Assembly (NCBI RefSeq): GCF_014844075.1
Contig: NZ_CP062165.1
Span: 2,604,001 to 2,668,000, forward strand
Length of the DNA stretch: 64,000 nt
Source: Paenibacillus sp. JNUCC-31
GTDB lineage: Bacteria; Bacillota; Bacilli; Paenibacillales; Paenibacillaceae
Direction: 5' to 3'
Part shown: piece after piece, positions 1 through 64,000 of the stretch
Layout: each line of letters starts with the position of its first letter
How positions within the stretch are numbered: position 1 is the stretch's first letter
The notes under the pieces: model-generated
What the model was told of the DNA's origin: nothing
Databases searched by the model: none
The model's input: only the letters and a program-made list of their open reading frames with translations
Translations under genes and position numbers: made by a program

Positions 1-213
1 CAGGTAAGCGTTGGTCTTGTTTTTGTAATGCTGGGCTTCCTTCTTGTTGCTGGCAGCCTTTTGCTGCTCTTTTTTGGCCGAAGCCGCCTTACTCTCCAGT
101 TGCTGAATCTGCTGATCAATATCGCTAATGCTACTCTTGGCATATCCGTCAGAAGGTTGAAGCGTCAAACTGGCCAATAACGTTAAAGCCAGCAGCGAAG
201 CTGTTTTTTTCAA
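1..213 (-). CDS. Peptidoglycan hydrolase or activator (FtsEX partner type), N-terminus only
   Basis: Only the first 71 codons lie in the window. The protein opens with a lipophilic signal peptide (KKTASLLALTLLASLTL) followed by a Lys/Gln/Ala-rich segment (SISDIDQQIQQLESKAASAKKEQ) typical of the N-terminal coiled coil of PcsB/CwlO/EnvC-type wall hydrolases. Its place directly downstream of ftsEX fits: in Bacillota FtsEX controls a coiled-coil wall hydrolase, and a family M23 metallopeptidase is the usual gene here. The catalytic domain is outside the window, so the enzyme class is inferred. I chose the TTG at 213 because a GGGGGAT ribosome binding site precedes it; an in-frame ATG at 228 lacks a properly spaced site. 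Confidence 0.7.
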   Translation of the reverse strand, partial: MKKTASLLALTLLASLTLQPSDGYAKSSISDIDQQIQQLESKAASAKKEQQKAASNKKEAQHYKNKTNAYL

Positions 214-241
214 AATGTGATCCCCCATCCTATGAATTCAC

Positions 242-288
242 AAGAAAGCAACCTGCACAGGTGGTGAACAGCATGTTCTTGCTTTCTT
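242..288. repeat. Nested inverted repeat in the ftsX-hydrolase spacer
   Basis: Arms AAGAAAGCAA (242-251) and TTGCTTTCTT (279-288) enclose a smaller GAACA/TGTTC hairpin. There is no U-tract on either strand, so this is more likely an mRNA processing or stability hairpin between ftsX and the downstream gene than a terminator. Confidence 0.4.
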
Positions 289-364
289 TACACTAAAGAC
301 TCCGTCATTACTACATATCGTCAAACAGTGTTCAGTTGTGAACCTGCTATGTCATTCTTTTCGA

Positions 365-1282
365 TTAAACGTTAAGAGACTTGCGGATGGACAATGTGCT
401 TCCCAAAATTCCAACCAACACACCAAGTCCGATCAACAGTGTTCCAAACAATAGCCAAATATCACCGAGTGGAATCAAATTAAGCATCTGCATAAATACA
501 TCCTGACCAATCGTAGCCATCAAACGGCTATATCCGAAGAACAGAACGGCTACCGTAATGGCCGAACCGATCAGTCCAATCAATGCCCCTTCGATAAAGA
601 ATGGCCAACGAATGAAGGTATTGGTTGCCCCAACCAGCTTCATGATACCGATCTCCCGGCGCCGTGCCAGAATCGTTACGCGAATCGTATTCGAGATCAG
701 GAACATGGACATTAGAGCCAGTCCCCCGACAAAAATAAATCCGATATTCCGGACAAGCTTCGTAAATTTGAACAACACTTCCACCGTTTCCTTGCCGTAA
801 TTCACTTTCATGATTGGCTTCTCCGGATGTTTATCGTTCAATGCTTCAATTTTTTGCGCCACAAAAGTGACGGTTTCCGGTTCAATGACCTCTACTTCAA
901 TGGTCTCCGGCAGTGGATTGTTATCCACATCGAAACCGCTCAGCACATTGTCTGCACTTTCGCCAAGACGTTCACGGAACTCTTTGAGTCCTTCCTCTTT
1001 GGAGACAAAACGAATTTCACTGACTTCAGGCATGGCACTGATCTCCTGCTCCAGCGTGTTACGCAGGTTCTCATCCACATTCAGCTCAAGAAACGTACTG
1101 ATCTCGACCTGACTGTCCACCTGGTTGGCCATGGAATTCACATTGAGCACCAGCAGCATGAACACACCCAAAATAAGCAGTGACACGATAATGGACATGA
1201 TGGAGGCCACGGACATCCAGCCGTTGCGGAATACGTTTTTGAATCCCTCCCGCAAATGGCGCAAGAGAGTACTAAAATTCAT
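365..1282 (-). CDS. ftsX: Cell division ABC transporter permease-like protein FtsX
   Basis: FtsX is the membrane subunit of the FtsEX complex, which couples ATP hydrolysis in the cytosol to activation of wall hydrolases outside. The 305-residue protein has the expected plan: a cytoplasmic N-terminal stretch, TM1 about residues 23-47, a large extracellular domain about 50-175, then TM2 (about 178-204), TM3 (about 224-250) and TM4 (about 273-297). The ARRREIGIMKLVGAT segment after TM2 is the coupling region characteristic of FtsX/MacB permeases. It overlaps the end of ftsE by 11 bases, so the two are translationally coupled. The next gene downstream encodes a coiled-coil wall protein, consistent with the regulated hydrolase. 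Confidence 0.96.
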   Translation of the reverse strand: MNFSTLLRHLREGFKNVFRNGWMSVASIMSIIVSLLILGVFMLLVLNVNSMANQVDSQVEISTFLELNVDENLRNTLEQEISAMPEVSEIRFVSKEEGLKEFRERLGESADNVLSGFDVDNNPLPETIEVEVIEPETVTFVAQKIEALNDKHPEKPIMKVNYGKETVEVLFKFTKLVRNIGFIFVGGLALMSMFLISNTIRVTILARRREIGIMKLVGATNTFIRWPFFIEGALIGLIGSAITVAVLFFGYSRLMATIGQDVFMQMLNLIPLGDIWLLFGTLLIGLGVLVGILGSTLSIRKSLNV

Positions 1283-1958
1283 AACCGTATTCCCCTCTCA
1301 TCTGATCCCGTACAATCTGTCCCCGTTCAATCGCAATAACCCGTTTACGCATCGTATTGACGATATCTTTGTTGTGGGTTGCCATAACAATGGTTGTCCC
1401 CCGGAAATTAATCTCATCCAGCAGTTGCATAATCCCCCAAGACGTCTCCGGATCCAGATTCCCCGTAGGCTCGTCCGCAATAATGACAGACGGATTGTTC
1501 ACGATGGCACGTGCGATGGCAATACGCTGCTGTTCCCCACCCGACAACTGTGAAGGTTCACGGTTCGCCTTGCTGCGCAGTCCCACCAGATCAAGCACTT
1601 CCATCACTCGCTTCTTGATGTGACGCTTCGGCGCTTCAATAACTTCCATGGCGAATGCCACGTTCTCAAATGCCGTCATGCGTGGCAGCAGACGGAAATC
1701 CTGGAACACAACGCCGATATTACGGCGCACATAAGGGATCTTACGTGGCTTCAACTTACCGATATTAAATCCGTTAATGGATATTTGTCCTTTGGTCGGA
1801 ACTTCTTCCCGGTACATCAATTTCATAAATGTCGATTTGCCTGCGCCGGATGGACCGACGATATAGACAAATTCATTGCGGTCGATCTTCACCGACACCC
1901 CTTGTAATGCGTGGGTCCCATTGGCATAGGTCTTCCACACGTCCTGCATTTCTATCAC
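1272..1958 (-). CDS. ftsE: Cell division ATP-binding protein FtsE
   Basis: FtsE is the ATPase of FtsEX. Motifs in the 228-residue form: Walker A GPSGAGKST (35-43), Q-loop Gln86, signature LSGGEQQ (138-144), Walker B with ADEPTG (about 158-166) and H-loop His195. The frame is open upstream to 1994, but the best start is GTG at 1958: GGGAAG lies 7 bases before it, the protein then begins with the family-typical (M)IEMQDVWKTY, and the length equals that of B. subtilis FtsE. Its stop overlaps ftsX. The gene diverges from the VanW-type gene; a perfect 16-bp palindrome lies in the shared spacer at 2101-2116. Confidence 0.96.
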   Translation of the reverse strand: MIEMQDVWKTYANGTHALQGVSVKIDRNEFVYIVGPSGAGKSTFMKLMYREEVPTKGQISINGFNIGKLKPRKIPYVRRNIGVVFQDFRLLPRMTAFENVAFAMEVIEAPKRHIKKRVMEVLDLVGLRSKANREPSQLSGGEQQRIAIARAIVNNPSVIIADEPTGNLDPETSWGIMQLLDEINFRGTTIVMATHNKDIVNTMRKRVIAIERGQIVRDQMRGEYGYEF

Positions 1959-2100
1959 ATCATCACTTCCCGTTGCATAGTTAGCCATTATCATTTCGAC
2001 ACAATCCCGGCATTTCCTTTAAAAAGACCTGAATTTCATCAGGGAAAATCCATTTCGCCCCTTTTTCGATGGTGAAGCATGGATACATATAAATTTTATT

Positions 2101-2116
2101 GTAACAAATTTGTTAC
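2101..2116. promoter_or_regulatory. Perfect palindrome GTAACAAATTTGTTAC in the divergent ftsE/vanW spacer
   Basis: A 16-bp perfect inverted repeat between the divergent starts of ftsE (1958) and the VanW-type gene (2211). Such dyads in divergent spacers are usually operators. Its half-site GTAACA/TGTTAC is shared with the dyad in the yhbD promoter at 7567-7584, although the spacers differ (4 versus 6 bases). The binding protein is unknown. Confidence 0.4.
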
Positions 2117-2210
2117 CTATTGAGTACCCGAAAGTTTTCCATCATTGGATCATATATATGGAAAGTGTTACGAATTGCGGAACAACAGAAGTACAAAGGA
2201 GCGTACGGAT

Positions 2211-3647
2211 ATGAAAAAAATACATTTGACAGTCATTGTGCTATTCTCAATCCTCTTGATCGGTTCCGCATCTTACGGATTACTGTACATGTACGTGAAC
2301 CAGCCTGCTCTGCCGAAAGGTGTACGTGTTGGCGAATGGTCCGTAGAGGGGATGAATCGCAAGGAGGTACAACAAGCACTGGATGAACGATTGAAACAAC
2401 TGGAGGAGTGGCCTGTCACTCTGAAGGTGGACGATCCAGCAGCCAAAACAATGACGTTCACCGCTGCCCAGACAGGTGCAAATTACAGTGCTGACGACTT
2501 CCGGGCAGCCGTAAAGCAGCTGGATGAAGGCAATCTGTGGGAGCGCGCTTATGCCCGGTATCATTTCATCCAGGAGTGGCCCCTGAAGCTGACGTATCAT
2601 TCAAAACCACTGCAAGAACAACTGAATCCTGCCTGGGAAAAGGAAAGCTTCGGTTCACCCGCGGACGCTGTCCGCCGCATTACCGCAAGTGACCAGGTAC
2701 AATACATCCCGGAAAAGGGCGTCCGCCGGATCGCCTGGGATGAACTCGCGAGCCTAATGCAGGTCAAACTGCACCGGGATTTCGCTGCACTGGAGCAAGA
2801 GGCGAAGCCGAATCCGCTGCTAATTCAGCTGCCATTGTATACACTGCAACCTGAGATAACTCTCGACTCGCTGCGCAAGGAGGGGATTGAGCGGAAGATC
2901 ATCCAGTTCTCCACCAGCCTTGGCAACAGCAGTGAAGGCCGGATACATAACGTCAGTGCAGCAGCGCAAGCCGTTAACAACATGATTTTGCCGCCTAATG
3001 GTACGTTTAATTATGAGAAGATCATCCGCAAGGCGGAGGAAGACTATGGCTTCCGGGAAGCACCAGTCATCGTGAATGGACGGTTAACCCCTGGTATTGG
3101 AGGCGGCATCTGCCAGGTATCCAGCACGGTCTATAACGCTGCCTTGTTGACCGGACTGGATATTGTCGAGCGCCGCAATCACTCCCTGCCCGTCAAATAT
3201 TTGCCAAAGGGGCTGGATGCCACATTTGCCTCAGGTTCGATTAATTTTCGATTCAAAAACAATACCGGCAAATCCTTGCTGATTCAGGCCAAAGTGGAAG
3301 GTGGAAGCTTAACAGTCAAATTTTTCGGCACCTTCCCGGAGAACGTCAGTTATGCGCTGGAATCACATACGATTGAAACGTTAAGTGCCCCCGTGAAATA
3401 TGTTGCCAGCAATGTATTGCCGGATGGAGTCCAGCAAGTGCTCCAGAACGGTCAGCCCGGGTATATTGTTGAAACGGTCCGCACCAAAAAGGTCGACGGT
3501 AAAGTTGTCGAATCCAAAACCATAACACGTGACACGTACAAAGCTCAGAATCGCCTGATTGCCCGCTCCTCTGGTCATATTAACCTGCCTGATCCTCAGG
3601 AACCCTCTATTGTGGAAGATGGCATTAGCGACACGAAGCAACCTTAA
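2211..3647 (+). CDS. VanW family protein with C-terminal G5-like domain
   Basis: A 478-residue membrane-anchored extracellular protein. Residues about 5-28 form an uncleaved signal anchor. A peptidoglycan-binding-4-like segment follows (about 35-200), then the VanW domain (about 245-375, with NGTFNYEK and GIGGGICQVSSTVYNAAL), then a G5-like domain (about 380-452, with the VESKTITRDTYKAQ stretch). B. subtilis YoaR has a similar arrangement. VanW domains occur in glycopeptide-resistance clusters, but no van genes are nearby, so a general wall-associated role is the safer reading; the biochemical function is unknown. The start at 2211 is set by AAAGGAG 8 bases upstream; the frame is open to 2145 without such a site. 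Confidence 0.88.
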   Translation: MKKIHLTVIVLFSILLIGSASYGLLYMYVNQPALPKGVRVGEWSVEGMNRKEVQQALDERLKQLEEWPVTLKVDDPAAKTMTFTAAQTGANYSADDFRAAVKQLDEGNLWERAYARYHFIQEWPLKLTYHSKPLQEQLNPAWEKESFGSPADAVRRITASDQVQYIPEKGVRRIAWDELASLMQVKLHRDFAALEQEAKPNPLLIQLPLYTLQPEITLDSLRKEGIERKIIQFSTSLGNSSEGRIHNVSAAAQAVNNMILPPNGTFNYEKIIRKAEEDYGFREAPVIVNGRLTPGIGGGICQVSSTVYNAALLTGLDIVERRNHSLPVKYLPKGLDATFASGSINFRFKNNTGKSLLIQAKVEGGSLTVKFFGTFPENVSYALESHTIETLSAPVKYVASNVLPDGVQQVLQNGQPGYIVETVRTKKVDGKVVESKTITRDTYKAQNRLIARSSGHINLPDPQEPSIVEDGISDTKQP

Positions 3648-3701
3648 ATTTAATCTCTATATCTAGTTGATCGCACTTTAGATGGAATCACGTTGCCAAA
3701 A

Positions 3702-3775
3702 TAAAAAAAAGAAAAAGACACATCTCCCGTTTCCCATACTGGGCTCCTGAGAGATGTGTCTTTGGTTTGTTGTAT
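3702..3775. terminator. Bidirectional terminator between the VanW-type gene and the MFS exporter
   Basis: Stem AAAGACACATCTC (3714-3726) pairs with GAGATGTGTCTTT (3751-3763). An A-rich tract on the left serves the minus strand and a T-rich tract on the right the plus strand. The two flanking genes converge here. Confidence 0.9.
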
Positions 3776-3812
3776 AGATTCTTATCGTTGTAACGATCAG
3801 ACTGAAACCTTT

Positions 3813-5372
3813 TTAATGTCCGCCTGTATATTCTCCCTGCTCCTCGCCAATGACCATCTTCTCCTTACCCATGAAGAACGCAGCAATTAATGCGAGCGCT
3901 GCCGGAATCGCAGCCCAAGCAAAGAGCTGCACGATGGAGGAAGACAATGCATGCGTAATGGCATCCAGCACCTGTGGCGGGATCGCCTTTCTCAGCTCTG
4001 GCGACAGCAACGCATGCGGATCGCTCAGATCCACTCCCTGAGGTACACCGCCTGCTGGAGCACCGGCGCTACCCGCTTCCGCCGCTGATCCGGCGAGGGC
4101 ATCGTTCATTTTGCGCGTAAATACCTGGCTCTGCACGATACCAAAGATCGTAATCCCCATCGTCATGCCGAGTGACCGCAAAAAGTTAAGCGTGGAACTC
4201 GCAGCACCGCGTCTTTGCGGTTCAAACGAGTTCATGGCTGCATTGCTAAGCACCGAGAACGAAGCTCCAACACCAAGACCTATCATCACCATGTAAATAC
4301 GTATCGTCCAGAGGGAAGAACCCTCATCCAGTGTGGTTAACAACCCGAGGCCAACGACCAGCAGGGCCAATGTAGGAATCATAATGTTACGATACTTGAT
4401 TTTGGTCATGAGTACCCCACCCATAGAGGCGGTTACGACAGAACCCAGCATCATGGGCAGCAGAACGAGTCCGGAATTGGTCGCTTTGCCGCCGAGCACG
4501 CCCTGAATAAAGATCGGAATGTACACGGATGCCGTAATAAATGCCGCGCCACTGAACATGCCAATGACGTTACTGGACCAGTACACCCGGTTGCGGAACA
4601 TGCCGAAGGAGATAATCGGTTCCTTGGCTCTTGTTTCCGCAAACAGGAAAAGCAGCGCCAGCACTACAAATCCGGCAAACAATCCGATAATCTGCCACGA
4701 TCCCCAGGCGTATGTTTTGCCACCCAGCTCAAGACCGAAGATCAGACAAACCACAGCACCAATCAGCGTCACTGCACCCAGCCAATCAATCTGTTGGGAC
4801 TGATGCTGATGAGATTCTTTGTAGAAAAATGCAATAAACACAAATGCAACCAGGCCAAGCGGCAGATTGATATAAAATACCCATTCCCATGTCGCATACT
4901 GTGTAATGTAAGCACCCAGCAGCGGACCGAATACGCTGGACAAGCCAAACACAGCTCCAAACAAACCGCCTAATTTGCCCCGGGATTCAGGCGCGACCAC
5001 ATCAAACATAATGGTAAAGGCAATCGGCACCAATGCACCTGCACCAATACCCTGAATAGCTCTGTACATCGTCAGTTCAACAATCGAAGTTGCCGTTCCG
5101 CATAATGCTGACCCAAGCATAAACACAATAATGCCAAATACAAAAAACTTCTTCCTTCCGTACATGTCGGATAATTTACCAAAGATCGGCATACCGGCCA
5201 TCTCGGCTACCATATACGCGGAGGTCACCCAGACGAACTTGTCGAGACCGCCCAGCTTCCCGACAATATCCCCCATTGCCGTTGCCACGATGGTATTGTC
5301 CATCGAAGCCATCAGTATGCTCAGCAGTAACCCTGCCAGCACCAATCCAATATTGTTTTTACGTGCAACCAT
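3813..5372 (-). CDS. MFS drug:H+ antiporter, DHA2 (14-TMS, EmrB/QacA) family
   Basis: A 519-residue integral membrane exporter. Hallmarks are the first-helix motif with DNTIVATAM (about 25-33), motif A after TM2 (GKLSDMYGRKKFF), the antiporter motif C region around GLSSVFGPLLGAYI, and enough hydrophobic segments for 14 helices. Members expel cationic drugs, bile salts or antibiotics using proton exchange; the substrate cannot be told from sequence. A hydrophilic Gly/Ala/Ser-rich loop (about residues 425-450) precedes the last helix, common in this family. The start has GGAGAG at suitable distance. No TetR or MarR regulator lies beside it, and the gene appears monocistronic, ending at the shared terminator. 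Confidence 0.92.
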   Translation of the reverse strand: MVARKNNIGLVLAGLLLSILMASMDNTIVATAMGDIVGKLGGLDKFVWVTSAYMVAEMAGMPIFGKLSDMYGRKKFFVFGIIVFMLGSALCGTATSIVELTMYRAIQGIGAGALVPIAFTIMFDVVAPESRGKLGGLFGAVFGLSSVFGPLLGAYITQYATWEWVFYINLPLGLVAFVFIAFFYKESHQHQSQQIDWLGAVTLIGAVVCLIFGLELGGKTYAWGSWQIIGLFAGFVVLALLFLFAETRAKEPIISFGMFRNRVYWSSNVIGMFSGAAFITASVYIPIFIQGVLGGKATNSGLVLLPMMLGSVVTASMGGVLMTKIKYRNIMIPTLALLVVGLGLLTTLDEGSSLWTIRIYMVMIGLGVGASFSVLSNAAMNSFEPQRRGAASSTLNFLRSLGMTMGITIFGIVQSQVFTRKMNDALAGSAAEAGSAGAPAGGVPQGVDLSDPHALLSPELRKAIPPQVLDAITHALSSSIVQLFAWAAIPAALALIAAFFMGKEKMVIGEEQGEYTGGH

Positions 5373-5444
5373 TGTACTCTATCTCTCCATTCACGCTCTA
5401 TTCATATGACTGCATTAGTATATCCGAAAAGTTGCGGTGGATAA

Positions 5445-6140
5445 TCAGTCCAAGGACCGATTGCTTTGCACCAAAACTTCCGATAGCGGATGAATTTGCA
5501 GAGAAGAGCGGTATTCCACTGTACCAATCCGGCAGCCGGGGCCAATTTTTATTTTATCCCCTCGAACAACTTCTGCCTCGGTGTACTCCAATTCGATATC
5601 GTCACCTTCGATCATTTCTACCTTGAGTACCGATTTCTGCCCCGAAAATAAACCTTCGAACAGTTTGCCCTTGCCGCTCTTCACTGAAATGATAGATCCA
5701 CCCATTTCCCTGACCTCGGATGGCCCCATGATTCTGAGTGTCATTTGTTCGGCGCTGAGCATACCTGCTATCGTAAAACGGCCGTTTAGCTTCATATCCT
5801 CCACCTGACAATCGCCTGACACATGAAACTCCCCTACCACTTTCATATGTTCAGCTTTTGCATGTAGGTTAGGAGCATAATTGCCCTCCTGATCTTCGTC
5901 GCCGGCAGCAGCCCGCTCTTTCAGGGTAAGGGTTCCCGTAATTTTGATATCGGTTGATTCAAGAGATCCATATATAACCGATGTGCCAGTACATTTGAAT
6001 TGATCACACAACAGATTATCGTTAAATGAGGAATCCCCCACTACCTTGACCTTTCCGTACACACCACCAGAAGAACTGCCGTCGCCGATGATGCTAATAT
6101 CATGTTTTTTATCCATTGAACTCGCAAAATGGTTATTCAA
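5445..6140 (-). CDS. yhbF: Bactofilin-type polymer-forming protein, second copy (YhbF/BacF-like)
   Basis: A beta-helix-rich protein of the bactofilin kind: repeated short strands with alternating hydrophobic residues and Gly turns (VYGKVKVVGDSSF, SVIYGSLESTDIKITG). It is homologous to the preceding gene product and both end with the same pattern, ExDDIELExTEAEVVRGDKIKIGPGC. In B. subtilis the yhbD-yhbE-yhbF operon has this order, and YhbE/YhbF (BacE/BacF) are reported bactofilins needed for flagellar assembly. The start is uncertain: the open frame runs to a TTG at 6170; TTG at 6140 or GTG at 6149 have AAAGGG or GGAG upstream; ATG at 6116 begins the conserved MDKKHDISIIG. I give 6140 as a compromise. 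Confidence 0.8.
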   Translation of the reverse strand: MNNHFASSMDKKHDISIIGDGSSSGGVYGKVKVVGDSSFNDNLLCDQFKCTGTSVIYGSLESTDIKITGTLTLKERAAAGDEDQEGNYAPNLHAKAEHMKVVGEFHVSGDCQVEDMKLNGRFTIAGMLSAEQMTLRIMGPSEVREMGGSIISVKSGKGKLFEGLFSGQKSVLKVEMIEGDDIELEYTEAEVVRGDKIKIGPGCRIGTVEYRSSLQIHPLSEVLVQSNRSLD

Positions 6141-6173
6141 ACCGATCACATCCCTTTCGCTCCAAATCAAAAA

Positions 6174-6899
6174 TTAAATTTGCTGACTGCTGCCCACCTT
6201 GGCATCCCGATCTACCTCAAGCTCACCCGAATATTCGACCAATCTGATGTTACAGCCGCGACCGATATGAACCTTGTTGCCACGAACAATGTCTGCCTCA
6301 GTATCTTCCAGCATGATTTCATCCCCCTCAATCAAGGATGTCTTGAATGAAGGTGTACCGCCCAGGCCAATACTTTTCCAAAAACCAGTCTGTTCCTTAC
6401 GACGAATATCAATGCGTTCCCCGCCGATCTCTTTGGCCGAAGAGGATGTATGCAGCCTGATCTCAACCGTTCCCGCATTCAGGAAGCCACTGATTTTAAT
6501 ATTGCCCTGTACGTTCAGGGACTCACACTGTACGTCGCCTTCGATATCGATCACGCCGCCAATATCGATTCGTTCTCCATCCACTCGTCCGCGTACGGTA
6601 CACTTTCCGTTCACTTCAAGCTCTGGGCTGCGGAGATCTCCGTTAATAGTGGTCAACCCATCCACACGAACACGAGAACTGATCAAGGGGCCATTCAGGG
6701 TGCACATGCCATTGATCGTTGCACTTTCTGCACTCAAAGATCCATGCATCTTCAATGTCCCATTCACATTAAGAGAGGTACAGTCCAGGTTACCGTTTAC
6801 CTTAGCCATGCCATCAATGGATACCCGGTGAAATTCCCCGCCTGCCGTTTGGCTCAAGCCTGCTACGTTCAGATCATTTCGCAAATTTCGTTCCTCCAT
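6174..6899 (-). CDS. yhbE: Bactofilin-type polymer-forming protein, first copy (YhbE/BacE-like)
   Basis: A 241-residue protein made almost wholly of short beta-strand repeats of bactofilin type (VNGNLDCTSLNVNGTLKMHG and similar), which polymerise without nucleotide into filaments or patches under the membrane. The C-terminal third (GDEIMLEDTEADIVRGNKVHIGRGC) matches the end of the downstream protein, so the two are tandem paralogues. AAGGAGAGG lies upstream of the ATG. It sits between the yhbD-type regulator (15 bases away) and yhbF, the B. subtilis order, which suggests a role in flagellar or envelope assembly; that is inference from synteny. Confidence 0.85.
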   Translation of the reverse strand: MEERNLRNDLNVAGLSQTAGGEFHRVSIDGMAKVNGNLDCTSLNVNGTLKMHGSLSAESATINGMCTLNGPLISSRVRVDGLTTINGDLRSPELEVNGKCTVRGRVDGERIDIGGVIDIEGDVQCESLNVQGNIKISGFLNAGTVEIRLHTSSSAKEIGGERIDIRRKEQTGFWKSIGLGGTPSFKTSLIEGDEIMLEDTEADIVRGNKVHIGRGCNIRLVEYSGELEVDRDAKVGSSQQI

Positions 6900-6913
6900 A
6901 TATGATCCTCTCC

Positions 6914-7537
6914 TTATCCCAATTTGAGTTTTAATTCTTCCATAAACGTGCCCATAGGCTGCCTTAGAACCACCTTCACACCATTGTCAAAATAAAACTC
7001 CGTTCCTGCCGCCACCAGCATGAATGATGGAACACCCATCTTGCGAATAAGGACCAGCTCGCTTGGTCTGCCAGTGAAACGATAATAATGTTCAGACATC
7101 ACATCGATCAGCAACGCACCCTCCTGCCGAGTTATATCTCCGCACATTAACAGCTTATCAAGTACATACAGCATCATAATCTGTTCCAATGCATACAGCG
7201 GTCGTTCCTGATGTGCTTCTTTCAACAGATCGAGCGATATTTGCGAAACAATGTTTCGCTCCACCAGTTGTTGAGCAGACATTTCCACTTCACCCAATGT
7301 AGGCGAAAATACGTCTGCAAGCTCATCCAGTGACAATCCATCCTTCATATTGAGTATCTTGTCAATCCGCAATAATATCTGTTGTTTCGGAAAAAAGGTC
7401 TCCTGTCCGGTATAGGACGACTTCCGAATAAACCATTCTTCCGGAATTAGATTTTTCCGCTTCCAGCGGTATAACTGGCCGTAGGAGATTCCCGTCAGGT
7501 CCAGCAATTCTTTTTTGGAGATCAAATCATCGGTCAT
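6914..7537 (-). CDS. yhbD: MerR-like HTH protein, YhbD/DUF4004 family
   Basis: A 207-residue protein that opens with a MerR-type winged helix: ISKKELLDLTGISYGQLYRWKRKNLIPEEWF (residues about 6-36) is the DNA-recognition region, followed by the wing segment around FFPKQQILLRIDKI. The rest is a helical domain without the cysteine metal sites of classical MerR proteins, so no metal role is implied. It is first gene of the bactofilin operon. AAAGGGGG precedes the ATG by 8 bases. Its own promoter carries a dyad in the spacer between -35 and -10, the geometry of MerR-family autoregulation, so it probably controls this operon. Confidence 0.85.
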   Translation of the reverse strand: MTDDLISKKELLDLTGISYGQLYRWKRKNLIPEEWFIRKSSYTGQETFFPKQQILLRIDKILNMKDGLSLDELADVFSPTLGEVEMSAQQLVERNIVSQISLDLLKEAHQERPLYALEQIMMLYVLDKLLMCGDITRQEGALLIDVMSEHYYRFTGRPSELVLIRKMGVPSFMLVAAGTEFYFDNGVKVVLRQPMGTFMEELKLKLG

Positions 7538-7843
7538 ATATGGTCCCCCTTTATATTGAAATCAGTGTAACATAACATTGTTACGTTGTAAAGCAGGCGA
7601 AGAACATTGTGAATTGAACCACCGTTTTCTATTCCTATCTCCTGCTCCCACATAAAAATTCACATATTTTCGGAAGCGTTTACTTTCCTCTCCCTACAGT
7701 GGACCTTGTTGTTGCATCGGAAGAGATTTACGTATAACCTGTTTACTATAAACACTTTGGAGCCATGACAGCTCCAGCTTCCATCCCTTGTATCAAATTC
7801 AGAACACTTCGACAATGAATTATGAAAGGGGTTACTTTAGCAC
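7538..7843. other. Divergent spacer between yhbD and the esterase gene
   Basis: About 300 bases without a gene. It holds the yhbD promoter at its left end and a weak catabolite-response-like sequence CGGAAGCGTTTACT (7671-7684), which matches the cre core AAGCGTTTAC but departs from consensus at the outer bases. No RNA gene or terminator was seen. Confidence 0.4.
7564..7592 (-). promoter_or_regulatory. yhbD-yhbE-yhbF promoter with a dyad in the spacer
   Basis: On the minus strand, -35 TTTACA (7587-7592), a 17-base spacer and -10 TACACT (7564-7569). The inverted repeat GTAACATAACATTGTTAC (7567-7584; perfect 6-bp arms, 6-base centre) fills the spacer. MerR-type activators bind dyads between -35 and -10, and the first gene is MerR-like, which suggests autoregulation. 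Confidence 0.6.
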
Positions 7844-8632
7844 ATGGCACTTATTCAATGTAATTTTTACTCGGACACGCTTGGTCTAAGCACCAGCATG
7901 CATGTTATCCTGCCACAACAAACCCACAATCAGATTGGTATGGAGAACGTATCAGGTCAAGGACTGCATCCCACACTGTATCTGCTGCACGGTCTATCGG
8001 ACGATGACTCTATCTGGCTTCGCCGCACATCCATTGAACGATACGTCGCTGACTTGGGGATTGCTGTGGTCATGCCTCAAGTGCATCGCAGCTTCTACAC
8101 GGACATGGTTGAGGGAGGATCGTATTGGACCTTCATCAGTGAGGAACTGCCCACCATCGCCCGCTCTTTCTTCCCGTTATCGCATCAAAGGGAGGATAAC
8201 TTCGTTGCCGGCTTATCTATGGGGGGCTACGGTGCATTTAAACTAGCTCTTCGTAAACCAGATCAATATGCTGCGGCAGCAAGTTTATCCGGGGCACTCG
8301 ACATGAAAGCGCATATGGATAATATGAATTCCAGCCCACTCTGGCGGGCCGAAATGGAACGTATCTTTGGGCCGAAGATTGCAGGCTCGGAGAACGACCT
8401 GCTCCAACTACTGAAGGAGAACCAAGCGAGCAGTGGACCTCAGCCATTGCTCTATCAATGCTGCGGGACGGAAGACTTCCTGTATGATCAGAATCAATCC
8501 TTCCGTGAAGCCTGTGCGCAGACCGATCTCCAATTGACCTATGAGGAGGAACCTGGTGAACATGAGTGGGGCTATTGGGACAAGAAGATTCAGAATGTAT
8601 TGAAATGGTTGCCTCTGCGAGAGCGTAAATAA
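7844..8632 (+). CDS. Alpha/beta-hydrolase esterase, EstA (tributyrin esterase)/esterase D-like
   Basis: A 262-residue cytosolic serine esterase. The nucleophile elbow GLSMGGYG places Ser125; Asp211 ([10 protein letters not shown]) and His240 ([10 protein letters not shown]) complete the triad in the usual order and spacing. The oxyanion region is [10 protein letters not shown] (45-54). The closest described family is the lactococcal EstA/S-formylglutathione hydrolase-like group, which cleaves short acyl esters; the true substrate here is unknown, and acetylated sugars are possible. It is a single gene on the plus strand, with a weak cre-like sequence 160 bases upstream and a strong shared terminator downstream. 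GAAAGGGG precedes the ATG. Confidence 0.85.
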
Positions 8633-8704
8633 AAAAAATCCAGTGGAACCCGCCAATCCATACTCAAGTAGAACGGTTCATTCACTAAAAGATCGTGAGT
8701 CTAC

Positions 8705-8757
8705 AAACCAAAAAAAGCAGGCCTGAGAAAAATCTCTCTGCCTGCTTTTTTTGGTTT
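8705..8757. terminator. Bidirectional terminator between the esterase gene and argH
   Basis: Perfect 18-bp stem: arms 8705-8722 and 8740-8757 with GCAGGC/GCCTGC at the closed end and A7/T7 tracts built into the arms. It serves both the esterase gene (plus) and the arg operon (minus). Confidence 0.93.
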
Positions 8758-8779
8758 TATTTCAAAAGGTGCCTTAAAA

Positions 8780-10183
8780 TCAACCTCGATTGGTAATCCA
8801 TTGCTCTGTCATTTCCAGCACCTTTTCACTACGTGCAATCGCCTCAGCCACCTGGTTCGAAGCTGTTCCGCCGTATACGTTACGAGCATTAACAACCGCT
8901 TCCGGTTGCAGGACATCATAGATCCGCTCATCGAACAGCGGGGAGAACTGCCGGAATTCATCAATGGTCAGATCGAGCAAATACTTGCCGTTTTGGATAC
9001 AGTACAATACCGTCTTACCGATAACCTCATGTGCTTGGCGGAACGGCAAACCTTCTCCCACGAGGAAGTCCGCAATATCCGTAGCGTTGGAGAAATCCTG
9101 ATTGACCGCTTGACGCATCCGACCCTTGTTGACCGTCATCGTGGCAATCATCGGAGCAAACAATTGAAGTGCTCCCTCCAGCGTCGCTACCGTGTCAAAC
9201 ATGCCTTCCTTGTCTTCCTGCATGTCCTTGTTATACGCGAGCGGAAGAGATTTCAGTACGGTAAGCAAACCGATCAGGTTTCCATACACACGTCCGGTTT
9301 TACCACGGACGAGTTCGGGAACGTCCGGATTTTTCTTCTGAGGCATAATGCTGCTGCCCGTGCAGAATGCATCATCCAGTTCAACAAAACCAAACTCCGT
9401 ACTGCTCCACAGCACCAGTTCTTCACTCAGACGGGACAAATGAGTCATGATCAGCGAAGCGGCTGCCAGGAACTCCACAATAAAGTCACGGTCGCTGACC
9501 GCATCCAGACTGTTCTCATATACCCCATCGAATCCCAGTTGTTCCGCCACAAAATGACGGTCAATCGGGAACGTTGTGCCCGCAAGTGCACCTGCACCCA
9601 GTGGCAGCACGTTAATGCGTTTGTAGCTGTCCATCAGACGCTCCGCATCCCGTTGGAACATTGAGACATACGCCATCAGGTGATGGGCGAACAGAATCGG
9701 TTGTGCACGTTGAAGATGCGTATACCCCGGTACAATCGTATCAAGATTGTCTTTGGCTTGTCCGATCAGCGCTTCCTGCAACGAGTGCAGCATGCCAACA
9801 AATCCAACCACCCGCTCACGCAGGTACAAGTGCATATCCGTTGCTACCTGGTCATTTCGGCTGCGTCCTGTATGTAATTTGCCGCCTACAGGGCCGATGG
9901 TATCGATCAGGTTTTTCTCAATGTTCATGTGAATGTCTTCATCCGATACGGAGAATTCCACTTCGCCCGCACGGATTTTGTGCAGAACGGTGATCAAACC
10001 TTCCTTGATCGTCTCTACATCCTCTGCCGGCAGAATGCCGCATTTGCCCAGCATCGTTACATGCGCCAGACTTCCTTGAATATCTTCCTCAGCCAACGCT
10101 TTATCAAAGTTGATTGACGCTGTGTATTCCTCAACCAGGTGATTGGTTTGTTTGGTAAAACGTCCTCCCCACAGCTTGCTCAC
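8780..10183 (-). CDS. argH: Argininosuccinate lyase
   Basis: Last step of arginine biosynthesis: argininosuccinate to arginine plus fumarate. The 467-residue protein carries the lyase signature [11 protein letters not shown] (276-286, catalytic Ser278), the HTGRSRND loop (104-111) and THLQRAQP (155-162), all intact. It is the last gene of the operon, about 100 bases after argG. The open frame reaches 10213, but GTG at 10183 is the likely start: AAAGGGGAG lies 8 bases upstream and translation begins with the conserved (M)SKLWGGRF. A strong terminator follows. Confidence 0.97.
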
Positions 10184-10289
10184 AGTGAGTACTCCCCTTT
10201 CGCTCATGGACAAAGCCGCTCCTGCCAGATGTGCAAGAACGGCCCGCCTTGTCAGTTATAATCGTTTATGCTCTATATGCAGGATGAAA

Positions 10290-11525
10290 TTAGTTTTTGT
10301 TTTGCTCCACACCGGAGTTTACTTTCAAACGCAATGCGTTCAAGCGGATGAAGCCTGTTGCATCCCCTTGATCGTATGCTTGCGTTGGATCAGCTTCCAT
10401 TGTGGCAATGTCCGGATTGTACAGGCTGACAGGGCTTTTCACCCCTGCGCCGATGATGTTGCCTTTATACAGTTTCACACGAACCGTACCTGTAACATTT
10501 TTTTGGCTCTCGGTCACCAGCGCTTGCAGTGCCAGACGTTCCGGTGCGAACCAGAAACCGTTGTAAACGAGTGTGCTGTAACGTGTGATCAGGCTATCAC
10601 GCAAGTTCATGACTTCGCGGTCCATCGTGATGGATTCCATTTTGCGGTGTGCTGTAAACAGAATGGTTCCGCCCGGTGTCTCATATACGCCACGGCTCTT
10701 CATGCCAACAAAGCGGTTCTCCACCATGTCCACACGGCCGATCCCATGCTTGCCACCCAGCTCGTTCAGTTGCTCCATCACTTGCAGTGGGCTCAAACGC
10801 TCACCATTCAGTGCAACACAATTACCTTGTTCAAAATCAAGTACAACATATTCCGCTTGATCCGGTGCATCTTCAGGTGCGCTGCTGAGCAGGAACATGT
10901 CTTTGTTCTCGTTCGTACTTGGATCGAACCAAGGGTCTTCGAGCACACCGCTCTCATAGCTGATATGCAGCAGGTTACGGTCAGTGGAATACGGTTTCGC
11001 CGCCGATGCGGTTACCGGAATTCCATGTTTCTCAGCGTAAGCGATCATCTCTGCACGTCCTGGGAACTGGTTGCGGAACTCTTCCAGACGCCAAGGCGCG
11101 ATGACCTGAATGTCTGGTGTCAGCGCAGCTGCGTTCAGCTCAAAACGAACCTGGTCATTCCCTTTACCCGTAGCGCCGTGAGCAATCGCAGTAGCGCCTT
11201 CTGCACGAGCGATATCGACCATACGTTTGGCGATCAGTGGGCGTGCGATACTTGTACCGAGCAGGTATTGCCCTTCATAGAGGGCACCCGCCTGGAACAT
11301 GGGATAGATGAAATCTTTTGCGAATTCATCGCGGAGATCGTCGATGTACACTTTGGAAGCGCCAGTAGCGAGTGCTTTTTCCTCAAGGCCGTCCAGTTCA
11401 TCCTTTTGTCCGATATCCGCCGTAAATGCGATAATCTCTGCATCATATGTTTCTTTCAACCATTTCAAAATTACAGATGTGTCCAACCCGCCAGAATAAG
11501 CGAGTACGATTTTTTCCTTAGCCAT
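10290..11525 (-). CDS. argG: Argininosuccinate synthase
   Basis: Joins citrulline and aspartate with ATP to give argininosuccinate. The 411-residue protein opens with the N-type ATP pyrophosphatase P-loop [10 protein letters not shown] (9-18), followed by [18 protein letters not shown] citrulline/ATP-binding residues (here [15 protein letters not shown]) and the APWR segment. The family is about 400 residues, so it is full length. GGGGAGG precedes the ATG. It lies between argF and argH, reading in the same direction. Confidence 0.97.
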
Positions 11526-11610
11526 GTGTGGTGGTCCTCCCCAAGTTCAGTTGCTTAATCTATCATCGCGAAATCTGCACCTAAAATCAACCCATTCAGA
11601 CAAACAGCTT

Positions 11611-12579
11611 CTATTCGCTCATTAACGCAGCCATCAATGCTTTTTGTGCATGCAGACGATTCTCCGCCTGATCAAAGATCAGGGAGTTCGGGCCATCAAT
11701 GACTCCGGCACTCACTTCTTCCCCGCGGTGAGCTGGCAGACAGTGAAGGAACATGTAATCCGGCTTGGCGCCTTTCATCAATTCCTCATCTACCTGATAC
11801 GCTGCAAATGCCTGCTCACGAATCTTCTGTTCCTCTTCAAAACCCATGCTTGCCCATACATCCGTATACACGATATCTGCATCTTTCACAGCTTCCTGTG
11901 CACTGTACGTTACAATCACCTGTGAGCCGCTCTCCTGTGCAATGCTGCGCGCCTGCTCTACAACTGCGCTGTCAGGCTCATACCCTTCCGGAGTCGCTAC
12001 TGCAACATGCATGCCCATCTTCGCTGCACCAAGCATAAGGGAATGCGCCATGTTATTGCCGTCTCCGACATAAGCCATTTTGAGACCTTCCAGCTTGCCT
12101 TTATGCTCAAGAACGGTTTGGAAGTCCGCGAGTACCTGGCATGGATGTGCCGCATCACTCAGGCCGTTAATAACCGGTACATCCGCATGTTGCGCCAGTT
12201 CAGTCACATTATGGTGTCCAAAGGTACGAATCATGATGCCATCCAGGTAACGTGACAGGACTTTGGCTGTATCATGTGTCGTTTCCCCGCGACCAAGTTG
12301 GATATCGTTTTTGCTCAAGAAGAGCGCGTGTCCACCCAACTGGAACATGCCGACTTCAAAGGATACACGCGTACGTGTAGATGATTTTTCAAAAATGAGT
12401 CCGATCGTTTTGCCTTGGAGTGGCTGATACGGAACACCGTTTTTTTGTTTGCCTTTAATCTCAATCGCAAGGTCCAGCAAATAGCGGATTTCCTCCGCTG
12501 TATAATCTGTAAATTCAATAAAATCCCGGCCTCTAAGATCTACCTTCTGGATCTTTTCCGTCTGTTGCGCTTGTGTCAT
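11611..12579 (-). CDS. argF: Ornithine carbamoyltransferase
   Basis: Converts ornithine and carbamoyl phosphate to citrulline. In the 322-residue protein the carbamoyl-phosphate site SSTRTR is at 66-71, and the ornithine loop HCLPAHRGEE is near the C-terminus; the DFQTVLEHKG stretch is also typical. ATG at 12579 is preferred because AAGGAGG lies 11 bases upstream; an in-frame extension to 12621 adds residues the family does not have. Unlike the B. subtilis operon, no carAB genes lie between argD and argF. Confidence 0.96.
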   Translation of the reverse strand: MTQAQQTEKIQKVDLRGRDFIEFTDYTAEEIRYLLDLAIEIKGKQKNGVPYQPLQGKTIGLIFEKSSTRTRVSFEVGMFQLGGHALFLSKNDIQLGRGETTHDTAKVLSRYLDGIMIRTFGHHNVTELAQHADVPVINGLSDAAHPCQVLADFQTVLEHKGKLEGLKMAYVGDGNNMAHSLMLGAAKMGMHVAVATPEGYEPDSAVVEQARSIAQESGSQVIVTYSAQEAVKDADIVYTDVWASMGFEEEQKIREQAFAAYQVDEELMKGAKPDYMFLHCLPAHRGEEVSAGVIDGPNSLIFDQAENRLHAQKALMAALMSE

Positions 12580-12725
12580 GTTAATGTTGTCCTCCTTATT
12601 TCCGGTTCCCTGCACCCGCATGGGCAGAAGAGTGTAGAAGATTGAGATTTGACCATCCGGCTGCTCACGTGCATCTTCCGCTAGTTTACCGCGCGGCTAC
12701 AGGGATTCATCATCTTGTTCCGCAT

Positions 12726-12745
12726 CGAGGCCGGTGAAGGCCTCG
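12726..12745. repeat. GC-rich hairpin in the argD-argF spacer
   Basis: CGAGGCC (12726-12732) and GGCCTCG (12739-12745) form a 7-bp stem with a 6-base loop. There is no T tract, so it is not an intrinsic terminator; it may be an mRNA processing or stabilising element inside the operon. Confidence 0.4.
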
Positions 12746-12785
12746 AGTCAGAAAGGTTCCTAAACGAATTACTTTATACGTCCAA

Positions 12786-14042
12786 TTAAGCGTTCTTCGC
12801 CGCCACATGCTCTTCAATCAATGTAGCTACCAGGGACACTGCTTCGTCAATCTCTTCCTTGCTCACATACAGATTCGGAAGCAGACGAATGACATTCGGT
12901 CCTGCGGATACAAAGAGAATGCCTCGCTTCTGACCAGCAAGCACGATGTCGCCTACCGCTTCAGCACATTCAATTCCGACCAGCAGACCCATACCCCGTA
13001 CTTCTTTTACAAACGCATTACCTGTCAGGCGCTCCCGCAGGGAGTTCATCAGGTATTCGCCCATTTCAGCTGCACGCTCTGGCAGGTGGTCTTCCAGCAT
13101 CGTTTCAATCGTTGCAATGACAACAGAGGAAGCAAGCGGTGTGCCGCCAAACGTCGTTGCATGGCTGCCCGCCGTAAACGCATCCTTCAGATAACCTTTA
13201 CCCAGCATCGCACCTACAGGGAATCCACTGCCAATACCTTTGGCTACCGTGAAAATGTCTGGCTCAATGCCATAATGCTCATGCGCGAACAATTTACCTG
13301 TACGTCCCATTCCCGTCTGCACTTCGTCTACAATCAACAGCAGTCCGTGCTCTTCACACAGTTTCCGAACATGGTGGACAAAATCCGGCTTGACTGGGTG
13401 CACACCACCCTCGGCTTGCACCATTTCCAGCATAATCGCTGCTGTATGGGGTCCAATCGCCGATTCAAGTGCCGCTGTGTCATGCAAGGGTACAGTTACG
13501 AATCCGGCTGGCAATGGCAAAAATCCTTCTTTCACCTTATCCTGCCCGGTTGCCGTTAATGTTGCGAGTGTCCGTCCGTGGAAGGACTGGGCAAATGTAA
13601 TGACTTCGTACCGATCTGTACCCTTCACCTTCTGGTGATAGCGACGAGCCAGTTTAATGGCCGCTTCGTTCGCTTCTGCACCGCTGTTACAAAAGAACAC
13701 GGCATCTGCGCACGTATTTGCTGTCAACAAAGTGGCTGCTTTTTCCTGACCCGGAATCTGGAACAAGTTAGAGACATGCCACAGCTCATCTATTTGAGCT
13801 TTCAGCTTGGCTCCTACCTTCTCCGGTGCATGGCCCAGGCTCGTTACAGCCAATCCGCACATAAAATCGAGATAACGGTTGCCCTGATCATCCCATAACC
13901 AGCTGCCTTTTCCCTTGACCAGACTAATCGGATAACGTGCATACGTTTGGAAAAGAGAGCTTTCCGTCTGGGCCGCTGCCCCTGTCGCCGCTACGCCCGC
14001 TACTGCTGTGCCAGAACCTGGCTGTTCATTGCCTTTTGCCAT
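12786..14042 (-). CDS. argD: Acetylornithine transaminase
   Basis: PLP-dependent class III aminotransferase making N-acetylornithine from N-acetylglutamate semialdehyde. In the 418-residue protein Lys268 in FTVAKGIGSGFP binds PLP, Asp239 in IVDEVQTG contacts the cofactor, and NSGAEANEAAIK (119-130) is the phosphate-site region. Residues 1-28 form an Ala/Gly/Thr-rich extension before the usual start near LFQTYARYPI; it looks disordered and is not a targeting signal I recognise. AAGGAG lies 9 bases before the ATG at 14042; a GTG directly upstream is in frame. A structured repeat lies between this gene and argB. Confidence 0.95.
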   Translation of the reverse strand: MAKGNEQPGSGTAVAGVAATGAAAQTESSLFQTYARYPISLVKGKGSWLWDDQGNRYLDFMCGLAVTSLGHAPEKVGAKLKAQIDELWHVSNLFQIPGQEKAATLLTANTCADAVFFCNSGAEANEAAIKLARRYHQKVKGTDRYEVITFAQSFHGRTLATLTATGQDKVKEGFLPLPAGFVTVPLHDTAALESAIGPHTAAIMLEMVQAEGGVHPVKPDFVHHVRKLCEEHGLLLIVDEVQTGMGRTGKLFAHEHYGIEPDIFTVAKGIGSGFPVGAMLGKGYLKDAFTAGSHATTFGGTPLASSVVIATIETMLEDHLPERAAEMGEYLMNSLRERLTGNAFVKEVRGMGLLVGIECAEAVGDIVLAGQKRGILFVSAGPNVIRLLPNLYVSKEEIDEAVSLVATLIEEHVAAKNA

Positions 14043-14162
14043 CACCTATCACTCCTTATTTGTTGGTACACTCCTAAGGTGAATAAAACATAACACTAGA
14101 CCACTTGATTGCAGTCCACCTTCCGAACATATGCATACTTCCACTTCGATGACAGAACAACC

Positions 14163-14330
14163 TTCCGATCGCTGTTATCCCCAGATTTCTTCAATTCATT
14201 TTTAAAGGTGGAAATCCAGTGATAAAGGCGCACGCTCCGCTTCTTCAGGTTATTTCTGTCCTCTCCGTTCTCGCGTTGATGTCTTCAGATTGGTTCTGCA
14301 CTCTTCGTTATCGTGCTATGGCAGATTCAC
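14163..14330 (+). repeat. Structured intergenic repeat, copy 1 (argD-argB spacer)
   Basis: It begins TTCCGATCGCTGTTATCC and carries an imperfect stem (TTATC at 14175-14179 with GATAA at 14221-14225; GATTTC with GAAATC), then GCGCACGCTCCGCTTCT. Two further copies are at 15329 and 22354 in the same orientation. Only this copy has a near-duplicated tail (CTTCAGGTTATTTCTG... and CTTCAGATTGGTTCTG...). The rest of the 354-base spacer shows nothing else. Confidence 0.8.
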
Positions 14331-14396
14331 AAAAATCGAGTACATATTTTTTTATATAATATAAGACTTTTAAGACTCTAGCGTATTGAGAGCAAG

Positions 14397-15236
14397 TTAA
14401 TGCATACGCATAATTCGGGTTCCGATCGTTTCTCCGCCAAGCACACGGCTCAGGATCTGTGGTTCGCTGCCGTCTACGATGACGACCTCACGCACTTTGC
14501 CGTGAATACAAGCGATGGCTGCGCGTACCTTCGGAATCATGCCGCCGTAGATTTCTCCAGTTTGGATCATATCCTCAATCTCCTGTACGGAAACGGATGC
14601 CAATACTTTTTTCTCGCCGCCTACGGTCTTCATGATGCCAGGAACATCGGTTACTACGATCATCCGGCTAACTCCGAGATGAGAGGCTACCGCACCTGCG
14701 GCTGTATCTGCGTTGATGTTATAACGTTGGCCTGATGCATCCACACCAACTGGCGCAATAACTGGCATATAGCCCATGTTTACGATACCTTGAATAATCT
14801 CCGCATTAACGCCCGTTACGTCACCTACCCAGCCAATCTCTGCATGGTTGGTAACGGGTTTCGCCTGTATCAGACCACCGTCCACACCCGACAAGCCCAG
14901 CGCACGTCCACCGACACGTTGGATCAGGCGTACGATCTGTTTGTTGATACTCCCCGCAAGAACCATTTCCACCACATCCAGCACGGGTTCTGTCGTCTTG
15001 CGCAATCCGTTCACGAACTCGGTCTCAATGCCCAGCTTCGCCAAGTTATCCGAAATCGCAGGGCCACCGCCATGCACGATGACAGGCTGAGTCCCTTGGG
15101 ACTGCAAGTCACGCAGATCTGCAAAAAAGGATTCAGGCAATGCCGCCAACGTGCTGCCTCCGCATTTCATGACAAACGTCTGCTTCTCGGCACCTGACTC
15201 AGCTCCGGCACTCTCATTTTGCAATGTTGAATTCAT
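14397..15236 (-). CDS. argB: Acetylglutamate kinase
   Basis: Phosphorylates N-acetylglutamate, the usual control point of the pathway. The 279-residue protein has the amino-acid-kinase features KCGGSTL near residue 24, the substrate loop VHGGGPAISDNL, and the C-terminal GGMIPKVRAA. It has no long N-terminal helix of the kind that mediates hexamer formation and arginine feedback in some acetylglutamate kinases; only a short Glu/Ala-rich leader of about 18 residues is present. ATG at 15236 has AAAGGAG 7 bases upstream. Repeat copies lie on both sides of the gene. Confidence 0.96.
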   Translation of the reverse strand: MNSTLQNESAGAESGAEKQTFVMKCGGSTLAALPESFFADLRDLQSQGTQPVIVHGGGPAISDNLAKLGIETEFVNGLRKTTEPVLDVVEMVLAGSINKQIVRLIQRVGGRALGLSGVDGGLIQAKPVTNHAEIGWVGDVTGVNAEIIQGIVNMGYMPVIAPVGVDASGQRYNINADTAAGAVASHLGVSRMIVVTDVPGIMKTVGGEKKVLASVSVQEIEDMIQTGEIYGGMIPKVRAAIACIHGKVREVVIVDGSEPQILSRVLGGETIGTRIMRMH

Positions 15237-15328
15237 GAGGGCACTCCTTTCATTTAAAAAATTCTAAAGGGCTTAACACTTAATTGATGCGATAATTGAT
15301 GGCTGACCGTTCCGAATCCGGATCGTTC

Positions 15329-15450
15329 TTTCGATCGCTGTTGTCTCCAGGTTTTTTTGAATCCCTCTTTGGAGGGAAAAACCCGGAGACAAAGGCGAAC
15401 GCTCCGCTTCTACAGAATCGATTCCGTCTTCTCCACTGACTTCACCAGTG
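15329..15450 (+). repeat. Structured intergenic repeat, copy 2 (argB-argJ spacer)
   Basis: This copy folds best: TTGTCTCCAGGTTTTT (from 15341) pairs with AAAAACCCGGAGACAA (to 15392) with one mismatch, closed by an inner CCCTC/GAGGG hairpin. AGGCGAACGCTCCGCTTCT follows. Compared with copies 1 and 3, stem changes occur on both strands (A-T to G-C pairs), keeping the pairing. Nothing else was recognised in the 323-base spacer. Confidence 0.85.
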
Positions 15451-15559
15451 TTCAACTACCAAATAAAGTTCAATCCTTATACATTTTCTATATATTATTT
15501 GTGAAACAGCTTCTCGTAGGGAAGCTGTTAGCTTCAATAAAATTAATTCAAAATATTTA

Positions 15560-16798
15560 TTACGTGCGGTATGCCGCGTTAATTCGTACATAGTCATACG
15601 TCAGGTCACAGCCCCAAGCGGTAGCTGTTCCCTTGCCGTGGTGCAGATCGACCACGATGCGTACGGTATCCGTCTGCAAGTAGGCCAACGCCGCTTCTTC
15701 GTCAAATACGACCGGACGGGACTGTGCAAGTACAGAAATATCTCCCAGACGGATATCAACCGTCTCCGGGTTGACTGGCTGCCCTGCGCGCCCTACAGCT
15801 GCAATAATACGTCCCCAGTTGGCATCCGCGCCAAACATGGCGGATTTCACCAGGCTGGAGCCAATGACGGTCTTCGCAATCGCTTGCGCGGATTCATCAC
15901 TAACTGCACCTGTAACCTGTACCTCAACCAGCTTCGTTGCTCCTTCGCCATCACGTGCAATGGCTTTGGCAAGCACTTCGCACACATAAGTAAATCCGGC
16001 AGCAAAAGCTTTCCAATCCGGATGTTCCACAGTCAGTTCTTCATTGCCTGCCAGACCACTGGACATCGCTACAAGCATGTCGTTTGTGCTTGTATCTCCA
16101 TCCACTGTAATCATGTTGAAGGTATGGTTGGTCGCCTGGCGCAGCAGGCGCTGCAACGCTTCTGCGCCAATGACCGCATCTGAGGTCATAAAGGCCAACA
16201 TGGTCGCCATATTCGGATGAATCATCCCCGATCCCTTGGCGGCACCTGCAATTGTAATCGTTTTGCCGTTCACTTCAACGGCGACGCAGGCTTCTTTTTT
16301 CACCAAATCGGTTGTCAGAATAGCTTGGGAAAAATGCTCCGCTTCTTCTTCTTCCTTGCCCATGTGTGCCGGAAGGCCGCTAATCCCCGAGTGCACAGCG
16401 TCCATCTTCAGCAATTCACCAATGACACCTGTGGAGGCGACAGCAACATCCTCTTCCGCTACACCCAATTCACGTGCAGCCGCCGTACGCATGGCGTAGG
16501 CATCCTCTTCGCCTTGTTGCCCGGTACACGCATTGGCGTTGCCGCTGTTCACGATGACTGCCTGAAGGCGTCCATTGCTCAAGCTCTCACGTGTGACTTT
16601 CAGAGGCGCGGCCTGGAACACGTTCGTTGTATACACCGCGGCAGCGGTAGCTGGAACGTCACAGCGGATCGCTCCGATGTCGTTGCGAGATGTTTTTTTC
16701 AAACCACAATGCAGTCCGCCAGCAGTAAACCCGCGCGGGGTTACAATCGTTCCGTTCTCAACTATCGTAAAAGCCTTTTGCTCCACATTCGTTCCCAT
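15560..16798 (-). CDS. argJ: Bifunctional ornithine acetyltransferase / N-acetylglutamate synthase
   Basis: Moves the acetyl group from N-acetylornithine to glutamate, recycling it; bifunctional forms also use acetyl-CoA. The 412-residue precursor carries the self-cleavage site HPNMATMLAF with Thr199 as the new N-terminal nucleophile of the beta chain, and the VNSGNANACTG and STGVIGELL stretches. Having argJ explains why no argA or argE is present in the cluster. GGGGG precedes the ATG. A short possible ORF lies between argC and this gene. Confidence 0.96.
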   Translation of the reverse strand: MGTNVEQKAFTIVENGTIVTPRGFTAGGLHCGLKKTSRNDIGAIRCDVPATAAAVYTTNVFQAAPLKVTRESLSNGRLQAVIVNSGNANACTGQQGEEDAYAMRTAAARELGVAEEDVAVASTGVIGELLKMDAVHSGISGLPAHMGKEEEEAEHFSQAILTTDLVKKEACVAVEVNGKTITIAGAAKGSGMIHPNMATMLAFMTSDAVIGAEALQRLLRQATNHTFNMITVDGDTSTNDMLVAMSSGLAGNEELTVEHPDWKAFAAGFTYVCEVLAKAIARDGEGATKLVEVQVTGAVSDESAQAIAKTVIGSSLVKSAMFGADANWGRIIAAVGRAGQPVNPETVDIRLGDISVLAQSRPVVFDEEAALAYLQTDTVRIVVDLHHGKGTATAWGCDLTYDYVRINAAYRT

Positions 16799-16811
16799 AT
16801 GTTATCCCCCG

Positions 16812-16904
16812 TTATGCGTTCGGCTGCATGCCGATGATCCGCTCGCTTAGCTTGATCCGATTCTCCTTAGCTGGTTCCGGAATGACGTCTGCACGCTCTT
16901 CCAC
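16812..16904 (-). CDS. Possible 30-residue peptide between argC and argJ
   Basis: A GTG at 16904 (or TTG at 16907) follows the argC stop by 11 bases. AAGGA at the argC stop is 8 bases before the GTG. The frame encodes a hydrophilic, charged peptide starting (M)EERADVIPEP and ending IIGMQPNA, and stops 13 bases before the argJ start. Together with the flanks it fills the whole spacer and would be translationally coupled to argC. I do not recognise the sequence; it could also be a remnant or chance. Confidence 0.4.
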   Translation of the reverse strand: MEERADVIPEPAKENRIKLSERIIGMQPNA

Positions 16905-16915
16905 CAAACCAATCC

Positions 16916-17965
16916 TTACGGATATACCGGCGTCATGTTCAGCCCGAGGTTCTCCTCCCATCCCATCATCAGGTTCATATTTTGAATCGCTTGCCCGGAT
17001 GCACCTTTCACCAGGTTGTCAATAACCGAAATGATCGTCAAACGACCTGTACGAGGGTCAGCGGCAAATCCGATATCACAATAGTTCGATCCGTACACTT
17101 CCTTGGTTGAAGGCCAGATCCCCGGCTCACGCACACGCACGAAAGGCCGATTCTCATAATATTTGCGATACAGATCAATGATTTCACGGTCACTGTGTTC
17201 GCCAGTTAGTTTGGCATACATCGTACTCATGATCCCACGCGTCATCGGCACCAGCTGCGTTGTGAATGTTACTGTGACTGGAGTTCCAATGATATTGCCC
17301 AGCACTTGCTCAATTTCAGGAATATGCTGATGTTTATTGAGTTTGTATACTTTGAAATTCTCATTCATTTCTGCATAATGATTCGTCAGACTTGTTCCCC
17401 GTCCCGCACCCGATACACCGGATTTGGCATCAATGATGATACTGGAAGGATCAATCCATCCCGCCTCAACAGCTGGAATCAAGCCGAGTAACGTAGCCGT
17501 CGGGTAACAGCCTGGGTTGGAAATAAAGCTTTTGCCCTTCACTTCGTCTCCATACACCTCTGCCATGCCGTATACCGCCTGTTCCAGCAATGAAGCAGAT
17601 GGTGCCGGGTGTTTATACCACTCTTCATACACCGTTCCATCCTTGAGTCTGAAATCTCCAGACAGATCAATGACTTTAAGACCTGCTTCAAGCAGGCTCG
17701 GAACGAGTTTCGCGCTTACACCAGACGGGGTTGCTGTGAACACCAGATCTGCACGACTTGCGATCTCAGCCGGGTCTACTCCGTCGAGTGGCCTATGAAT
17801 CACGTCCGTCAAATGCGGGAATCCATCTGCGATGGACTCACCACTGCTGGATGAAGAGATTACCGAAGTAATTTCAACCTGCGGATGGTTCTGGAAAAAA
17901 CGAATCAGCTCCACCCCGCCGTAGCCGGTGGAACCGACGATTGCCACTTTTAATTTGTTATTCAC
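16916..17965 (-). CDS. argC: N-acetyl-gamma-glutamyl-phosphate reductase
   Basis: NADPH-dependent reduction of N-acetylglutamyl phosphate to the semialdehyde. In the 349-residue protein the NADP loop is GSTGYGG (11-17) and the catalytic Cys153 lies in SNPGCYPTA. It is the first gene of the arginine operon. The start is GTG at 17965 with GGGGGAG 5 bases upstream. The promoter about 100 bases upstream carries an ARG-box-like sequence, so repression by ArgR/AhrC with arginine is likely; no argR gene is in the window. Confidence 0.96.
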   Translation of the reverse strand: MNNKLKVAIVGSTGYGGVELIRFFQNHPQVEITSVISSSSSGESIADGFPHLTDVIHRPLDGVDPAEIASRADLVFTATPSGVSAKLVPSLLEAGLKVIDLSGDFRLKDGTVYEEWYKHPAPSASLLEQAVYGMAEVYGDEVKGKSFISNPGCYPTATLLGLIPAVEAGWIDPSSIIIDAKSGVSGAGRGTSLTNHYAEMNENFKVYKLNKHQHIPEIEQVLGNIIGTPVTVTFTTQLVPMTRGIMSTMYAKLTGEHSDREIIDLYRKYYENRPFVRVREPGIWPSTKEVYGSNYCDIGFAADPRTGRLTIISVIDNLVKGASGQAIQNMNLMMGWEENLGLNMTPVYP

Positions 17966-18052
17966 TCTCGCTCCCCCAATCTCGTTGTATGCGCTACTTA
18001 TACTGTTCTCCTGCTCTCAATGAGCCTTCATACAGCAATTCCGTCGCTTCTA

Positions 18053-18097
18053 TGCATATTTGTGTATTATTATACGACTCTAGTTATATAAATACAA
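18053..18097 (-). promoter_or_regulatory. arg operon promoter and ARG-box-like operator
   Basis: On the minus strand: -35 TTGTAT (18092-18097), 17-base spacer, -10 TATAAT (18069-18074). The sequence TGCATATTTGTGTA (18053-18066) just downstream of -10 matches the ArgR/AhrC half-site consensus TGNATWWWWATNCA at 12 of 14 positions and would cover the transcription start. The rest of the 330-base spacer to cls shows nothing else firm. Confidence 0.65.
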
Positions 18098-18295
18098 CAC
18101 TCTCTCATCAATTTCACATGGATTCTTATGGCTCCCGAACATATCTTTCCAACATCTGCGGACGAACCGGGATACTTCTGCTAAAATACGTATTATAGGA
18201 AACATTACAACCAGGGTCTAATTCATAATCAATCTACACGAGGAAGGGTTTATGAATGGATTCATGATGGTCATTATGAAACATGGGGGACTACA

Positions 18296-19744
18296 GTGCA
18301 TATCGAATCCATTTTACTTGTTGTACTCCTGGGCCTGAATATTATTTTCGCTGCGGCGGTCGTCTTCTTCGAACGAAAGGATGCGAGTGCATCCTGGGCC
18401 TGGCTGCTTGTCTTGAACTTTATTCCGGTGTTCGGGTTTGTACTCTATCTATTAACAGGGCAAAATCTGACGCGCTACCGGCTTTTCCAGTGGAAAGAGC
18501 GCAAGAAACTCGGGCTTGAAGAACGTATTGCTAGCCAGCTTGAACAGCTGCACGACAATCGGACACCGTTCCGTAACCAAGCGACAGAGAGCAGTCAGGA
18601 CATGATCTATATGAACCTGAAGCAGAACGATGCTCTACTGACTGAAGACAATGCGGTCGAGATTATTACCGACGGGACAGACAAATTCCAGCGATTACTC
18701 GATGATATCGAGGCAGCGAAGGATCATGTTCATGTGCAATATTACATTTATAGAGGTGACCGACTCGGCAAAAGAATCCGGGATGCACTCATCCGCAAAG
18801 CGCGGGAAGGCGTCAAGGTTCGTCTGCTATATGACGCGCTGGGATCACGGCGGGTATCCAAACGCTTTTTCAAAGAGTTGCGCGAAGCAGGTGGCTTAGT
18901 TGAAGTCTTTTTCCCATCCAAATTCAGTCTGATCAACTTGCGTATGAACTATCGAAATCATCGTAAAATTGTCATCATTGACGGTAACCTTGGATATACA
19001 GGCGGGTTTAATGTAGGAGATGAATATCTTGGTTTGAACTCCAAGTTCGGATACTGGCGAGATACTCATTTGCGTATTCAGGGGAACGCCGTTCATGCGC
19101 TTCAGACCCGTTTTCTTCTGGATTGGAATGAAGCGTCCAAACAGCATGATACTCCGTATGTTCCGGCGCATTTCCCACATATTGAGGGGACAGGAACAAC
19201 GGCCATGCAGATTGTGTCCAGCGGACCGGATGCAGAGACAGAGCACATCAAGAATAGTTATCTGAAGATGATCAATGGAGCCAAACACTCCATTCTGATT
19301 CAGACGCCTTATTTTATCCCGGATGCCAGTGTATTCGAAGCCATTCGTCTTGCGTGCCTGTCAGGGATTGATGTTCGCATTATGATTCCCAATAAACCGG
19401 ATCACGCCTTCGTATATTGGGCTACGCTATCTTATATCGGTGAGTTGTTAAAAGTGGGCGCTACCGTATTCATCTACGATAATGGCTTCATTCATGCCAA
19501 AACGCTTATTATCGACAGTATGGTCGCATCTGTGGGAACGGCTAATATTGATTACCGCAGCTTCCGATTGAACTTTGAGGTCAATGCATTTATGTATGAT
19601 GAGGCCATTGCGACTGCACTTGTGCAGACGTTTGAACATGATCTTCTTGTTTCCCGTGAGATGACACTGGAGGAGTACAATAAACGCAGTGTGAAGATCC
19701 GCTTCAAAGAAGCGATCTCTCGTCTGTTGTCTCCGATTCTGTAA
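18296..19744 (+). CDS. cls: Cardiolipin synthase, phospholipase D type
   Basis: Condenses two phosphatidylglycerol molecules to cardiolipin at the membrane. The 482-residue protein has two N-terminal TM helices (about 3-25 and 34-53) and two HKD motifs: His222/Lys224/Asp229 and His400/Lys402/Asp407, each followed by the expected GGFN or GTANID segment. The length is that of bacterial ClsA/ClsB-type enzymes. The start is GTG at 18296 with GGGGGA 5 bases upstream. It is monocistronic on the plus strand, diverging from argC. Confidence 0.95.
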   Translation: MHIESILLVVLLGLNIIFAAAVVFFERKDASASWAWLLVLNFIPVFGFVLYLLTGQNLTRYRLFQWKERKKLGLEERIASQLEQLHDNRTPFRNQATESSQDMIYMNLKQNDALLTEDNAVEIITDGTDKFQRLLDDIEAAKDHVHVQYYIYRGDRLGKRIRDALIRKAREGVKVRLLYDALGSRRVSKRFFKELREAGGLVEVFFPSKFSLINLRMNYRNHRKIVIIDGNLGYTGGFNVGDEYLGLNSKFGYWRDTHLRIQGNAVHALQTRFLLDWNEASKQHDTPYVPAHFPHIEGTGTTAMQIVSSGPDAETEHIKNSYLKMINGAKHSILIQTPYFIPDASVFEAIRLACLSGIDVRIMIPNKPDHAFVYWATLSYIGELLKVGATVFIYDNGFIHAKTLIIDSMVASVGTANIDYRSFRLNFEVNAFMYDEAIATALVQTFEHDLLVSREMTLEEYNKRSVKIRFKEAISRLLSPIL

Positions 19745-19870
19745 TAGCAGATATGCGTTGCAGACCAGACAAACTACCGATTCATGTTATTCGGTGATTT
19801 TCTCTGTCCATAACGTCCATCGATAAGATTTTAATTTAATATTTAATTGTCGCCATAAGTAATTTCAATA

Positions 19871-19921
19871 AAAAAGCAGGGACGACCTCGCCAGATCCGG
19901 CTGAGACTGTCCCTGCTTTTT
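19871..19921. terminator. Bidirectional terminator between cls and the YitT-family gene
   Basis: Arms AAAAAGCAGGGAC (19871-19883) and GTCCCTGCTTTTT (19909-19921), fully complementary, with A and T tracts on the two sides. Confidence 0.9.
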
Positions 19922-19961
19922 ATATACAGATGATTCATGAAATATACTATGGTATGCGTAT

Positions 19962-20867
19962 TTACGTGTGTTCGCGCTTAAAGCCTTCGCCAAGCACTTC
20001 ATGCGCATTACTAATGATGACAAAAGCCCCTGGGTCTACCGACCGGATTAATGCTTTTAATCTCGGTACCTCATTTTGCCCAACCACAACCATCAGTACG
20101 GTTCGCTGATCATCGGTGTATCCGCCTTTTGCCTCCAGCTTCGTCAATCCGCGATCCAGATCTTCGAGAATCACCTTCGTAATCGGTTCGATCTGGTTAG
20201 AGATAATGTACGCCACCTTGGAGTACCCCAATCCCATCTCTACGGCATCAATGACTTTCCCTGTAACGTACAACCCAATCAGCGCATAAAGCGACTGCTC
20301 CAATGACAATACAAAGGCTGCCATAATAATGACTGTAGCATCCATAATCACGACGCAAAGAGAGTAACTCAGTCCACTGTACTTTTGCACGATTCTGGCG
20401 AGGATGCTCATGCCTCCTGTTGAACCTCTCCCCCTGTATACAATCCCAATACCAAGTCCAACCCCAATTCCTCCATAAAGAGAACCGAGCAGCGGATTCG
20501 TTGTTGGAATAGCCCAGTCTTTCGTGAGATAGACAAACAGTGGAAGCACAATACTTCCGAGCACTGAACGGATACCATACTGCTTGCCAATCAGGAGAAA
20601 ACCTGCGATCAGAAGAGGAATATTAATGGCCCACTGGGTATAAGCCGGTTCAAGCCCCAGCCAATGTTTGCCCAATATCGATAACCCGGATACTCCGCCT
20701 GACGCAATCTGGTTTGGAAGTAAGAATAAATTAAAGGCCACGGCAATCAAAAACGAACCTAAAATGATGGATGCGGTATCCACGACATTTCTCCAGGGGC
20801 CGTTCAGGGGGATGAGGGTGGTCAACCTCTTTTTGCGATTATTGTGTAAATGCTGTTGCTGCTGCAT
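19962..20867 (-). CDS. YitT family membrane protein (DUF161 plus DUF2179)
   Basis: A 301-residue protein with five or six hydrophobic segments forming the YitT membrane domain (about residues 25-215) and a C-terminal cytosolic DUF2179 domain (about 220-295, with RGLTKLEAKGGYT and VIISNAHEVLGEGF). The transported solute, if any, is not established for this family. ATG at 20867 is preferred (AAAGGAG upstream); the frame continues to a TTG at 20903 that would overlap the prfB terminator. The gene lies only about 35 bases after that terminator, so it may depend on read-through or a promoter in or near the hairpin. Confidence 0.88.
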   Translation of the reverse strand: MQQQQHLHNNRKKRLTTLIPLNGPWRNVVDTASIILGSFLIAVAFNLFLLPNQIASGGVSGLSILGKHWLGLEPAYTQWAINIPLLIAGFLLIGKQYGIRSVLGSIVLPLFVYLTKDWAIPTTNPLLGSLYGGIGVGLGIGIVYRGRGSTGGMSILARIVQKYSGLSYSLCVVIMDATVIIMAAFVLSLEQSLYALIGLYVTGKVIDAVEMGLGYSKVAYIISNQIEPITKVILEDLDRGLTKLEAKGGYTDDQRTVLMVVVGQNEVPRLKALIRSVDPGAFVIISNAHEVLGEGFKREHT

Positions 20868-20901
20868 GTCATCGTGCTCTCCTTTTTTTGTATATATGCT
20901 C

Positions 20902-20965
20902 AAAAAAAAGCCCCTGTATACACCAGCATACGCCTACACGTATCGGGTCTATACAGGAACTTTTG
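20902..20965 (-). terminator. prfB terminator
   Basis: On the minus strand CCTGTATA (20950-20957) pairs with TATACAGG (20913-20920) across a 29-base loop, followed by a U tract (A8 at 20902-20909 on plus). It begins within 10 bases of the prfB stop. Confidence 0.75.
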
Positions 20966-20966
20966 A

Positions 20967-22080
20967 TTAATCGGTATCTACTTTAATCTGGCTGCGCAAA
21001 TAACCATCGATGAATCCATCGAGGTCGCCATCCATAACTGCTCCTGTGTTTCCAGTCTCCACGCTCGTACGGTGATCCTTTACCATACTATAGGGATGGA
21101 ATACATAGGAGCGAATCTGGCTACCCCACGCAATATCCGACTGTTCTCCTCGGATTTCGTCCAGCTGTTGTTTTTGTTCTTCAATTTTACGTTCATATAA
21201 TTTGGAACGAAGCATCGTCATCGCTCGCTCACGGTTCTTGATCTGTGAACGTTCATTCTGACACGTTACCACCACACCTGTTGGAAGGTGAGTAATCCGT
21301 ACGGCTGAGTCGGTGGTATTGATATGCTGTCCACCCGCGCCACTCGCACGATACGTATCGATCTTGAGATCTTCTGTTCGAATGTCCAATTCAATCGTGT
21401 CATCAATCTCAGGCACCACATCACAGGATACGAAGGAAGTATGCCGGCGTCCAGAGGAGTCAAAAGGTGAGATCCTCACCAACCGGTGAACCCCCTTCTC
21501 AGCTTTCAGATACCCATAAGCGTTATGCCCCTTGATGGATAACGTTACACTCTTGATTCCTGCCTCATCGCCTGCCAGATAATCCAGTACCTCCACCTTG
21601 AAGCCGCGCTTCTCGGCCCAACGTGTATACATCCGCATCAGCATCTGTCCCCAGTCCTGTGACTCGGTACCCCCAGCACCGGGGTGAAGCTCCAGAATGG
21701 CATTCATCTTGTCATACGGCTGATTCAGGAGAAGCTGTAACTCGAACTCTTCTACCTTGCTCACGATGGCCGTCACACTGTTGGCGATCTCAACGGCCAG
21801 ATCATCGTCGCCTTCTTCATCAGCCAGCTCTGCCATCATCACGGCATCGTCATAATCCTGCTGCAGCTTGGTGTATTGATCCACAGATCCCTTTACCGCA
21901 TTCAGCTCAGCGATTAAAGATTGGGCCTTATCATTATTATCCCAGAAATCCGGGGCGGACATCTTCACCTCGAAGTTCTCGATCATCTCTTGCTTCAGAT
22001 CTAAGTCAAAGAGACCCCCTAAGATTTGTTAGTTTCTTGCCTATTTCACGCAGGTCCTGCTTCACGCTTGGATCGATCAT
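20967..22080 (-). CDS. prfB: Peptide chain release factor 2, with programmed +1 frameshift
   Basis: RF2 releases peptides at UGA and UAA codons. Translation starts at ATG 22080 ([14 protein letters not shown]), reads 24 codons to CTT at 22009-22011, meets in-frame UGA (22006-22008) and must shift +1 to continue with GAC at 22005-22007, giving 370 residues. The shift site CTTTGAC (22005-22011) and the upstream anti-SD-pairing AGGGGG (22015-22020) match the classical autoregulatory element. The GGQ motif ([11 protein letters not shown]) and the stop-recognition SPF region ([13 protein letters not shown]) are intact. It follows secA, as in B. subtilis. Confidence 0.97.
22005..22020 (-). promoter_or_regulatory. 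prfB programmed frameshift site
   Basis: On the mRNA, AGGGGG, three bases, then CUUUGAC. The internal Shine-Dalgarno and slippery CUU-U preceding UGA form the known RF2 feedback element: low RF2 slows termination and favours the +1 shift. Confidence 0.96.
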
Positions 22081-22210
22081 GTGCAATTCCTCTTTTCATT
22101 AAGATAAGCTCCCCGCATCCAGGGCATTCCTTCAGATCAAGTATCCGATGTTTCACCCTGGAGTCCAGGTTACCTTTATATCGGCAATCCCTTCTCCATG
22201 AACATGGTCA

Positions 22211-22226
22211 CATAGTTATAACTATG
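22211..22226. promoter_or_regulatory. Perfect 16-bp palindrome upstream of prfB
   Basis: CATAGTTATAACTATG is exactly self-complementary and lies 130 bases upstream of the prfB start. It could be an operator or simply AT-rich symmetry; no regulator is indicated. Confidence 0.3.
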
Positions 22227-22353
22227 CACCAATGACAGGTTGTGCATCCTTCACTTGATCATTTAGAATACCCGGCCGCAAGGAGCCGTTCATGTCATTC
22301 TATTTAAGTTGATCCAGCATTCGTTACACCTTACCACTCCAATTACAGTAGCA

Positions 22354-22470
22354 TCTTCCGATCACTCTTATCCCCAGATTTTCTTGATTCCCTTTCACAA
22401 GGGAAAAATCCGGTGATAAATGCGAACGCTTCGCTTCTCCAGATTGCTTCTGCACTCTCCGTTATGGTGT
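22354..22470 (+). repeat. Structured intergenic repeat, copy 3 (secA-prfB spacer)
   Basis: TTCCGATCACTCTTATCCCCAG, an outer stem (TTATC at 22367-22371 with GATAA at 22414-22418; GATTTT with AAAATC-type pairing) and an inner CCCTT/AAGGG hairpin, then GCGAACGCTTCGCTTCTCCAGATT. The inner stem differs from copy 2 (CCCTC/GAGGG) by a compensated pair. Confidence 0.8.
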
Positions 22471-22521
22471 AAAAAATTCAGATCCAACTTATACGCAGGG
22501 TAATATATGAGAGTCGTTTAA

Positions 22522-25026
22522 CTACTCTTGACCGTGACAGTGTTTGAACTTTTTGCCGCTGCCACATGGACAAGGATCGTTACGTCCGATCTGGTCAGAC
22601 ACTTTTACCGGACGTTTCTCCGCAGGTTCGCCGCTGGTCGAGATCTGACTTTCGTCCACAACCGCCTGACGCTCCTGATTGCTCTCGATTTGCGCTCTCA
22701 TCACATAGGTTGCCACTTCTTCCTGGATCGAAGCAATCATCTGATGGAACATTTCGAAGCCTTCGAACTGGTACTCACGCAGCGGATCTGTACCGCCGTA
22801 AGCACGAAGGTGGATACCTTGACGCAATTGATCCATCGCATCAATGTGATCCATCCATTTGCTATCTACTGCACGGAGCACAACCACTTTCTCGAACTCA
22901 CGAACCATCTCTTCACCGATTCGTTCTTCACGTGCATTGTACTTGTTCTGAACTTTCTCAAACAGGTAATCGATAATCTCTTCGGCTTCCTTGCCCCACA
23001 GATCATCCTTCGTTACGGAGCCTTCATCCAGCAATTTGCTGTTCATGTAGTCAGCAACTTCCTGCAGTTCCCAGTTTTCCGGAATATCGTCACCGCAATG
23101 CGCTTCGACGATGCGTTCAATGGAAGGTTTGATCATATCCATAACAATTTGTTTGATATTCTCGGACTCAAGCACCTCGCGACGCTGTTTATATATAATT
23201 TCACGTTGTTGGTTCATGACATCATCATATTGGAGAACGACTTTACGTACGTCAAAGTTATTACCTTCAACCCGTTTTTGTGCCGACTCTACCGCACGGG
23301 TAATCATCCGGCTCTCAATCGGTTGGTCTTCTTCAAAACCAAGACGCTCCATCATGTTCAATACATTGTCTGCACCAAAACGTTTCATCAGCTCATCACC
23401 CAGTGACAGGTAGAACTGTGTGGAACCCGGGTCACCCTGACGTCCTGCACGTCCGCGCAGCTGGTTATCAATCCGGCGAGATTCGTGACGCTCTGTACCA
23501 ATGATATGAAGACCGCCCACTTCAGCGACACCTTCGCCCAGGATAATATCTGTACCCCGTCCAGCCATATTGGTTGCAATCGTCACCGCGCCTGCTTGAC
23601 CTGCACCTGAGATGATTTCCGCTTCTTCAGCGTGGTACTTGGCATTCAATACCTGGTGTCTGATTCCACGGCGTTTCAGCATGTCTGAAAGACGCTCGGA
23701 GTTCTCAATCGATACCGTACCAACCAGAACCGGCTGGTTCTTGCTGTGACGTTCCACGATTTCTTCCACAACCGCTTTGAACTTGCCGTCGATGCTCTTG
23801 TACACCACATCAGCCATATCATTCCGTTTGTTCGGACGGTTGGTTGGAATTTGCAATACTTCAAGACCATAGATTTTTTTGAACTCTTCTTCCTCAGTCT
23901 TCGCTGTACCCGTCATTCCCGCAAGCTTGCGGTACATCCGGAAATAGTTCTGGAATGTAATCGTAGCAAGTGTCATGCTCTCGTTCTGTACTTCAATGCC
24001 TTCTTTGGCTTCAATCGCCTGGTGTAGTCCATCGCTATAACGACGGCCTGCCATCAGACGGCCAGTGAACTCATCGACAATCAGTACTTCCTCATCACTC
24101 ACCACATAATCGACGTCACGACGCATGATTACGTTGGCTTTCAACCCCTGTACGATGTGATGGTTGAGCGTAACATTGGCATGATCATACAAGTTTTCGA
24201 TACCAAACGCTTTCTCCGCCTTCGCCACACCAGCTTCAGTCAACGCTACGGATTTCACCTTGATGTCCACCGTAAAGTCTTCTTCTGGAACCAAACGTTT
24301 CACGAAACGGTCAGCTGCGTAGTACAGGTCTGTCGATTTCTGAGCTTGTCCCGAAATGATCAGAGGTGTACGCGCCTCATCGACCAGAATGGAGTCCACT
24401 TCATCAATGATACAGAAGAACAATGGACGCTGTACCATCTGCTCTTTGTACAACACCATGTTGTCACGCAAATAGTCAAAACCGAATTCGTTATTCGTTC
24501 CGTACGTAATATCACATGCATAAGCATGTTGCTTCAACGCATGGTCCATACCGCTCAGGTTAACCCCTACCGTCATGCCCATGAATTCATAAATTTGTCC
24601 CATTTCCTGGCTATCCCGTTGAGCCAAATAATCATTGACCGTTACCACGTGTACACCTTTGGACATCAATGCATTCAGGTATACCGGGAGTGTTCCTACC
24701 AGTGTCTTACCTTCACCCGTCTTCATCTCTGAAATCCGGCCTTCATGCAAGGCAATGCCTCCGAGCATCTGTACGTCATAGTGACGTTTGCCCAGTACAC
24801 GGCGAGATGCCTCACGTACGGTTGCAAATGCTTCCGGAAGAAGTTCATCCGTAGTTTCTCCCTTTTCAATGCGGGCACGGAATTCATCCGTTTTGGATTT
24901 CAGTTGTTCATCAGACAGAGCCTGAAATTGTGGTTCCAGTTTATTGATCACATCGACTGTCTTCATCAGACGTTTAACATCACGTTCGTTCATGTCGCCG
25001 AAGATCTTTTTGACAAGTCCTAGCAT
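22522..25026 (-). CDS. secA: Preprotein translocase ATPase SecA
   Basis: Motor of the Sec export channel; here it serves the many secreted and SLH proteins of the window. The 834-residue protein has Walker A MKTGEGKT (101-108), the [19 protein letters not shown]-like region, the preprotein-binding domain, the second helicase half ([20 protein letters not shown]) and the C-terminal zinc-binding tail [14 protein letters not shown]. The length fits Gram-positive SecA1. The gene order hpf-secA-prfB matches B. subtilis. Confidence 0.98.
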
Positions 25027-25886
25027 GGTATACCCCTTTCGTGCAAAACAGAATAGACCCCCTGCTGCCGCCGCGCGACACCATCGGATGGATATGTATC
25101 CACTTGCCCGGGGGTGACAAACGATATAAATAATAATATGGATGAATCAACTCCAGGCTTGCCAAGGTTCCCTCATGAAGCTGATTCGGTAATTCATCCG
25201 GATCCGGTTTATTAGAAAAAACCGAATACCGATCCTTATGAATCATGTTCATGGTGCTGTGCCTGTCATTGATTATGATTAGTGATCATTCGTTGACAAT
25301 TCCTCATCAGGACAATGATTCTCTTTGTATAAATTGTAACAGTTTGTAAGGGTCCCCGCAACAAGCCACGGTACACTTCTTTGAACTTCTGAAGCCTCTC
25401 GGAAGGAGAATAAGTGCAAAAAATCATAGTCGTTAGCGGAAGCCTGAATTTATGCCGTTTCATTTCCCAGGAAGATAAGCCATGTTAACGAGTTTCAGTG
25501 GTAAATTTGGATGAAAATCTCAATCTCAATATAGAGAAAAAGAATACATCTGAGAATTATATCTGCCATGACATCTTCGTGCTATGAAAATTTAGTATAT
25601 CCTTTCCACGGATCTGTCGCATTTCTACTATCTATTAGACGTAGCAGCATGGGAAATAGTTTCACAATCTTGCTTCAGCGACTTTTTTCCAGCCACCGCC
25701 GCGCGCCAAAGAGCCCCATCCCATAAAGGATGGAGGCTCTTGTTAGTTTTTTAATTCCAATACAGGAAGCATTGTATCCCTGTCATTATTCGTTTTCATT
25801 AAGTAATTACTTTTTCTTTTCAAACATAGGTTTAGTCATTCATAGATTCAATCATTAAAACTAGGCTAGGTATTATCATCAATCCA
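25027..25886. other. 860-base spacer between secA and hpf
   Basis: No supported protein gene. On the minus strand a possible secA promoter (TTGCGG, 17 bases, TACAAT near 25340-25370) is weak. Near the right end sits a hairpin with a T tract on the plus strand only (25709-25752), which fits no annotated plus-strand gene. A minus-strand frame at 25266-25463 has no ribosome binding site. Confidence 0.45.
25709..25752 (+). terminator. Orphan plus-strand terminator-like hairpin
   Basis: AAGAGCC (25709-25715) pairs with GGCTCTT (25735-25741), and inner ATCC with GGAT; GTTAGTTTTTT follows on plus. On minus only UUU follows, so it is a poor hpf terminator. It may end an unannotated plus-strand RNA or an antisense transcript. 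Confidence 0.5.
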
Positions 25887-26450
25887 TTAACCTTGTTCGA
25901 TCAAACCGTATTTTCCATCATTCCGTTTGTATACAACGCTGACTTCTTCATTCTCAATGTTGGAGAATACGAAGAAATTATGGCCAACCATGTTCATTTG
26001 GAGAATGGCTTCTTCCACGTCCATCGGTTTCAACATAAACCGTTTCGTCCGAACCACTTCCAAATCATCGTCATCCGTTTCCGTATCCAGTTCAGCAGTA
26101 GCCACTGTGCCTGTCGGATCTTCCACGAAGAGCGTTTTCAGGCTGCCTTCCTGGCGGAACTTACGGTTAATTTTTGTTTTGTGTTTACGGATCTGACGTT
26201 CCAGCTTGTCTACCACGGAGTCAATGGAAGCGTACATATCGTCACTCTCATCCTCGGCGCGGAGCACAAAGCCTTTCAAAGGGATCGTCACCTCTACCGT
26301 ATGCAAGCCTCTCGTCGTGCTCAATGTAACAGCACCGTCAGAGTTAAGGGGTGCATCGAAATACTTCTCGAGTCTACTCAACTTTTTGTCGACATAATCT
26401 TTCAAAGCATCGGTAACCTCGATTTGTTGACCTCGAATACTTAAATTCAT
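25887..26450 (-). CDS. hpf: Ribosome hibernation-promoting factor, long form
   Basis: A 187-residue protein: N-terminal HPF/YfiA domain (about 1-100; MNLSIRGQQIEVTDALKDYVDKKLSRLEKYF) that binds the 30S decoding region, an acidic linker, and a C-terminal domain (about 125-185; RTKRFMLKPMDVEEAILQMNMVGHNFFVF) that joins two ribosomes into 100S dimers. ATG at 26450 follows AAGGAGG; the frame runs to 26477 without a better site. It is upstream of secA as in B. subtilis (yvyD). Stress or stationary-phase control is known in the family; I could not place a SigB or SigH promoter confidently. Confidence 0.96.
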   Translation of the reverse strand: MNLSIRGQQIEVTDALKDYVDKKLSRLEKYFDAPLNSDGAVTLSTTRGLHTVEVTIPLKGFVLRAEDESDDMYASIDSVVDKLERQIRKHKTKINRKFRQEGSLKTLFVEDPTGTVATAELDTETDDDDLEVVRTKRFMLKPMDVEEAILQMNMVGHNFFVFSNIENEEVSVVYKRNDGKYGLIEQG

Positions 26451-26866
26451 AGGGCACTCCTCCTTTTCCTTTGCCACTTCATTATAACACGAATGTAAGC
26501 GCCATGTAAAAACTCCAGGTGTCCGAATAATGACATCTGTTCAAGCCACATCAGCCAACATAGGCTTACCGCCATATTTCGCGATATTTCTCCATTTTGA
26601 GGCATAATCATTCATTAACATGGATTATCTTAATAGGCGCTTGATGATGTAATTAACCGTTTCCGAGCTGCTTCAATCTGTTATGTAAAATGAACATCAA
26701 TTTACCTGTTGTATCTGCCAGACTCATACGAATATTGACCTCAACTGATCCTCAAATATCGAATCTATTAAACAAAAAAAGACCCCGGAAAAACCGGAGT
26801 CTGATGCTAGCGATAATTCAATTGGTAACCATCTAACCATATATGTAGGTCGGATTGTCCGGATGA
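26451..26866. other. Spacer between hpf and the cold-shock gene
   Basis: About 415 bases with no gene recognised. It must hold the hpf promoter, which I could not identify, and it contains the cold-shock gene terminator at 26774-26801. Confidence 0.4.
26774..26801 (-). terminator. Terminator of the cold-shock gene
   Basis: On minus, GACTCCGG and CCGGGGTC form an 8-bp stem (one G-U pair) with a 5-base U-rich loop, followed by U7. Confidence 0.9.
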
Positions 26867-27064
26867 TTATAATTTGATTACGTTAGCTGCTTGCGGTCCA
26901 CGCGCGCCTTCGACGATGTCGAATTCTACGGATTGACCTTCTTCCAAAGTTTTGAATCCTTCGGATTGAATTGCGGAGAAATGTACGAATACGTCGCCGC
27001 CGTCTTCAGTTTCAATGAAACCGTAACCTTTTTCTGCGTTGAACCATTTTACTTTACCTTGCAT
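26867..27064 (-). CDS. Cold-shock protein, CspA/CspB family
   Basis: A 65-residue OB-fold RNA chaperone. RNP1 KGYGFIE (12-18) and RNP2 VFVHFSAI (25-32) are intact; basic N-terminal QGKVKWFN and terminal [10 protein letters not shown] are typical. It melts mRNA structure in the cold or on growth changes. A leader of about 60 bases runs from the predicted promoter, and the RBS AAGGGAATG is moderate. Which paralogue of the genome this is (cspB, cspC or cspD type) cannot be told. Confidence 0.96.
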
Positions 27065-27130
27065 GCACTAACATTCCCTTCGTCATCAAATGAAGTGAGG
27101 TTGTGTCAAAGACCCTTGCCCACAATTCAG

Positions 27131-27160
27131 ACTATATCACCTAAAGTTATCCATTGTCAA
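27131..27160 (-). promoter_or_regulatory. Cold-shock gene promoter
   Basis: Minus strand: -35 TTGACA (27155-27160), 18-base spacer, -10 TATAGT (27131-27136), about 60 bases before the start codon. Confidence 0.75.
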
Positions 27161-27310
27161 TTGGTAACGTAAATGTTTTCTTGGAATTTTTTGTAGATTT
27201 TTGTTGCTTAATCTCTAATCGGATACACCTTTAATCCTTATAGCTCACTTCTGAGCTCCAGTAGCTTTTGTGATATGTTTTCAACCATTAAGCACACTAG
27301 TTAGTTTAAA

Positions 27311-28561
27311 TCAATTTTTAATTAGTAAACTTAAATGTCCCATAGAAGAAAATTCTTTCTCAGTAAGAAAATCAATTATATTTTTCACATATACATTTGT
27401 ATGTTCAGATATCTTAGTAAACGATTGAATAAGTTTAAGGACCTTATCTGTTGTTAATCCTTTATGTTTAATTGACATACCAATGAGAAGGAGCTTTAAC
27501 AATACATAATGACTTACCAATATTGTATATACCTTATAAACATTTTTGCTCTCACTCTTAGGGAATAAGTGGGAATAGATAAAGTTAACAGCATAATTTT
27601 CAAAAATATACTCATATTCATCCATGAAGGGTTTATAATAAGAATGATAACCCTTTTGATAAAAATTAACTAAATCTAGTTTATCGTCTGAATCTTTGTG
27701 CTCATTGAGTCCATCTAAATAATCTTGCACACAAGAAGCAAATCTTGCATTTGAACCTATGCTTCCAAGATTTTTAGAGATAATATTGTTTAGTGCAATA
27801 AATTGAAATTCATGATCCTGGGGAAAAGTTCCATAGTCCTGTAACTCTGCGTTGTTATTGATCATCTCTTTGAAATTTTCAATAAGACCTTTAATATCAC
27901 TTTCACTTTCTAGGTTTTGATCGATTAACCGTTGCAGTTGTTCACAGAACAAACCCATTATGATTAACCTATGTGGAAAACTGTAATTCCTATTTTGAAT
28001 AATTTCAATAGTGAAAATTCGGATATCCCAGAAAAAATTCATGAATGTGGGATTTGGCTGATCAGTAAAAACCTGACCTTTCGATTGAGCGTTTTTTTGC
28101 AGCATGGCCTCGGTATGTGTAAACTCCATTTTTTCAGGGTTCAACAATGCTAATCTGGCCGCTTCTGGACACGACATCACTGCAGAGATTTCCTGCTCGT
28201 TATTTACCCAGAATATATTACGTGGATACGTAGCACATATGGGTGCCAAATATCTTTCTCCAAGCGAAGCTTGTATAGTACATAGCTTTTGTTCGTCTAA
28301 CATGGAACAACATCCGGTTTTACTATCCATTTTCATTTTTGCAAACTGGTCATTGGTTCTTGAAGGGGTTTCAACCTTTTCAATACCCGATTTAAAGTTA
28401 TCCCTTAAAGCTTTTTGTGAGACACTCGTTAGATTGGTATAGGTTGTTTTATCAATTTGCACATTCCATCCTATACAGCAACTATCCTCACAATCAGATC
28501 CAATACACTTGAAATCTAACATATATTTTGGAACAAGCGCAGCTGCAGTATTCATAATCAT
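27311..28561 (-). CDS. fliB: Flagellin lysine-N-methylase, FliB family
   Basis: A 416-residue protein with the FliB cysteine pattern: FKCIGSDCEDSCCIGW near residues 18-33, GCCSMLDEQKLC near 83-94, and LGERYLAPICATYPR after it. These cysteines are thought to bind an iron-sulfur centre. FliB methylates surface lysines of flagellin in Salmonella; here the substrate would be Hag, encoded 3 kb away in the same direction. B. subtilis has no gene at this place between fliT and hpf. The region is more AT-rich than the arg genes. Start: ATG at 28561 or 28555 (GGGAG upstream fits the second better). Confidence 0.85.
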   Translation of the reverse strand: MIMNTAAALVPKYMLDFKCIGSDCEDSCCIGWNVQIDKTTYTNLTSVSQKALRDNFKSGIEKVETPSRTNDQFAKMKMDSKTGCCSMLDEQKLCTIQASLGERYLAPICATYPRNIFWVNNEQEISAVMSCPEAARLALLNPEKMEFTHTEAMLQKNAQSKGQVFTDQPNPTFMNFFWDIRIFTIEIIQNRNYSFPHRLIIMGLFCEQLQRLIDQNLESESDIKGLIENFKEMINNNAELQDYGTFPQDHEFQFIALNNIISKNLGSIGSNARFASCVQDYLDGLNEHKDSDDKLDLVNFYQKGYHSYYKPFMDEYEYIFENYAVNFIYSHLFPKSESKNVYKVYTILVSHYVLLKLLLIGMSIKHKGLTTDKVLKLIQSFTKISEHTNVYVKNIIDFLTEKEFSSMGHLSLLIKN

Positions 28562-28608
28562 TCCACTCCCTAAATCACGTTTTTTTTGATTATTATATTT
28601 GAAACAGG

Positions 28609-28734
28609 TTATAATTTATTTTGCAAATATTCAAAATCTCCTTGGATATATATTTGATAGCCTTCTTCCTCTTCTTCCTCTATGAGTTTAGTTTCAAATG
28701 AGAATTTGACTAATATAAAAACATCCAAAACCAT
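28609..28734 (-). CDS. Possible 41-residue acidic peptide upstream of fliB
   Basis: An open frame beginning MVLDVFILVKFSF with a run of six Glu and ending GDFEYLQNKL. It stops 48 bases before fliB and begins about 15 bases after a SigD-like -10 box. No Shine-Dalgarno sequence is seen, so translation would be nearly leaderless; it may be chance or a gene remnant. I do not recognise it. Confidence 0.3.
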   Translation of the reverse strand: MVLDVFILVKFSFETKLIEEEEEEGYQIYIQGDFEYLQNKL

Positions 28735-28749
28735 TATTCATTATTTAAT

Positions 28750-28777
28750 ATATCGGCATACATGATCCAGAAAATTA
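28750..28777 (-). promoter_or_regulatory. SigD-like promoter ahead of fliB
   Basis: On minus the -10 box GCCGATAT (28750-28757) is a perfect SigD match; TAAT lies 16 bases upstream (28774-28777; consensus TAAA). It would transcribe the small frame and fliB with the motility regulon. Confidence 0.6.
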
Positions 28778-28803
28778 ACTCATTAGTATAGTAGAAAAAT
28801 TAA

Positions 28804-28834
28804 AAAACCGAATTTTCTATGAAAATTCGGTTTT
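28804..28834 (-). terminator. Terminator of the flaG-fliD-fliS-fliT unit
   Basis: On minus AAAACCGAATTTTC and GAAAATTCGGTTTT form a perfect 14-bp stem with a 3-base loop, followed by UUAAUUUUU; it starts just after the fliT stop. Confidence 0.9.
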
Positions 28835-28839
28835 CGTTG

Positions 28840-29175
28840 TCACTTTCTGTCATCAATGAACAGGCTATCTGGAATGTAAGCTGTCTGATACGCAACTTGC
28901 TGAGCTTTAATTGCCCCCTGCTTCTCCAAGAAATTTGAAGCTTCGTTTTTAAAGAATTCCATACGAGATTTTATTAGAGAATCGTAGCTAAGAATAGACA
29001 CAATTTGTTCTTTTTCATCTGCTGTAGGCTTCTCTTGGAGAACCAGGAGTTGCTGAACAAGTAACTCCCTCTCCCCCGTAAAGCTCTCCAACTCTTCATA
29101 CGTCACTTCACTTAACCTATCTACCATTTGATCCGTTAATAACGTTAATTTAATTAGGATTTGCTGGATAGTCAC
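28840..29175 (-). CDS. fliT: Flagellar protein FliT-like (FliD chaperone)
   Basis: A 111-residue helical protein directly after fliS, the position and size of B. subtilis FliT. Sequence similarity in this family is low, so the call rests mainly on synteny and the all-helical, Glu/Gln-rich character (VTIQQILIKLTLLTDQ, YEELESFTGERELL). FliT chaperones the filament cap FliD. GTG at 29175 is the start: GGAGG inside the end of fliS lies 7 bases upstream and the genes are 2 bases apart. The frame is open to 29223 within fliS. Confidence 0.75.
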   Translation of the reverse strand: MTIQQILIKLTLLTDQMVDRLSEVTYEELESFTGERELLVQQLLVLQEKPTADEKEQIVSILSYDSLIKSRMEFFKNEASNFLEKQGAIKAQQVAYQTAYIPDSLFIDDRK

Positions 29176-29177
29176 GT

Positions 29178-29561
29178 TCAGCCCTCCGCTGTCATTCCAG
29201 GCGATTTGGCTGCCTCTAACCATGCTTCTCTCAGTTCAGAAAGATGCTCCAACACTTCCATAGCTATATCCTTGTTCTTTTTAATATTAGCTTCAACAAG
29301 TCGATTCAACAAGTACTCATATATAGACAACAATTCAGTAGAAATGGAGTAATTAAAGTTCAGAGAAGCAATTAATTCATTAATAATGGCCTGAGCCTTA
29401 CAAAAGTTATTGTTAGCCTTCTCTATATTCCGCTCTTCCACACCCTCAATCCCCACATTGACGAAACGAATGGCTCCATCATATAACATAATCAGCAATT
29501 TGGGTTTAGAGGCAGTCTGTGCTTGCGTCTGTTGATACTTTTGGTACGGTGAAGTAATCAA
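29178..29561 (-). CDS. fliS: Flagellin export chaperone FliS
   Basis: A 127-residue four-helix protein: the YQKYQQTQAQTASKPKLLIMLYDGAIRFV start is diagnostic for FliS. It binds the flagellin C-terminus before export and in B. subtilis also assists FliW handling of Hag. The start is TTG at 29561 with AAGGAGG 7 bases upstream. It lies between fliD and fliT. Confidence 0.95.
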   Translation of the reverse strand: MITSPYQKYQQTQAQTASKPKLLIMLYDGAIRFVNVGIEGVEERNIEKANNNFCKAQAIINELIASLNFNYSISTELLSIYEYLLNRLVEANIKKNKDIAMEVLEHLSELREAWLEAAKSPGMTAEG

Positions 29562-29580
29562 TTATATACCCTCCTTATAA

Positions 29581-31050
29581 TCAAGACAAGAAGCTGGTAA
29601 GTGAGCCAGATATACCATTATACTTGTTAATCGCCACTTCCATGGCGGTGAACTGTTTATAGTACTGTGTCTCCTTCCTTGTCATAAGACTGTTCATAGT
29701 CGTAATTCGATTGTCAATATTTCTAAGTTCTACTCCCATCAAACTGGTAGCCAGAAATGATGAATTCAGATCACTGTTTGTTTTGGAAGTTCCCGCTTTT
29801 TGAGCCATGCTTTCTAGAGAAGTTGAAGAAATTTTCCGCAGTCTTGTGTAAATACCATCCGTGGCATCATATCTTTGACTTGTTCCAGATGAACCAATTT
29901 TCCCTGAACTAAACGCATTAGCAACAATATTTGGGTCTGAAGCGATAGCCTGCTTTAATTTATCTTCATCCAAATAAAGCTTCCCTTTTTCAGACCAAGT
30001 TCCTGTCGTAATACCTAACTCGGTAAGATTTATTTTTTTCCCATTGCCAAGATCAATATCCTCTATAATTGAAGATCTCATGTCGGAGATTGCTTGTTTT
30101 AATATACTATCATTCTTCAGCATCCCGCTCTTGGCTTTATCTTCCCAGAGCTTGATCTCATCTTCTTTCATACCCTCTTTTTGTTCCGAAGTTAACGGTG
30201 TATATTTCAAATACCTTTCTTCATCACTCTTGCTATTAAGCGCCGCCAATATTTCATTATATGCAGTCACAAATTGTTTAACGTTGTCTACGATTTTATC
30301 AGTATCTTGTACCACTTCAATTTTGGATGATTGCCCGGTAGTGTGAACACCTGTCAAGTTAATTTCTACACCATTCAATGTAAATCGGTTAGATGATTGC
30401 TGCATAGTAATTCCGTTAACTGTTAACTTTGCATTCTGACCAACCGATGGTGTTGCCAGATTGAATTTATCAATAATATCACCACTAAAACTGAGTTGTG
30501 CATCAGCTCCTGTGGCTTTGTTCGTTAAAGAAAGCTTGCCTAGTGTTGGGTCATATACAGCTGTCACCCCAGCTTCCTTGTTGTTGTTGATTTTAGCGAT
30601 CATAGAATCAATTGTATCTGTAGCATCAATGTTTATATCAATATCGTTTATTGTAATTTTCGTTTCAGCTGAAATGTCGGAAATGAGAGTCGAGCCTGGC
30701 TTATTACCAATTCCCGTGGTACTTACAGTACTCGCTGCCTTAGCTAGTTGTTGTACACTAATATCAAGTGAACCCGTACTCGCCGCTCCTGTGGCTGAAG
30801 CAGATACTACACCGGCCGTTCCGCTAACTTCAGCCTTTTTGGTTTGAGTTGAGCTGCTCAAACTCAAATTCATTAAGTTTGTATTCGAGAATGTAATCAA
30901 CTTTGAACTTATTTCTCTATAACCTTCACGTTTCCATTCAACCAATTGCTTTTGTTGATTAAGCTTGTCTAATGGTAACCTTTGAGCTTTCATTAGTTTA
31001 GCTACCGTTGCATCAACATCCATACCTGAAGCAAGACCTGTGAGTCTCAT
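29581..31050 (-). CDS. fliD: Flagellar filament cap protein FliD
   Basis: A 489-residue axial protein. It opens with LTGLASGMDVDATVAKLMKAQRLPLDKL, the conserved FliD N-terminus, and ends with the conserved terminal helix (NRITTMNSLMTRKETQYYKQFTAMEVAINKYN). The centre is Ser/Thr-rich and variable as usual. It caps the growing filament and folds exported flagellin. It sits in the order flaG-fliD-fliS-fliT. Confidence 0.97.
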   Translation of the reverse strand: MRLTGLASGMDVDATVAKLMKAQRLPLDKLNQQKQLVEWKREGYREISSKLITFSNTNLMNLSLSSSTQTKKAEVSGTAGVVSASATGAASTGSLDISVQQLAKAASTVSTTGIGNKPGSTLISDISAETKITINDIDINIDATDTIDSMIAKINNNKEAGVTAVYDPTLGKLSLTNKATGADAQLSFSGDIIDKFNLATPSVGQNAKLTVNGITMQQSSNRFTLNGVEINLTGVHTTGQSSKIEVVQDTDKIVDNVKQFVTAYNEILAALNSKSDEERYLKYTPLTSEQKEGMKEDEIKLWEDKAKSGMLKNDSILKQAISDMRSSIIEDIDLGNGKKINLTELGITTGTWSEKGKLYLDEDKLKQAIASDPNIVANAFSSGKIGSSGTSQRYDATDGIYTRLRKISSTSLESMAQKAGTSKTNSDLNSSFLATSLMGVELRNIDNRITTMNSLMTRKETQYYKQFTAMEVAINKYNGISGSLTSFLS

Positions 31051-31065
31051 CGTTTTTTATCCCCC

Positions 31066-31434
31066 TTAGATTTTCTCATCAATAATCAGTCCCGTAATTT
31101 CCATCATTCGTGCTGCAAGATCCAAAATTTTCTCTGGAGGAACCTCACGAATCAGATCTCCACTTTCCTTATCCAACACCTTAATCATAATCGTGTGGGT
31201 TTGTTCATGCATAGAAATCTCAAATGCCTTTTGGGGGCCTTGAATGGCACGAATAGCCTTCTGAAGATCAGCGATTATTTTTTCTTGATCCAGAGGGGTA
31301 TTGCCTGTAGTCGAAGTTCTAATCTTCTGGTTTTCCTTTGAATCAGAAATAGGAGATCCAGTTGATGAAGCAGATGAATGGCCAATTGAGGGCATAGAAT
31401 TTAATGAAGTTTGTGTTGATAATTTCGTATCCAT
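31066..31434 (-). CDS. flaG: FlaG family flagellar protein
   Basis: A 122-residue protein with a Ser/Thr-rich N-terminal half and a conserved C-terminal domain (FEISMHEQTHTIMIKVLDKESGDLIREVPPEKILDLAARM), the FlaG/YvyC signature. Its role is not settled; it affects filament length in some bacteria. AGGAGG lies 7 bases upstream of the ATG. It is first in the flaG-fliDST unit. Confidence 0.93.
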   Translation of the reverse strand: MDTKLSTQTSLNSMPSIGHSSASSTGSPISDSKENQKIRTSTTGNTPLDQEKIIADLQKAIRAIQGPQKAFEISMHEQTHTIMIKVLDKESGDLIREVPPEKILDLAARMMEITGLIIDEKI

Positions 31435-31573
31435 GTATCATCCTCCTATCATAATCATTGATTGATCTAAAAATGTGCCGGTATGTAGTTTCAATTACTA
31501 TATATATCGGTTAAAGTTCGACTTAATTTAGGTTAATATAGAGAAATCCCAAAATTCATCTTTCAAGCACAAC

Positions 31574-31603
31574 AAAAAAGAGGCCTTGAAAATCAAGACC
31601 TCT
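31574..31603 (-). terminator. hag terminator
   Basis: On minus AGAGGTCTTGA and TCAAGGCCTCT form an 11-bp stem with one weak position, followed by U6; it starts 16 bases after the hag stop. Confidence 0.9.
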
Positions 31604-31619
31604 GAATTGATTGTAAATC

Positions 31620-32390
31620 TTAACGAAGCAAGGAAAGAACGCCTTGTGGTGCAGAGTTGGCTTGCGCCAGCATGGATTGGGAAGCTTGCAACAAGATGTT
31701 ATTCTTGGACAGAGCAACCATTTCCTTAGCCATATCTGTATCACGGATACGAGATTCAGCTGCAGTCAAGTTCTCAACAGTAGTACCCAAGTTGTTGGAA
31801 GTGTACTCCAGACGGTTTTGAACAGCACCCAGTTTCGCACGTTCAGTGGAAACACCTTTAATAGCGGTCTCAATATCTGCAGTAGTTTTAGTTGAATTCA
31901 GTCCTTTGAAAGTACTTGTATCAATCGTTCCAATAGCGATTTTTGTAGTACCGTCATCGCTAACGATGATATCAGCACCACCAGTGATCGCTTTACCATT
32001 GAATTTAGTCGTGTCAATGATTTGGTCGATTTGACCGGACAATTCAGTCAACTCTGAATCAATGTTAGCTTTATCTTCTGTACCATAAGTACCGCTCGCT
32101 TTTTGAACATTCAGTTCTTTCATACGAGTCAACATGGAGGATACTTCGTTCATCGCACCCTCAGCTGTTTGTACGAATGAAATTCCGTCTTGAGCATTAC
32201 GTTGTGCTTGCTCCAGACCACGAATTTGGCCACGCATGGACTCGGAGATGGACAAACCAGCAGCATCGTCAGCAGCACGGTTGATGCGCAAACCGGAAGC
32301 CAATTTCTCCATGTTTTTGCTTGCAGCAGTGTTATTCAAAGTCATGTTACGGTGAGTGTTCAAAGCTGGTACGTTGTGATTGATAATCAT
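31620..32390 (-). CDS. hag: Flagellin
   Basis: A 256-residue flagellin, short for the family: conserved N-terminal D0/D1 (MIINHNVPALNTHRNM to about 110), a reduced variable middle, and conserved C-terminal D1/D0 (NRLEYTSNNLGTTVENLTAAESRIRDTDMAKEM to the end at LLR). GGAGG lies 9 bases upstream of ATG. It is a single-gene unit with its own SigD promoter, CsrA hairpin and terminator. Lysine methylation by the nearby FliB-like enzyme is plausible. Confidence 0.97.
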   Translation of the reverse strand: MIINHNVPALNTHRNMTLNNTAASKNMEKLASGLRINRAADDAAGLSISESMRGQIRGLEQAQRNAQDGISFVQTAEGAMNEVSSMLTRMKELNVQKASGTYGTEDKANIDSELTELSGQIDQIIDTTKFNGKAITGGADIIVSDDGTTKIAIGTIDTSTFKGLNSTKTTADIETAIKGVSTERAKLGAVQNRLEYTSNNLGTTVENLTAAESRIRDTDMAKEMVALSKNNILLQASQSMLAQANSAPQGVLSLLR

Positions 32391-32399
32391 TTTTTATTT

Positions 32400-32435
32400 C
32401 CTCCCTGAAATGGTTATATGCCCACATCCATGTGG
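32400..32435 (-). promoter_or_regulatory. CsrA-binding hairpin and Shine-Dalgarno region of hag
   Basis: The leader contains CCACATGGATGTGG (32422-32435), a hairpin with GGA in its loop that matches the CsrA consensus ACARGGAUGU at 9 of 10 positions. A second GGA overlaps the Shine-Dalgarno GGGAGGA (32399-32405), 16 bases downstream. This is the B. subtilis arrangement in which CsrA blocks hag translation until FliW sequesters it. Confidence 0.75.
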
Positions 32436-32486
32436 TATTAGCGTCTTCACAGGTCGGCCGCCCTGAAGATTACCGCCTTAATATAT

Positions 32487-32514
32487 ATATCGACGACATG
32501 ACATAATTTGTTTA
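32487..32514 (-). promoter_or_regulatory. SigD promoter of hag
   Basis: Minus strand: -35 TAAA (32511-32514), 16-base spacer, -10 GTCGATAT (32487-32494), one mismatch from GCCGATAT. About 100 bases upstream of the start codon. Confidence 0.8.
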
Positions 32515-32577
32515 TAGCCATTTCAACTTTTTTTCTATTTTTTATCATAGTTTTTTGACTAAAATACATTTTCAATA

Positions 32578-32811
32578 TTAATCATTTATTTTCCCGAATT
32601 CTTTGATCGTTTTTTGCAATATCTCCAGATTCATCGCCGCGTTTTGATTGTTCTGCTCAATTGCTTCCAGAACTTCTTTACGATAAATATCAATATCCCT
32701 CGGAGCTGTTATACCAAGTTTCACATTTTCTCCATCTACAGATAGCACAGTCAGCACGATATCATCTGAAATGACAATAGATTCACCTTTTTTACGTGTA
32801 AGTACCAGCAT
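32578..32811 (-). CDS. csrA: Carbon storage regulator CsrA
   Basis: A 77-residue RNA-binding protein (MLVLTRKKGESIVISDDIVLTVLSVDGENVKLGITAPRDIDIYRKEV); the binding residues of the first strand and the GITAPR region are intact. It overlaps the fliW stop in a TAATG junction and lies beside hag, whose leader carries a matching site. CsrA represses hag translation; FliW antagonises it. Confidence 0.97.
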   Translation of the reverse strand: MLVLTRKKGESIVISDDIVLTVLSVDGENVKLGITAPRDIDIYRKEVLEAIEQNNQNAAMNLEILQKTIKEFGKIND

Positions 32812-33260
32812 TAGATGTCACCATCCTTGTTGAAAGAAGCCTCATCTTTCCATAATGCATGTTTGGTTTTGTATTCTGTATTCTGCAACACAATTTGTTT
32901 GCCCATTTTATTTTGTTTATTGAACACAATTGGAGCCAGCAAGTTTGCGGTTGCGTTTCGAATCTCATCGTGTAGTGTGACAATACAACGAACCCCTACG
33001 TCATCTGGATCTGTTACACCCAAATCTTCTACGTTTTCAGGTGAAAGTTCAAACTCATATTCCGGATGAAAATCAAATGGATTTACGGTTACAAAGGCTA
33101 CAGCCGGTTCTTTAACTGAACTGAAGAGACTGAACACTTCGTCATGCTGCTGCAAATCAAACGTTTTTAGTTCTTCAAATCCTGGGATCCCTTTAACAAA
33201 AGTATATGTTTCTTTTAAGGTCTGCTTTTCAGTTGTACCAACTTTATTGTCCTGATTCAT
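32811..33260 (-). CDS. fliW: Flagellar assembly factor FliW
   Basis: A 149-residue protein of the FliW family (TYTFVKGIPGFEELKTFDL, SSVKEPAVAFVTVNPF, VRCIVTLHD). FliW binds Hag or CsrA; free FliW removes CsrA from the hag leader after Hag is exported. Of two possible starts, ATG at 33260 has AGGAGG 9 bases upstream, while ATG at 33269 abuts the site; I chose the former. It is translationally coupled to csrA. Confidence 0.95.
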   Translation of the reverse strand: MNQDNKVGTTEKQTLKETYTFVKGIPGFEELKTFDLQQHDEVFSLFSSVKEPAVAFVTVNPFDFHPEYEFELSPENVEDLGVTDPDDVGVRCIVTLHDEIRNATANLLAPIVFNKQNKMGKQIVLQNTEYKTKHALWKDEASFNKDGDI

Positions 33261-33283
33261 TTTGTTCATCCTCCTAAATTAGT

Positions 33284-33318
33284 AAAAAAAGCTACGGACT
33301 GTTCTCTGTCCATAGCTT
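33284..33318 (-). terminator. Terminator after flgL
   Basis: On minus AAGCTATGGAC (33308-33318) and GTCCGTAGCTT (33289-33299) pair with one mismatch, followed by U6. It separates the flgM-N-K-L unit from fliW-csrA. Confidence 0.88.
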
Positions 33319-33347
33319 ACGGTGTATCTATGATTAAAATCAAATAT

Positions 33348-34256
33348 TTACCTCATAAAGTCCATTAGTGTGGGTTGCATGATTTGAGCAGAAGATTTAA
33401 GAGCTGCTTCATAGATCGTCTGTGCGGACGAAGCCTGAATCATCAGGCTTGCAACATCAGCGTCCTCAATTTTTGATTGAAGAGTAGTAAAATTCAAGCT
33501 TTCATCGCTTAAACGATTCTGTACTAATTGAACTCGGTTACTACGAGCACCGACTTCTGATAAGCTGGATTGCATTTTCACTGACCTGGATTCTATATTC
33601 TTTAGCTCTTGCTGTGCAGCAGCCTGATCACCACTTGCTAATGCGGTCGAAAGATTATCAATAACTTTAAATATGTTGTCAGCTTCACCTTTACCTCCGA
33701 AAAAATCTGAGCCGGAAGTGTTAATTTGAAAACTGACCTGCTCACTGATCGAATACATAACGGCTTGATTATCGGTCTCAACATCATAATACTCTGTTAC
33801 ACCAGAGGATAGTTCATAAGGCTGTTTATCATAAGTTTGTCCGTTAAAGATATACTTTCCACGAATCTGCGAGTTTCCAATTTCCGCAAGATGCTTCTTC
33901 AGTTCTTCTACTTCAAGATTAACTGCTTCGATTCCGTTATCCGGAAGAGTACCATTAGAACCTTGGACAGCCAACTCCTTTAACCTTTTCACTACATCAA
34001 GCGCTTGCTGCATATTCGAATCCGTCGCATCCAGCCAACTTACCGCCGCATCCGTGTTGGATTGATACTGCTCATTCGCAGCCAACTCTGCACGATAACG
34101 AAGCGCATAAGTCACACCAACAGGATCATCTGATGGTTTATTGATTTTACGACCGGTGGAAATCTGATTGGACATGTTGTCCATACGATTCAGGTTACGA
34201 TTCAGGTTACTCAGCATCTGAGTGCTCATCATGCCTGAGGTTACACGAATGGCCAT
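33348..34256 (-). CDS. flgL: Flagellar hook-associated protein 3 (FlgL)
   Basis: A 302-residue flagellin-like junction protein: RVTSGMMSTQMLSNLNRNLNRMDNMSNQISTGRKINKPSDDPVGVTYAL at the N-terminus and SRSVKMQSSLSEVGARSNRVQ plus the terminal helix at the C-terminus. It links hook to filament with FlgK. AAAGGGG lies upstream of ATG. It follows flgK by 23 bases. Confidence 0.97.
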   Translation of the reverse strand: MAIRVTSGMMSTQMLSNLNRNLNRMDNMSNQISTGRKINKPSDDPVGVTYALRYRAELAANEQYQSNTDAAVSWLDATDSNMQQALDVVKRLKELAVQGSNGTLPDNGIEAVNLEVEELKKHLAEIGNSQIRGKYIFNGQTYDKQPYELSSGVTEYYDVETDNQAVMYSISEQVSFQINTSGSDFFGGKGEADNIFKVIDNLSTALASGDQAAAQQELKNIESRSVKMQSSLSEVGARSNRVQLVQNRLSDESLNFTTLQSKIEDADVASLMIQASSAQTIYEAALKSSAQIMQPTLMDFMR

Positions 34257-34279
34257 TCTTGGTTACCCCTTTCTACGTC

Positions 34280-35842
34280 TTAGCGACCGACTACACCGGT
34301 GCTGTTTATTAGTTTGTTTAGTAGTTCATCGTATGCAGTCATGAAACGGGCAGCGGCACTGTAAGCATGCTGAAACTTAATCAAATTACTCATTTCTTCA
34401 TCGAGAGATACGCCACTTACGGATTGGCGATTTAAGTCAACCTGCTCCGTGAGGAGTTGAGCATTTTGTGCCTGACGATTGGCTTCTTGAGTCTGGACAC
34501 CTAATTGACCCACAATCGCGCCAAAAAAGTCATCCACCGTGGTCGGTTTGGACAGTCCAGTACCAAAATCAAATTTTGAATCTTTTAGTCCAGCCATGGC
34601 CAGCGCCAAGCTGTTATTCCCCAGTACTACACTCTCGCCTGTACCTGTTCCGGTAGTACGCATCGAAGTTGCGATGTTATTCGGGTCATTTTGGATATCT
34701 GTACTTAATGTGATATTCCCAGCCGTAATCGTTCCTGAGCCGTCTTTGGTTGTAAAGAAGTCTCCGCCCGCTGTTGGCGTATTTCCACTAAGCGTATAGC
34801 CCAGTTTGTGCAGCCCATTGATCCCTTGAACTGTCACTTTCAAATCTGATGTTAGCGTTCTATTGTTATTGGCATCTGAATAGGTCACATTGTTGAAAAC
34901 CGTACCGCTAGGCAATACGGATCCGGCAGGAATGGTAATCTCAATATCCCCGGTTGCGAGCGTATTGGCCAGCTGATTTATCTGATTGCGATAGTCTGCT
35001 ACATATTGATCACGGGAATGGATCATTCCGTAGACCTCGCCACCCGTTAGCGTACCCGCTTGATAGGCGTTCTCCAAAATATCAGCCGTGACAGGAACAA
35101 CTGCTGCTCCGGTGACTGCTACTTGGCCTGCAATCGTTACCTGGTAGCCACTATCCAGTTCTGTTATCTGAACGCCTGCAATCTTGGAGAGCTGATCTAC
35201 GGCATAATCGCGTTTGTCACGCAAATCATTGGCATTGTCTCCAAGTCGCTCTACTTTTACGATGTTGTTGTTCAGATCCGCTATGGACTGCAGATATGAA
35301 TTGATTTCGGTCGTTTTTAATGAAACGTTGTTCGTCAGGTCGCTAGTCAGCGCATCCAATTGGAGACTGATTTGATTCAAACCATCTGTCAACGCCAAAG
35401 TTGTCTCTTTCACAATTTTGCGGTTGGTAATGTCCTGTGGGTCTTGGCTTAGATCGGACCAAGAGTTCCAAAAATTATTCAGTACCGTACGGATTCCCGT
35501 ATCCGAAGGTTCATTCACAATCGTTTCAAGCTTTTCAAGTGTACTATTCCGAACGGTCCATCCTCCAAGAGAGGTATTTTCATTGCGGAATTGGCCATCA
35601 AGGAAAGATTCGCGAACACGCATTATCGAGTTAAACTCTACACCCGTTCCAAGCTGGCCTGGCGCTGTTGTGCGATAAAACGCCACTGCATCAATTGGAT
35701 CTGCTGCAGTCATGTTAACGACTTGACGTGAATAACCTGGTGTATTCGCATTCGCAACGTTATGTCCTGTTGTGTTCAAAGCGGCCGTTTGTGTAATCAG
35801 ACTGCGTTTGGCCGTTTCAATTGAATGAAATGTTGAAGCCAT
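34280..35842 (-). CDS. flgK: Flagellar hook-associated protein 1 (FlgK)
   Basis: A 520-residue axial protein: N-terminal rod-type motif (SLITQTAALNTTGHNVANANTPGYSRQVVNM), a large variable centre, and the C-terminal SGVSLDEEMSNLIKFQHAYSAAARFMTAYDELLNKLI helix. It forms the hook-filament junction. It lies between flgN, its chaperone, and flgL. Confidence 0.97.
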   Translation of the reverse strand: MASTFHSIETAKRSLITQTAALNTTGHNVANANTPGYSRQVVNMTAADPIDAVAFYRTTAPGQLGTGVEFNSIMRVRESFLDGQFRNENTSLGGWTVRNSTLEKLETIVNEPSDTGIRTVLNNFWNSWSDLSQDPQDITNRKIVKETTLALTDGLNQISLQLDALTSDLTNNVSLKTTEINSYLQSIADLNNNIVKVERLGDNANDLRDKRDYAVDQLSKIAGVQITELDSGYQVTIAGQVAVTGAAVVPVTADILENAYQAGTLTGGEVYGMIHSRDQYVADYRNQINQLANTLATGDIEITIPAGSVLPSGTVFNNVTYSDANNNRTLTSDLKVTVQGINGLHKLGYTLSGNTPTAGGDFFTTKDGSGTITAGNITLSTDIQNDPNNIATSMRTTGTGTGESVVLGNNSLALAMAGLKDSKFDFGTGLSKPTTVDDFFGAIVGQLGVQTQEANRQAQNAQLLTEQVDLNRQSVSGVSLDEEMSNLIKFQHAYSAAARFMTAYDELLNKLINSTGVVGR

Positions 35843-35860
35843 ATTGTTTTTCCCCCATTA

Positions 35861-36361
35861 TTATGCTCGAGTATCAAATAGTCCGGAGCGAGCCATACCA
35901 TAAGGCTTCTCCGAAGGATTCTGATACGTGGCTTCTGATTCAGAATGAAATGACATTGTCTCAATAAAAAAGTCGATGTACGAGAGCGACTGCTCAATAA
36001 GCTGTTGATTGGCTTCATTAAGATATTTCACCTTTTGCAGTACATCTGTTAATGAAGTTTGAGCTTCAAGAAGTCTCCTTTTCTCTGTGGCATCGAAAAC
36101 TAGTCTCATCAGCTCACTAATGGTCAGATTCAACTTGGACTTGATGCCACGTTCCTCCAGAAACTGGTGGACAGCCTGAAGTCTTTGCTGCTCGATCAAC
36201 TCAATCCTTTTCAGCAGTTTGGATTCCTGATTAATTAGAGAGATCAGTATATCAACTTTGTTAGCAACAACAGCTTCCTTCTTCCGTTCCCCCAGCTCAA
36301 GCATATCCACATGTGCGGCCTCCAGCTCTGCAAGTACATCAATTATCGATTCAATTGCCAT
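35861..36361 (-). CDS. flgN: Flagellar export chaperone FlgN
   Basis: A 166-residue helical protein of the FlgN family (coiled-coil-rich; LAELEAAHVDMLELGERKKEAVVANKVDILISLINQESKLLKRIE). It chaperones FlgK and FlgL, whose genes follow at once. AGGAGG lies 5 bases upstream of the ATG. Identity in the family is low; synteny with B. subtilis (yvyG) supports the call. Confidence 0.9.
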   Translation of the reverse strand: MAIESIIDVLAELEAAHVDMLELGERKKEAVVANKVDILISLINQESKLLKRIELIEQQRLQAVHQFLEERGIKSKLNLTISELMRLVFDATEKRRLLEAQTSLTDVLQKVKYLNEANQQLIEQSLSYIDFFIETMSFHSESEATYQNPSEKPYGMARSGLFDTRA

Positions 36362-36369
36362 GTGTCCTC

Positions 36370-36654
36370 CTATTGATTAGGGAAGTTCTTAAAGTATGGA
36401 GCGAGCTTCTCGGCAAGCTTCTGGCTGTCTACTTGATAAGTTCCCGAATTTACCTGTTCCTTTAATTCTTGAATACGTTGTATACGTCCTGCATCCTGTG
36501 TACGACCTTGTTCCTCAAGCATCTTCATCGCCTCCGGAGAAATGGATACTTCGTCCTTACGGCGGCTCTTTTTGGCATCAGCCTGCTGATTGGATTCAAC
36601 GTTCCTCTGATAGGAATTGATAGCACCAATTCTATTCGGTTCATTGATTTTCAT
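36370..36654 (-). CDS. flgM: Anti-sigma-D factor FlgM
   Basis: A 94-residue, charged, partly disordered N-terminal half (MKINEPNRIGAINSYQR) with a C-terminal sigma-binding helix region (DAGRIQRIQELKEQVNSGTYQVDSQKLAEKLAPYF). It holds SigD inactive until exported through the completed hook-basal body. It lies 8 bases before flgN. A hairpin-bearing promoter region lies upstream. Confidence 0.95.
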   Translation of the reverse strand: MKINEPNRIGAINSYQRNVESNQQADAKKSRRKDEVSISPEAMKMLEEQGRTQDAGRIQRIQELKEQVNSGTYQVDSQKLAEKLAPYFKNFPNQ

Positions 36655-36689
36655 ACGAACTACACTTCCTTTACCTTAGGATTTTATTA

Positions 36690-36737
36690 GATTATAGAAT
36701 TCAGACGTTTTCAGCCAAGCTGAAAAATTCTATAATC
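36690..36737 (-). promoter_or_regulatory. flgM promoter region with overlapping inverted repeats
   Basis: Minus strand -10 TATAAT (36691-36696), 16-base spacer, -35 TTGGCT (36713-36718). The palindrome TTTTCAGC-TTG-GCTGAAAA (36708-36726) covers -35, and a second repeat GATTATAGAAT/ATTCTATAATC (36690-36700, 36727-36737) encloses it. This looks like a SigA promoter with an operator; no SigD box was found here. Confidence 0.5.
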
Positions 36738-36839
36738 GCAAGAAAAACTACTGCTGAAATGCGGTCTGTCTCCCTTGGACATTCGTCGATCAATGTTTCT
36801 TCTTACATTATCTTTATGTTAACGAACAATTAGGATAAT

Positions 36840-36874
36840 AAAAAAAACCGATAATCTTTAATAAGTTTATCGGT
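36840..36874 (-). terminator. yvyF terminator
   Basis: On minus ACCGATAA (36867-36874) and TTATCGGT (36847-36854) pair across a 12-base loop, followed by U8. It sits between yvyF and the flgM promoter. Confidence 0.85.
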
Positions 36875-36923
36875 ACGTTCCAAAACATTTGTTATAGCAA
36901 AAACGGTATTTAAGCCCTCGTTC

Positions 36924-37331
36924 CTATGAATCGCGCAGTTTGTCGACAGCATTGTAGGTTCGTCCGCCTATATTGCCGTTATCCTTCTGGCCTACCTCAC
37001 GCGCTGCCCCAGCCAGGTCCTTCGTCAAGCGACTTCTACAAGAGTCGCACATATGTCCTTCGCGGATCAACGTTCCGCATACTTCACAAGGATACATCAT
37101 ATTCGGGGCGTTTTCGATGGAAATCCGACCCTCCCGAATGAAGCCGGTGATCTGCTTAATAGAAATTTCCGTTGCATCAGATAGTTCCTGTATATTGGTA
37201 CCCTTATTCTCACGTAGATAGTCTACACATGACTGATATTCCTGCTCAATTTCTTTGATACAGTTCGAACATACATCTCGAAAATTCAACGCATATAATT
37301 TTCCGCAGCGAGGACAATTACCCAGATTCAT
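36924..37331 (-). CDS. yvyF: YvyF family flagellar-operon zinc-ribbon protein
   Basis: A 135-residue cytosolic protein with an N-terminal CPRCGKLYALNFRDVCSNC zinc ribbon, a central helix-turn-helix-like part (TNIQELSDATEISIKQITGFIREGRI), and a second CEVCGTLIREGHMCDSC ribbon. It matches YvyF, always found beside flgM. Its function is not established; a regulatory role is suggested by the fold. Confidence 0.93.
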   Translation of the reverse strand: MNLGNCPRCGKLYALNFRDVCSNCIKEIEQEYQSCVDYLRENKGTNIQELSDATEISIKQITGFIREGRISIENAPNMMYPCEVCGTLIREGHMCDSCRSRLTKDLAGAAREVGQKDNGNIGGRTYNAVDKLRDS

Positions 37332-37469
37332 CGCTAAAACGCCCCTCTCAAACTTCTACTAGGTATACTTTACTTTATAACGTCTTTTCAAGTCTACTTT
37401 TTAATATCATACCAAAAATATGAGAAAAAGACTGCGTCAATGCGCAAGCTGATCTTAGAAAATAGAAGT

Positions 37470-37628
37470 TTATTTTAATGTCTTTACGCTAAGCAATGTG
37501 GTCCATCCACTTATGTTTGAACTGTTTAGCGCCCGAATGCGGTGCTTGTGAGTACTTAATGCAATTAATTCGGAGTGCAAAATACTTGTTCATCCGTAAC
37601 AACTACAGTCTTCCTATTTGCTTCAATT
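37470..37628 (-). pseudogene. Broken remainder of the sixth fibronectin-III repeat
   Basis: Past the TGA at 37629 the sequence still encodes the rest of a FN3 repeat in other frames: TSYEIEANRKTVVVTDEQ in one, then HKHRIRALNSSNISGW in the original frame, ending at TAA 37470-37472. These align with YYEIEIDGTIVG and HKYRIRALSDTNDSAW of repeat 4. Removing one A near 37650-37653 (GCTAATCC) and adding one T near 37565-37570 would rebuild the domain. Two small indels have therefore cut the gene, unless they are sequence errors. Confidence 0.75.
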
Positions 37629-39554
37629 TCATATGATGTAGCGTTTTGGATTAGCAACCCAGGCCCGTGTAATTGACGCGTTCGTCTGATTCCCTTTTAA
37701 TATCGGCGTTACAAGTTTGGTTAACCCCAATATTTGTTCGCTCCATGAGCTTACGCCTGCTGCATTTTTGGATCGGATTCGAAAAACATGATCCGTGTCA
37801 GGTAGAAGATTGCTTTTAATATAGCTTGTACCGGATACAGAAACAATAACGCCATCCACTTCCAAATCATACGCAGTTGCACCTTTAACAGCATTCCATT
37901 TTAGTGTTATGGATTTATTGGTAGAGGCAGTAACATTTAATCCGGTTACAATGTCGGGTTGAGTAACTTGAGAAACGATTCCCGTCCAAGCGCTATCGTT
38001 AGTATCACTTAATGCACGAATACGATATTTATGTGACTCTCCCGGATTTAATCCCTCAACAATGTAAGTAGGATCAATAGATCTGCCAACTATGGTTCCA
38101 TCTATCTCTATTTCGTAATATGAAGCTCCTTTAATGAGTTGCCAAAATAATTGAGTGTCTTTTGATGATAAAGAATTTGTCTTAAGTACAGGGGTCGCTA
38201 ATTGGGTCAAACCCAATACAGAATTGCTCCAGCTTCCTACTTCCAGTTTGTTTTTGGTTCTTACCCGGAAAGTATGCTGCGAATCAGGTGTAAGTCCTGT
38301 CTTCGTATAGGATGTGCCCGATACTGAAACTAATTTGCCGTCGATCTCTAGTTCATATCCCACGGCACCACTCATAGCCTGCCAACTGACTTTAATCTGG
38401 CTGGACTTAGCTTCCATGATCTTCAAACCACTCTCATAATCGGATACAGTAAGTTGAGAATAGGTATCACTCCAAAGACTCTCGTTATCAGAAGAGAACG
38501 CTTTGAGTTTATAGGAGTGGTTGGACCCCGGAACTAAATCTACATGATCATATGAATAAGTATCATTCAGATGAACCGGTTCATCCTCATCAATTTGCAA
38601 TTGGTAGAAATCCACCTCTTCTATAGGTGACCATTGAATTGTATTTTTTCTTGCCACTGGAATAACGTTCAGAGAAGGCTTGCTTAATAATGTTTTTACT
38701 GAATAAGTATCACTCCACTCACTTGCTCCAAACGAATTCACCGCTCTTACTCTATAGTTATAGACTGAGTTCGAATTCAAAGAATGATCAACCCACGTAT
38801 TTATGTACGATTGCCCTTTTAAAATTCCATTCACTTCTACTTCATAAGCAGTTGCTTTATTTGATTTATTCCAACTAAGTTCAACCGAACCATCACTCAC
38901 TTTAGCTACCAATTCGTTTGGGGTTTCAACTGGCACAGAAGGTTCTTCTACATCTACTATTTCAGGTATAAACGAATAAATCTCCTCATTCGAATGATAG
39001 TATGGGTTAATGTTGGCAATCAAATCTACAACTTGACCTGTTTCGGCATTAATCACCAGGCTCAGGGGTTTGACTTGCGTGTCATATACTTCAATCGGAG
39101 TCACGTTTCCTAATGGATCGGTTTCAGAAAATAGCCAATCTCCATTCACAAAGTCAACTTGGTGATATTCCTCCCAAAGTTTATTGAATTCAACAACGAA
39201 AGCATGCTTAACTTCTCCTGTATAAGTTGAATGGTATGTCCCAAAAAAAACTTGAGAAATATCGTTAGTCTCCCCTACAATTAACTGACTTTTAAAGGAA
39301 GGTAACGTTGACGTCGGAATATTCTCAGATCTTTGCCACCTTAATTCAACTTGATTCATATTTGATTTTAATTTACCTTCTTGGACGTAAAGAACAAACT
39401 GAGAATCATTACTAGAAGAAAGTACACCTCCTTGAACCATTTCGGCATGTGCCCGATTCCCCCCGTACACGCCAAACTGTCCGAATACCAGCATGAACAC
39501 CAGTAAACGGACGATCCATAAGTAAAACCCGTTTTTTCTTTTCCCTGCACCCAC
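37629..39554 (-). CDS. Secreted fibronectin type III repeat protein, C-terminally truncated
   Basis: A 641-residue secreted protein. A signal peptide (residues about 9-36, ending AHA) is followed by a domain of about 190 residues that I do not recognise, then five FN3 repeats of about 80 residues ending in VKTL, QLTV, LGLTQ, QVTQ and LGLTK. A sixth starts (LVTPILKG) but stops after about 28 residues at a frameshift; its continuation is readable downstream. FN3 repeats occur in secreted wall or polysaccharide-active proteins; no catalytic domain is visible. GTG at 39554 has AAAGGGGAG 7 bases upstream. The gene interrupts the B. subtilis-like comFC-yvyF order. Confidence 0.82.
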   Translation of the reverse strand: MGAGKRKNGFYLWIVRLLVFMLVFGQFGVYGGNRAHAEMVQGGVLSSSNDSQFVLYVQEGKLKSNMNQVELRWQRSENIPTSTLPSFKSQLIVGETNDISQVFFGTYHSTYTGEVKHAFVVEFNKLWEEYHQVDFVNGDWLFSETDPLGNVTPIEVYDTQVKPLSLVINAETGQVVDLIANINPYYHSNEEIYSFIPEIVDVEEPSVPVETPNELVAKVSDGSVELSWNKSNKATAYEVEVNGILKGQSYINTWVDHSLNSNSVYNYRVRAVNSFGASEWSDTYSVKTLLSKPSLNVIPVARKNTIQWSPIEEVDFYQLQIDEDEPVHLNDTYSYDHVDLVPGSNHSYKLKAFSSDNESLWSDTYSQLTVSDYESGLKIMEAKSSQIKVSWQAMSGAVGYELEIDGKLVSVSGTSYTKTGLTPDSQHTFRVRTKNKLEVGSWSNSVLGLTQLATPVLKTNSLSSKDTQLFWQLIKGASYYEIEIDGTIVGRSIDPTYIVEGLNPGESHKYRIRALSDTNDSAWTGIVSQVTQPDIVTGLNVTASTNKSITLKWNAVKGATAYDLEVDGVIVSVSGTSYIKSNLLPDTDHVFRIRSKNAAGVSSWSEQILGLTKLVTPILKGNQTNASITRAWVANPKRYII

Positions 39555-39878
39555 CGTTGTTCTCCCCTTTAAACAGATAAGTTGTGCCACTCCCCGTACT
39601 GTCACCTATGGTGAACGGCAGAACTATCTATTCTACATGGAAGAAGGGATTCCTCTTTTTCACATGTAAAAATATTCTTGTTTAATAAAGCTCCAAATTT
39701 CATCAAACAACCAATATACAAATCATATGCATGCATATAAAAATCCAAAAAAAGATAACGCTATAAATATATGAACATAAGTTCCTATTTGTAAGCTATT
39801 AATTTTTGTCATCATGTAACCTGCTTCTCATAATCGGACCATTATTAAGTAACTATCTGCTCAAGCTATCTGTCCTAT
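39555..39878. other. Spacer between comFC and the FN3 gene
   Basis: About 320 AT-rich bases (39606-39878 in particular). No gene, terminator or clear promoter was recognised. Confidence 0.4.
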
Positions 39879-41102
39879 TCAGGATCTGGCCAACGTCAGC
39901 GTGTAAATTTCAATTGGAAGGTTCATGGAAGATCCAGTGTTCAGGATTACCTGTCCGCAAGCATCCAACGTACTGCCCGTTGTGTAAATATCGTCAATCA
40001 TCAGCAAGCGTAAGGGAGCAATTTGCCAACCTTGTTCCGTTGATCTGTTATTCGAAGACACTTCCTGCCCATAAGCGTATAAATTTGCCCGTTGGGAATG
40101 CATGTCCTTTTGTGTGGATTGATTGATGGTCCTATAGAGTTCGAACATCAGCTCCATTCCACCTGGCTGCATTGCAAACGCATCCTGCATGGTCTGAATG
40201 CGCTCGCCGCGTGTTTTGAAGCTTTGTTTGGTGGTGTTGATCCGACGCTGCAGCAGATCAACTACAGGCAGGCGGACGGCTCCGGCAAGTCCTGCTGCGA
40301 GCCGCTCGGCCTGGTTGAAGCCGCGCTCGGCAAGGCGTTCGTTGCTGACGGGCACATAGGTCACCGCGTCTGGCCGCCATCGCGGCTTGTTGTTTTGGAG
40401 CAGCGACTGGCGGTTTCGCGTCGCTGTTCCGGGATGAGCGTGTGTGTAGCACGCGTATGAGCTGTGGTGTTGCGAGCGTGTATGTGCGGGCGCAAACACG
40501 GCATGTGAGTGAACAGGCTCGCTGATTGATTGACGCGAGCCAAGTCGTTGAACGGGCGCGTGTGTTGTTCCGCGCCCGCCAGGTCGGTGAACGAGTGCGT
40601 TGGTTGACGCGCTCGAGTCAGGTGGATGCAAGCTGGCATCCACCTGGTAATGAGCAGGTGTGGCGGGATGAGCCACGGGGGCCAGGGTTTCTTTTCCCAA
40701 AACAGGGTTGAGTTCTTCACTCATTGCTTGGAATGCTTGAATAATAAGCGCAGTTAATAGCGGCGCGTAGCGCTCGTGTCCTCTGAATTTGTACATCCCA
40801 ATCCACTCTTTCATAAGAGCGTTATACTGGACGGCGCTGCGGTTGCATATAAAAGAACGGTTTTGCATGTGTGTGCGGACGCAGTCCGGGCAGCCGATCC
40901 CCCGACCACAACGCAGACAGCGAATGGAACGAATCCATGGAATTTGCTGCACACAACGCTGACATATGCCTGGATAGACTGGAGATAGTAACGCTCGAGT
41001 ACCACAGGTTAGACAAGTCGCTCCCGGTGGGGCGAACAAGCCATGCAGGCGATGGGTGAGATGTTGCAGATGGTCGGTTATATTAGTTAACCAGTTGGGC
41101 AT
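39879..41102 (-). CDS. comFC: ComFC-type phosphoribosyltransferase with two large insertions
   Basis: ComFC is needed for DNA uptake or processing in competence. The family core is present: an N-terminal zinc-binding part with Cys30/33/47/50/62/65/71/74, the FKFRGH-like MYKFRGHERYAPLL region (104-117), VPVSNERLAERGFNQAERLA (250-269) and the PRPP loop LLMIDDIYTTGST (366-378). At 407 residues it is far longer than B. subtilis ComFC (about 230-240): an insertion at about 135-242 is rich in His, Ala, Pro, Thr and Ser with repeated VHRPG/PVQRLG/PVHSHA-like units, and another at about 311-360 is Gln/Asn/Ser-rich. It lies 23 bases after comFA. Confidence 0.88.
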   Translation of the reverse strand: MPNWLTNITDHLQHLTHRLHGLFAPPGATCLTCGTRALLSPVYPGICQRCVQQIPWIRSIRCLRCGRGIGCPDCVRTHMQNRSFICNRSAVQYNALMKEWIGMYKFRGHERYAPLLTALIIQAFQAMSEELNPVLGKETLAPVAHPATPAHYQVDASLHPPDSSASTNALVHRPGGRGTTHAPVQRLGSRQSISEPVHSHAVFAPAHTRSQHHSSYACYTHAHPGTATRNRQSLLQNNKPRWRPDAVTYVPVSNERLAERGFNQAERLAAGLAGAVRLPVVDLLQRRINTTKQSFKTRGERIQTMQDAFAMQPGGMELMFELYRTINQSTQKDMHSQRANLYAYGQEVSSNNRSTEQGWQIAPLRLLMIDDIYTTGSTLDACGQVILNTGSSMNLPIEIYTLTLARS

Positions 41103-41125
41103 CGAATATTAGCCTCCTTTCGTAT

Positions 41126-43021
41126 TTATTGGTGTGATGGGGGATGGAGGTAGCCTTTGCGCCTTGCGATCGTGTTCATTTTTTGGATCTGTGCCACCGC
41201 TTTTACCTGGGATCGCGTACGACGGGAGGATGCAAAGACGACCCTTCCTGCTGGATCATCCATGGAGCGACCTGCTCTGCCCGCCATCTGTACCAGAGAA
41301 GCTTCGTCGAAGAGCCCGTTATCCGCATCCAAAATAAATACATCGCTGCGCGGAATGGTGACGCCCCGCTCCAAGATAGTGGTGGTCACGAGCAGACGGA
41401 TCGACCGTTCACGAAAAGCAATAACTTTGCTCGCACGATCCGGATCTTGGGATGATGTTCCTTCGATATGGATTTGCGGAAATATGTGACGCATGAGAGT
41501 TACAAACGCCTCAATCTGAGCGATCCGTGTCACAAATACAAATACCTGTGCTTCTCGTTGCAAGGAAGTCTGAATACTCTTTTTAAGAGTAGCAGGCAGT
41601 TCGCGCTTCCGAATACATTCGGCGACTGTAGGCATCTTCAATAAACGTGGCACGGGTAAAGGATAGCGGTGGAAGCGCACCGGAACTCTGGCGTGATCGA
41701 GTTTCCCTTGCGCCGCTTCCCGCTGTAGCCGGGCTGGTGGCGTAGCAGACAAGTACATAAAATGGCCATCAGGCTTGCACGAGGACGCCGCCGCATGAGC
41801 CAGCATAGGATCATTATGGTAGGGAAATGCGTCGAGCTCATCGATGATGACCAGATCAAACGCCTGATAAAAACGCATTAACTGGTGCGTAGTCGCGAGT
41901 GTGAGCTGCGCGTCTTTCCAGCGCTCGGTGCTGCCTCCATATAGCGTAGCGAGCGAGATGTCGGGGAATGCTTTCGCCAGACGAGGAGCCAGCTCCAGCA
42001 CGACGTCCCGGCGCGGCGTAGCAACAAGCGCACGTCCACCCCGCTCCAATATGTTTTGGAGCAGTGGGAAAATCATTTCTGTTTTGCCGGCCCCGGTCAC
42101 GGCCCACAGCAAAAACCGCTCCGGCCCATCTCCTCCGGATGGCCGGGCCAAAAACGCCAGCGCCGCGGCAGCCGCCGCGCTCTGCGCCGGGCTCAACCCC
42201 CACCGGGCAAGTCCGCCCTCGGTGGGGGCAACGGTCGTGCCACGCGATGCTTCGCCGCGTCGTGGCACGGCCCATGGCGCTGCGCTGCGCAGCAGCAGCG
42301 CACAGGCACGGCTGCGCCCCAACGCGAGGCAAGCCTCGCAGTAGGCGCACGCCGCCAGGCCGCAGGCAGCGCAGGGCACGCGCTGCCCGGCAAAGCTGCC
42401 GCATCGGCGGCAGCGGGGCGCGCTCTGCGCGCGGCCAAGCCACGCGAGGCGCTGCCGCCGCGTGGCAGGCCCTTCCAGGGCGGCTGTGATGCTCAGCCGC
42501 CCGCTCAGGTGCGCGAGCTGCGCAGCCGCGCGCCAAACCGAGGCAAGCTGCGGCGCCGTGTCCGCCAGCAGCGCCTCTGCCTCGGCCGCCAGCAATTGGC
42601 GGCCGCGAAGCAGCTCAGCCAGCAGGGCTGCGCCCCGCTCCAGCTGAGCCCACTCCCCGGCGGGATACGACTCTGGCATCCCGCCCACCTCAAGCTCCCT
42701 GCCAGCAGCACTCCCTGCATTGTGCCCAATCCCTATCCTATCCTCATATTCCCCAGTAACTCGCTCATACTCATCCATTTTCCGCTGCATATATGCCTGC
42801 CAGTGCTCCCCGCCCCATTGATCCATGCCTCGCTCCATTTCAAAATTCTCAACCATCCAAGAGGCCTGACTTAAAGGCAGCTCTCTGCCTAGCAGCAACC
42901 ACCGCAACACCTGCTGTCCGCTCATACCTTCAAGCCACCACGCTACATCCACCCGGATATCCAGGGACAGCATCATCTTCCACCTTTCTCTAACCCGGCA
43001 CACATATAATCCAACCTTCAT
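41126..43021 (-). CDS. comFA: Competence helicase ComFA
   Basis: A 631-residue DEAD-box-like ATPase that helps draw transforming DNA into the cytosol. Features: a poorly conserved N-terminal region, a zinc finger CRRCGSFAGQRVPCAACG plus CAYCEAC, Walker A AVTGAGKTEM, Walker B IIDELDAFPY, SATPP, and motif VI QMAGRAGRS. Bases 42130-42560 are extremely GC-rich and encode Ala/Arg-rich sequence. ATG at 43021 follows GGGAGGAG; the frame is open to 43069 but that part carries a terminator. It is followed at once by comFC; comFB is absent. Confidence 0.94.
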   Translation of the reverse strand: MKVGLYVCRVRERWKMMLSLDIRVDVAWWLEGMSGQQVLRWLLLGRELPLSQASWMVENFEMERGMDQWGGEHWQAYMQRKMDEYERVTGEYEDRIGIGHNAGSAAGRELEVGGMPESYPAGEWAQLERGAALLAELLRGRQLLAAEAEALLADTAPQLASVWRAAAQLAHLSGRLSITAALEGPATRRQRLAWLGRAQSAPRCRRCGSFAGQRVPCAACGLAACAYCEACLALGRSRACALLLRSAAPWAVPRRGEASRGTTVAPTEGGLARWGLSPAQSAAAAAALAFLARPSGGDGPERFLLWAVTGAGKTEMIFPLLQNILERGGRALVATPRRDVVLELAPRLAKAFPDISLATLYGGSTERWKDAQLTLATTHQLMRFYQAFDLVIIDELDAFPYHNDPMLAHAAASSCKPDGHFMYLSATPPARLQREAAQGKLDHARVPVRFHRYPLPVPRLLKMPTVAECIRKRELPATLKKSIQTSLQREAQVFVFVTRIAQIEAFVTLMRHIFPQIHIEGTSSQDPDRASKVIAFRERSIRLLVTTTILERGVTIPRSDVFILDADNGLFDEASLVQMAGRAGRSMDDPAGRVVFASSRRTRSQVKAVAQIQKMNTIARRKGYLHPPSHQ

Positions 43022-43056
43022 CTGCTCTCCTCCCTCTTCTCCCTGTTTCCAAACGC

Positions 43057-43100
43057 AAAAAAAGCACACGCCAACCGACTATTTGTCGGAGCATGTGCTT
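43057..43100 (-). terminator. Terminator-like hairpin in the comFA leader
   Basis: On minus AAGCACATGC (43091-43100) pairs with GCGTGTGCTT (43062-43071) and an inner TCCGAC/GTCGG stem closes it, followed by U7. It ends only 36 bases before the comFA start codon, which leaves no room for a promoter after it. Confidence 0.75.
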
Positions 43101-43142
43101 CATGTCCATATCTCACTTAATTCAATATCTACTTGTATAATC

Positions 43143-43171
43143 ACTATATCAATTGTTAAAGCTTCCCACAA
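43143..43171 (-). promoter_or_regulatory. Candidate comFA promoter upstream of the leader terminator
   Basis: Minus strand: -35 TTGTGG (43166-43171), 17 bases, -10 TATAGT (43143-43148). Transcripts would meet the hairpin at 43057-43100 before comFA. Confidence 0.4.
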
Positions 43172-43403
43172 GTTGTTGTACTCCAAATCTGCCCAATAGG
43201 CCCATTTTACCAATCCTACTAATAACGATATTCTTTCTTTATCATGCGAAACTTTTTCCAATCCGCGCAGTCTATACTTTTAACTTAAGAGTTCTGAATT
43301 CGAAAAGGTTCATTCTTCACCTCAACAAGCCTCCAAAGGCTCAATAACCATAGATTGCATAAAAACCCATATTTAATTTAACAGCAAGCTTGGCTACAAT
43401 GAC

Positions 43404-43435
43404 AAAAAAAGACTACAGCATACGCTGTAATCTTT
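43404..43435 (-). terminator. Terminator downstream of the small membrane-protein gene
   Basis: On minus AAAGATTACAGC (43424-43435) and GCTGTAGTCTTT (43408-43419) pair with one mismatch around GTAT, followed by U7. Confidence 0.85.
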
Positions 43436-43578
43436 AACCTCGAACATGATGAACTCCAAGCTTATTTTGGCAAGCTGGCATGACTTCATTGAAAGTGCAT
43501 TCTGACTGATGACCCGCTTTAGCCAGTCTGTCTCAGCAGCATCCACGATTAATGAGCCCAACTGGTGCAAAAAAACAT

Positions 43579-43959
43579 CTACTGCTTTGGATCACGCAAA
43601 TCGATAAGACGAATCGCACGGTTCCCGGTCTGAGTTACCTGTTCCATATCGGAAGGGACAGCAGACAGGTAGGATAGCTCCATTCCTTGCCTATGCATAA
43701 GCTTTTCAATAATACGAACCGTTTCCGCTTCCGTACGATCAGCGATAACTGTCAATGTGAAGCTCTTTCCACGGTAAAATAATTCCCGGCAAAGCGCTCT
43801 TACAATGCCTTCAATCCGTTGTTCCTGATTGGAAGGAATGAGCATAATCTGCTCGTAGCCTTCGGGATCCGGATGGGAAAGATAGCGCTGGTGCATGGCA
43901 TGAACGGCCATTGCCGCCAGGAAGTATATGAGCAGAATCATAGTCAGATGAGCAACCAT
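43579..43959 (-). CDS. Small membrane-anchored protein of unknown function
   Basis: A 126-residue protein with one N-terminal TM helix (about residues 3-20, HLTMILLIYFLAAMAV) and a soluble part of about 100 residues with alternating hydrophobic strands and charged helices (IMLIPSNQEQRIEGIVRALC, SFTLTVIADRTEAETVRIIEKLM). I do not recognise a family. ATG at 43959 follows AGGAGG by 10 bases; upstream in-frame starts at 43992 and 43986 lack a site. It lies between degU and comFA, a position where B. subtilis has yviA (degV), to which it is not related. Confidence 0.75.
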   Translation of the reverse strand: MVAHLTMILLIYFLAAMAVHAMHQRYLSHPDPEGYEQIMLIPSNQEQRIEGIVRALCRELFYRGKSFTLTVIADRTEAETVRIIEKLMHRQGMELSYLSAVPSDMEQVTQTGNRAIRLIDLRDPKQ

Positions 43960-44285
43960 GGCAACTGCACCTCCTCGGAAGGTCATGCTCACCCATGGCG
44001 AACATCCCTGTATACAGCAGTATATGCCACTCTTTCCGAAGGGTTACACTTGCAATTCCAAATGCTCATATTCATTCTGATCGACACCGGACGAAGAAGA
44101 CAGGCCAGGTCGCTCACTCATTCATGCCGAAAATCGAACCTAAGTTTCGCATAACTCCACGCTTTGCTCATTTGCAGTAGTAAAGTCCATTAACCCGCTA
44201 ACCAGTCCAGCATTCTGGAACGGGCGCGAGTAAACAGAATATCCTATGATCTCGTAAGGTTATACTGTGTAGTACTACAATGATA
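43960..44285. other. Spacer downstream of degU
   Basis: About 325 bases without a recognisable gene; no clear terminator for degU or promoter for the small membrane-protein gene was seen. Confidence 0.35.
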
Positions 44286-45008
44286 TTAGAGCGTTACCCA
44301 GCCATATTTAATTGAATTGATAACGGCTTGGGTACGGTCGTCCACTTCCATTTTCTGCAGAATACTGCTGACATGGTTTTTTACTGTTTTCTCACTGATA
44401 AAGAGGAACTCACCAATCATTTTGTTGCTCTTTCCTTCTGCCATCAGACGCAGAACTTCAGCTTCACGACGAGTCAGCGGATTATTGTCGCCAGCGACAA
44501 ATTTGACGCCTGCTTCTTTTGAAGCTCCTTCGCTCATTGCCCCTGTTTCGTTAAGGTACGTCATCCGACGCAGCTGCATGATCAGTTTGCCAGTTACTTT
44601 AGGGTGGATGAATGCATGCCCTTCATGAACGGAACGAATCGCATTAATCAGGGACTCGGCCTCCATATCTTTCAGCAGGTATCCATTAGCGCCTTTACGC
44701 AGCGTCTCGAACACATAACTCTCATCATCATGAATAGACAAGATAATGACTTTGACATCCGGGAACAGCTCACGCAATTTCTCCGTCGCTTCAACCCCAT
44801 TTTCAACAGGCATGTTGATATCCATCAATACAATATCCGGTTTCTCCTGGTTACAGAATTCGAGCACCTGAATCCCATCGCCACATTCGCCGATGACCTC
44901 AATGTCGTCCTCCATATTTAAAATGCGCTTCAGACCTTCACGGAACAGCTGATGATCATCAGCCAAAAGAACTTTAATCGATGTCTTGCCAGTATCACGG
45001 TTTTCCAT
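44286..45008 (-). CDS. degU: Response regulator DegU
   Basis: A 240-residue NarL/LuxR-type regulator: receiver domain with Asp17/Asp18, phospho-acceptor Asp63 (LMDINMPVENG) and the conserved Lys in LLKD, then a C-terminal helix-turn-helix (about 175-238; LTRREAEVLRLMAEGKSNKMIGEFLFISEKTVKNH). In B. subtilis it controls exoenzymes, motility and competence; here it sits next to comFA and the flagellar genes. It follows degS by 4 bases. Confidence 0.97.
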   Translation of the reverse strand: MENRDTGKTSIKVLLADDHQLFREGLKRILNMEDDIEVIGECGDGIQVLEFCNQEKPDIVLMDINMPVENGVEATEKLRELFPDVKVIILSIHDDESYVFETLRKGANGYLLKDMEAESLINAIRSVHEGHAFIHPKVTGKLIMQLRRMTYLNETGAMSEGASKEAGVKFVAGDNNPLTRREAEVLRLMAEGKSNKMIGEFLFISEKTVKNHVSSILQKMEVDDRTQAVINSIKYGWVTL

Positions 45009-45012
45009 CCTG

Positions 45013-46173
45013 CTACTCCTTTCCCTTATCCACGTTTGTCGGGATATGAATCACTATTTTGGTTCCTTGATTTTCCGCGGATTCGATCTCTATTCTTCCT
45101 TCTAGCAGTTCAACCCGCTCTCTCATCCCAATCAGACCGAAGTGGGTATGATCCTTGCTCTTCTTCGCAAGAAGCTCCGGTTTGAACCCAAGCCCATTGT
45201 CCTGCACGACAATTTTGACGAGCTGAGCCTGGTATGTAATTTCCACCACAACATAAGTGGGATAAGCATGCTTTGCAGCATTGGACAGACCTTCCTGCAC
45301 GAGGCGGTAGATCGCAGCCTCCATCGCGGAAGACAACCGGTGTTCCTTGCCTCTCGTTTCAAAAAGCGAGCGGATTTTTGTTTTTTCTTCAAAATCCTGC
45401 ACGTACTTCCGAAGCGTTGGAATCAATCCCAGGTCATCCAGTGCCATAGGACGCAAATTGAAAATAACTTTTCTCATTTCTCCAAGACTCGAACGAACCT
45501 GGCCTTTCAAATCTACTATTTCGGCCTGGACCATCTTAAAATCCTGCTTTATGAGCATTCTTTCTACAATTTCCGTCCTAAGCACTAGATTTGCGAGCAT
45601 CTGCGCAGGACCGTCATGGATCTCACGAGCAATACGCTTCCGCTCTTCTTCCTGGGCCAAAATTATTTTCAAACCTATCATTTGTCGATTTTTGGCGGAT
45701 TCAATGATGCGGGTCACTTGACCCAGCTCACCCGACAGATACTCCAGCACAACCCCCATCTGGGAGCCGATCGTCTCGGCGCGCTCTACCGAAGCTTCCA
45801 CATTTTTGGCACGCTTCTGCAGATCATCCCGACGGGCCTTCAGATACATTTCCTTCTCACGATAAATCATCAGATCCAGCTGTAGCTGCGTCGCTTTCTC
45901 ATACGCCTGTTTGATATCATGCTCGGAATAACGGACAAAGTCACGGCTAACCTCGGTCAGCCGGATCCGGGAGCGGCGGTAGTTGAGCTCCAATTGATCT
46001 ACTTTCTCGATCGTTTCCGCCGTCTCCTTCAGGACCGACTTCAACTCCTCGTTCAGCGTTTTCAGCTCATTCCGAGTCGAGTCCATAATCTCAAACATTT
46101 GATATTTACTGTTTTCCATGACTTGTATGGCGTTTTTTATGACGCGGTCTATGGCATCGGCTTGTAAATCCAC
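45013..46173 (-). CDS. degS: Sensor histidine kinase DegS
   Basis: A 386-residue cytosolic kinase without TM helices: coiled-coil sensor region (about 30-165), HisKA_3 phospho-acceptor His186 in RIAREIHDGPAQ, and the HATPase domain at the end (VVQDNGLGFKPEL, HFGLIGMRERVELLEG). GTG at 46173 has TGGAG 10 bases upstream. It forms the DegS-DegU pair with the next gene. Confidence 0.96.
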   Translation of the reverse strand: MDLQADAIDRVIKNAIQVMENSKYQMFEIMDSTRNELKTLNEELKSVLKETAETIEKVDQLELNYRRSRIRLTEVSRDFVRYSEHDIKQAYEKATQLQLDLMIYREKEMYLKARRDDLQKRAKNVEASVERAETIGSQMGVVLEYLSGELGQVTRIIESAKNRQMIGLKIILAQEEERKRIAREIHDGPAQMLANLVLRTEIVERMLIKQDFKMVQAEIVDLKGQVRSSLGEMRKVIFNLRPMALDDLGLIPTLRKYVQDFEEKTKIRSLFETRGKEHRLSSAMEAAIYRLVQEGLSNAAKHAYPTYVVVEITYQAQLVKIVVQDNGLGFKPELLAKKSKDHTHFGLIGMRERVELLEGRIEIESAENQGTKIVIHIPTNVDKGKE

Positions 46174-46220
46174 GTTTGTTCGACTCCATTTCTATCGTTT
46201 CCGGTATATATCATACCATA

Positions 46221-48944
46221 TCACGATGAGATGGTAACGGTCTTCGTGTTCTGTTCCCATTTTACAGTCAGTCCAAGCTGCTCCGAAACGAGTCTGAGAG
46301 GGACTAAAGTCCTACCACCAGATACGTATGGTGCTACTGTAGCGCTTTGCCTTTTGCCATTAATGATGAATTCTTTCTGGCCAACAACCAGATCAATCAG
46401 CTTGCCGCCACGTACAACCGTAATCCGTTGATTTTTGCTATCCCAGCTCGCCTGCCCTCCAAAAGCGTCCAGCACATGCTTGATGGGCACATACGTTGTT
46501 CCATTTTTTAGTACCGGTGCCGCATCAATTGCCTTTTTCGTTCCATTAACGGTCATGGATTTCTGTCCAAGCACCAGCGAAGCTGTTCCTGTAGGCAATC
46601 CCACTTCACTGGACTTCGATGGCATGGTGAAAGCAATGTTGTCAAAAGCGACCGTTCCTGTCATCGCACGCTCATCCTGACCTTCTTCCACGTTCACCAC
46701 ATAGACCCGTTTCAGCTTCGCCGGATAGGCCATGTTCAACCCATTCAAGTCCACAGTGAGCTTTTTCCAACCCTCCCAATCAATGGCCTTGGCAAGATCA
46801 GCATATACCGTTTTGCCATTGGCATCGGTAAATTCGGCACGCAGCCAGTTCAAGCTTTTATCTCCCATCACATCCATGGACATGGATGTCGCTGTTGCAG
46901 ATACCTCTTTGCCGGTGGAACCGTTCAATTGGGCATAAGCATACATTTTACCTGTGCCTGCGGTCATGTCATAACTTAGCTGCAACACCTTGGAGACCGC
47001 TTTTTCACCTGTTCCTGCTGTTACGGAAGCCGATCCGGTTACACCTGGTGCATTGGTCGTGAAGTTGATCGGGTAGCTCACATTTTCGAAGTTCTCCCAT
47101 ATCGTTTCACTTCCTGCAGCGGAGAGAACAACTACCGTGCTGTAACCGTCATAACGACCAATTGCATAACCTACTTGAGCGCCAGAGTCCACAGAAGATA
47201 CAGTTAATTGGTCGGCAGCGACTTTACCCTTGAAACCGATAAACTCCCATGTCAGCGAGTCAGCCGGAACCGTCACACTTTGCCCATTTTTCGTCTTCGC
47301 CGTTACCGGGATTGAAATGGTTGTGCCCGCCTGGAGCGATCCCAATCCAGATCCTGCTGTCAGCGAAGCCAGTTCACTGCCCCCTAGTACGTTAACTTTA
47401 ATGGAGGATGAAGCGCCATTACTCGTTGCCGTCAGTGTTGCTGTGCCTGGCTTCACGGCTTTGATCGTTCCGTTGCTTACACTCACGATACCGTTGTTGC
47501 TGGATTTCCACGTCATCTTGATATCGCCTGTCGCAATCGGGTTGTAATACGTGTCATATCCTTTGGCTGTGTACTTGCCCTCTTGCCCTACCAGCAACGT
47601 TTGGCTGCCACTCACGGCAAAGCCCTTCAGCTTGCCTTCCGGTGCCGTAGAGAACACCCCCAGCGTGTTTACGACCTGACGCTGCTCTGTACCGTACTCC
47701 GTGTTGAACGTAAGCCCTGCTGTCTCCTCGCCGAGTGGACGAGTTACCATCGTTGTGGAGCCCCCTCCGTCCAGGTTCATGCCCTTCCATACACCAATGC
47801 TAGTCATGAAGGATTGCAGTTCAGTCAGCGACATACCGCTGCTGTTACTGTTTTTCTCCGCTGCAACGATGTAGACATACCGACCATCCTGAGAGTAACC
47901 GACTGCTGTTCTCGCACGAATGCCACCAATACCGGAAGCAGCAATATCGCGGGAAAATGTAGCCGCCTTGCCGCCATTCACCAGAATAGTGTGACCACCG
48001 ATCATCATCTCCAGGTTGCTTGGATCAACGGTTTCCCCACTTGTTTTGGCTTTCAGTTTGTAATCCGCATTCAGCGTCTGCCCCACTGTGAGATGGGTCA
48101 TAATCCAGGTCGCTGCCGTTCCATGCGCGCGCAAAATATACCCATCTTTCGGCACCGTCATGTCCAACGCCTTTTTATCAGAAATCTGGGTAATCACGCC
48201 GTTCTGCACAAGTACCTCGGTTGGTGTTGTGGAGGGATCATTCGGCCGTTTCGTGGATGTCCACGCCGGTGTATAAATATACATTGAATTGGCATGACTG
48301 TATTTGACCGAACTCGATTCGACCGTGTAATCCTCTTTATTTATCCCACGCAAAGGGAAGGTTGAACCATCGTCTGCTCTCACGGTGCCATCGAATGAAT
48401 ACTCATCAATCATCGGTTTGCCATCCTTGGTTACAGTGAGGGCATACATGCCCGACAGTTCCGATGGAGTGGATACGAGGACCCCGTCCGAGACCTGTCC
48501 ACCAATTGGAGCGAGCTCACCAGATACATTGAAATAATCGCCGTTCACGGCAGCTACTGCACCGTTTTCTTTGGCCATGCTACCCGTGCTTTGTTTACTG
48601 TTCAGATTGCCACCCTTGCCTGTCATGACGTCCAGCTTCACATATGGATTTTGCAAATCCACTTGAATGACGTCTGCCAGTACGTTTACCTTCGCGCCAG
48701 AACGTGTTGTTGTATAGTTATATTTCATCAACTTCGCACCCGAAGTCAGAATTTCTTCACTCAGTTTGCTTGTCGTTGTAGATGCCGCAGCAGCTACCGA
48801 TTGCCAAGAAGTGCCTGACCACACCTGCTGTCCCGCTCCCAGAACCGGAGCAATCCAGATGACACCTGCCAGTGTTACCATCGCCCATTTCTTTGCCTGA
48901 TTACCCTTAACGTCATTCAGCCGTTTCCCTTGTTTCCCCAACAT
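46221..48944 (-). CDS. Secreted phosphodiester glycosidase (NAGPA/DUF2233) with Big2 and copper-amine-oxidase-like stalk domains
   Basis: A 907-residue secreted protein. After a signal peptide (WAMVTLAGVIWIAPVLGAG) comes the NAGPA-type phosphodiester glycosidase domain (about 80-430; VNGDYFN, MNLDGGGSTTMVTR), a bacterial Ig-like Big2 domain (about 440-530), a beta-rich middle part, and a C-terminal stalk domain with two repeats (YVPIKHVLDAFGGQASWD, LVPLRLVSEQLGLTVKWE). NAGPA homologues in bacilli act on teichoic-acid-like or wall phosphodiesters; that is inferred. ATG at 48944 begins a plausible signal sequence; the frame is open to 49118. The ribosome binding site (GGGAGAG) is rather distant. 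Confidence 0.88.
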   Translation of the reverse strand: MLGKQGKRLNDVKGNQAKKWAMVTLAGVIWIAPVLGAGQQVWSGTSWQSVAAAASTTTSKLSEEILTSGAKLMKYNYTTTRSGAKVNVLADVIQVDLQNPYVKLDVMTGKGGNLNSKQSTGSMAKENGAVAAVNGDYFNVSGELAPIGGQVSDGVLVSTPSELSGMYALTVTKDGKPMIDEYSFDGTVRADDGSTFPLRGINKEDYTVESSSVKYSHANSMYIYTPAWTSTKRPNDPSTTPTEVLVQNGVITQISDKKALDMTVPKDGYILRAHGTAATWIMTHLTVGQTLNADYKLKAKTSGETVDPSNLEMMIGGHTILVNGGKAATFSRDIAASGIGGIRARTAVGYSQDGRYVYIVAAEKNSNSSGMSLTELQSFMTSIGVWKGMNLDGGGSTTMVTRPLGEETAGLTFNTEYGTEQRQVVNTLGVFSTAPEGKLKGFAVSGSQTLLVGQEGKYTAKGYDTYYNPIATGDIKMTWKSSNNGIVSVSNGTIKAVKPGTATLTATSNGASSSIKVNVLGGSELASLTAGSGLGSLQAGTTISIPVTAKTKNGQSVTVPADSLTWEFIGFKGKVAADQLTVSSVDSGAQVGYAIGRYDGYSTVVVLSAAGSETIWENFENVSYPINFTTNAPGVTGSASVTAGTGEKAVSKVLQLSYDMTAGTGKMYAYAQLNGSTGKEVSATATSMSMDVMGDKSLNWLRAEFTDANGKTVYADLAKAIDWEGWKKLTVDLNGLNMAYPAKLKRVYVVNVEEGQDERAMTGTVAFDNIAFTMPSKSSEVGLPTGTASLVLGQKSMTVNGTKKAIDAAPVLKNGTTYVPIKHVLDAFGGQASWDSKNQRITVVRGGKLIDLVVGQKEFIINGKRQSATVAPYVSGGRTLVPLRLVSEQLGLTVKWEQNTKTVTISS

Positions 48945-49163
48945 GTTTGAAACGTCTCTCCCATCTTGTATATCAATCTTAGAGATCACGATCTCTGCCA
49001 CGTGGCAGCAGATAGCGAGATCTCTAGTATACTCTTCTATTAATAGACTGCTTTTTGTGGAAAAAGTTACGCCAATAGCTAACTTTGAGGGTATTCTTGG
49101 CAAAAAAAGAACCCACATATGGAGTTAACTATCCGTACATGGGAATATACCGGTATATTCGTA

Positions 49164-50222
49164 TTAATCAGATTCTAAATCTAACTCTGGGAAATGAATC
49201 TCGGTTAACGTTCGATTGGTATCCTCATCGTTCGCACTAATGTCATTATCATAACTATAATTCCAGTGCCCATTGGCGTAATCGAGGTAGATCAGCGCCT
49301 CATATATAGAACGGTTCTGCTCTATCTTCTCTGAAAAGTAGCTCCATTCCAAGGTGGCATGAACAACAGCTTGCTTCTCCCCTAGAAACACAACTCGTTC
49401 ATTGGATATACGATACGTAGTGTCTCCATACTCAAAAGAAGCTCTTGTAATGTGCTCCCAGGTTCTCCATTCATCAACAGTATCTGCGTTCATTCGTTCA
49501 ATATCAAATGGCGAAGTATACTTATACGTTAAATCAAAATCTTCCTGATTATATGCTCTATAATATGTCTTTAAGTCAGATAGGACACTTTGTTGCTCAT
49601 CATTAAAATTCTCTTTTATTATACTTACAGCTTTATCGATATCTTCTGGAAGCGTAGTATTACGGGAAAGATATCGATCCTGAAGTATTTTCCACTGATT
49701 GTTCTCCTTTATAATTCGAAACACGACCTCATGTTGGTCATTTATTACCTGATTATTATGAATATAAGTAACGTACAATAATGCCTGGTTCGCAGATTCG
49801 TATGTAATGCTTGTTATATCAACATTATAGATTCGATCCGGAATTTCACTCTCTGGGAGTGTAATCTTACTGTCCGTCAAATAGGATCTCTGTATATGAT
49901 CTGAAGCAAGTAGTTTTACAGTAAAAGCTCTATCATACGTTGTTATCAAATCAAGTATCTCTTTCTCTTGACCATACCCATACTGCAGCATCCACGCCGT
50001 ATTCGACTTTTTATCATAATTAACCGAGTGCTTAGTTAACCAGGCGGCATAGCGGATAGGTAAATAGAATTTACCATTGATTTGAATGCCTGGTCTTTGT
50101 AATTCGTAATAATCTCCTGATCCACTAATGTAGTCGTCATTCGGTAGGAAAGTGAATGTCGACGCTCCAATAGTGGCTGTAATCTCTCGATCCTCCACTG
50201 AATAATTCACCTGATGCCCCAT
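49164..50222 (-). CDS. Stalk-domain (copper amine oxidase N-like) surface protein lacking its N-terminus
   Basis: A 352-residue frame that begins inside a stalk domain: MGHQVNYSVEDREITATIG and YLPIRYAAWLTKHSVNYD are its hallmark second half. No signal peptide is included. In another frame just upstream (50280-50236) an ATG with AAGGTG encodes MIRKLLCIFLILGL followed by a stop, the beginning of a signal peptide. In-frame residues before the listed ATG (EFIQV) continue the domain. The gene has probably lost a stretch between signal peptide and domain. The remaining about 270 residues are two related alpha/beta segments (IIKENNQWKILQDRY) of unknown function. Confidence 0.7.
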   Translation of the reverse strand: MGHQVNYSVEDREITATIGASTFTFLPNDDYISGSGDYYELQRPGIQINGKFYLPIRYAAWLTKHSVNYDKKSNTAWMLQYGYGQEKEILDLITTYDRAFTVKLLASDHIQRSYLTDSKITLPESEIPDRIYNVDITSITYESANQALLYVTYIHNNQVINDQHEVVFRIIKENNQWKILQDRYLSRNTTLPEDIDKAVSIIKENFNDEQQSVLSDLKTYYRAYNQEDFDLTYKYTSPFDIERMNADTVDEWRTWEHITRASFEYGDTTYRISNERVVFLGEKQAVVHATLEWSYFSEKIEQNRSIYEALIYLDYANGHWNYSYDNDISANDEDTNRTLTEIHFPELDLESD

Positions 50223-50235
50223 GACTTGGATAAAC

Positions 50236-50280
50236 TCAGAGTCCCAAAATCAAGAATATACATAGCAACTTTCTGATCAT
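50236..50280 (-). pseudogene. Relic signal-peptide start of the stalk-domain gene
   Basis: ATG at 50280 preceded by AAGGTG encodes MIRKLLCIFLILGL and then TGA. Fourteen bases later the stalk-domain frame begins, offset by one. Charge, hydrophobic core and ribosome binding site make this the likely original start of the 49164-50222 gene. Confidence 0.6.
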
Positions 50281-50326
50281 AAAAACACCTTCTATCAATA
50301 GATTTTGCCTATTAACTCACATAGCA

Positions 50327-50376
50327 AAAAGCGGAAAACAATCAGATGGACTTATTATTCTGATCGCTTTCCGCTT
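50327..50376 (-). terminator. Terminator of the 1242-residue SLH gene
   Basis: On minus AAGCGGAAAGCGATCAGA (50359-50376) pairs with TCTGATTGTTTTCCGCTT (50329-50346), with a 3-base internal loop, followed by UUU. Confidence 0.85.
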
Positions 50377-50409
50377 CAATTAGATAAATCGATTTTTTCC
50401 TGATTAGAA

Positions 50410-53400
50410 CTACAGATAACCCAATTTATTCAATACACGCTTCAACATTACCGCTGCTTGTGCACGTGTTGCATTACCTTGTGGCACAAAAGTCGTCGAT
50501 GTCATTCCTTGGATAATGCCTCCCTGAACCGCTTTAGCAACAGAATCCTTGGATTGAATTTTGTTGCTGTCCTTAAACTTCGATAACATTGACGCTGCCG
50601 AAGTATTAAGAACAGTTGGCTGACCGGCATAATCCAAAGCCCGAACCATCATGATGGCCATCTGCTCACGAGTAACGAGGCTATCCGGTTTAAAAGTACC
50701 ATCCGTATTACCAGTGACAATACCCGCTTTAGCGGCTGCACCAATATATGCACCTGATATATCACCATACCGAACATCTTTAAATTGTTGTGCACTAGCA
50801 TAGTCGCCTGGCAATCCCAACCCTTTTGCCACTAAAGTAGCGAATTCTGCTCGTGATATCTGCTGATCAGGAACATACAAGGTTCCATTTTGTCCATTGA
50901 TAATCCATTTTGCAGACAACTCACCAATGACGTCCTTAGCCCAGTGTGAAGCAGTATCCCGATATGAAACGGGATGGGACGCAGCCACAATAGCCTGATT
51001 GCCTTTCAGCTGTCCTGTTATAATAACTGCTCCAGTTGCATTGGAGAAATGATGAGGAATATTAGCCAGAGCTGAAGTACCTTGATCAATGTAGACCAGA
51101 CCTGTAGCCGGTCCTGTTGTCGTTGAAGGCAATCTGAGTGCAACTGAACTCTTCACCAGTTGTTCTGCACGTTGGCCACTGTAGCCATTATAGGCGGATA
51201 GATAAACATCCGTAATCTCGGATACTCTCTGTGCTCCGGCGGATGCAAGCATACCGTCCATCGTACCAGAGACAGTTACAGGAATTGATTCAAGTTGAAT
51301 ATAAAAGTATGAAGAACCCGAACCTGCATTCACGCTTTGCGCAATACTGGAAGGATTCAAATCTGACAAAGGCACTGACCACAGGCGCTCACCATATTTC
51401 ACCCCAATAAATGAAAAGCGCTCACGTGACGCTATCTCCGTCAGCGTGTCTATAGGGAATCCAACGTAAGCTGATGCTTCTGTAGAAGGAACTTCAAATA
51501 CCACCATGCGACTTGAATTATTGCTTAAGTTTGCATATTGAAATGCCTGATTTAACTTGCTAGCATCCACATTAAACTGACGGGTAGAGCGACTATTGCG
51601 CGACTGGGCGGAAGTTGTTGCCGCTGCATCCGTGCTCATGACATACATGGACTGGTTAAAAGCCGATGTGTCCGATACGGTTAGCCAGGATGGCAAGTTG
51701 CCACTCAAACTGCCAGTGTTAGTAGTAGAACCCGTACTTTGAGTTTGGCTTAACGATAGCGGTCCAAAAGCCTCAACAATTACGTTCTGAAGCGTACTTA
51801 GCGGGATCACTCCTGGTGAATAACTTACGGTTCCCGTTGATCCACTTGTTGCTGAACTGGCTAACTTCAGAGTTACCGTCGTTCCAGACGCTGTAGCAGA
51901 AACCACACTTACCTGTGAGCCTCCCAACTGTACACTAAATTGAGATGGGGTAAGCAGAGTCTGTGACTGCAGAGATTCTCTAAAGGTAATAGTCACTGTA
52001 TCCCCTTGCAATGTAGCTGATTTCACCATACCATTACCCGCTGTGTAGCTTACAGGGGTTAAGTTGATATAACCAGCAGGATTACCGTTTAGGTCCGTCA
52101 GACGCAATGCTCCAGGGACATAAGAAAGTGTTACATTCTGGTTCGTGCCTACGGCTGAAGCCAAAGTCAGCGTGACTGTTTCATCTTCAATATCCGTGTC
52201 GTTTACAAATAAAGGTTTACCATCTACAAGGACAGAATACTGGCTTTTTAACGGTTTGTTGGTTGTTCTAAGTGGCTCGTTATAACGGATCCATAGCTTG
52301 GAGCCACTTATTTCAGCACTCTGAAATTCAGGCGCCTTGGTATCGATGCTATTCCGAACATAGAAGCCGCTGAATCCCGCAAGAGCTTGTCCCCGACTGT
52401 CTTTTACAGGAGAAGAGCCTGGTGCATACGAGACACGAACCACTTCCCCATCGGTAATGGAACGGCTCAGATTCAATGTAACCATTGAACTATTAGTTAA
52501 GGATATACTGTTGATTCCTACCGAAGACTGGTTTGCAGTCACACTGAATTGTGACACCGCATCACTGGAATTGATATATACTGTCTCCGGGTAGTAGAGA
52601 TTAATTGTACTGTAATATACAGTACCTTCCCGTGGTTTGGACATGACCGAGTCCAATGTATTTTCCACATCTCGTGCTGCAAACGAAGCTGCCGGGTTCA
52701 GCGAATTATCCTGTATTGGACGCAATCCAGGCGTATACCCGATCCGGACAACCTGCCCTACAGCTACACCTGTATCGAGTACGACATATACGCTATCTCC
52801 TGATACATATGCAGTGCTGACATTACGCGCTTCCCCATTTACTGTTACCGCGAAGCTGCTATAAGCTGGATTCGCGCTGAACAAACTTTCATCGTAGGTA
52901 AGACGAATCGTATTGTTACTGTACATCTTGACTGTTTTAAGTACCGGGGCCGTAGTATCTCTGCTAAGCGTCTTAAAGCCCCATGTACTGGTACCTGTCA
53001 ATCCGGTGAACAGGTTACCCGCCTTGTCCCTAAACACATTTGCGGGGATATCCACGTAATAATTCGTATTGCTTTCCAGTGTGCTCTGCGGAATAATCCG
53101 CAGCTGTCTGTTGTTAGAACTGCTAATGGTTGTTGTTACGGCTACGGTTCCACCATTGGCCTTTCTCAACGTCGCATTGCCTGGATAATTGGTATCAAGC
53201 TCTTTGTTAAATGTAACCGTTAGTTCTCCCGTCAAAGGTGCATTCGTCGTACCGTTCGTTGGGGAAACAGATGATACGGTGAGGGCAGTAGGATCCGAAA
53301 TGACGCCAAACCCCCACTCGGTTCCTGCAATTCCACTGGTGTCGTTCCCAAGTTCATCCCTTAAAAGACCTTCTGGCATAACAACATAATATGTGCTGCT

Positions 53401-54138
53401 ACTATTCCAGTTTTTCTCTGGATCAATCACAATGGAATTCGTCCCCAGACCATTAACACGTGGAGAACCTGCATTCACAGGTATTTCCTCATATAGTGTA
53501 GTCCCTTGAAAAATCTGCAGTTTCCCAGCACCTGCAAAAACCTTTTTACTAAATGTCATTGTTATGTTAGATGAAGGTGATACCTGCATCGCTGCATTCG
53601 CGGGAACCTTCTCTACCAATGATGCTGTGCCTACACCTTGTGTATGGAACGTCCATTCTTTGCTCAGTCCATTGAAAGCTGTATTATTCTCATCCGCGTA
53701 TACAAATGAATTTTTATCGATTTGAACATAATATGTCCCTCCTGGCAGAGGTGCATGATTAATCGTCACTTTTCTCCCTACATCCGGAACACTGGCGTCA
53801 TCTAGTGTAATGCTAATATTACTTGATTCCGTTGGGTCCACTAAGATAGGTGGAATAACCTCCGTATCATCTGACACACGTTTTATTGATATGTATCCAC
53901 TGGTAGTCCCCGCTGCTTTTCGAACAGGTTGGCCAAATTCGATCTCCAATGGGGTGCTTCCATTCACATTTTTCTCTCCTGCTACAGGTAACGTTGCCGT
54001 GACTCCCAGCGTAGTTAAGTCATCTGCTGCATAAACAGTGTTTTCCACTCCAAGCAGGCCCGTCAGCCAACTTTGGGCGGTAAATATTACGATTAAAAGC
54101 CCAATTGTACTCTTCTTGGCCATTCGTTTCAAACTCAC
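50410..54138 (-). CDS. SLH-anchored surface protein with Ig-like and SwmB-like repeats
   Basis: A 1242-residue secreted protein. Signal peptide about residues 7-38 (ends VYAA). Three Big_5-type Ig-like units follow (about 45-390; SPSSNITMTFSKKVFAG, NAPLTGELTVTFNKEL), then four SwmB-like units of about 100 residues (each with VxLxLxxxVxxGxxVxVSYxPG), an alpha/beta middle part, and three SLH domains at the C-terminus (about 1060-1242; DTASHWAKDVIGELSAKWIINGQ). SLH domains bind pyruvylated wall polymer. The start is GTG at 54138, 8 bases after GGGGG; TTG at 54141 is too close. It is the only gene of its transcript. Confidence 0.9.
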   Translation of the reverse strand: MSLKRMAKKSTIGLLIVIFTAQSWLTGLLGVENTVYAADDLTTLGVTATLPVAGEKNVNGSTPLEIEFGQPVRKAAGTTSGYISIKRVSDDTEVIPPILVDPTESSNISITLDDASVPDVGRKVTINHAPLPGGTYYVQIDKNSFVYADENNTAFNGLSKEWTFHTQGVGTASLVEKVPANAAMQVSPSSNITMTFSKKVFAGAGKLQIFQGTTLYEEIPVNAGSPRVNGLGTNSIVIDPEKNWNSSSTYYVVMPEGLLRDELGNDTSGIAGTEWGFGVISDPTALTVSSVSPTNGTTNAPLTGELTVTFNKELDTNYPGNATLRKANGGTVAVTTTISSSNNRQLRIIPQSTLESNTNYYVDIPANVFRDKAGNLFTGLTGTSTWGFKTLSRDTTAPVLKTVKMYSNNTIRLTYDESLFSANPAYSSFAVTVNGEARNVSTAYVSGDSVYVVLDTGVAVGQVVRIGYTPGLRPIQDNSLNPAASFAARDVENTLDSVMSKPREGTVYYSTINLYYPETVYINSSDAVSQFSVTANQSSVGINSISLTNSSMVTLNLSRSITDGEVVRVSYAPGSSPVKDSRGQALAGFSGFYVRNSIDTKAPEFQSAEISGSKLWIRYNEPLRTTNKPLKSQYSVLVDGKPLFVNDTDIEDETVTLTLASAVGTNQNVTLSYVPGALRLTDLNGNPAGYINLTPVSYTAGNGMVKSATLQGDTVTITFRESLQSQTLLTPSQFSVQLGGSQVSVVSATASGTTVTLKLASSATSGSTGTVSYSPGVIPLSTLQNVIVEAFGPLSLSQTQSTGSTTNTGSLSGNLPSWLTVSDTSAFNQSMYVMSTDAAATTSAQSRNSRSTRQFNVDASKLNQAFQYANLSNNSSRMVVFEVPSTEASAYVGFPIDTLTEIASRERFSFIGVKYGERLWSVPLSDLNPSSIAQSVNAGSGSSYFYIQLESIPVTVSGTMDGMLASAGAQRVSEITDVYLSAYNGYSGQRAEQLVKSSVALRLPSTTTGPATGLVYIDQGTSALANIPHHFSNATGAVIITGQLKGNQAIVAASHPVSYRDTASHWAKDVIGELSAKWIINGQNGTLYVPDQQISRAEFATLVAKGLGLPGDYASAQQFKDVRYGDISGAYIGAAAKAGIVTGNTDGTFKPDSLVTREQMAIMMVRALDYAGQPTVLNTSAASMLSKFKDSNKIQSKDSVAKAVQGGIIQGMTSTTFVPQGNATRAQAAVMLKRVLNKLGYL

Positions 54139-54296
54139 CAATTCGTCCCCCTCAACTTATATTTCTTCTCCTGTCTAATGTACAGACCTCATTATGTATG
54201 TCGGTTATAACAGACATTTTATTTAGTCAAAAGGGATTAAAAGGAATATTAATTAGTTCGGTAGATTCTCTCTATAACCCAATTACTTATGTATGT

Positions 54297-54333
54297 AAAA
54301 AAGCCCCTGATTCCTTATCGGAACCAAGGGCTT
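54297..54333 (-). terminator. metK terminator
   Basis: On minus AAGCCCTTGGTTCC (54320-54333) pairs with GGAATCAGGGGCTT (54301-54314), two mismatched positions, followed by U6. Confidence 0.88.
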
Positions 54334-54358
54334 GAATCTATTTGTATCTTAAACTTAC

Positions 54359-55561
54359 TTACAGACCCGCTTGCTCTTTCAAAACGTCTGCTTTGTCCAC
54401 TTGTTCCCAAGGTACATCCAGATCTGTACGGCCAAAGTGACCGTAAGCTGCCGTTTGTTTGTAGATTGGACGACGCAGATCCAGCATACGAATGATGCCT
54501 GCCGGACGCAGATCGAAGTTGTTACGTACCAACTCAACCAGCTTCTCTTCGCTGACTTTGCCTGTGCCGTATGTATCCACGTTGATCGATACCGGGTTGG
54601 CTACACCAATCGCGTAAGCGAGCTGGATTTCCACTTTGTCTGCAAGACCAGCAGCAACGATGTTTTTCGCTACATACCGAGCCGCATAAGCCGCGGAACG
54701 GTCTACTTTTGTCGGATCTTTACCGGAGAACGCGCCACCACCGTGACGTGCATAACCGCCGTAAGTATCCACGATGATTTTACGTCCAGTCAGGCCTGCA
54801 TCTCCTTGAGGTCCGCCAATAACGAAACGTCCTGTCGGGTTGATGAAATATTTAGTCTGCTCGTCCAGCAATTCAGCTGGAACAACAGGCAGGATTACAT
54901 GTTCTTTGATGTCTTTTTGAATTTGCTCCAACGTAGTCTCTTCAGCATGCTGAGTGGACACGACGATCGTATCAACACGTACCGGTTTGTCACCGTCGTA
55001 TTCGATCGTTACTTGAGTTTTACCATCCGGACGGAGGTATTCCAAAGTCCCGTTCTTGCGTACTTCAGCCAAACGGCGAGCGATACGGTGTGATAATGCA
55101 ATTGGCAAAGGCATGAGTTCAGGTGTTTCGTTGGTTGCAAAACCAAACATCAGACCTTGGTCACCAGCACCAATGTTCTCTGTTTCGCGAGCCATTTGTT
55201 CCGGGTCACGGTTCTCCAGAGCTGCGTTCACGCCTTGTGCGATGTCAGCAGACTGCTCGTTCAGAGAAGTCAGGACTGCACAAGTATTATAGTCGAAACC
55301 GTATTTGGCACGTGTGTACCCGATTTCCTTAACCGTATTACGAACAATGGACGGAATGTCCACGTATTCAGACGCTGAACTAATCTCACCGATGACAAGC
55401 ACAAGGCCTGTAGCAACGGAAACTTCGCACGCTACACGAGCGTTTGGATCATTCGCCAGGAACGCGTCCAACACGGCGTCCGAGATCTGGTCGCAAATTT
55501 TATCCGGATGTCCTTCAGTTACAGACTCCGATGTGAATAGATGCCGGCCTTTAATAGACAT
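54359..55561 (-). CDS. metK: S-adenosylmethionine synthetase
   Basis: Makes SAM from methionine and ATP. The 400-residue protein has [23 protein letters not shown] (about 10-32), the [10 protein letters not shown] loop, [21 protein letters not shown] and the P-loop [22 protein letters not shown] at 55561 has GGGAGG 10 bases upstream; the frame to 55609 lies in the leader. The leader is about 200 bases and starts with a terminator-like hairpin. I see no SAM-I riboswitch pattern in it. SAM also supplies the methyl groups for the FliB-like enzyme. Confidence 0.97.
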
Positions 55562-55716
55562 TGAAGTTTCAACCTCCCATAACCAGTAGTATGGCGATTG
55601 CCCGAACAAAACATTTACGGTGATTCGTTCACTGTACCCTCGAAAGCTTTCCGGGCGGAATAAGGACGCGGGTCCGCAGTTACGAAGATAAGGATTTTTC
55701 AGGTAATGGCCTCAAC

Positions 55717-55793
55717 AAAAAATCAACCTTTCCCTAGTGGAAAAGGTTGCGTACCTCAACTGCCATCTTAACGTATTTGTCAAGACGTGTCAA
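55717..55793 (-). promoter_or_regulatory. metK promoter followed by an early terminator-like hairpin
   Basis: Minus strand -35 TTGACA (55788-55793), 17 bases, -10 TAAGAT (55765-55770). About 10 bases after the expected start, CAACCTTTTCC/GGAAAGGTTG (55724-55749) forms a hairpin followed by AUUUUUU (55717-55722). Transcription must pass this element to reach metK, 160 bases further on. Confidence 0.6.
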
Positions 55794-55817
55794 ACGAATT
55801 GGAATAAGGAAAATACC

Positions 55818-56090
55818 CTATAAGTGCTGCTCTGCCTGACGAATCAGCCTTTTCGTAATCTCTCCACCAACCGATCCATTCTCACGGGAAGTCAGGTGGC
55901 CCCAGCCTTTATAATGGCCATAGGAGTGATCACTCACAGCTCCCAGTTCAGAACCAAATTCGGTATCTGCACCAGCAAGGCCTCTGCCACCATATCCCAC
56001 ATTCAGCCCAAATTCGGCAGCAATTTCATACTTCATCTGATCCAGCATTTGACGACTTTCCGGCACCACTTTGCGGTTGCTTCTAGCCAT
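55818..56090 (-). CDS. Alpha/beta-type small acid-soluble spore protein
   Basis: A 90-residue DNA-binding spore protein: [27 protein letters not shown] at the start and [17 protein letters not shown] at the end are the two family signatures; the EIAAEFG part contains the GPR protease-type cleavage context. A Gly/His/Tyr-rich stretch of about 35 residues separates them and is longer than usual (family about 65-75). It saturates and protects spore DNA. GGAGG lies 11 bases upstream of ATG 56090. I could not place a SigG promoter with confidence. Confidence 0.92.
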
Positions 56091-56238
56091 GATTCCTGCA
56101 CCTCCGATTATTGGTTGTCTACAGTTATAGAGTGAGCAGGAACAAGGTTGGCTAGCCATATTAATGTTTGTTAGAACTGGTTAATCTGCGCAAATAAAAT
56201 GAATGACAACCGAATAATTTCTTGGACAGATGCACATT

Positions 56239-56835
56239 CTATTTCAGAGAATATCCACCACGCACCATCACTGTCAGGCTGTACTTGTTACCATCCAACA
56301 CCGTTATACCTCGTCCATCTCTTGGAAAAGAAAGCAGGTGATTGGACGGCGCCGCCTGCCCATTCGTCAGGTCAATCCCGTCCGTCAGATCAGCTACCCC
56401 ATTCGTACCTTCACTGACGATCACAGCTTTGCCGCTACGCACGATGAACTCTGCGCCAGACTTACCGATCAGCTGCTGACCCGGCTTCACCGTTACGATC
56501 TCAACAGCATCTGCCGCACCAGATACTACTGGTGGAAGTGTTGTATCACCACCTGTGCTTCCTGTTCCTGTAGAGCCGTTGTTGTTCCCTGATGTATTAC
56601 CCGCCCCTGCATTGTTGTTGCCTCCACTATTCGTGTTACCACTTCCTGTGGGAATTTTACCACCCAAAGCTTGTTGAATTTGCTGGTCTACATAACTCTT
56701 CGTTACTACCGGATCATCCGCTGTTCCTGGCTGGCTTGTACCCGCACCTATCGCGGTGTTGCTGTATACGGACCCAACCCATACGCCAACACCGATTGCC
56801 AGCGCTGCCATTGAGATTTTCATATAAGGTTTCAT
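56239..56835 (-). CDS. Secreted or membrane-anchored protein with Gly/Asn-rich linker, unknown function
   Basis: A 198-residue protein: N-terminal signal anchor (residues about 6-30), a short helical segment (VTKSYVDQQIQQALGG), a Gly/Asn/Ser/Thr-rich linker (about 60-98) and a compact C-terminal domain (about 105-198; VEIVTVKPGQQLIGKSGAEFIVRSGKAVIV) of beta character. I do not recognise the domain. AAGGAAGG lies 6 bases upstream of ATG. It lies in the surface-protein region and reads toward the SASP gene. Confidence 0.8.
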   Translation of the reverse strand: MKPYMKISMAALAIGVGVWVGSVYSNTAIGAGTSQPGTADDPVVTKSYVDQQIQQALGGKIPTGSGNTNSGGNNNAGAGNTSGNNNGSTGTGSTGGDTTLPPVVSGAADAVEIVTVKPGQQLIGKSGAEFIVRSGKAVIVSEGTNGVADLTDGIDLTNGQAAPSNHLLSFPRDGRGITVLDGNKYSLTVMVRGGYSLK

Positions 56836-56910
56836 GTAATACCTTCCTTTCTATCAGACTATCCAAAGATATTTATTCTCTTGGTCTATCATATCTTTAA
56901 TAGAAAGATT

Positions 56911-59502
56911 CTACAACGACTCCGGTGAGGGATTATTTCCACCATCCGGTAGATTCCCAACCGCAGGAACAAAACCCATCGCTTGAGTAGCAAGCTTGAT
57001 CCGTTGTCCCTGGAATTCATCATAAATGGCGATTGTGTAAGCCCCACTGCGGCGATCATCAAATACTACATCTTGGATCGTCCAATTTAAGAATTGATTA
57101 TTACCTTCTTTAAGATCTTTGTCCAACACAATCTCTTTATCGAATACTTTTCCAGTAGGTTCAATAATTTGTACAATCAGCTTATGACCATTCTCTGGCA
57201 AATTCAACTCATTATTCCGGGAGGCGTCGTAATTCCATGCGAGGTTGACCGTAGAGCCACCGCTAAGAGATGCTTTGAAGTCTCTCGTTTGAATGGTAAA
57301 AGGATAAATATCCACATTTTTAATTGTTGTCAATGTAGACTCTTGATCAGGTTTGAGTTCATAGGAAGCTGCATCCACATATCCCGTACCAGCAGCCACT
57401 GCTCCTTCTTTGCCTGTGCTTTCTCCTCCCACAGTTTCACCGATTAACAGCCTCATATCTGATACAACCGTATTTCTCGGGATTTTGGACCACATGGTCA
57501 CCAAAGCCGAGTTTCCAGGACCTGCGGGATAATCAATTTGTTTAACGGTCGTTTTGTAGTACTGCCCGTTTTTGGATTCGTAATATCCCGTTAATTGGGC
57601 CAGATCAATTTGGCGATTTTCCACATTTTTCACCTGTAGCTCGGTATATACGATGTCGGAAGATGTTCCCGGATAGACGAGAGTTCTTTTCACTTTGATT
57701 TCAGATCTCTTTCCAGGCTTATTTAATACATAATTAGTTCCCAACTCCACTTGTGGTAATGCTGGAAGTTCGCCAATGTGAGTAAGACGAATCAACTCAG
57801 ATGAATTCTCGCCCACAACCTCAGATAACGCTACTTGCAGTTGAGCCACGCCCAGGTCACTAGGAAGAGAAGTCAATAGGTGAATATCCACCGAATTTCC
57901 AGGTCCAAGTAAGGCTGAATTTTGGCTAATCATTAATTTCGTATCCGAAATATCCGCCGAGTCAATGGACAACATTCCTTTTAGATCAGGAAGCTTGAGC
58001 GTATTCGTAGAAATATTACGCAAAGTCACCCTTGCTGACAAGACATCCGAGTTCTCCCAAGGCAAGCGTTGAATCGAGTTCCACGTCACACCCAATGTTC
58101 CATTCTGTAGTTGCAGAGTACTCTCCGTTCCAATAGACTGTTGCATCGAGTTTGCTTTAGGCAAAACATAAATTCCAGCCGGATACGAAAACTTAATTTC
58201 CTTGTCCACCGCGCCTTCAGCGCCCTCGGCCTTTGGCGTGTTCATCACCAATTTCAGCGATTCATCGGATTCCTCATAAGGCAAACTAAATGTCAAACGT
58301 ATTAAACGTTCTTCATCCGGCTTTAATTTGAGACTATCCAGTGCCTTTGTAGTTAACGGGAAATCTTTTCCTTTTTTGTTCTGAACCGAGAATTCATACT
58401 TAGGAACAGTAACTTCCCGTGAACCCGTATTTTTAATTTTAAAGTTGACGGTATAATAGTTATTGCCATGAGTCTGACTTACACTTACCTCTCCTACACT
58501 TGTAGCCATCTTACCTTTGTTATCCTCAAGTGTGATCGTATGAACCTTGCCGACCTTAATTTCTGTATTCTTCAATGAAGTAGACTTTGGCAATTGCATG
58601 GTGGCCAGCGGAATGACTGATTTCTCTGCTTCATTTTCTTGCACCATGATAAGCTCAGCCCCGTCCAGCTTCACCTTCTTGGGAATGGTTGTTATATAGT
58701 TAATACTCTTTGATTCCTGAGGCTGTATGCTATACGTTGCATCATTAGCGTTCAAATTAAGCGGGTAGCTGCTTCCACCTTTTGTGATAAGAACCCACTT
58801 CACACTAGGGTTTTCCAATCCCTTATACCCCACATTATGCATATTAATCTTCACACTTGCATAATTGGATTTGTCTGAAGCAGAGAACGTCTGAAGACTT
58901 TGAACCTTAACCTTCACCGGGATATCATTAATTCGCACCTTTTTAGGTGTATTTACAGGAGTAGCCACACTATACGCGGCAGGAATATTGATTTTCCCAA
59001 GGATGCTTTCATAGTTTGGTTTACTGAAATCCCATTTCACAATTTCAAAATTAAGACTGCTTAACTGCACGTTCTTACCTACCGTAGTCACATATGTAAC
59101 CGAGAGTGTAGAGCCCCCAGCGACACTTTTTTTCTCTGCATCCTGAGCCAGCAGTTTGGAATTATAGGTTGTTCCGCCCTTGCTGCGCACCTTTGTCCAA
59201 TAATCAACTAACTGCAAGCTTTTCTTATCATTGTTAGTGTATGTGAGAGTATACGTAATTAGCTTGCCTTCGTCCTGTGTTAACACGTTAACATCCGTGA
59301 GTCTAACACTACTTTTGCTTGATAATTTGACAGCCGGAACATTTCCAAGCGTTTTTACAACCACTTTTTTCGATTGCGCTACAGAACTTGAAGATTTTGA
59401 AGCCCCCGCAGCATCCACGCTTGCAACATAACCGCCCCATACACTTTGCGTAATCCCCAATAAAGCACCAGTAATAATAACCTTCGTCAATTTATTTTTC
59501 AC
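56911..59502 (-). CDS. Large secreted beta-rich protein, unknown function
   Basis: An 863-residue secreted protein. Signal peptide: VKNKLTKVIITGALLGI to about residue 33. The rest is built of repeated beta-sandwich-like units of about 120 residues that share the pattern of a strand, xxxYTNNDKK or INMHNVG, and a closing TxxPKxVxLxxAxL strand (YVTTVGKNVQLSSLNFEI, YITTIPKKVKLDGAELIM, LLTSLPSDLGVAQLQVAL). I see no enzyme motif or SLH domain. GTG at 59502 has GGAGG 6 bases upstream. It follows the S-layer-like gene and may belong to the cell surface; that is inference. Confidence 0.82.
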   Translation of the reverse strand: MKNKLTKVIITGALLGITQSVWGGYVASVDAAGASKSSSSVAQSKKVVVKTLGNVPAVKLSSKSSVRLTDVNVLTQDEGKLITYTLTYTNNDKKSLQLVDYWTKVRSKGGTTYNSKLLAQDAEKKSVAGGSTLSVTYVTTVGKNVQLSSLNFEIVKWDFSKPNYESILGKINIPAAYSVATPVNTPKKVRINDIPVKVKVQSLQTFSASDKSNYASVKINMHNVGYKGLENPSVKWVLITKGGSSYPLNLNANDATYSIQPQESKSINYITTIPKKVKLDGAELIMVQENEAEKSVIPLATMQLPKSTSLKNTEIKVGKVHTITLEDNKGKMATSVGEVSVSQTHGNNYYTVNFKIKNTGSREVTVPKYEFSVQNKKGKDFPLTTKALDSLKLKPDEERLIRLTFSLPYEESDESLKLVMNTPKAEGAEGAVDKEIKFSYPAGIYVLPKANSMQQSIGTESTLQLQNGTLGVTWNSIQRLPWENSDVLSARVTLRNISTNTLKLPDLKGMLSIDSADISDTKLMISQNSALLGPGNSVDIHLLTSLPSDLGVAQLQVALSEVVGENSSELIRLTHIGELPALPQVELGTNYVLNKPGKRSEIKVKRTLVYPGTSSDIVYTELQVKNVENRQIDLAQLTGYYESKNGQYYKTTVKQIDYPAGPGNSALVTMWSKIPRNTVVSDMRLLIGETVGGESTGKEGAVAAGTGYVDAASYELKPDQESTLTTIKNVDIYPFTIQTRDFKASLSGGSTVNLAWNYDASRNNELNLPENGHKLIVQIIEPTGKVFDKEIVLDKDLKEGNNQFLNWTIQDVVFDDRRSGAYTIAIYDEFQGQRIKLATQAMGFVPAVGNLPDGGNNPSPESL

Positions 59503-59622
59503 TTGAAACCTCCATACATAGATTTCCATTATGTTATAGTATAGACGCTTTTTAGGTAAAGGAAGTTTCAAAGAGGTAACTTTTAATGAAATTTAATGAT
59601 TTCTTGAATAAGAACATAACAA

Positions 59623-59659
59623 AAAACAGCCTTGCATCTTATTGATGCAAGGCTGTTTT
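59623..59659 (-). terminator. Terminator of the 971-residue S-layer-like gene
   Basis: Perfect 16-bp stem on minus: AAAACAGCCTTGCATC (59644-59659) with GATGCAAGGCTGTTTT (59623-59638), 5-base loop, followed by U2 and a further U-rich tract from the arm. Confidence 0.93.
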
Positions 59660-59672
59660 AGGAAGATATGGA

Positions 59673-62588
59673 TTACAGTTCTTTACCGTATGAGAACTCA
59701 CCCAATGCATTGCCGTTTTCGTCGTTAATAGCTTTTGCTGCTTTGTTCTTTTCACCGTCAAATTTGACAGTTGCTACTTTTCCATCTGTGTTACCAACTA
59801 CAGTTGCAGTAACAGTGATTGTTTTCTTATCTGTAGGGTCGATAGTAGCACCTGTAATTGTTGCAGTCACGCCGCTACCTGCATCAACACTGAACAATCC
59901 TTGAATGTAAGCAGTACCGTAGTTGCCATCTTGTTTAAGAGCCTCAGATGCGTATACAGTAAATGTTACAGTGTTACCCGATTTAACGATATCTTTCAAA
60001 GTTACCGTTGGAGCAATACCGTCCAATACAGTTGCAGTGAACGCTTGAAGTTTATTACCAAAGCTATCTTGAGTGCTAGGGTTAGTAGCTTTCAAAGTAT
60101 AACCGTCAACATCGTTAGCGATAGTGTTGTCAGCGAACTTCAGAACTACAGTTTTGTTAGAATCAGCCATTGTGTAGCTTGTAGGGCGAATTCCGTTCAG
60201 ATCGAAGTCTCCCAAGTTAACATTCGACAACGCTGTGTTGAATTTAACTTTAACTTCGTTACGGCTTGTAGCATAGACATCGTTAGTTGTCGCAAGTACT
60301 TCGGAAGAACCAACGTTAGATCCTACAGTGTAGTTACCACTGTTGAAGTATTTACCTTCGGAATCTTTAATGTAGCTTGCGGAAACTTTAGCTTTAGCCC
60401 AGTCAGTGATCGCAACATTATTTGTAACAGCGATTCTAACAGTGTTTGTAGAAATCAATGTGATGTCATTGTTTTCTTTAGCGATTTGATATGGAGTTCC
60501 AATAGGAGCACCATTGTTATCAACGTTTGTTACCATATATTTAGCTGCATCCAGAGCATTACCGTCACCGGAAGTAGCCAAAGTTTTGTTGAATTGAACA
60601 TACACATAACGAACACCGTTAGTCACATCGGACCATACACGTGTAACACTACCGTTTTGAGCTGTGTTAGCGTTCAGTGTCGCAGTGTAAGGCAACAATA
60701 CATTTCCGATGTAAGCAGTATCGATAACACCTGATACAGTCAGAGTGTAAGTTGCATCAGATTTCAAGCTGCTTCCCAGGTTAACTTTAACAGTTTTATT
60801 GTTATCAGTATAAACTGGTGTGATTACTGGGTGACCTTTGGAAGTCAATCCAGAAGCAGTTACAACTTTACCATCTGCATCTTTGAGAACATAGTTCTCT
60901 GGGTTTTGTGCAGAATCCAATTTCAAAGACTTGCTGAATTGAATTTCAGCGATGTAGTTTCCGTTTTCCATTTTGAACTTAGTATCAACAACTGCTGGAC
61001 GAACTGTATCCAAAGTTGGAGTTACTTTTGCATCAACGGAAGCAGAGTTATTGCTGTAGTCAGAAACCGCAGTCAGATAAACTGTGTTTTCCGATACGTT
61101 CAACGGATTGTTGAATTTCAATGTAACTTTGTTGTCGTTGATTTCAATGGATTGTGCAGTGTTGCCTGTAGTGTTAGCGTATGCACTTGCAACGCTTTTC
61201 ACTGTTTCGTCGAACTCAACAGTTACTTCTTTCAAGTCGTTGGATTTAACACCAACTACTTTAGGAGCAGCTGTATCTTCAGTTGCAGTGAATTTGCTTT
61301 CTACTGGAACGATAGCCAGACCAGAGTAGTCTTGTACGCCGCTCACACGCAATGTGTGCTCACCAGCAGTCAGATCTGTAGTTACAATTGCAGTGTTAGG
61401 ATAAACGTATTTTACAGAAGCTGCAATTACGTTGTTATCTACACGGAAAGAAGTTGCGTTTACAGTTTCAGGTTTAACTGGCTCACTGAAAACTACTTTG
61501 AAAGCTTTTGTTCCCAAAGCTTTAACTTCTTTTACTTCTGGAACTGCAACATCAAGTGGAGTAAACTCTACTTTTTGTGTGAAAGTTTTTGTTGCATCAG
61601 CATTTTTAACATTGTTGATTTGAAGACTAGTGGATCTTTGGTTAGTCAAAGAAGTGTTACCTTCAGATACCAACAAAGTTACAGTAGTTTTGTCATCGGA
61701 CAATGTAGCGCTTTTGAAAGTCAATCCGCTAACAACATAGTTATTAGTGCTTTCAGCAGAGTTAGGATCTACAGTACCATCAAACTTAACTGTGATTTCT
61801 TTCAAGTTTGTAGCAGATACAGAAGCTACAGCTTGAGCTACAGTAGTTTTATAAGTAACTTTTTCAGTGAAGTTTTTCTCTTTGTAAGTGAATTTCACTT
61901 CAGTTTCTTTGTTAGCTTCCAGAGCTTTATCCAAAGTCACTTTAACGGACTCTCCATCGCTCATTTTGAAAGTAACAACTTTACCAGCTTCAGTTACTTC
62001 GTAAGAAGAAACTTTCAAGCTTTGCTCTTGATCAATTGCATAAGCAGCGCCTACAAGCAATTGACGGGAAGCATTGGATTGGAAGTTCAATTTGGAATCA
62101 AGCAGACCAGCGTTGATTGCTGCTTGAACATAACCTTTAGCCCAAGCTGTTGCTGAGTTGTTAGTTTCAGTTGGAACTTCGAGATCCAAAGCGATTGTCA
62201 GAACTTTCGCCATTTCTTCGATAGTTACTTTACCGTTGAAGTCGAAGATTTTCTTCTCAACGTTTTTACCTTCCATGATGCCTGCAGCTGTTACTGCTTC
62301 AATGTAAGGAGCAGCCCAGTTTTTAGCATTGTAGTTTTTATCCTTGTAAGAATAAACACCAGTAATTTCTTTCAGACCAAGCAATTTAGTGATAACTTTT
62401 GCGAACTCAGCGCGAGTCATCTCTTTGTCCAAACCAGCTGTTCCATCTGGATAACCAGTGAAAACACCTTTTGCTTTCAATGCATCAAACTGTTGTTGTG
62501 GTGAAACTGCTGTATCACCGAATGCTACAGATGCAAACATCGAGAATGCCATTGCTGTAGACAATGCTACGGATAAAATTTTCTTCAT
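59673..62588 (-). CDS. S-layer-like protein with three N-terminal SLH domains
   Basis: A 971-residue exported protein. Signal peptide residues 1-24 (MKKILSVALSTAMAFSMFASVAFG). Three SLH domains follow (about 28-205; FDALKAKGVFTGYPDGTAGLDKEMTRAEFAKVITKLLG is the first). The remaining about 750 residues are Ig-like/SwmB-type beta units (VKEVKALGTKAFKVVFSEPVKPETVN and similar), poor in Cys and rich in Thr, Val, Asn and Lys. Composition, length, AT-rich uniform codon use, strong promoter, long leader and perfect terminator suggest an abundant S-layer protein. ATG at 62588 follows AAGGAGGAG at some distance; the frame upstream to 62672 is leader. Confidence 0.9.
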   Translation of the reverse strand: MKKILSVALSTAMAFSMFASVAFGDTAVSPQQQFDALKAKGVFTGYPDGTAGLDKEMTRAEFAKVITKLLGLKEITGVYSYKDKNYNAKNWAAPYIEAVTAAGIMEGKNVEKKIFDFNGKVTIEEMAKVLTIALDLEVPTETNNSATAWAKGYVQAAINAGLLDSKLNFQSNASRQLLVGAAYAIDQEQSLKVSSYEVTEAGKVVTFKMSDGESVKVTLDKALEANKETEVKFTYKEKNFTEKVTYKTTVAQAVASVSATNLKEITVKFDGTVDPNSAESTNNYVVSGLTFKSATLSDDKTTVTLLVSEGNTSLTNQRSTSLQINNVKNADATKTFTQKVEFTPLDVAVPEVKEVKALGTKAFKVVFSEPVKPETVNATSFRVDNNVIAASVKYVYPNTAIVTTDLTAGEHTLRVSGVQDYSGLAIVPVESKFTATEDTAAPKVVGVKSNDLKEVTVEFDETVKSVASAYANTTGNTAQSIEINDNKVTLKFNNPLNVSENTVYLTAVSDYSNNSASVDAKVTPTLDTVRPAVVDTKFKMENGNYIAEIQFSKSLKLDSAQNPENYVLKDADGKVVTASGLTSKGHPVITPVYTDNNKTVKVNLGSSLKSDATYTLTVSGVIDTAYIGNVLLPYTATLNANTAQNGSVTRVWSDVTNGVRYVYVQFNKTLATSGDGNALDAAKYMVTNVDNNGAPIGTPYQIAKENNDITLISTNTVRIAVTNNVAITDWAKAKVSASYIKDSEGKYFNSGNYTVGSNVGSSEVLATTNDVYATSRNEVKVKFNTALSNVNLGDFDLNGIRPTSYTMADSNKTVVLKFADNTIANDVDGYTLKATNPSTQDSFGNKLQAFTATVLDGIAPTVTLKDIVKSGNTVTFTVYASEALKQDGNYGTAYIQGLFSVDAGSGVTATITGATIDPTDKKTITVTATVVGNTDGKVATVKFDGEKNKAAKAINDENGNALGEFSYGKEL

Positions 62589-63129
62589 AACCTTTTTTTC
62601 TCCTCCTTGGGCGTTCATAACATGGGAATTTTCTTTAATAGTTTCGCTCGTGTTCCTCATATATTGTTGCACCCCCTTTCCAGAGTCCTGAGCAAGTTAA
62701 TATAAATGATGTCTGTGAGCATATCACAGAAACTTGTAAACAAGCATAATAATAGAACCATACGAAAATAGAGTAGTTTCCTAATCCTACCTAACGTATT
62801 ATACAATGGGTTACTCTCGCCGTAAAGAAATTTTTTCTAATAAATAGACAAGATTCTTCACGAGGTCATTCTTGGTAAGAGGCCCAATGTTTTTGACTCT
62901 ACATCTTAAACGCAGCAGATTTCAAAAAGTTGCGGATTCTTCAAAAAAAGTTTTGAACTTATTTATGTATTGATACAGTGCGGGTATTTAAGACGTCCAA
63001 AACCTTTAAATCAGTGGCATTACAGCAGCATAGATGAAATTATTCTGTGTCTGGATCGTTGTGGACGTTTAATTAGTACCCACTTATTACCTACATGAAG
63101 CGACAAATTCCTCTAAAACTAAAAAATAA
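62589..63129. other. Leader and promoter region of the S-layer-like gene
   Basis: About 540 bases. Contains the promoter at 62798-62826 and about 200 bases of untranslated leader, with no further gene recognised. Long stable leaders are common for S-layer genes. Confidence 0.5.
62798..62826 (-). promoter_or_regulatory. S-layer-like gene promoter
   Basis: Minus strand: -35 TTTACG (62821-62826), 17 bases, -10 TATAAT (62798-62803). About 210 bases before the start codon. Confidence 0.65.
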
Positions 63130-63153
63130 AAGGCATTCCCTATGGAATGCCTT
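63124..63153 (-). terminator. Terminator of the 113-residue protein gene
   Basis: On minus AAGGCATTCC (63144-63153) and GGAATGCCTT (63130-63139) form a perfect 10-bp stem with a 4-base loop, followed by UUAUUUUUU. Confidence 0.9.
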
Positions 63154-63177
63154 CATGTCGAGTTCTCGCTATATAAC

Positions 63178-63519
63178 TTAGCGAATTTTCATCGCAAGAT
63201 CAATAATTTGAGCACGCATATTTGGATCACTGTTCAATCTCAGATACATGTCGTCAATAGGTTGTCTATTTTCCCGGTATGTCTTTTCATGCTTCATCGT
63301 GGTGTGAGACCATTCAATCAAGTCATTCTCAGCCAGAACCAAATTGTTATACGCATCATGGAAGCCAGTTGCCTGTACGAGCCCTTCCATCACTTCTTGG
63401 GAAACTTCCTGTGTTTTACGTGTATCTTCTATCTTCTTCTCCAGAATGACTGCCTGCTTCTCGAACTGTGTCTTTGCCTTCATGTAGCCCAGTTGGGCCT
63501 TCGAATAAATCGGTTTCAT
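63178..63519 (-). CDS. Small helical cytosolic protein, unknown function
   Basis: A 113-residue, highly charged, all-helical protein without signal peptide (MKAKTQFEKQAVILEKKIEDTRKTQEVSQEVMEGL). No domain recognised. It has its own terminator and lies between two SLH genes. The start has AGGGTGAAG upstream, a usable ribosome binding site. Confidence 0.75.
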   Translation of the reverse strand: MKPIYSKAQLGYMKAKTQFEKQAVILEKKIEDTRKTQEVSQEVMEGLVQATGFHDAYNNLVLAENDLIEWSHTTMKHEKTYRENRQPIDDMYLRLNSDPNMRAQIIDLAMKIR

Positions 63520-63657
63520 TAGCTAACTTCACCCTCTAGATCATTGTGTATTTATCGTTATTGTATCTTAATCTCTAGCAAATTACAAAAATAGTTACTG
63601 GTAAAAAACTTATTTCTTCTATTATAAAAGTGTTCTTTAACAGTTGTTTTTCAGTTA

Positions 63658-63691
63658 AAAAGACCTGCCCTTTCGCACAAGGGACAGGTCC
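63658..63691 (-). terminator. Terminator of the partial SLH gene
   Basis: On minus GACCTGTCCCTT (63680-63691) and AAGGGCAGGTC (63663-63673) pair with one weak position, followed by U5. Confidence 0.88.
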
Positions 63692-63722
63692 TTCCAATAA
63701 TGCATAGATGATCTTACATGAA

Positions 63723-64000
63723 TTAGCTCAAGTTTTTAGGGAATACTTTAGTGCTTTTCTTGAGCAGTTCCACAGCAATTTTGCCTGCTTCTGCCCGAGT
63801 TAAGTTACCTTTCGGATTGAAGTTATACTGCGGTTTTTTCTGGCCCGGAACCGTTACAGCGGCACCTTCCATAATTTTCGCCTTGGATACAGCCATAATG
63901 GATGGACCTGCATACTTCTCAATACTGCCCGAATCCATAAAGGCCTTGGCGAGTGAAGCATCAAGCTTGCTATCGTTATTTGCCAGTTTTAATTTCAGAG
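63723..64000 (-). CDS. SLH-domain protein, C-terminal part only
   Basis: The last 91 or so codons of a larger gene that continues beyond the right edge. The visible part ends with an SLH-type unit (YNFNPKGNLTRAEAGKIAVELLKKSTKVFPKNLS) preceded by LAKAFMDSGSIEKYAGPSIMAVSKAKIMEG, which is the previous half-repeat. The frame is open to the window end without need of an internal start. Confidence 0.8.
   Translation of the reverse strand, partial: LKLKLANNDSKLDASLAKAFMDSGSIEKYAGPSIMAVSKAKIMEGAAVTVPGQKKPQYNFNPKGNLTRAEAGKIAVELLKKSTKVFPKNLS

Follow-up and report, generated by a model that had tools for sequence, protein, structure and literature searches.

Structured repeats in the arg and secA–prfB spacers

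The window, by which we mean the whole 64,000-nucleotide stretch of Paenibacillus sp. JNUCC-31 DNA analyzed, holds three copies of a structured repeat, two in successive spacers of the arg genes and one between secA and prfB (Table 1). A repeat finder run on the window returned them as D1, its first and longest direct-repeat family, and their gene context was set with a simple, purpose-written ORF caller. Because all five neighboring genes lie on the minus strand, the RNA form of the copies is the reverse complement of the plus strand. The cores of copies 2 and 1 end 68 nt and 96 nt before the start codons of argB and argD, respectively. The core of copy 3 lies 56 nt beyond the secA stop codon and 345 nt before the predicted start of prfB, although the true prfB start may be further upstream.

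Table 1 Cores of the three repeat copies and their neighboring genes
Feature	Position in window	Strand	Evidence
copy 1 core (subfamily A), argB/argD spacer	14139..14271	-	R1 match, 137.5 bits, E 2.4e-32
copy 2 core (subfamily B), argJ/argB spacer	15305..15439	-	R1 match, 144 bits, E 5e-34
copy 3 core (subfamily A), secA/prfB spacer	22332..22465	-	R1 match, 128 bits, E 6.9e-30
argD, downstream of copy 1	12786..14042	-	Pfam Aminotran_3 and context
argB, downstream of copy 2 and upstream of copy 1	14397..15236	-	Pfam AA_kinase and context
argJ, upstream of copy 2	15560..16798	-	Pfam ArgJ
prfB, downstream of copy 3	20967..21986	-	Pfam PCRF and RF-1
secA, upstream of copy 3	22522..25026	-	Pfam SecA domains

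With its outer arms, placed by eye, copy 2 spans ~15273-15484, and the minus strand of 15300-15480 folds at -65.7 kcal/mol (z -3.8). The outer arms of copy 3 reach ~22308-22497; here the minus strand of 22320-22510 folds at -53.5 kcal/mol (z -2.6), with UUACACC/GGUGUAA arms paired. In copy 1 a second, like outer stem unit encloses the core at ~14091-14330 (by eye, not folded alone), and such nested units are also present in spacers elsewhere in this genome and in relatives. An earlier note on this DNA had pointed to stems that change in step among the copies, and the changes are there in the sequence: where copies 1 and 3 pair TTATC with GATAA, copy 2 pairs TTGTC with GACAA; copy 2 also has GGTTT/AAACC in place of GATTT/AAATC; and its inner CCCTC/GAGGG corresponds to CCCTT/AAGGG in copy 3.

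A covarying fold, probably in the sense RNA

The element comprises a ~135 nt core within an imperfect hairpin of 190-240 nt. Starting at the base, the outer arms are followed by an internal loop of GGA facing GGA, then a variable stem and a second internal loop, GAA/GGA, which opens into a junction bearing a very small hairpin, GC-NNN-GC. Beyond the junction come the UCGC/GCGA stem, the CU/CA loop, and a second, long variable stem ending in the apical hairpin. In this genome, the outer arms of subfamily A (TATATAAGTTGAACTAAA..TTTACAC / GTGTAAA..TTTAGTTCAACTTATATA) form terminal inverted repeats, found at 46 sites with at most 2 mismatches versus 15 for the reversed pattern; those of subfamily B are unlike them.

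The earlier note read the paired changes as the mark of a conserved, covarying hairpin family and proposed a many-copy alignment as a check. Such an alignment bears the reading out: among 32 copies, compensated changes fall in 19 of 33 pairs, and double changes fill 125 cells, whereas shuffles give 33 ± 9 and slid structures no more than 10. One of five covariation measures, the number of further pair types, was not above the shuffles. A second set, of 37 rows matched to the model, has covariation in 24 of 32 pairs.

Whether the hairpin belongs to RNA or DNA had been left open; the hairpin stands, and the evidence favors sense RNA over DNA as its folded form. Of 102 copies, 91 fold more stably as sense than as antisense, against 65 of 101 in the control, and mean energies are -45.7 kcal/mol sense versus -39.9 antisense (control, -34.4 versus -32.6). 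Wobble pairing was counted in 80 of the 102 copies, long and short variants being left out: a conserved G-U pair is found in 51 of 80, and G-U cells outnumber A-C cells by 106 to 34, or by 55 to 34 without one wobble-rich pair. Identity as an intrinsic terminator, a hairpin followed by a T-run, was rejected, since a run of six or more T near the 3' end occurs in only 10 of 102 copies and a simple terminator scan at the copies found only weak stems of 5-8 pairs.

Family size, position, and direction

A covariance-model search of the genome, also proposed as a check, uncovered many further copies: 103 matches span the model (best E ~1e-35), a few of them internally shortened. This count is 114 matches less 11 antisense mirror matches, with 6655747-6655815 not among the fetched copies; 150 of 2643 first-look candidates were scored for it, and a complete re-read of 400 kb gave the same 16. 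The 102-copy set used for this genome is 120 matches less 17 mirror matches and one duplicate, while the set from other Paenibacillus starts from 95 matches, of which 8 mirror matches and 7 close to the end of a locus were dropped, leaving 80 copies, 79 with genes on both sides. Of 198 genomes sampled from the order, at least 142 contain matches.

A known RNA family was rejected on the lack of any Rfam match at the gathering cut-off in the 64-kb window; a permissive search of 14000-15600 (copies 1 and 2) gave sub-threshold microRNA and snoRNA matches alone. Nor did we find the family in literature on Paenibacillus repeats, palindromes, MITEs, and structured RNAs, a search that covered subscription journals poorly. 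This is a large and apparently undescribed family of folded, intergenic RNA repeats of Paenibacillus and its relatives.

Overlaps of more than 30 nt with a predicted gene are absent both here (0 of 102 copies) and in other Paenibacillus (0 of 80). Between co-directional genes, a count of orientation, as the earlier note had suggested, gives a sense:antisense ratio of 73:10 in this genome and 53:10 in other Paenibacillus. Enrichment in such spacers is modest: they hold 83 of 102 copies and make up 66% of the spacer length (p 0.001). The idea that, within long spacers, the element's 3' end is anchored to the start codon was rejected, the signal being weak here (23 of 33, p 0.035) and not replicated elsewhere (11 of 20). 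Downstream genes are of many kinds, and the 20 sampled in this genome share no common pathway, a diversity on which a metabolite riboswitch for one pathway was likewise rejected.

Turnover in Paenibacillus and insertion in a distant genome

Copies are kept at orthologous spacers in 12 of 13 and 9 of 12 cases, yet copies also swap variants, invert, and vanish; the secA–prfB slot is occupied in 19 of 30 loci, this genome included. Inverted arms, a scar, an in-place inversion, solo ends, tandem arrays, and empty sites between a stop codon and a ribosome-binding site are all seen in this genome, one empty site giving at most a hint of a TATA target. Only 2 of 102 flanks pass as flanking duplications, both of them tandem duplications, and none was found among 71 named Paenibacillus copies (the 80 minus L271 with three tandem copies, L277 with two, L229 with one, and the short or weak L244, L254, and L264). 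No transposase or other partner was found at the solo ends inspected in this genome. An arm-pattern scan returned mostly the elements' own and truncated ends, and the one candidate region for an autonomous partner held no transposase.

Genome G114, from the distant genus g33, has 38 matches, 30 of them with loci studied, and these 30 resemble one another (identity 0.86 at the median and 0.96 at most), with arms inverted at both ends (AGACTGTTGATAAAG / CTTTATCAACAAACT). Direct repeats of 20-39 bp, specific in sequence to each site, flank 19 of the 30, compared with 0 of 142 mismatched pairs of left and right flanks. All 19 repeats fold as hairpins, and a T-rich stretch follows the right-hand repeat in 11 cases and the left-hand one in 3. 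The upstream gene runs in the element's direction in 23 of 29 cases; sense and antisense copies number 11 and 6 (p 0.33), without a preferred distance to a start. Downstream of the gene orthologous to that at one insertion, 13 other genomes have no element (genes 51-58% identical), and several of them have, by eye, a single terminator-like hairpin at that site. Clearly, the element has recently inserted into terminator-like hairpins in G114, and the whole hairpin has been duplicated. We know of no precedent for an insertion target rule of this kind. Among the sets examined, hairpin duplications were confined to G114.

Fixed low-copy sites in genus g33

The thirteen other g33 genomes with matches, chosen for low counts, carry 1-3 copies each, mostly fixed at ilvC–leuA (occupied in 12) and citZ–icd (occupied in 10), always sense. 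Most fixed copies lie ~50-60 nt before the next start, that at L449 ~95 nt. Double changes are found in 10 of 39 and 5 of 30 predicted pairs, one of the ten in a doubtful side hairpin, and flanking duplications in none of 22 fixed sites. Ancient orthology of these copies was rejected, since outside g33 the element occupies 1 of 24 ilvC–leuA spacers (L478, antisense, the match not weak) and 0 of 30 citZ–icd spacers.

A probable mobile element with a folded RNA form

Mobility of the family is well supported. Among the options offered by the earlier note (a dispersed non-autonomous element, a signal for mRNA processing or stability, or a protein-binding site), the first is best supported, by the G114 insertions with duplicated hairpins, the terminal inverted arms, the empty sites, and the inversions. 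Family, structure, strand, orientation, and persistence were computed directly, as was hairpin duplication in one genome. However, stems at the fixed g33 sites still covary, which mobility alone explains poorly. Also weighing against this reading are the confinement of hairpin duplications to G114, the persistence of copies at orthologous sites in this genome, the lack of any partner at the solo ends inspected here, and an empty-site comparison for G114 with genes no more than 51-58% identical. We give a probability of about 0.5 to a non-autonomous mobile element whose conserved form is a folded RNA, the fold keeping copies harmless and sometimes useful. An enzyme supplied in trans would recognize the folded element and a hairpin as its target; the element would then insert into a terminator-like hairpin, with the whole hairpin doubled on both sides. 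Once inserted along transcription, the fold would keep the copy harmless, sometimes useful, inside mRNA, such that old copies remain in operon spacers. The enzyme, the insertion pathway, transcription, and service to the host are what we infer. Some old copies may serve their operons; the sense bias and the copies retained over long times agree with a putative role of some members at the mRNA level.

A more specific account is possible, if tentative: a mobile structured-RNA element would target transcript-end hairpins and duplicate the whole hairpin along transcription, possibly via its own RNA (for example, by reverse transcription and hairpin joining), with descendants kept as intercistronic RNA modules in some lineages.

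Somewhat more doubtful is that the family serves the host first and foremost: a folded RNA between cistrons would punctuate the operon's mRNA by shielding ends or marking a processing boundary, thereby tuning neighboring cistrons, and mobility would be no more than the means of its spread. Persistence at orthologous spacers speaks for it, as do the always-sense, doubly changed g33 sites and the smallest gap to a downstream start, 43 nt, among copies in sense or divergent position. Further, where foldable ilvC–leuA spacers lack the element, 20 of 21 form strong structure from other sequence, compared with 36 of 80 controls. Yet citZ–icd spacers without the element are not clearly above that control (15 of 25); spacers too short or long were left out (3 of 24 ilvC–leuA, 5 of 30 citZ–icd), and the control was held to similar length limits. 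G114, in the same genus, shows spread into gene ends with neither a clear sense preference nor a preferred start distance, and the two operon sites are nearly devoid of the element outside g33. The diverse downstream genes, the weak start-codon anchoring, and the partly filled secA–prfB slot also count against a host module.

An element acting at the DNA level is unlikely. Here a transposase on single-stranded or cruciform DNA would use the element fold and hairpin targets, and covariation would stem from arm-to-arm copying, which agrees with the duplicated G114 hairpins, the in-place inversion, and the leading-strand direction of 79 of 102 copies (the terminus region being set after the distribution was seen). 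The difference in stability between strands and the prevailing G-U pair argue for RNA instead, and on the lagging strand, too, orientation tracks the gene, albeit in small numbers (7 sense, 2 antisense). Marginally less likely again is a regulator recognized by a dedicated protein that controls translation, termination, or decay, with the GGA/GGA and GAA/GGA loops and the hairpin at the junction as its binding site: blocks such as GGAGAAGCGNAGCG and the facing GGA remain similar while stems vary at unrelated sites, but mean column identity is about equal in unpaired (0.72) and paired (0.70) positions and the sampled downstream genes share no pathway.

Small structured intergenic repeats in bacteria are usually labelled selfish or regulatory without a clean test. 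The present family shows both ends within one order: fresh insertions in G114, and one to three long-kept, covarying copies at two metabolic operons. It thereby opens two testable questions, namely which enzyme inserts the element into a hairpin, and whether a leftover folded spacer sets the protein ratios of an operon.

Comparison with known systems

The terminal inverted repeats of subfamily A and G114 make the element MITE-like; we do not file it as a MITE because it lacks a short target-site duplication of fixed length, the G114 duplications being hairpins of 20-39 bp and varying length. REP sequences with RAYT are 20-40 bp palindromes beside a Y1 transposase, whereas the element here is at least 135 nt. 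Group IIC introns are mobile RNAs with intrinsic terminators as insertion sites, to our knowledge without whole-hairpin duplication; the present element would share mobility in RNA form at terminator hairpins, yet the window has no Rfam match. In the ilv-leu operon of Bacillus subtilis, RNA structure at the ilvC end sets the amounts of the operon's parts, a position like that of the element, which among the loci examined is sense there only in g33.

BOX elements are defined by boxA-boxB-boxC modules of streptococci, and ERIC and Correia repeats belong to hosts other than Paenibacillus. As described for Streptococcus pneumoniae, BOX elements are dispersed and modular, with a predicted fold with paired inverted ends and nested repeat insertions (PMC3049150), all features with which the present element compares by description. 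It differs from BOX in genus, probably in sequence, and in copies that covary and follow the sense of co-directional genes; the repeats tabulated in that source are over-represented between convergent genes (PMC3049150). ERIC and Correia are described there as structured repeats that may alter transcript cleavage in operons, ERIC in an orientation-dependent manner (PMC3049150), and the likeness, again by description, is that of a structured repeat inserted in operons. The MITE-like bcr1-bcr3 of the Bacillus cereus group frequently occupy UTRs or the spacers of operons; in two strains, mRNAs included 40-51% of the bcr copies overall, and bcr3 correlated with decay rate (PMC3446304). Compared with bcr1-bcr3 as that source describes them, the present family is set apart by its hairpin duplication and its low-copy fixed sites (PMC3446304).

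A dispersed repeat family with a covarying fold

The earlier note had described three structured repeats with compensatory stem changes, in arg and secA-prfB spacers. All three are real, their sequences being present in the window and listed by a repeat finder. They occupy the argB-argD (copy 1), argJ-argB (copy 2) and secA-prfB (copy 3) spacers and lie on the minus strand, sense relative to argJ-argB-argD and secA-prfB. With copy 2 as query, blastn returned 41 places, and the consensus fold of a 32-copy alignment has 32 pairs, 18 of them showing compensated changes. Covariation beyond chance was borne out by a 33-pair version, in which 125 double-change cells were counted, whereas shuffles gave 33 ± 9 and partner-slid controls no more than 10; further pair types in this version were not above shuffles. 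Further copies also exist: a covariance model, used to score 150 of 2643 first-look candidates, gave 103 model-spanning matches in the JNUCC-31 genome besides 11 antisense mirror matches, and a full re-reading of 400 kb gave 16 matches, equal to the first search there.

Two subfamilies are set apart by the outer stem: ACGGAGAGGACAGAA.. with arms TATATAAGTTGAACTAAA..TTTACAC in A, and GTAGTGGAGGGGACGGAATCGATTCT.. with different arms, which pair, in B. Further in, both have a GGA/GGA internal loop followed by a stem and then by a GAA/GGA internal loop; two pairs lead to a junction that bears a small GC-NNN-GC hairpin, and beyond it lie UCGC/GCGA, the CU/CA loop and a long stem ending in an apical hairpin. 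The junction hairpin reads AC..GT at 10/10 citZ-icd copies and at one copy of this genome (L030). Longer variants carry an additional arm of ~35 nt, and nested copies, in which a stem unit encloses another, include window copy 1. Solo or truncated ends without a full core were seen at six loci (L392, L399, L404, L405, L406 and L409).

Coordinates of individual arrangements and of other repeats in the window
Locus	Position	Feature
L271 (Paenibacillus polysaccharolyticus)	2182-2906	Four core-pattern matches in tandem array; period 221, 3.3 copies, 92% matches
L097 (this genome)	4089-4226 and 4423-4561	Element pair ~200 nt apart, facing away from each other; similar pairs in other species at L229 and L277
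L339 / L379	1393-1525 / 5799-5970	Same spacer in this genome and relative G078; element in opposite orientation
Window	42232-42548	Clustered G+C-rich direct repeats of palindromic look (CGGTCGTGCCACGCG..), families D9 and D19
Window	59324-61807	Direct repeats (D4, D6, D10, D11), several and diverged, 29-41 nt long; some copies also elsewhere in window; possibly a repetitive coding region

Does the fold act as RNA or DNA? Paired columns hold 106 G-U against 34 A-C combinations, or 55 against 34 once a single pair that is G-U in 51/80 copies is removed, and sense RNA is predicted to be more stable than antisense for 91/102 cores (65/101 control windows), although p-values overstate independence because the copies share ancestry.

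Position, direction and persistence

By our own ORF caller, which predicts ~80% of one 400-kb stretch as coding, gene overlap never exceeds 30 nt in the 102 copies. Of these copies 73 are sense to both neighbors, 10 antisense, 11 in divergent and 8 in convergent spacers; for 79 copies from named Paenibacillus records the counts are 53, 10, 12 and 4, respectively. On the lagging strand, seven copies run along the gene and two do not. The core of sense and divergent copies ends at least 43 nt upstream of the start codon, most commonly 50-69 nt. The inferred terminus region, 23% of the chromosome, is poor in copies: 3/102, or 4/103 counting one not fetched.

We compared 30 loci, one from this genome and 29 from relatives, which were the 30 best matches among 60 genomes searched. 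The element occupies argJ-argB in all 30, as subfamily A in some species and B in others, and argB-argD in 28, the remaining two having spacers of 51-53 nt. The secA-prfB slot is occupied in 19/30. Across 400 kb, 12/13 scorable elements also occur at the matching position in a relative with ~90% DNA identity, and 9/12 in one with ~82%. Variants alternate at a single site, and one element is inverted in place, its outer flanks unchanged. Judging by some empty sites, the element lies after the stop codon and ahead of the ribosome-binding site; one empty site carries a scar.

Covariance model matches occur in 40/59 sampled genomes and, order-wide, in 142/198 genomes and 26/43 genera. One exact core pattern lies in at least 120 stretches; among the matches listed, 80/80 are Paenibacillus by title.

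In 13 genomes of g33, a distant genus of the order, picked for low counts, each has one to three matches. The element stands in ilvC-leuA in 12/13 and in citZ-icd in 10/13, all sense, mostly ~50-60 nt upstream of the next start (~95 at L449; five loci were read by eye where the script chose a wrong downstream ORF). Among these orthologues the long stem differs almost wholly in sequence with pairing retained, and the sense strand is predicted to be the more stable in 12/12 and 8/10 copies, respectively. Outside g33 the element appears in 1/24 ilvC-leuA spacers, antisense (L478), and 0/30 citZ-icd spacers. Other sequence folds strongly in 20/21 element-free ilvC-leuA spacers (controls 36/80); for citZ-icd, 15/25 is not clearly above control. 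In genera without the repeat, the spacer from ilvC to leuA shows by eye another two recurring families of hairpins whose ends are conserved, GGTCGGCTTGA..GAGCCGTACCTTTTT and GCGGCCGTG..GAGCCGC (L455, L456, L459, and L463, L466, L468-L473); they are possibly separate conserved RNAs.

Probable insertion into hairpins

Evidence for mobility comes from G114, a genome with 38 matches that is placed in g33, although the single protein compared is only 51-58% identical. The 30 copies studied (L515-L544) are alike, with median identity 0.86 (0.65-0.96); 12 are convergent, 11 sense and 6 antisense. The upstream gene is co-directional with the element in 23/29; the 11:6 split between sense and antisense is not significant by itself, and the distance to a start varies widely. 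Direct repeats of 20-39 bp, differing site by site, flank 19/30 copies, against 0/142 for mismatched left and right flanks, and all 19 fold as hairpins; the left and right hairpins of a site often have different loops, with pairing in the stem preserved. T-rich sequence follows the right copy in 11 cases and the left in 3; arms AGACTGTTGATAAAG / CTTTATCAACAAACT sit between hairpin and core. Five further copies have weaker repeats (scores 10-16) at similar positions. The plain reading is that these elements inserted into a terminator-like hairpin and that the whole hairpin was duplicated, the outer copy often keeping the T-run. Such repeats were found at 2/102 copies in this genome, both tandem duplications, at 0/22 fixed g33 sites and at 0/71 named Paenibacillus copies; copies lacking them may be older, or may have arrived by another path.

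Probable mechanism and known systems

We infer that a factor supplied in trans would recognize the folded element plus a hairpin target. Since terminators point with transcription, directional insertion there would alone make most copies sense, explaining part of the bias without a host function. Copies staying in mRNA would be kept folded, which would either render them harmless or let them mark a boundary within the operon. Covariation at the low-copy sites argues that the element may serve the host in at least some cases. None of the papers listed by our literature search dealt with the present family. Comparable dispersed structured repeats are described in other Gram-positive bacteria as bcr (PMC3446304) and BOX repeats (PMC3049150).
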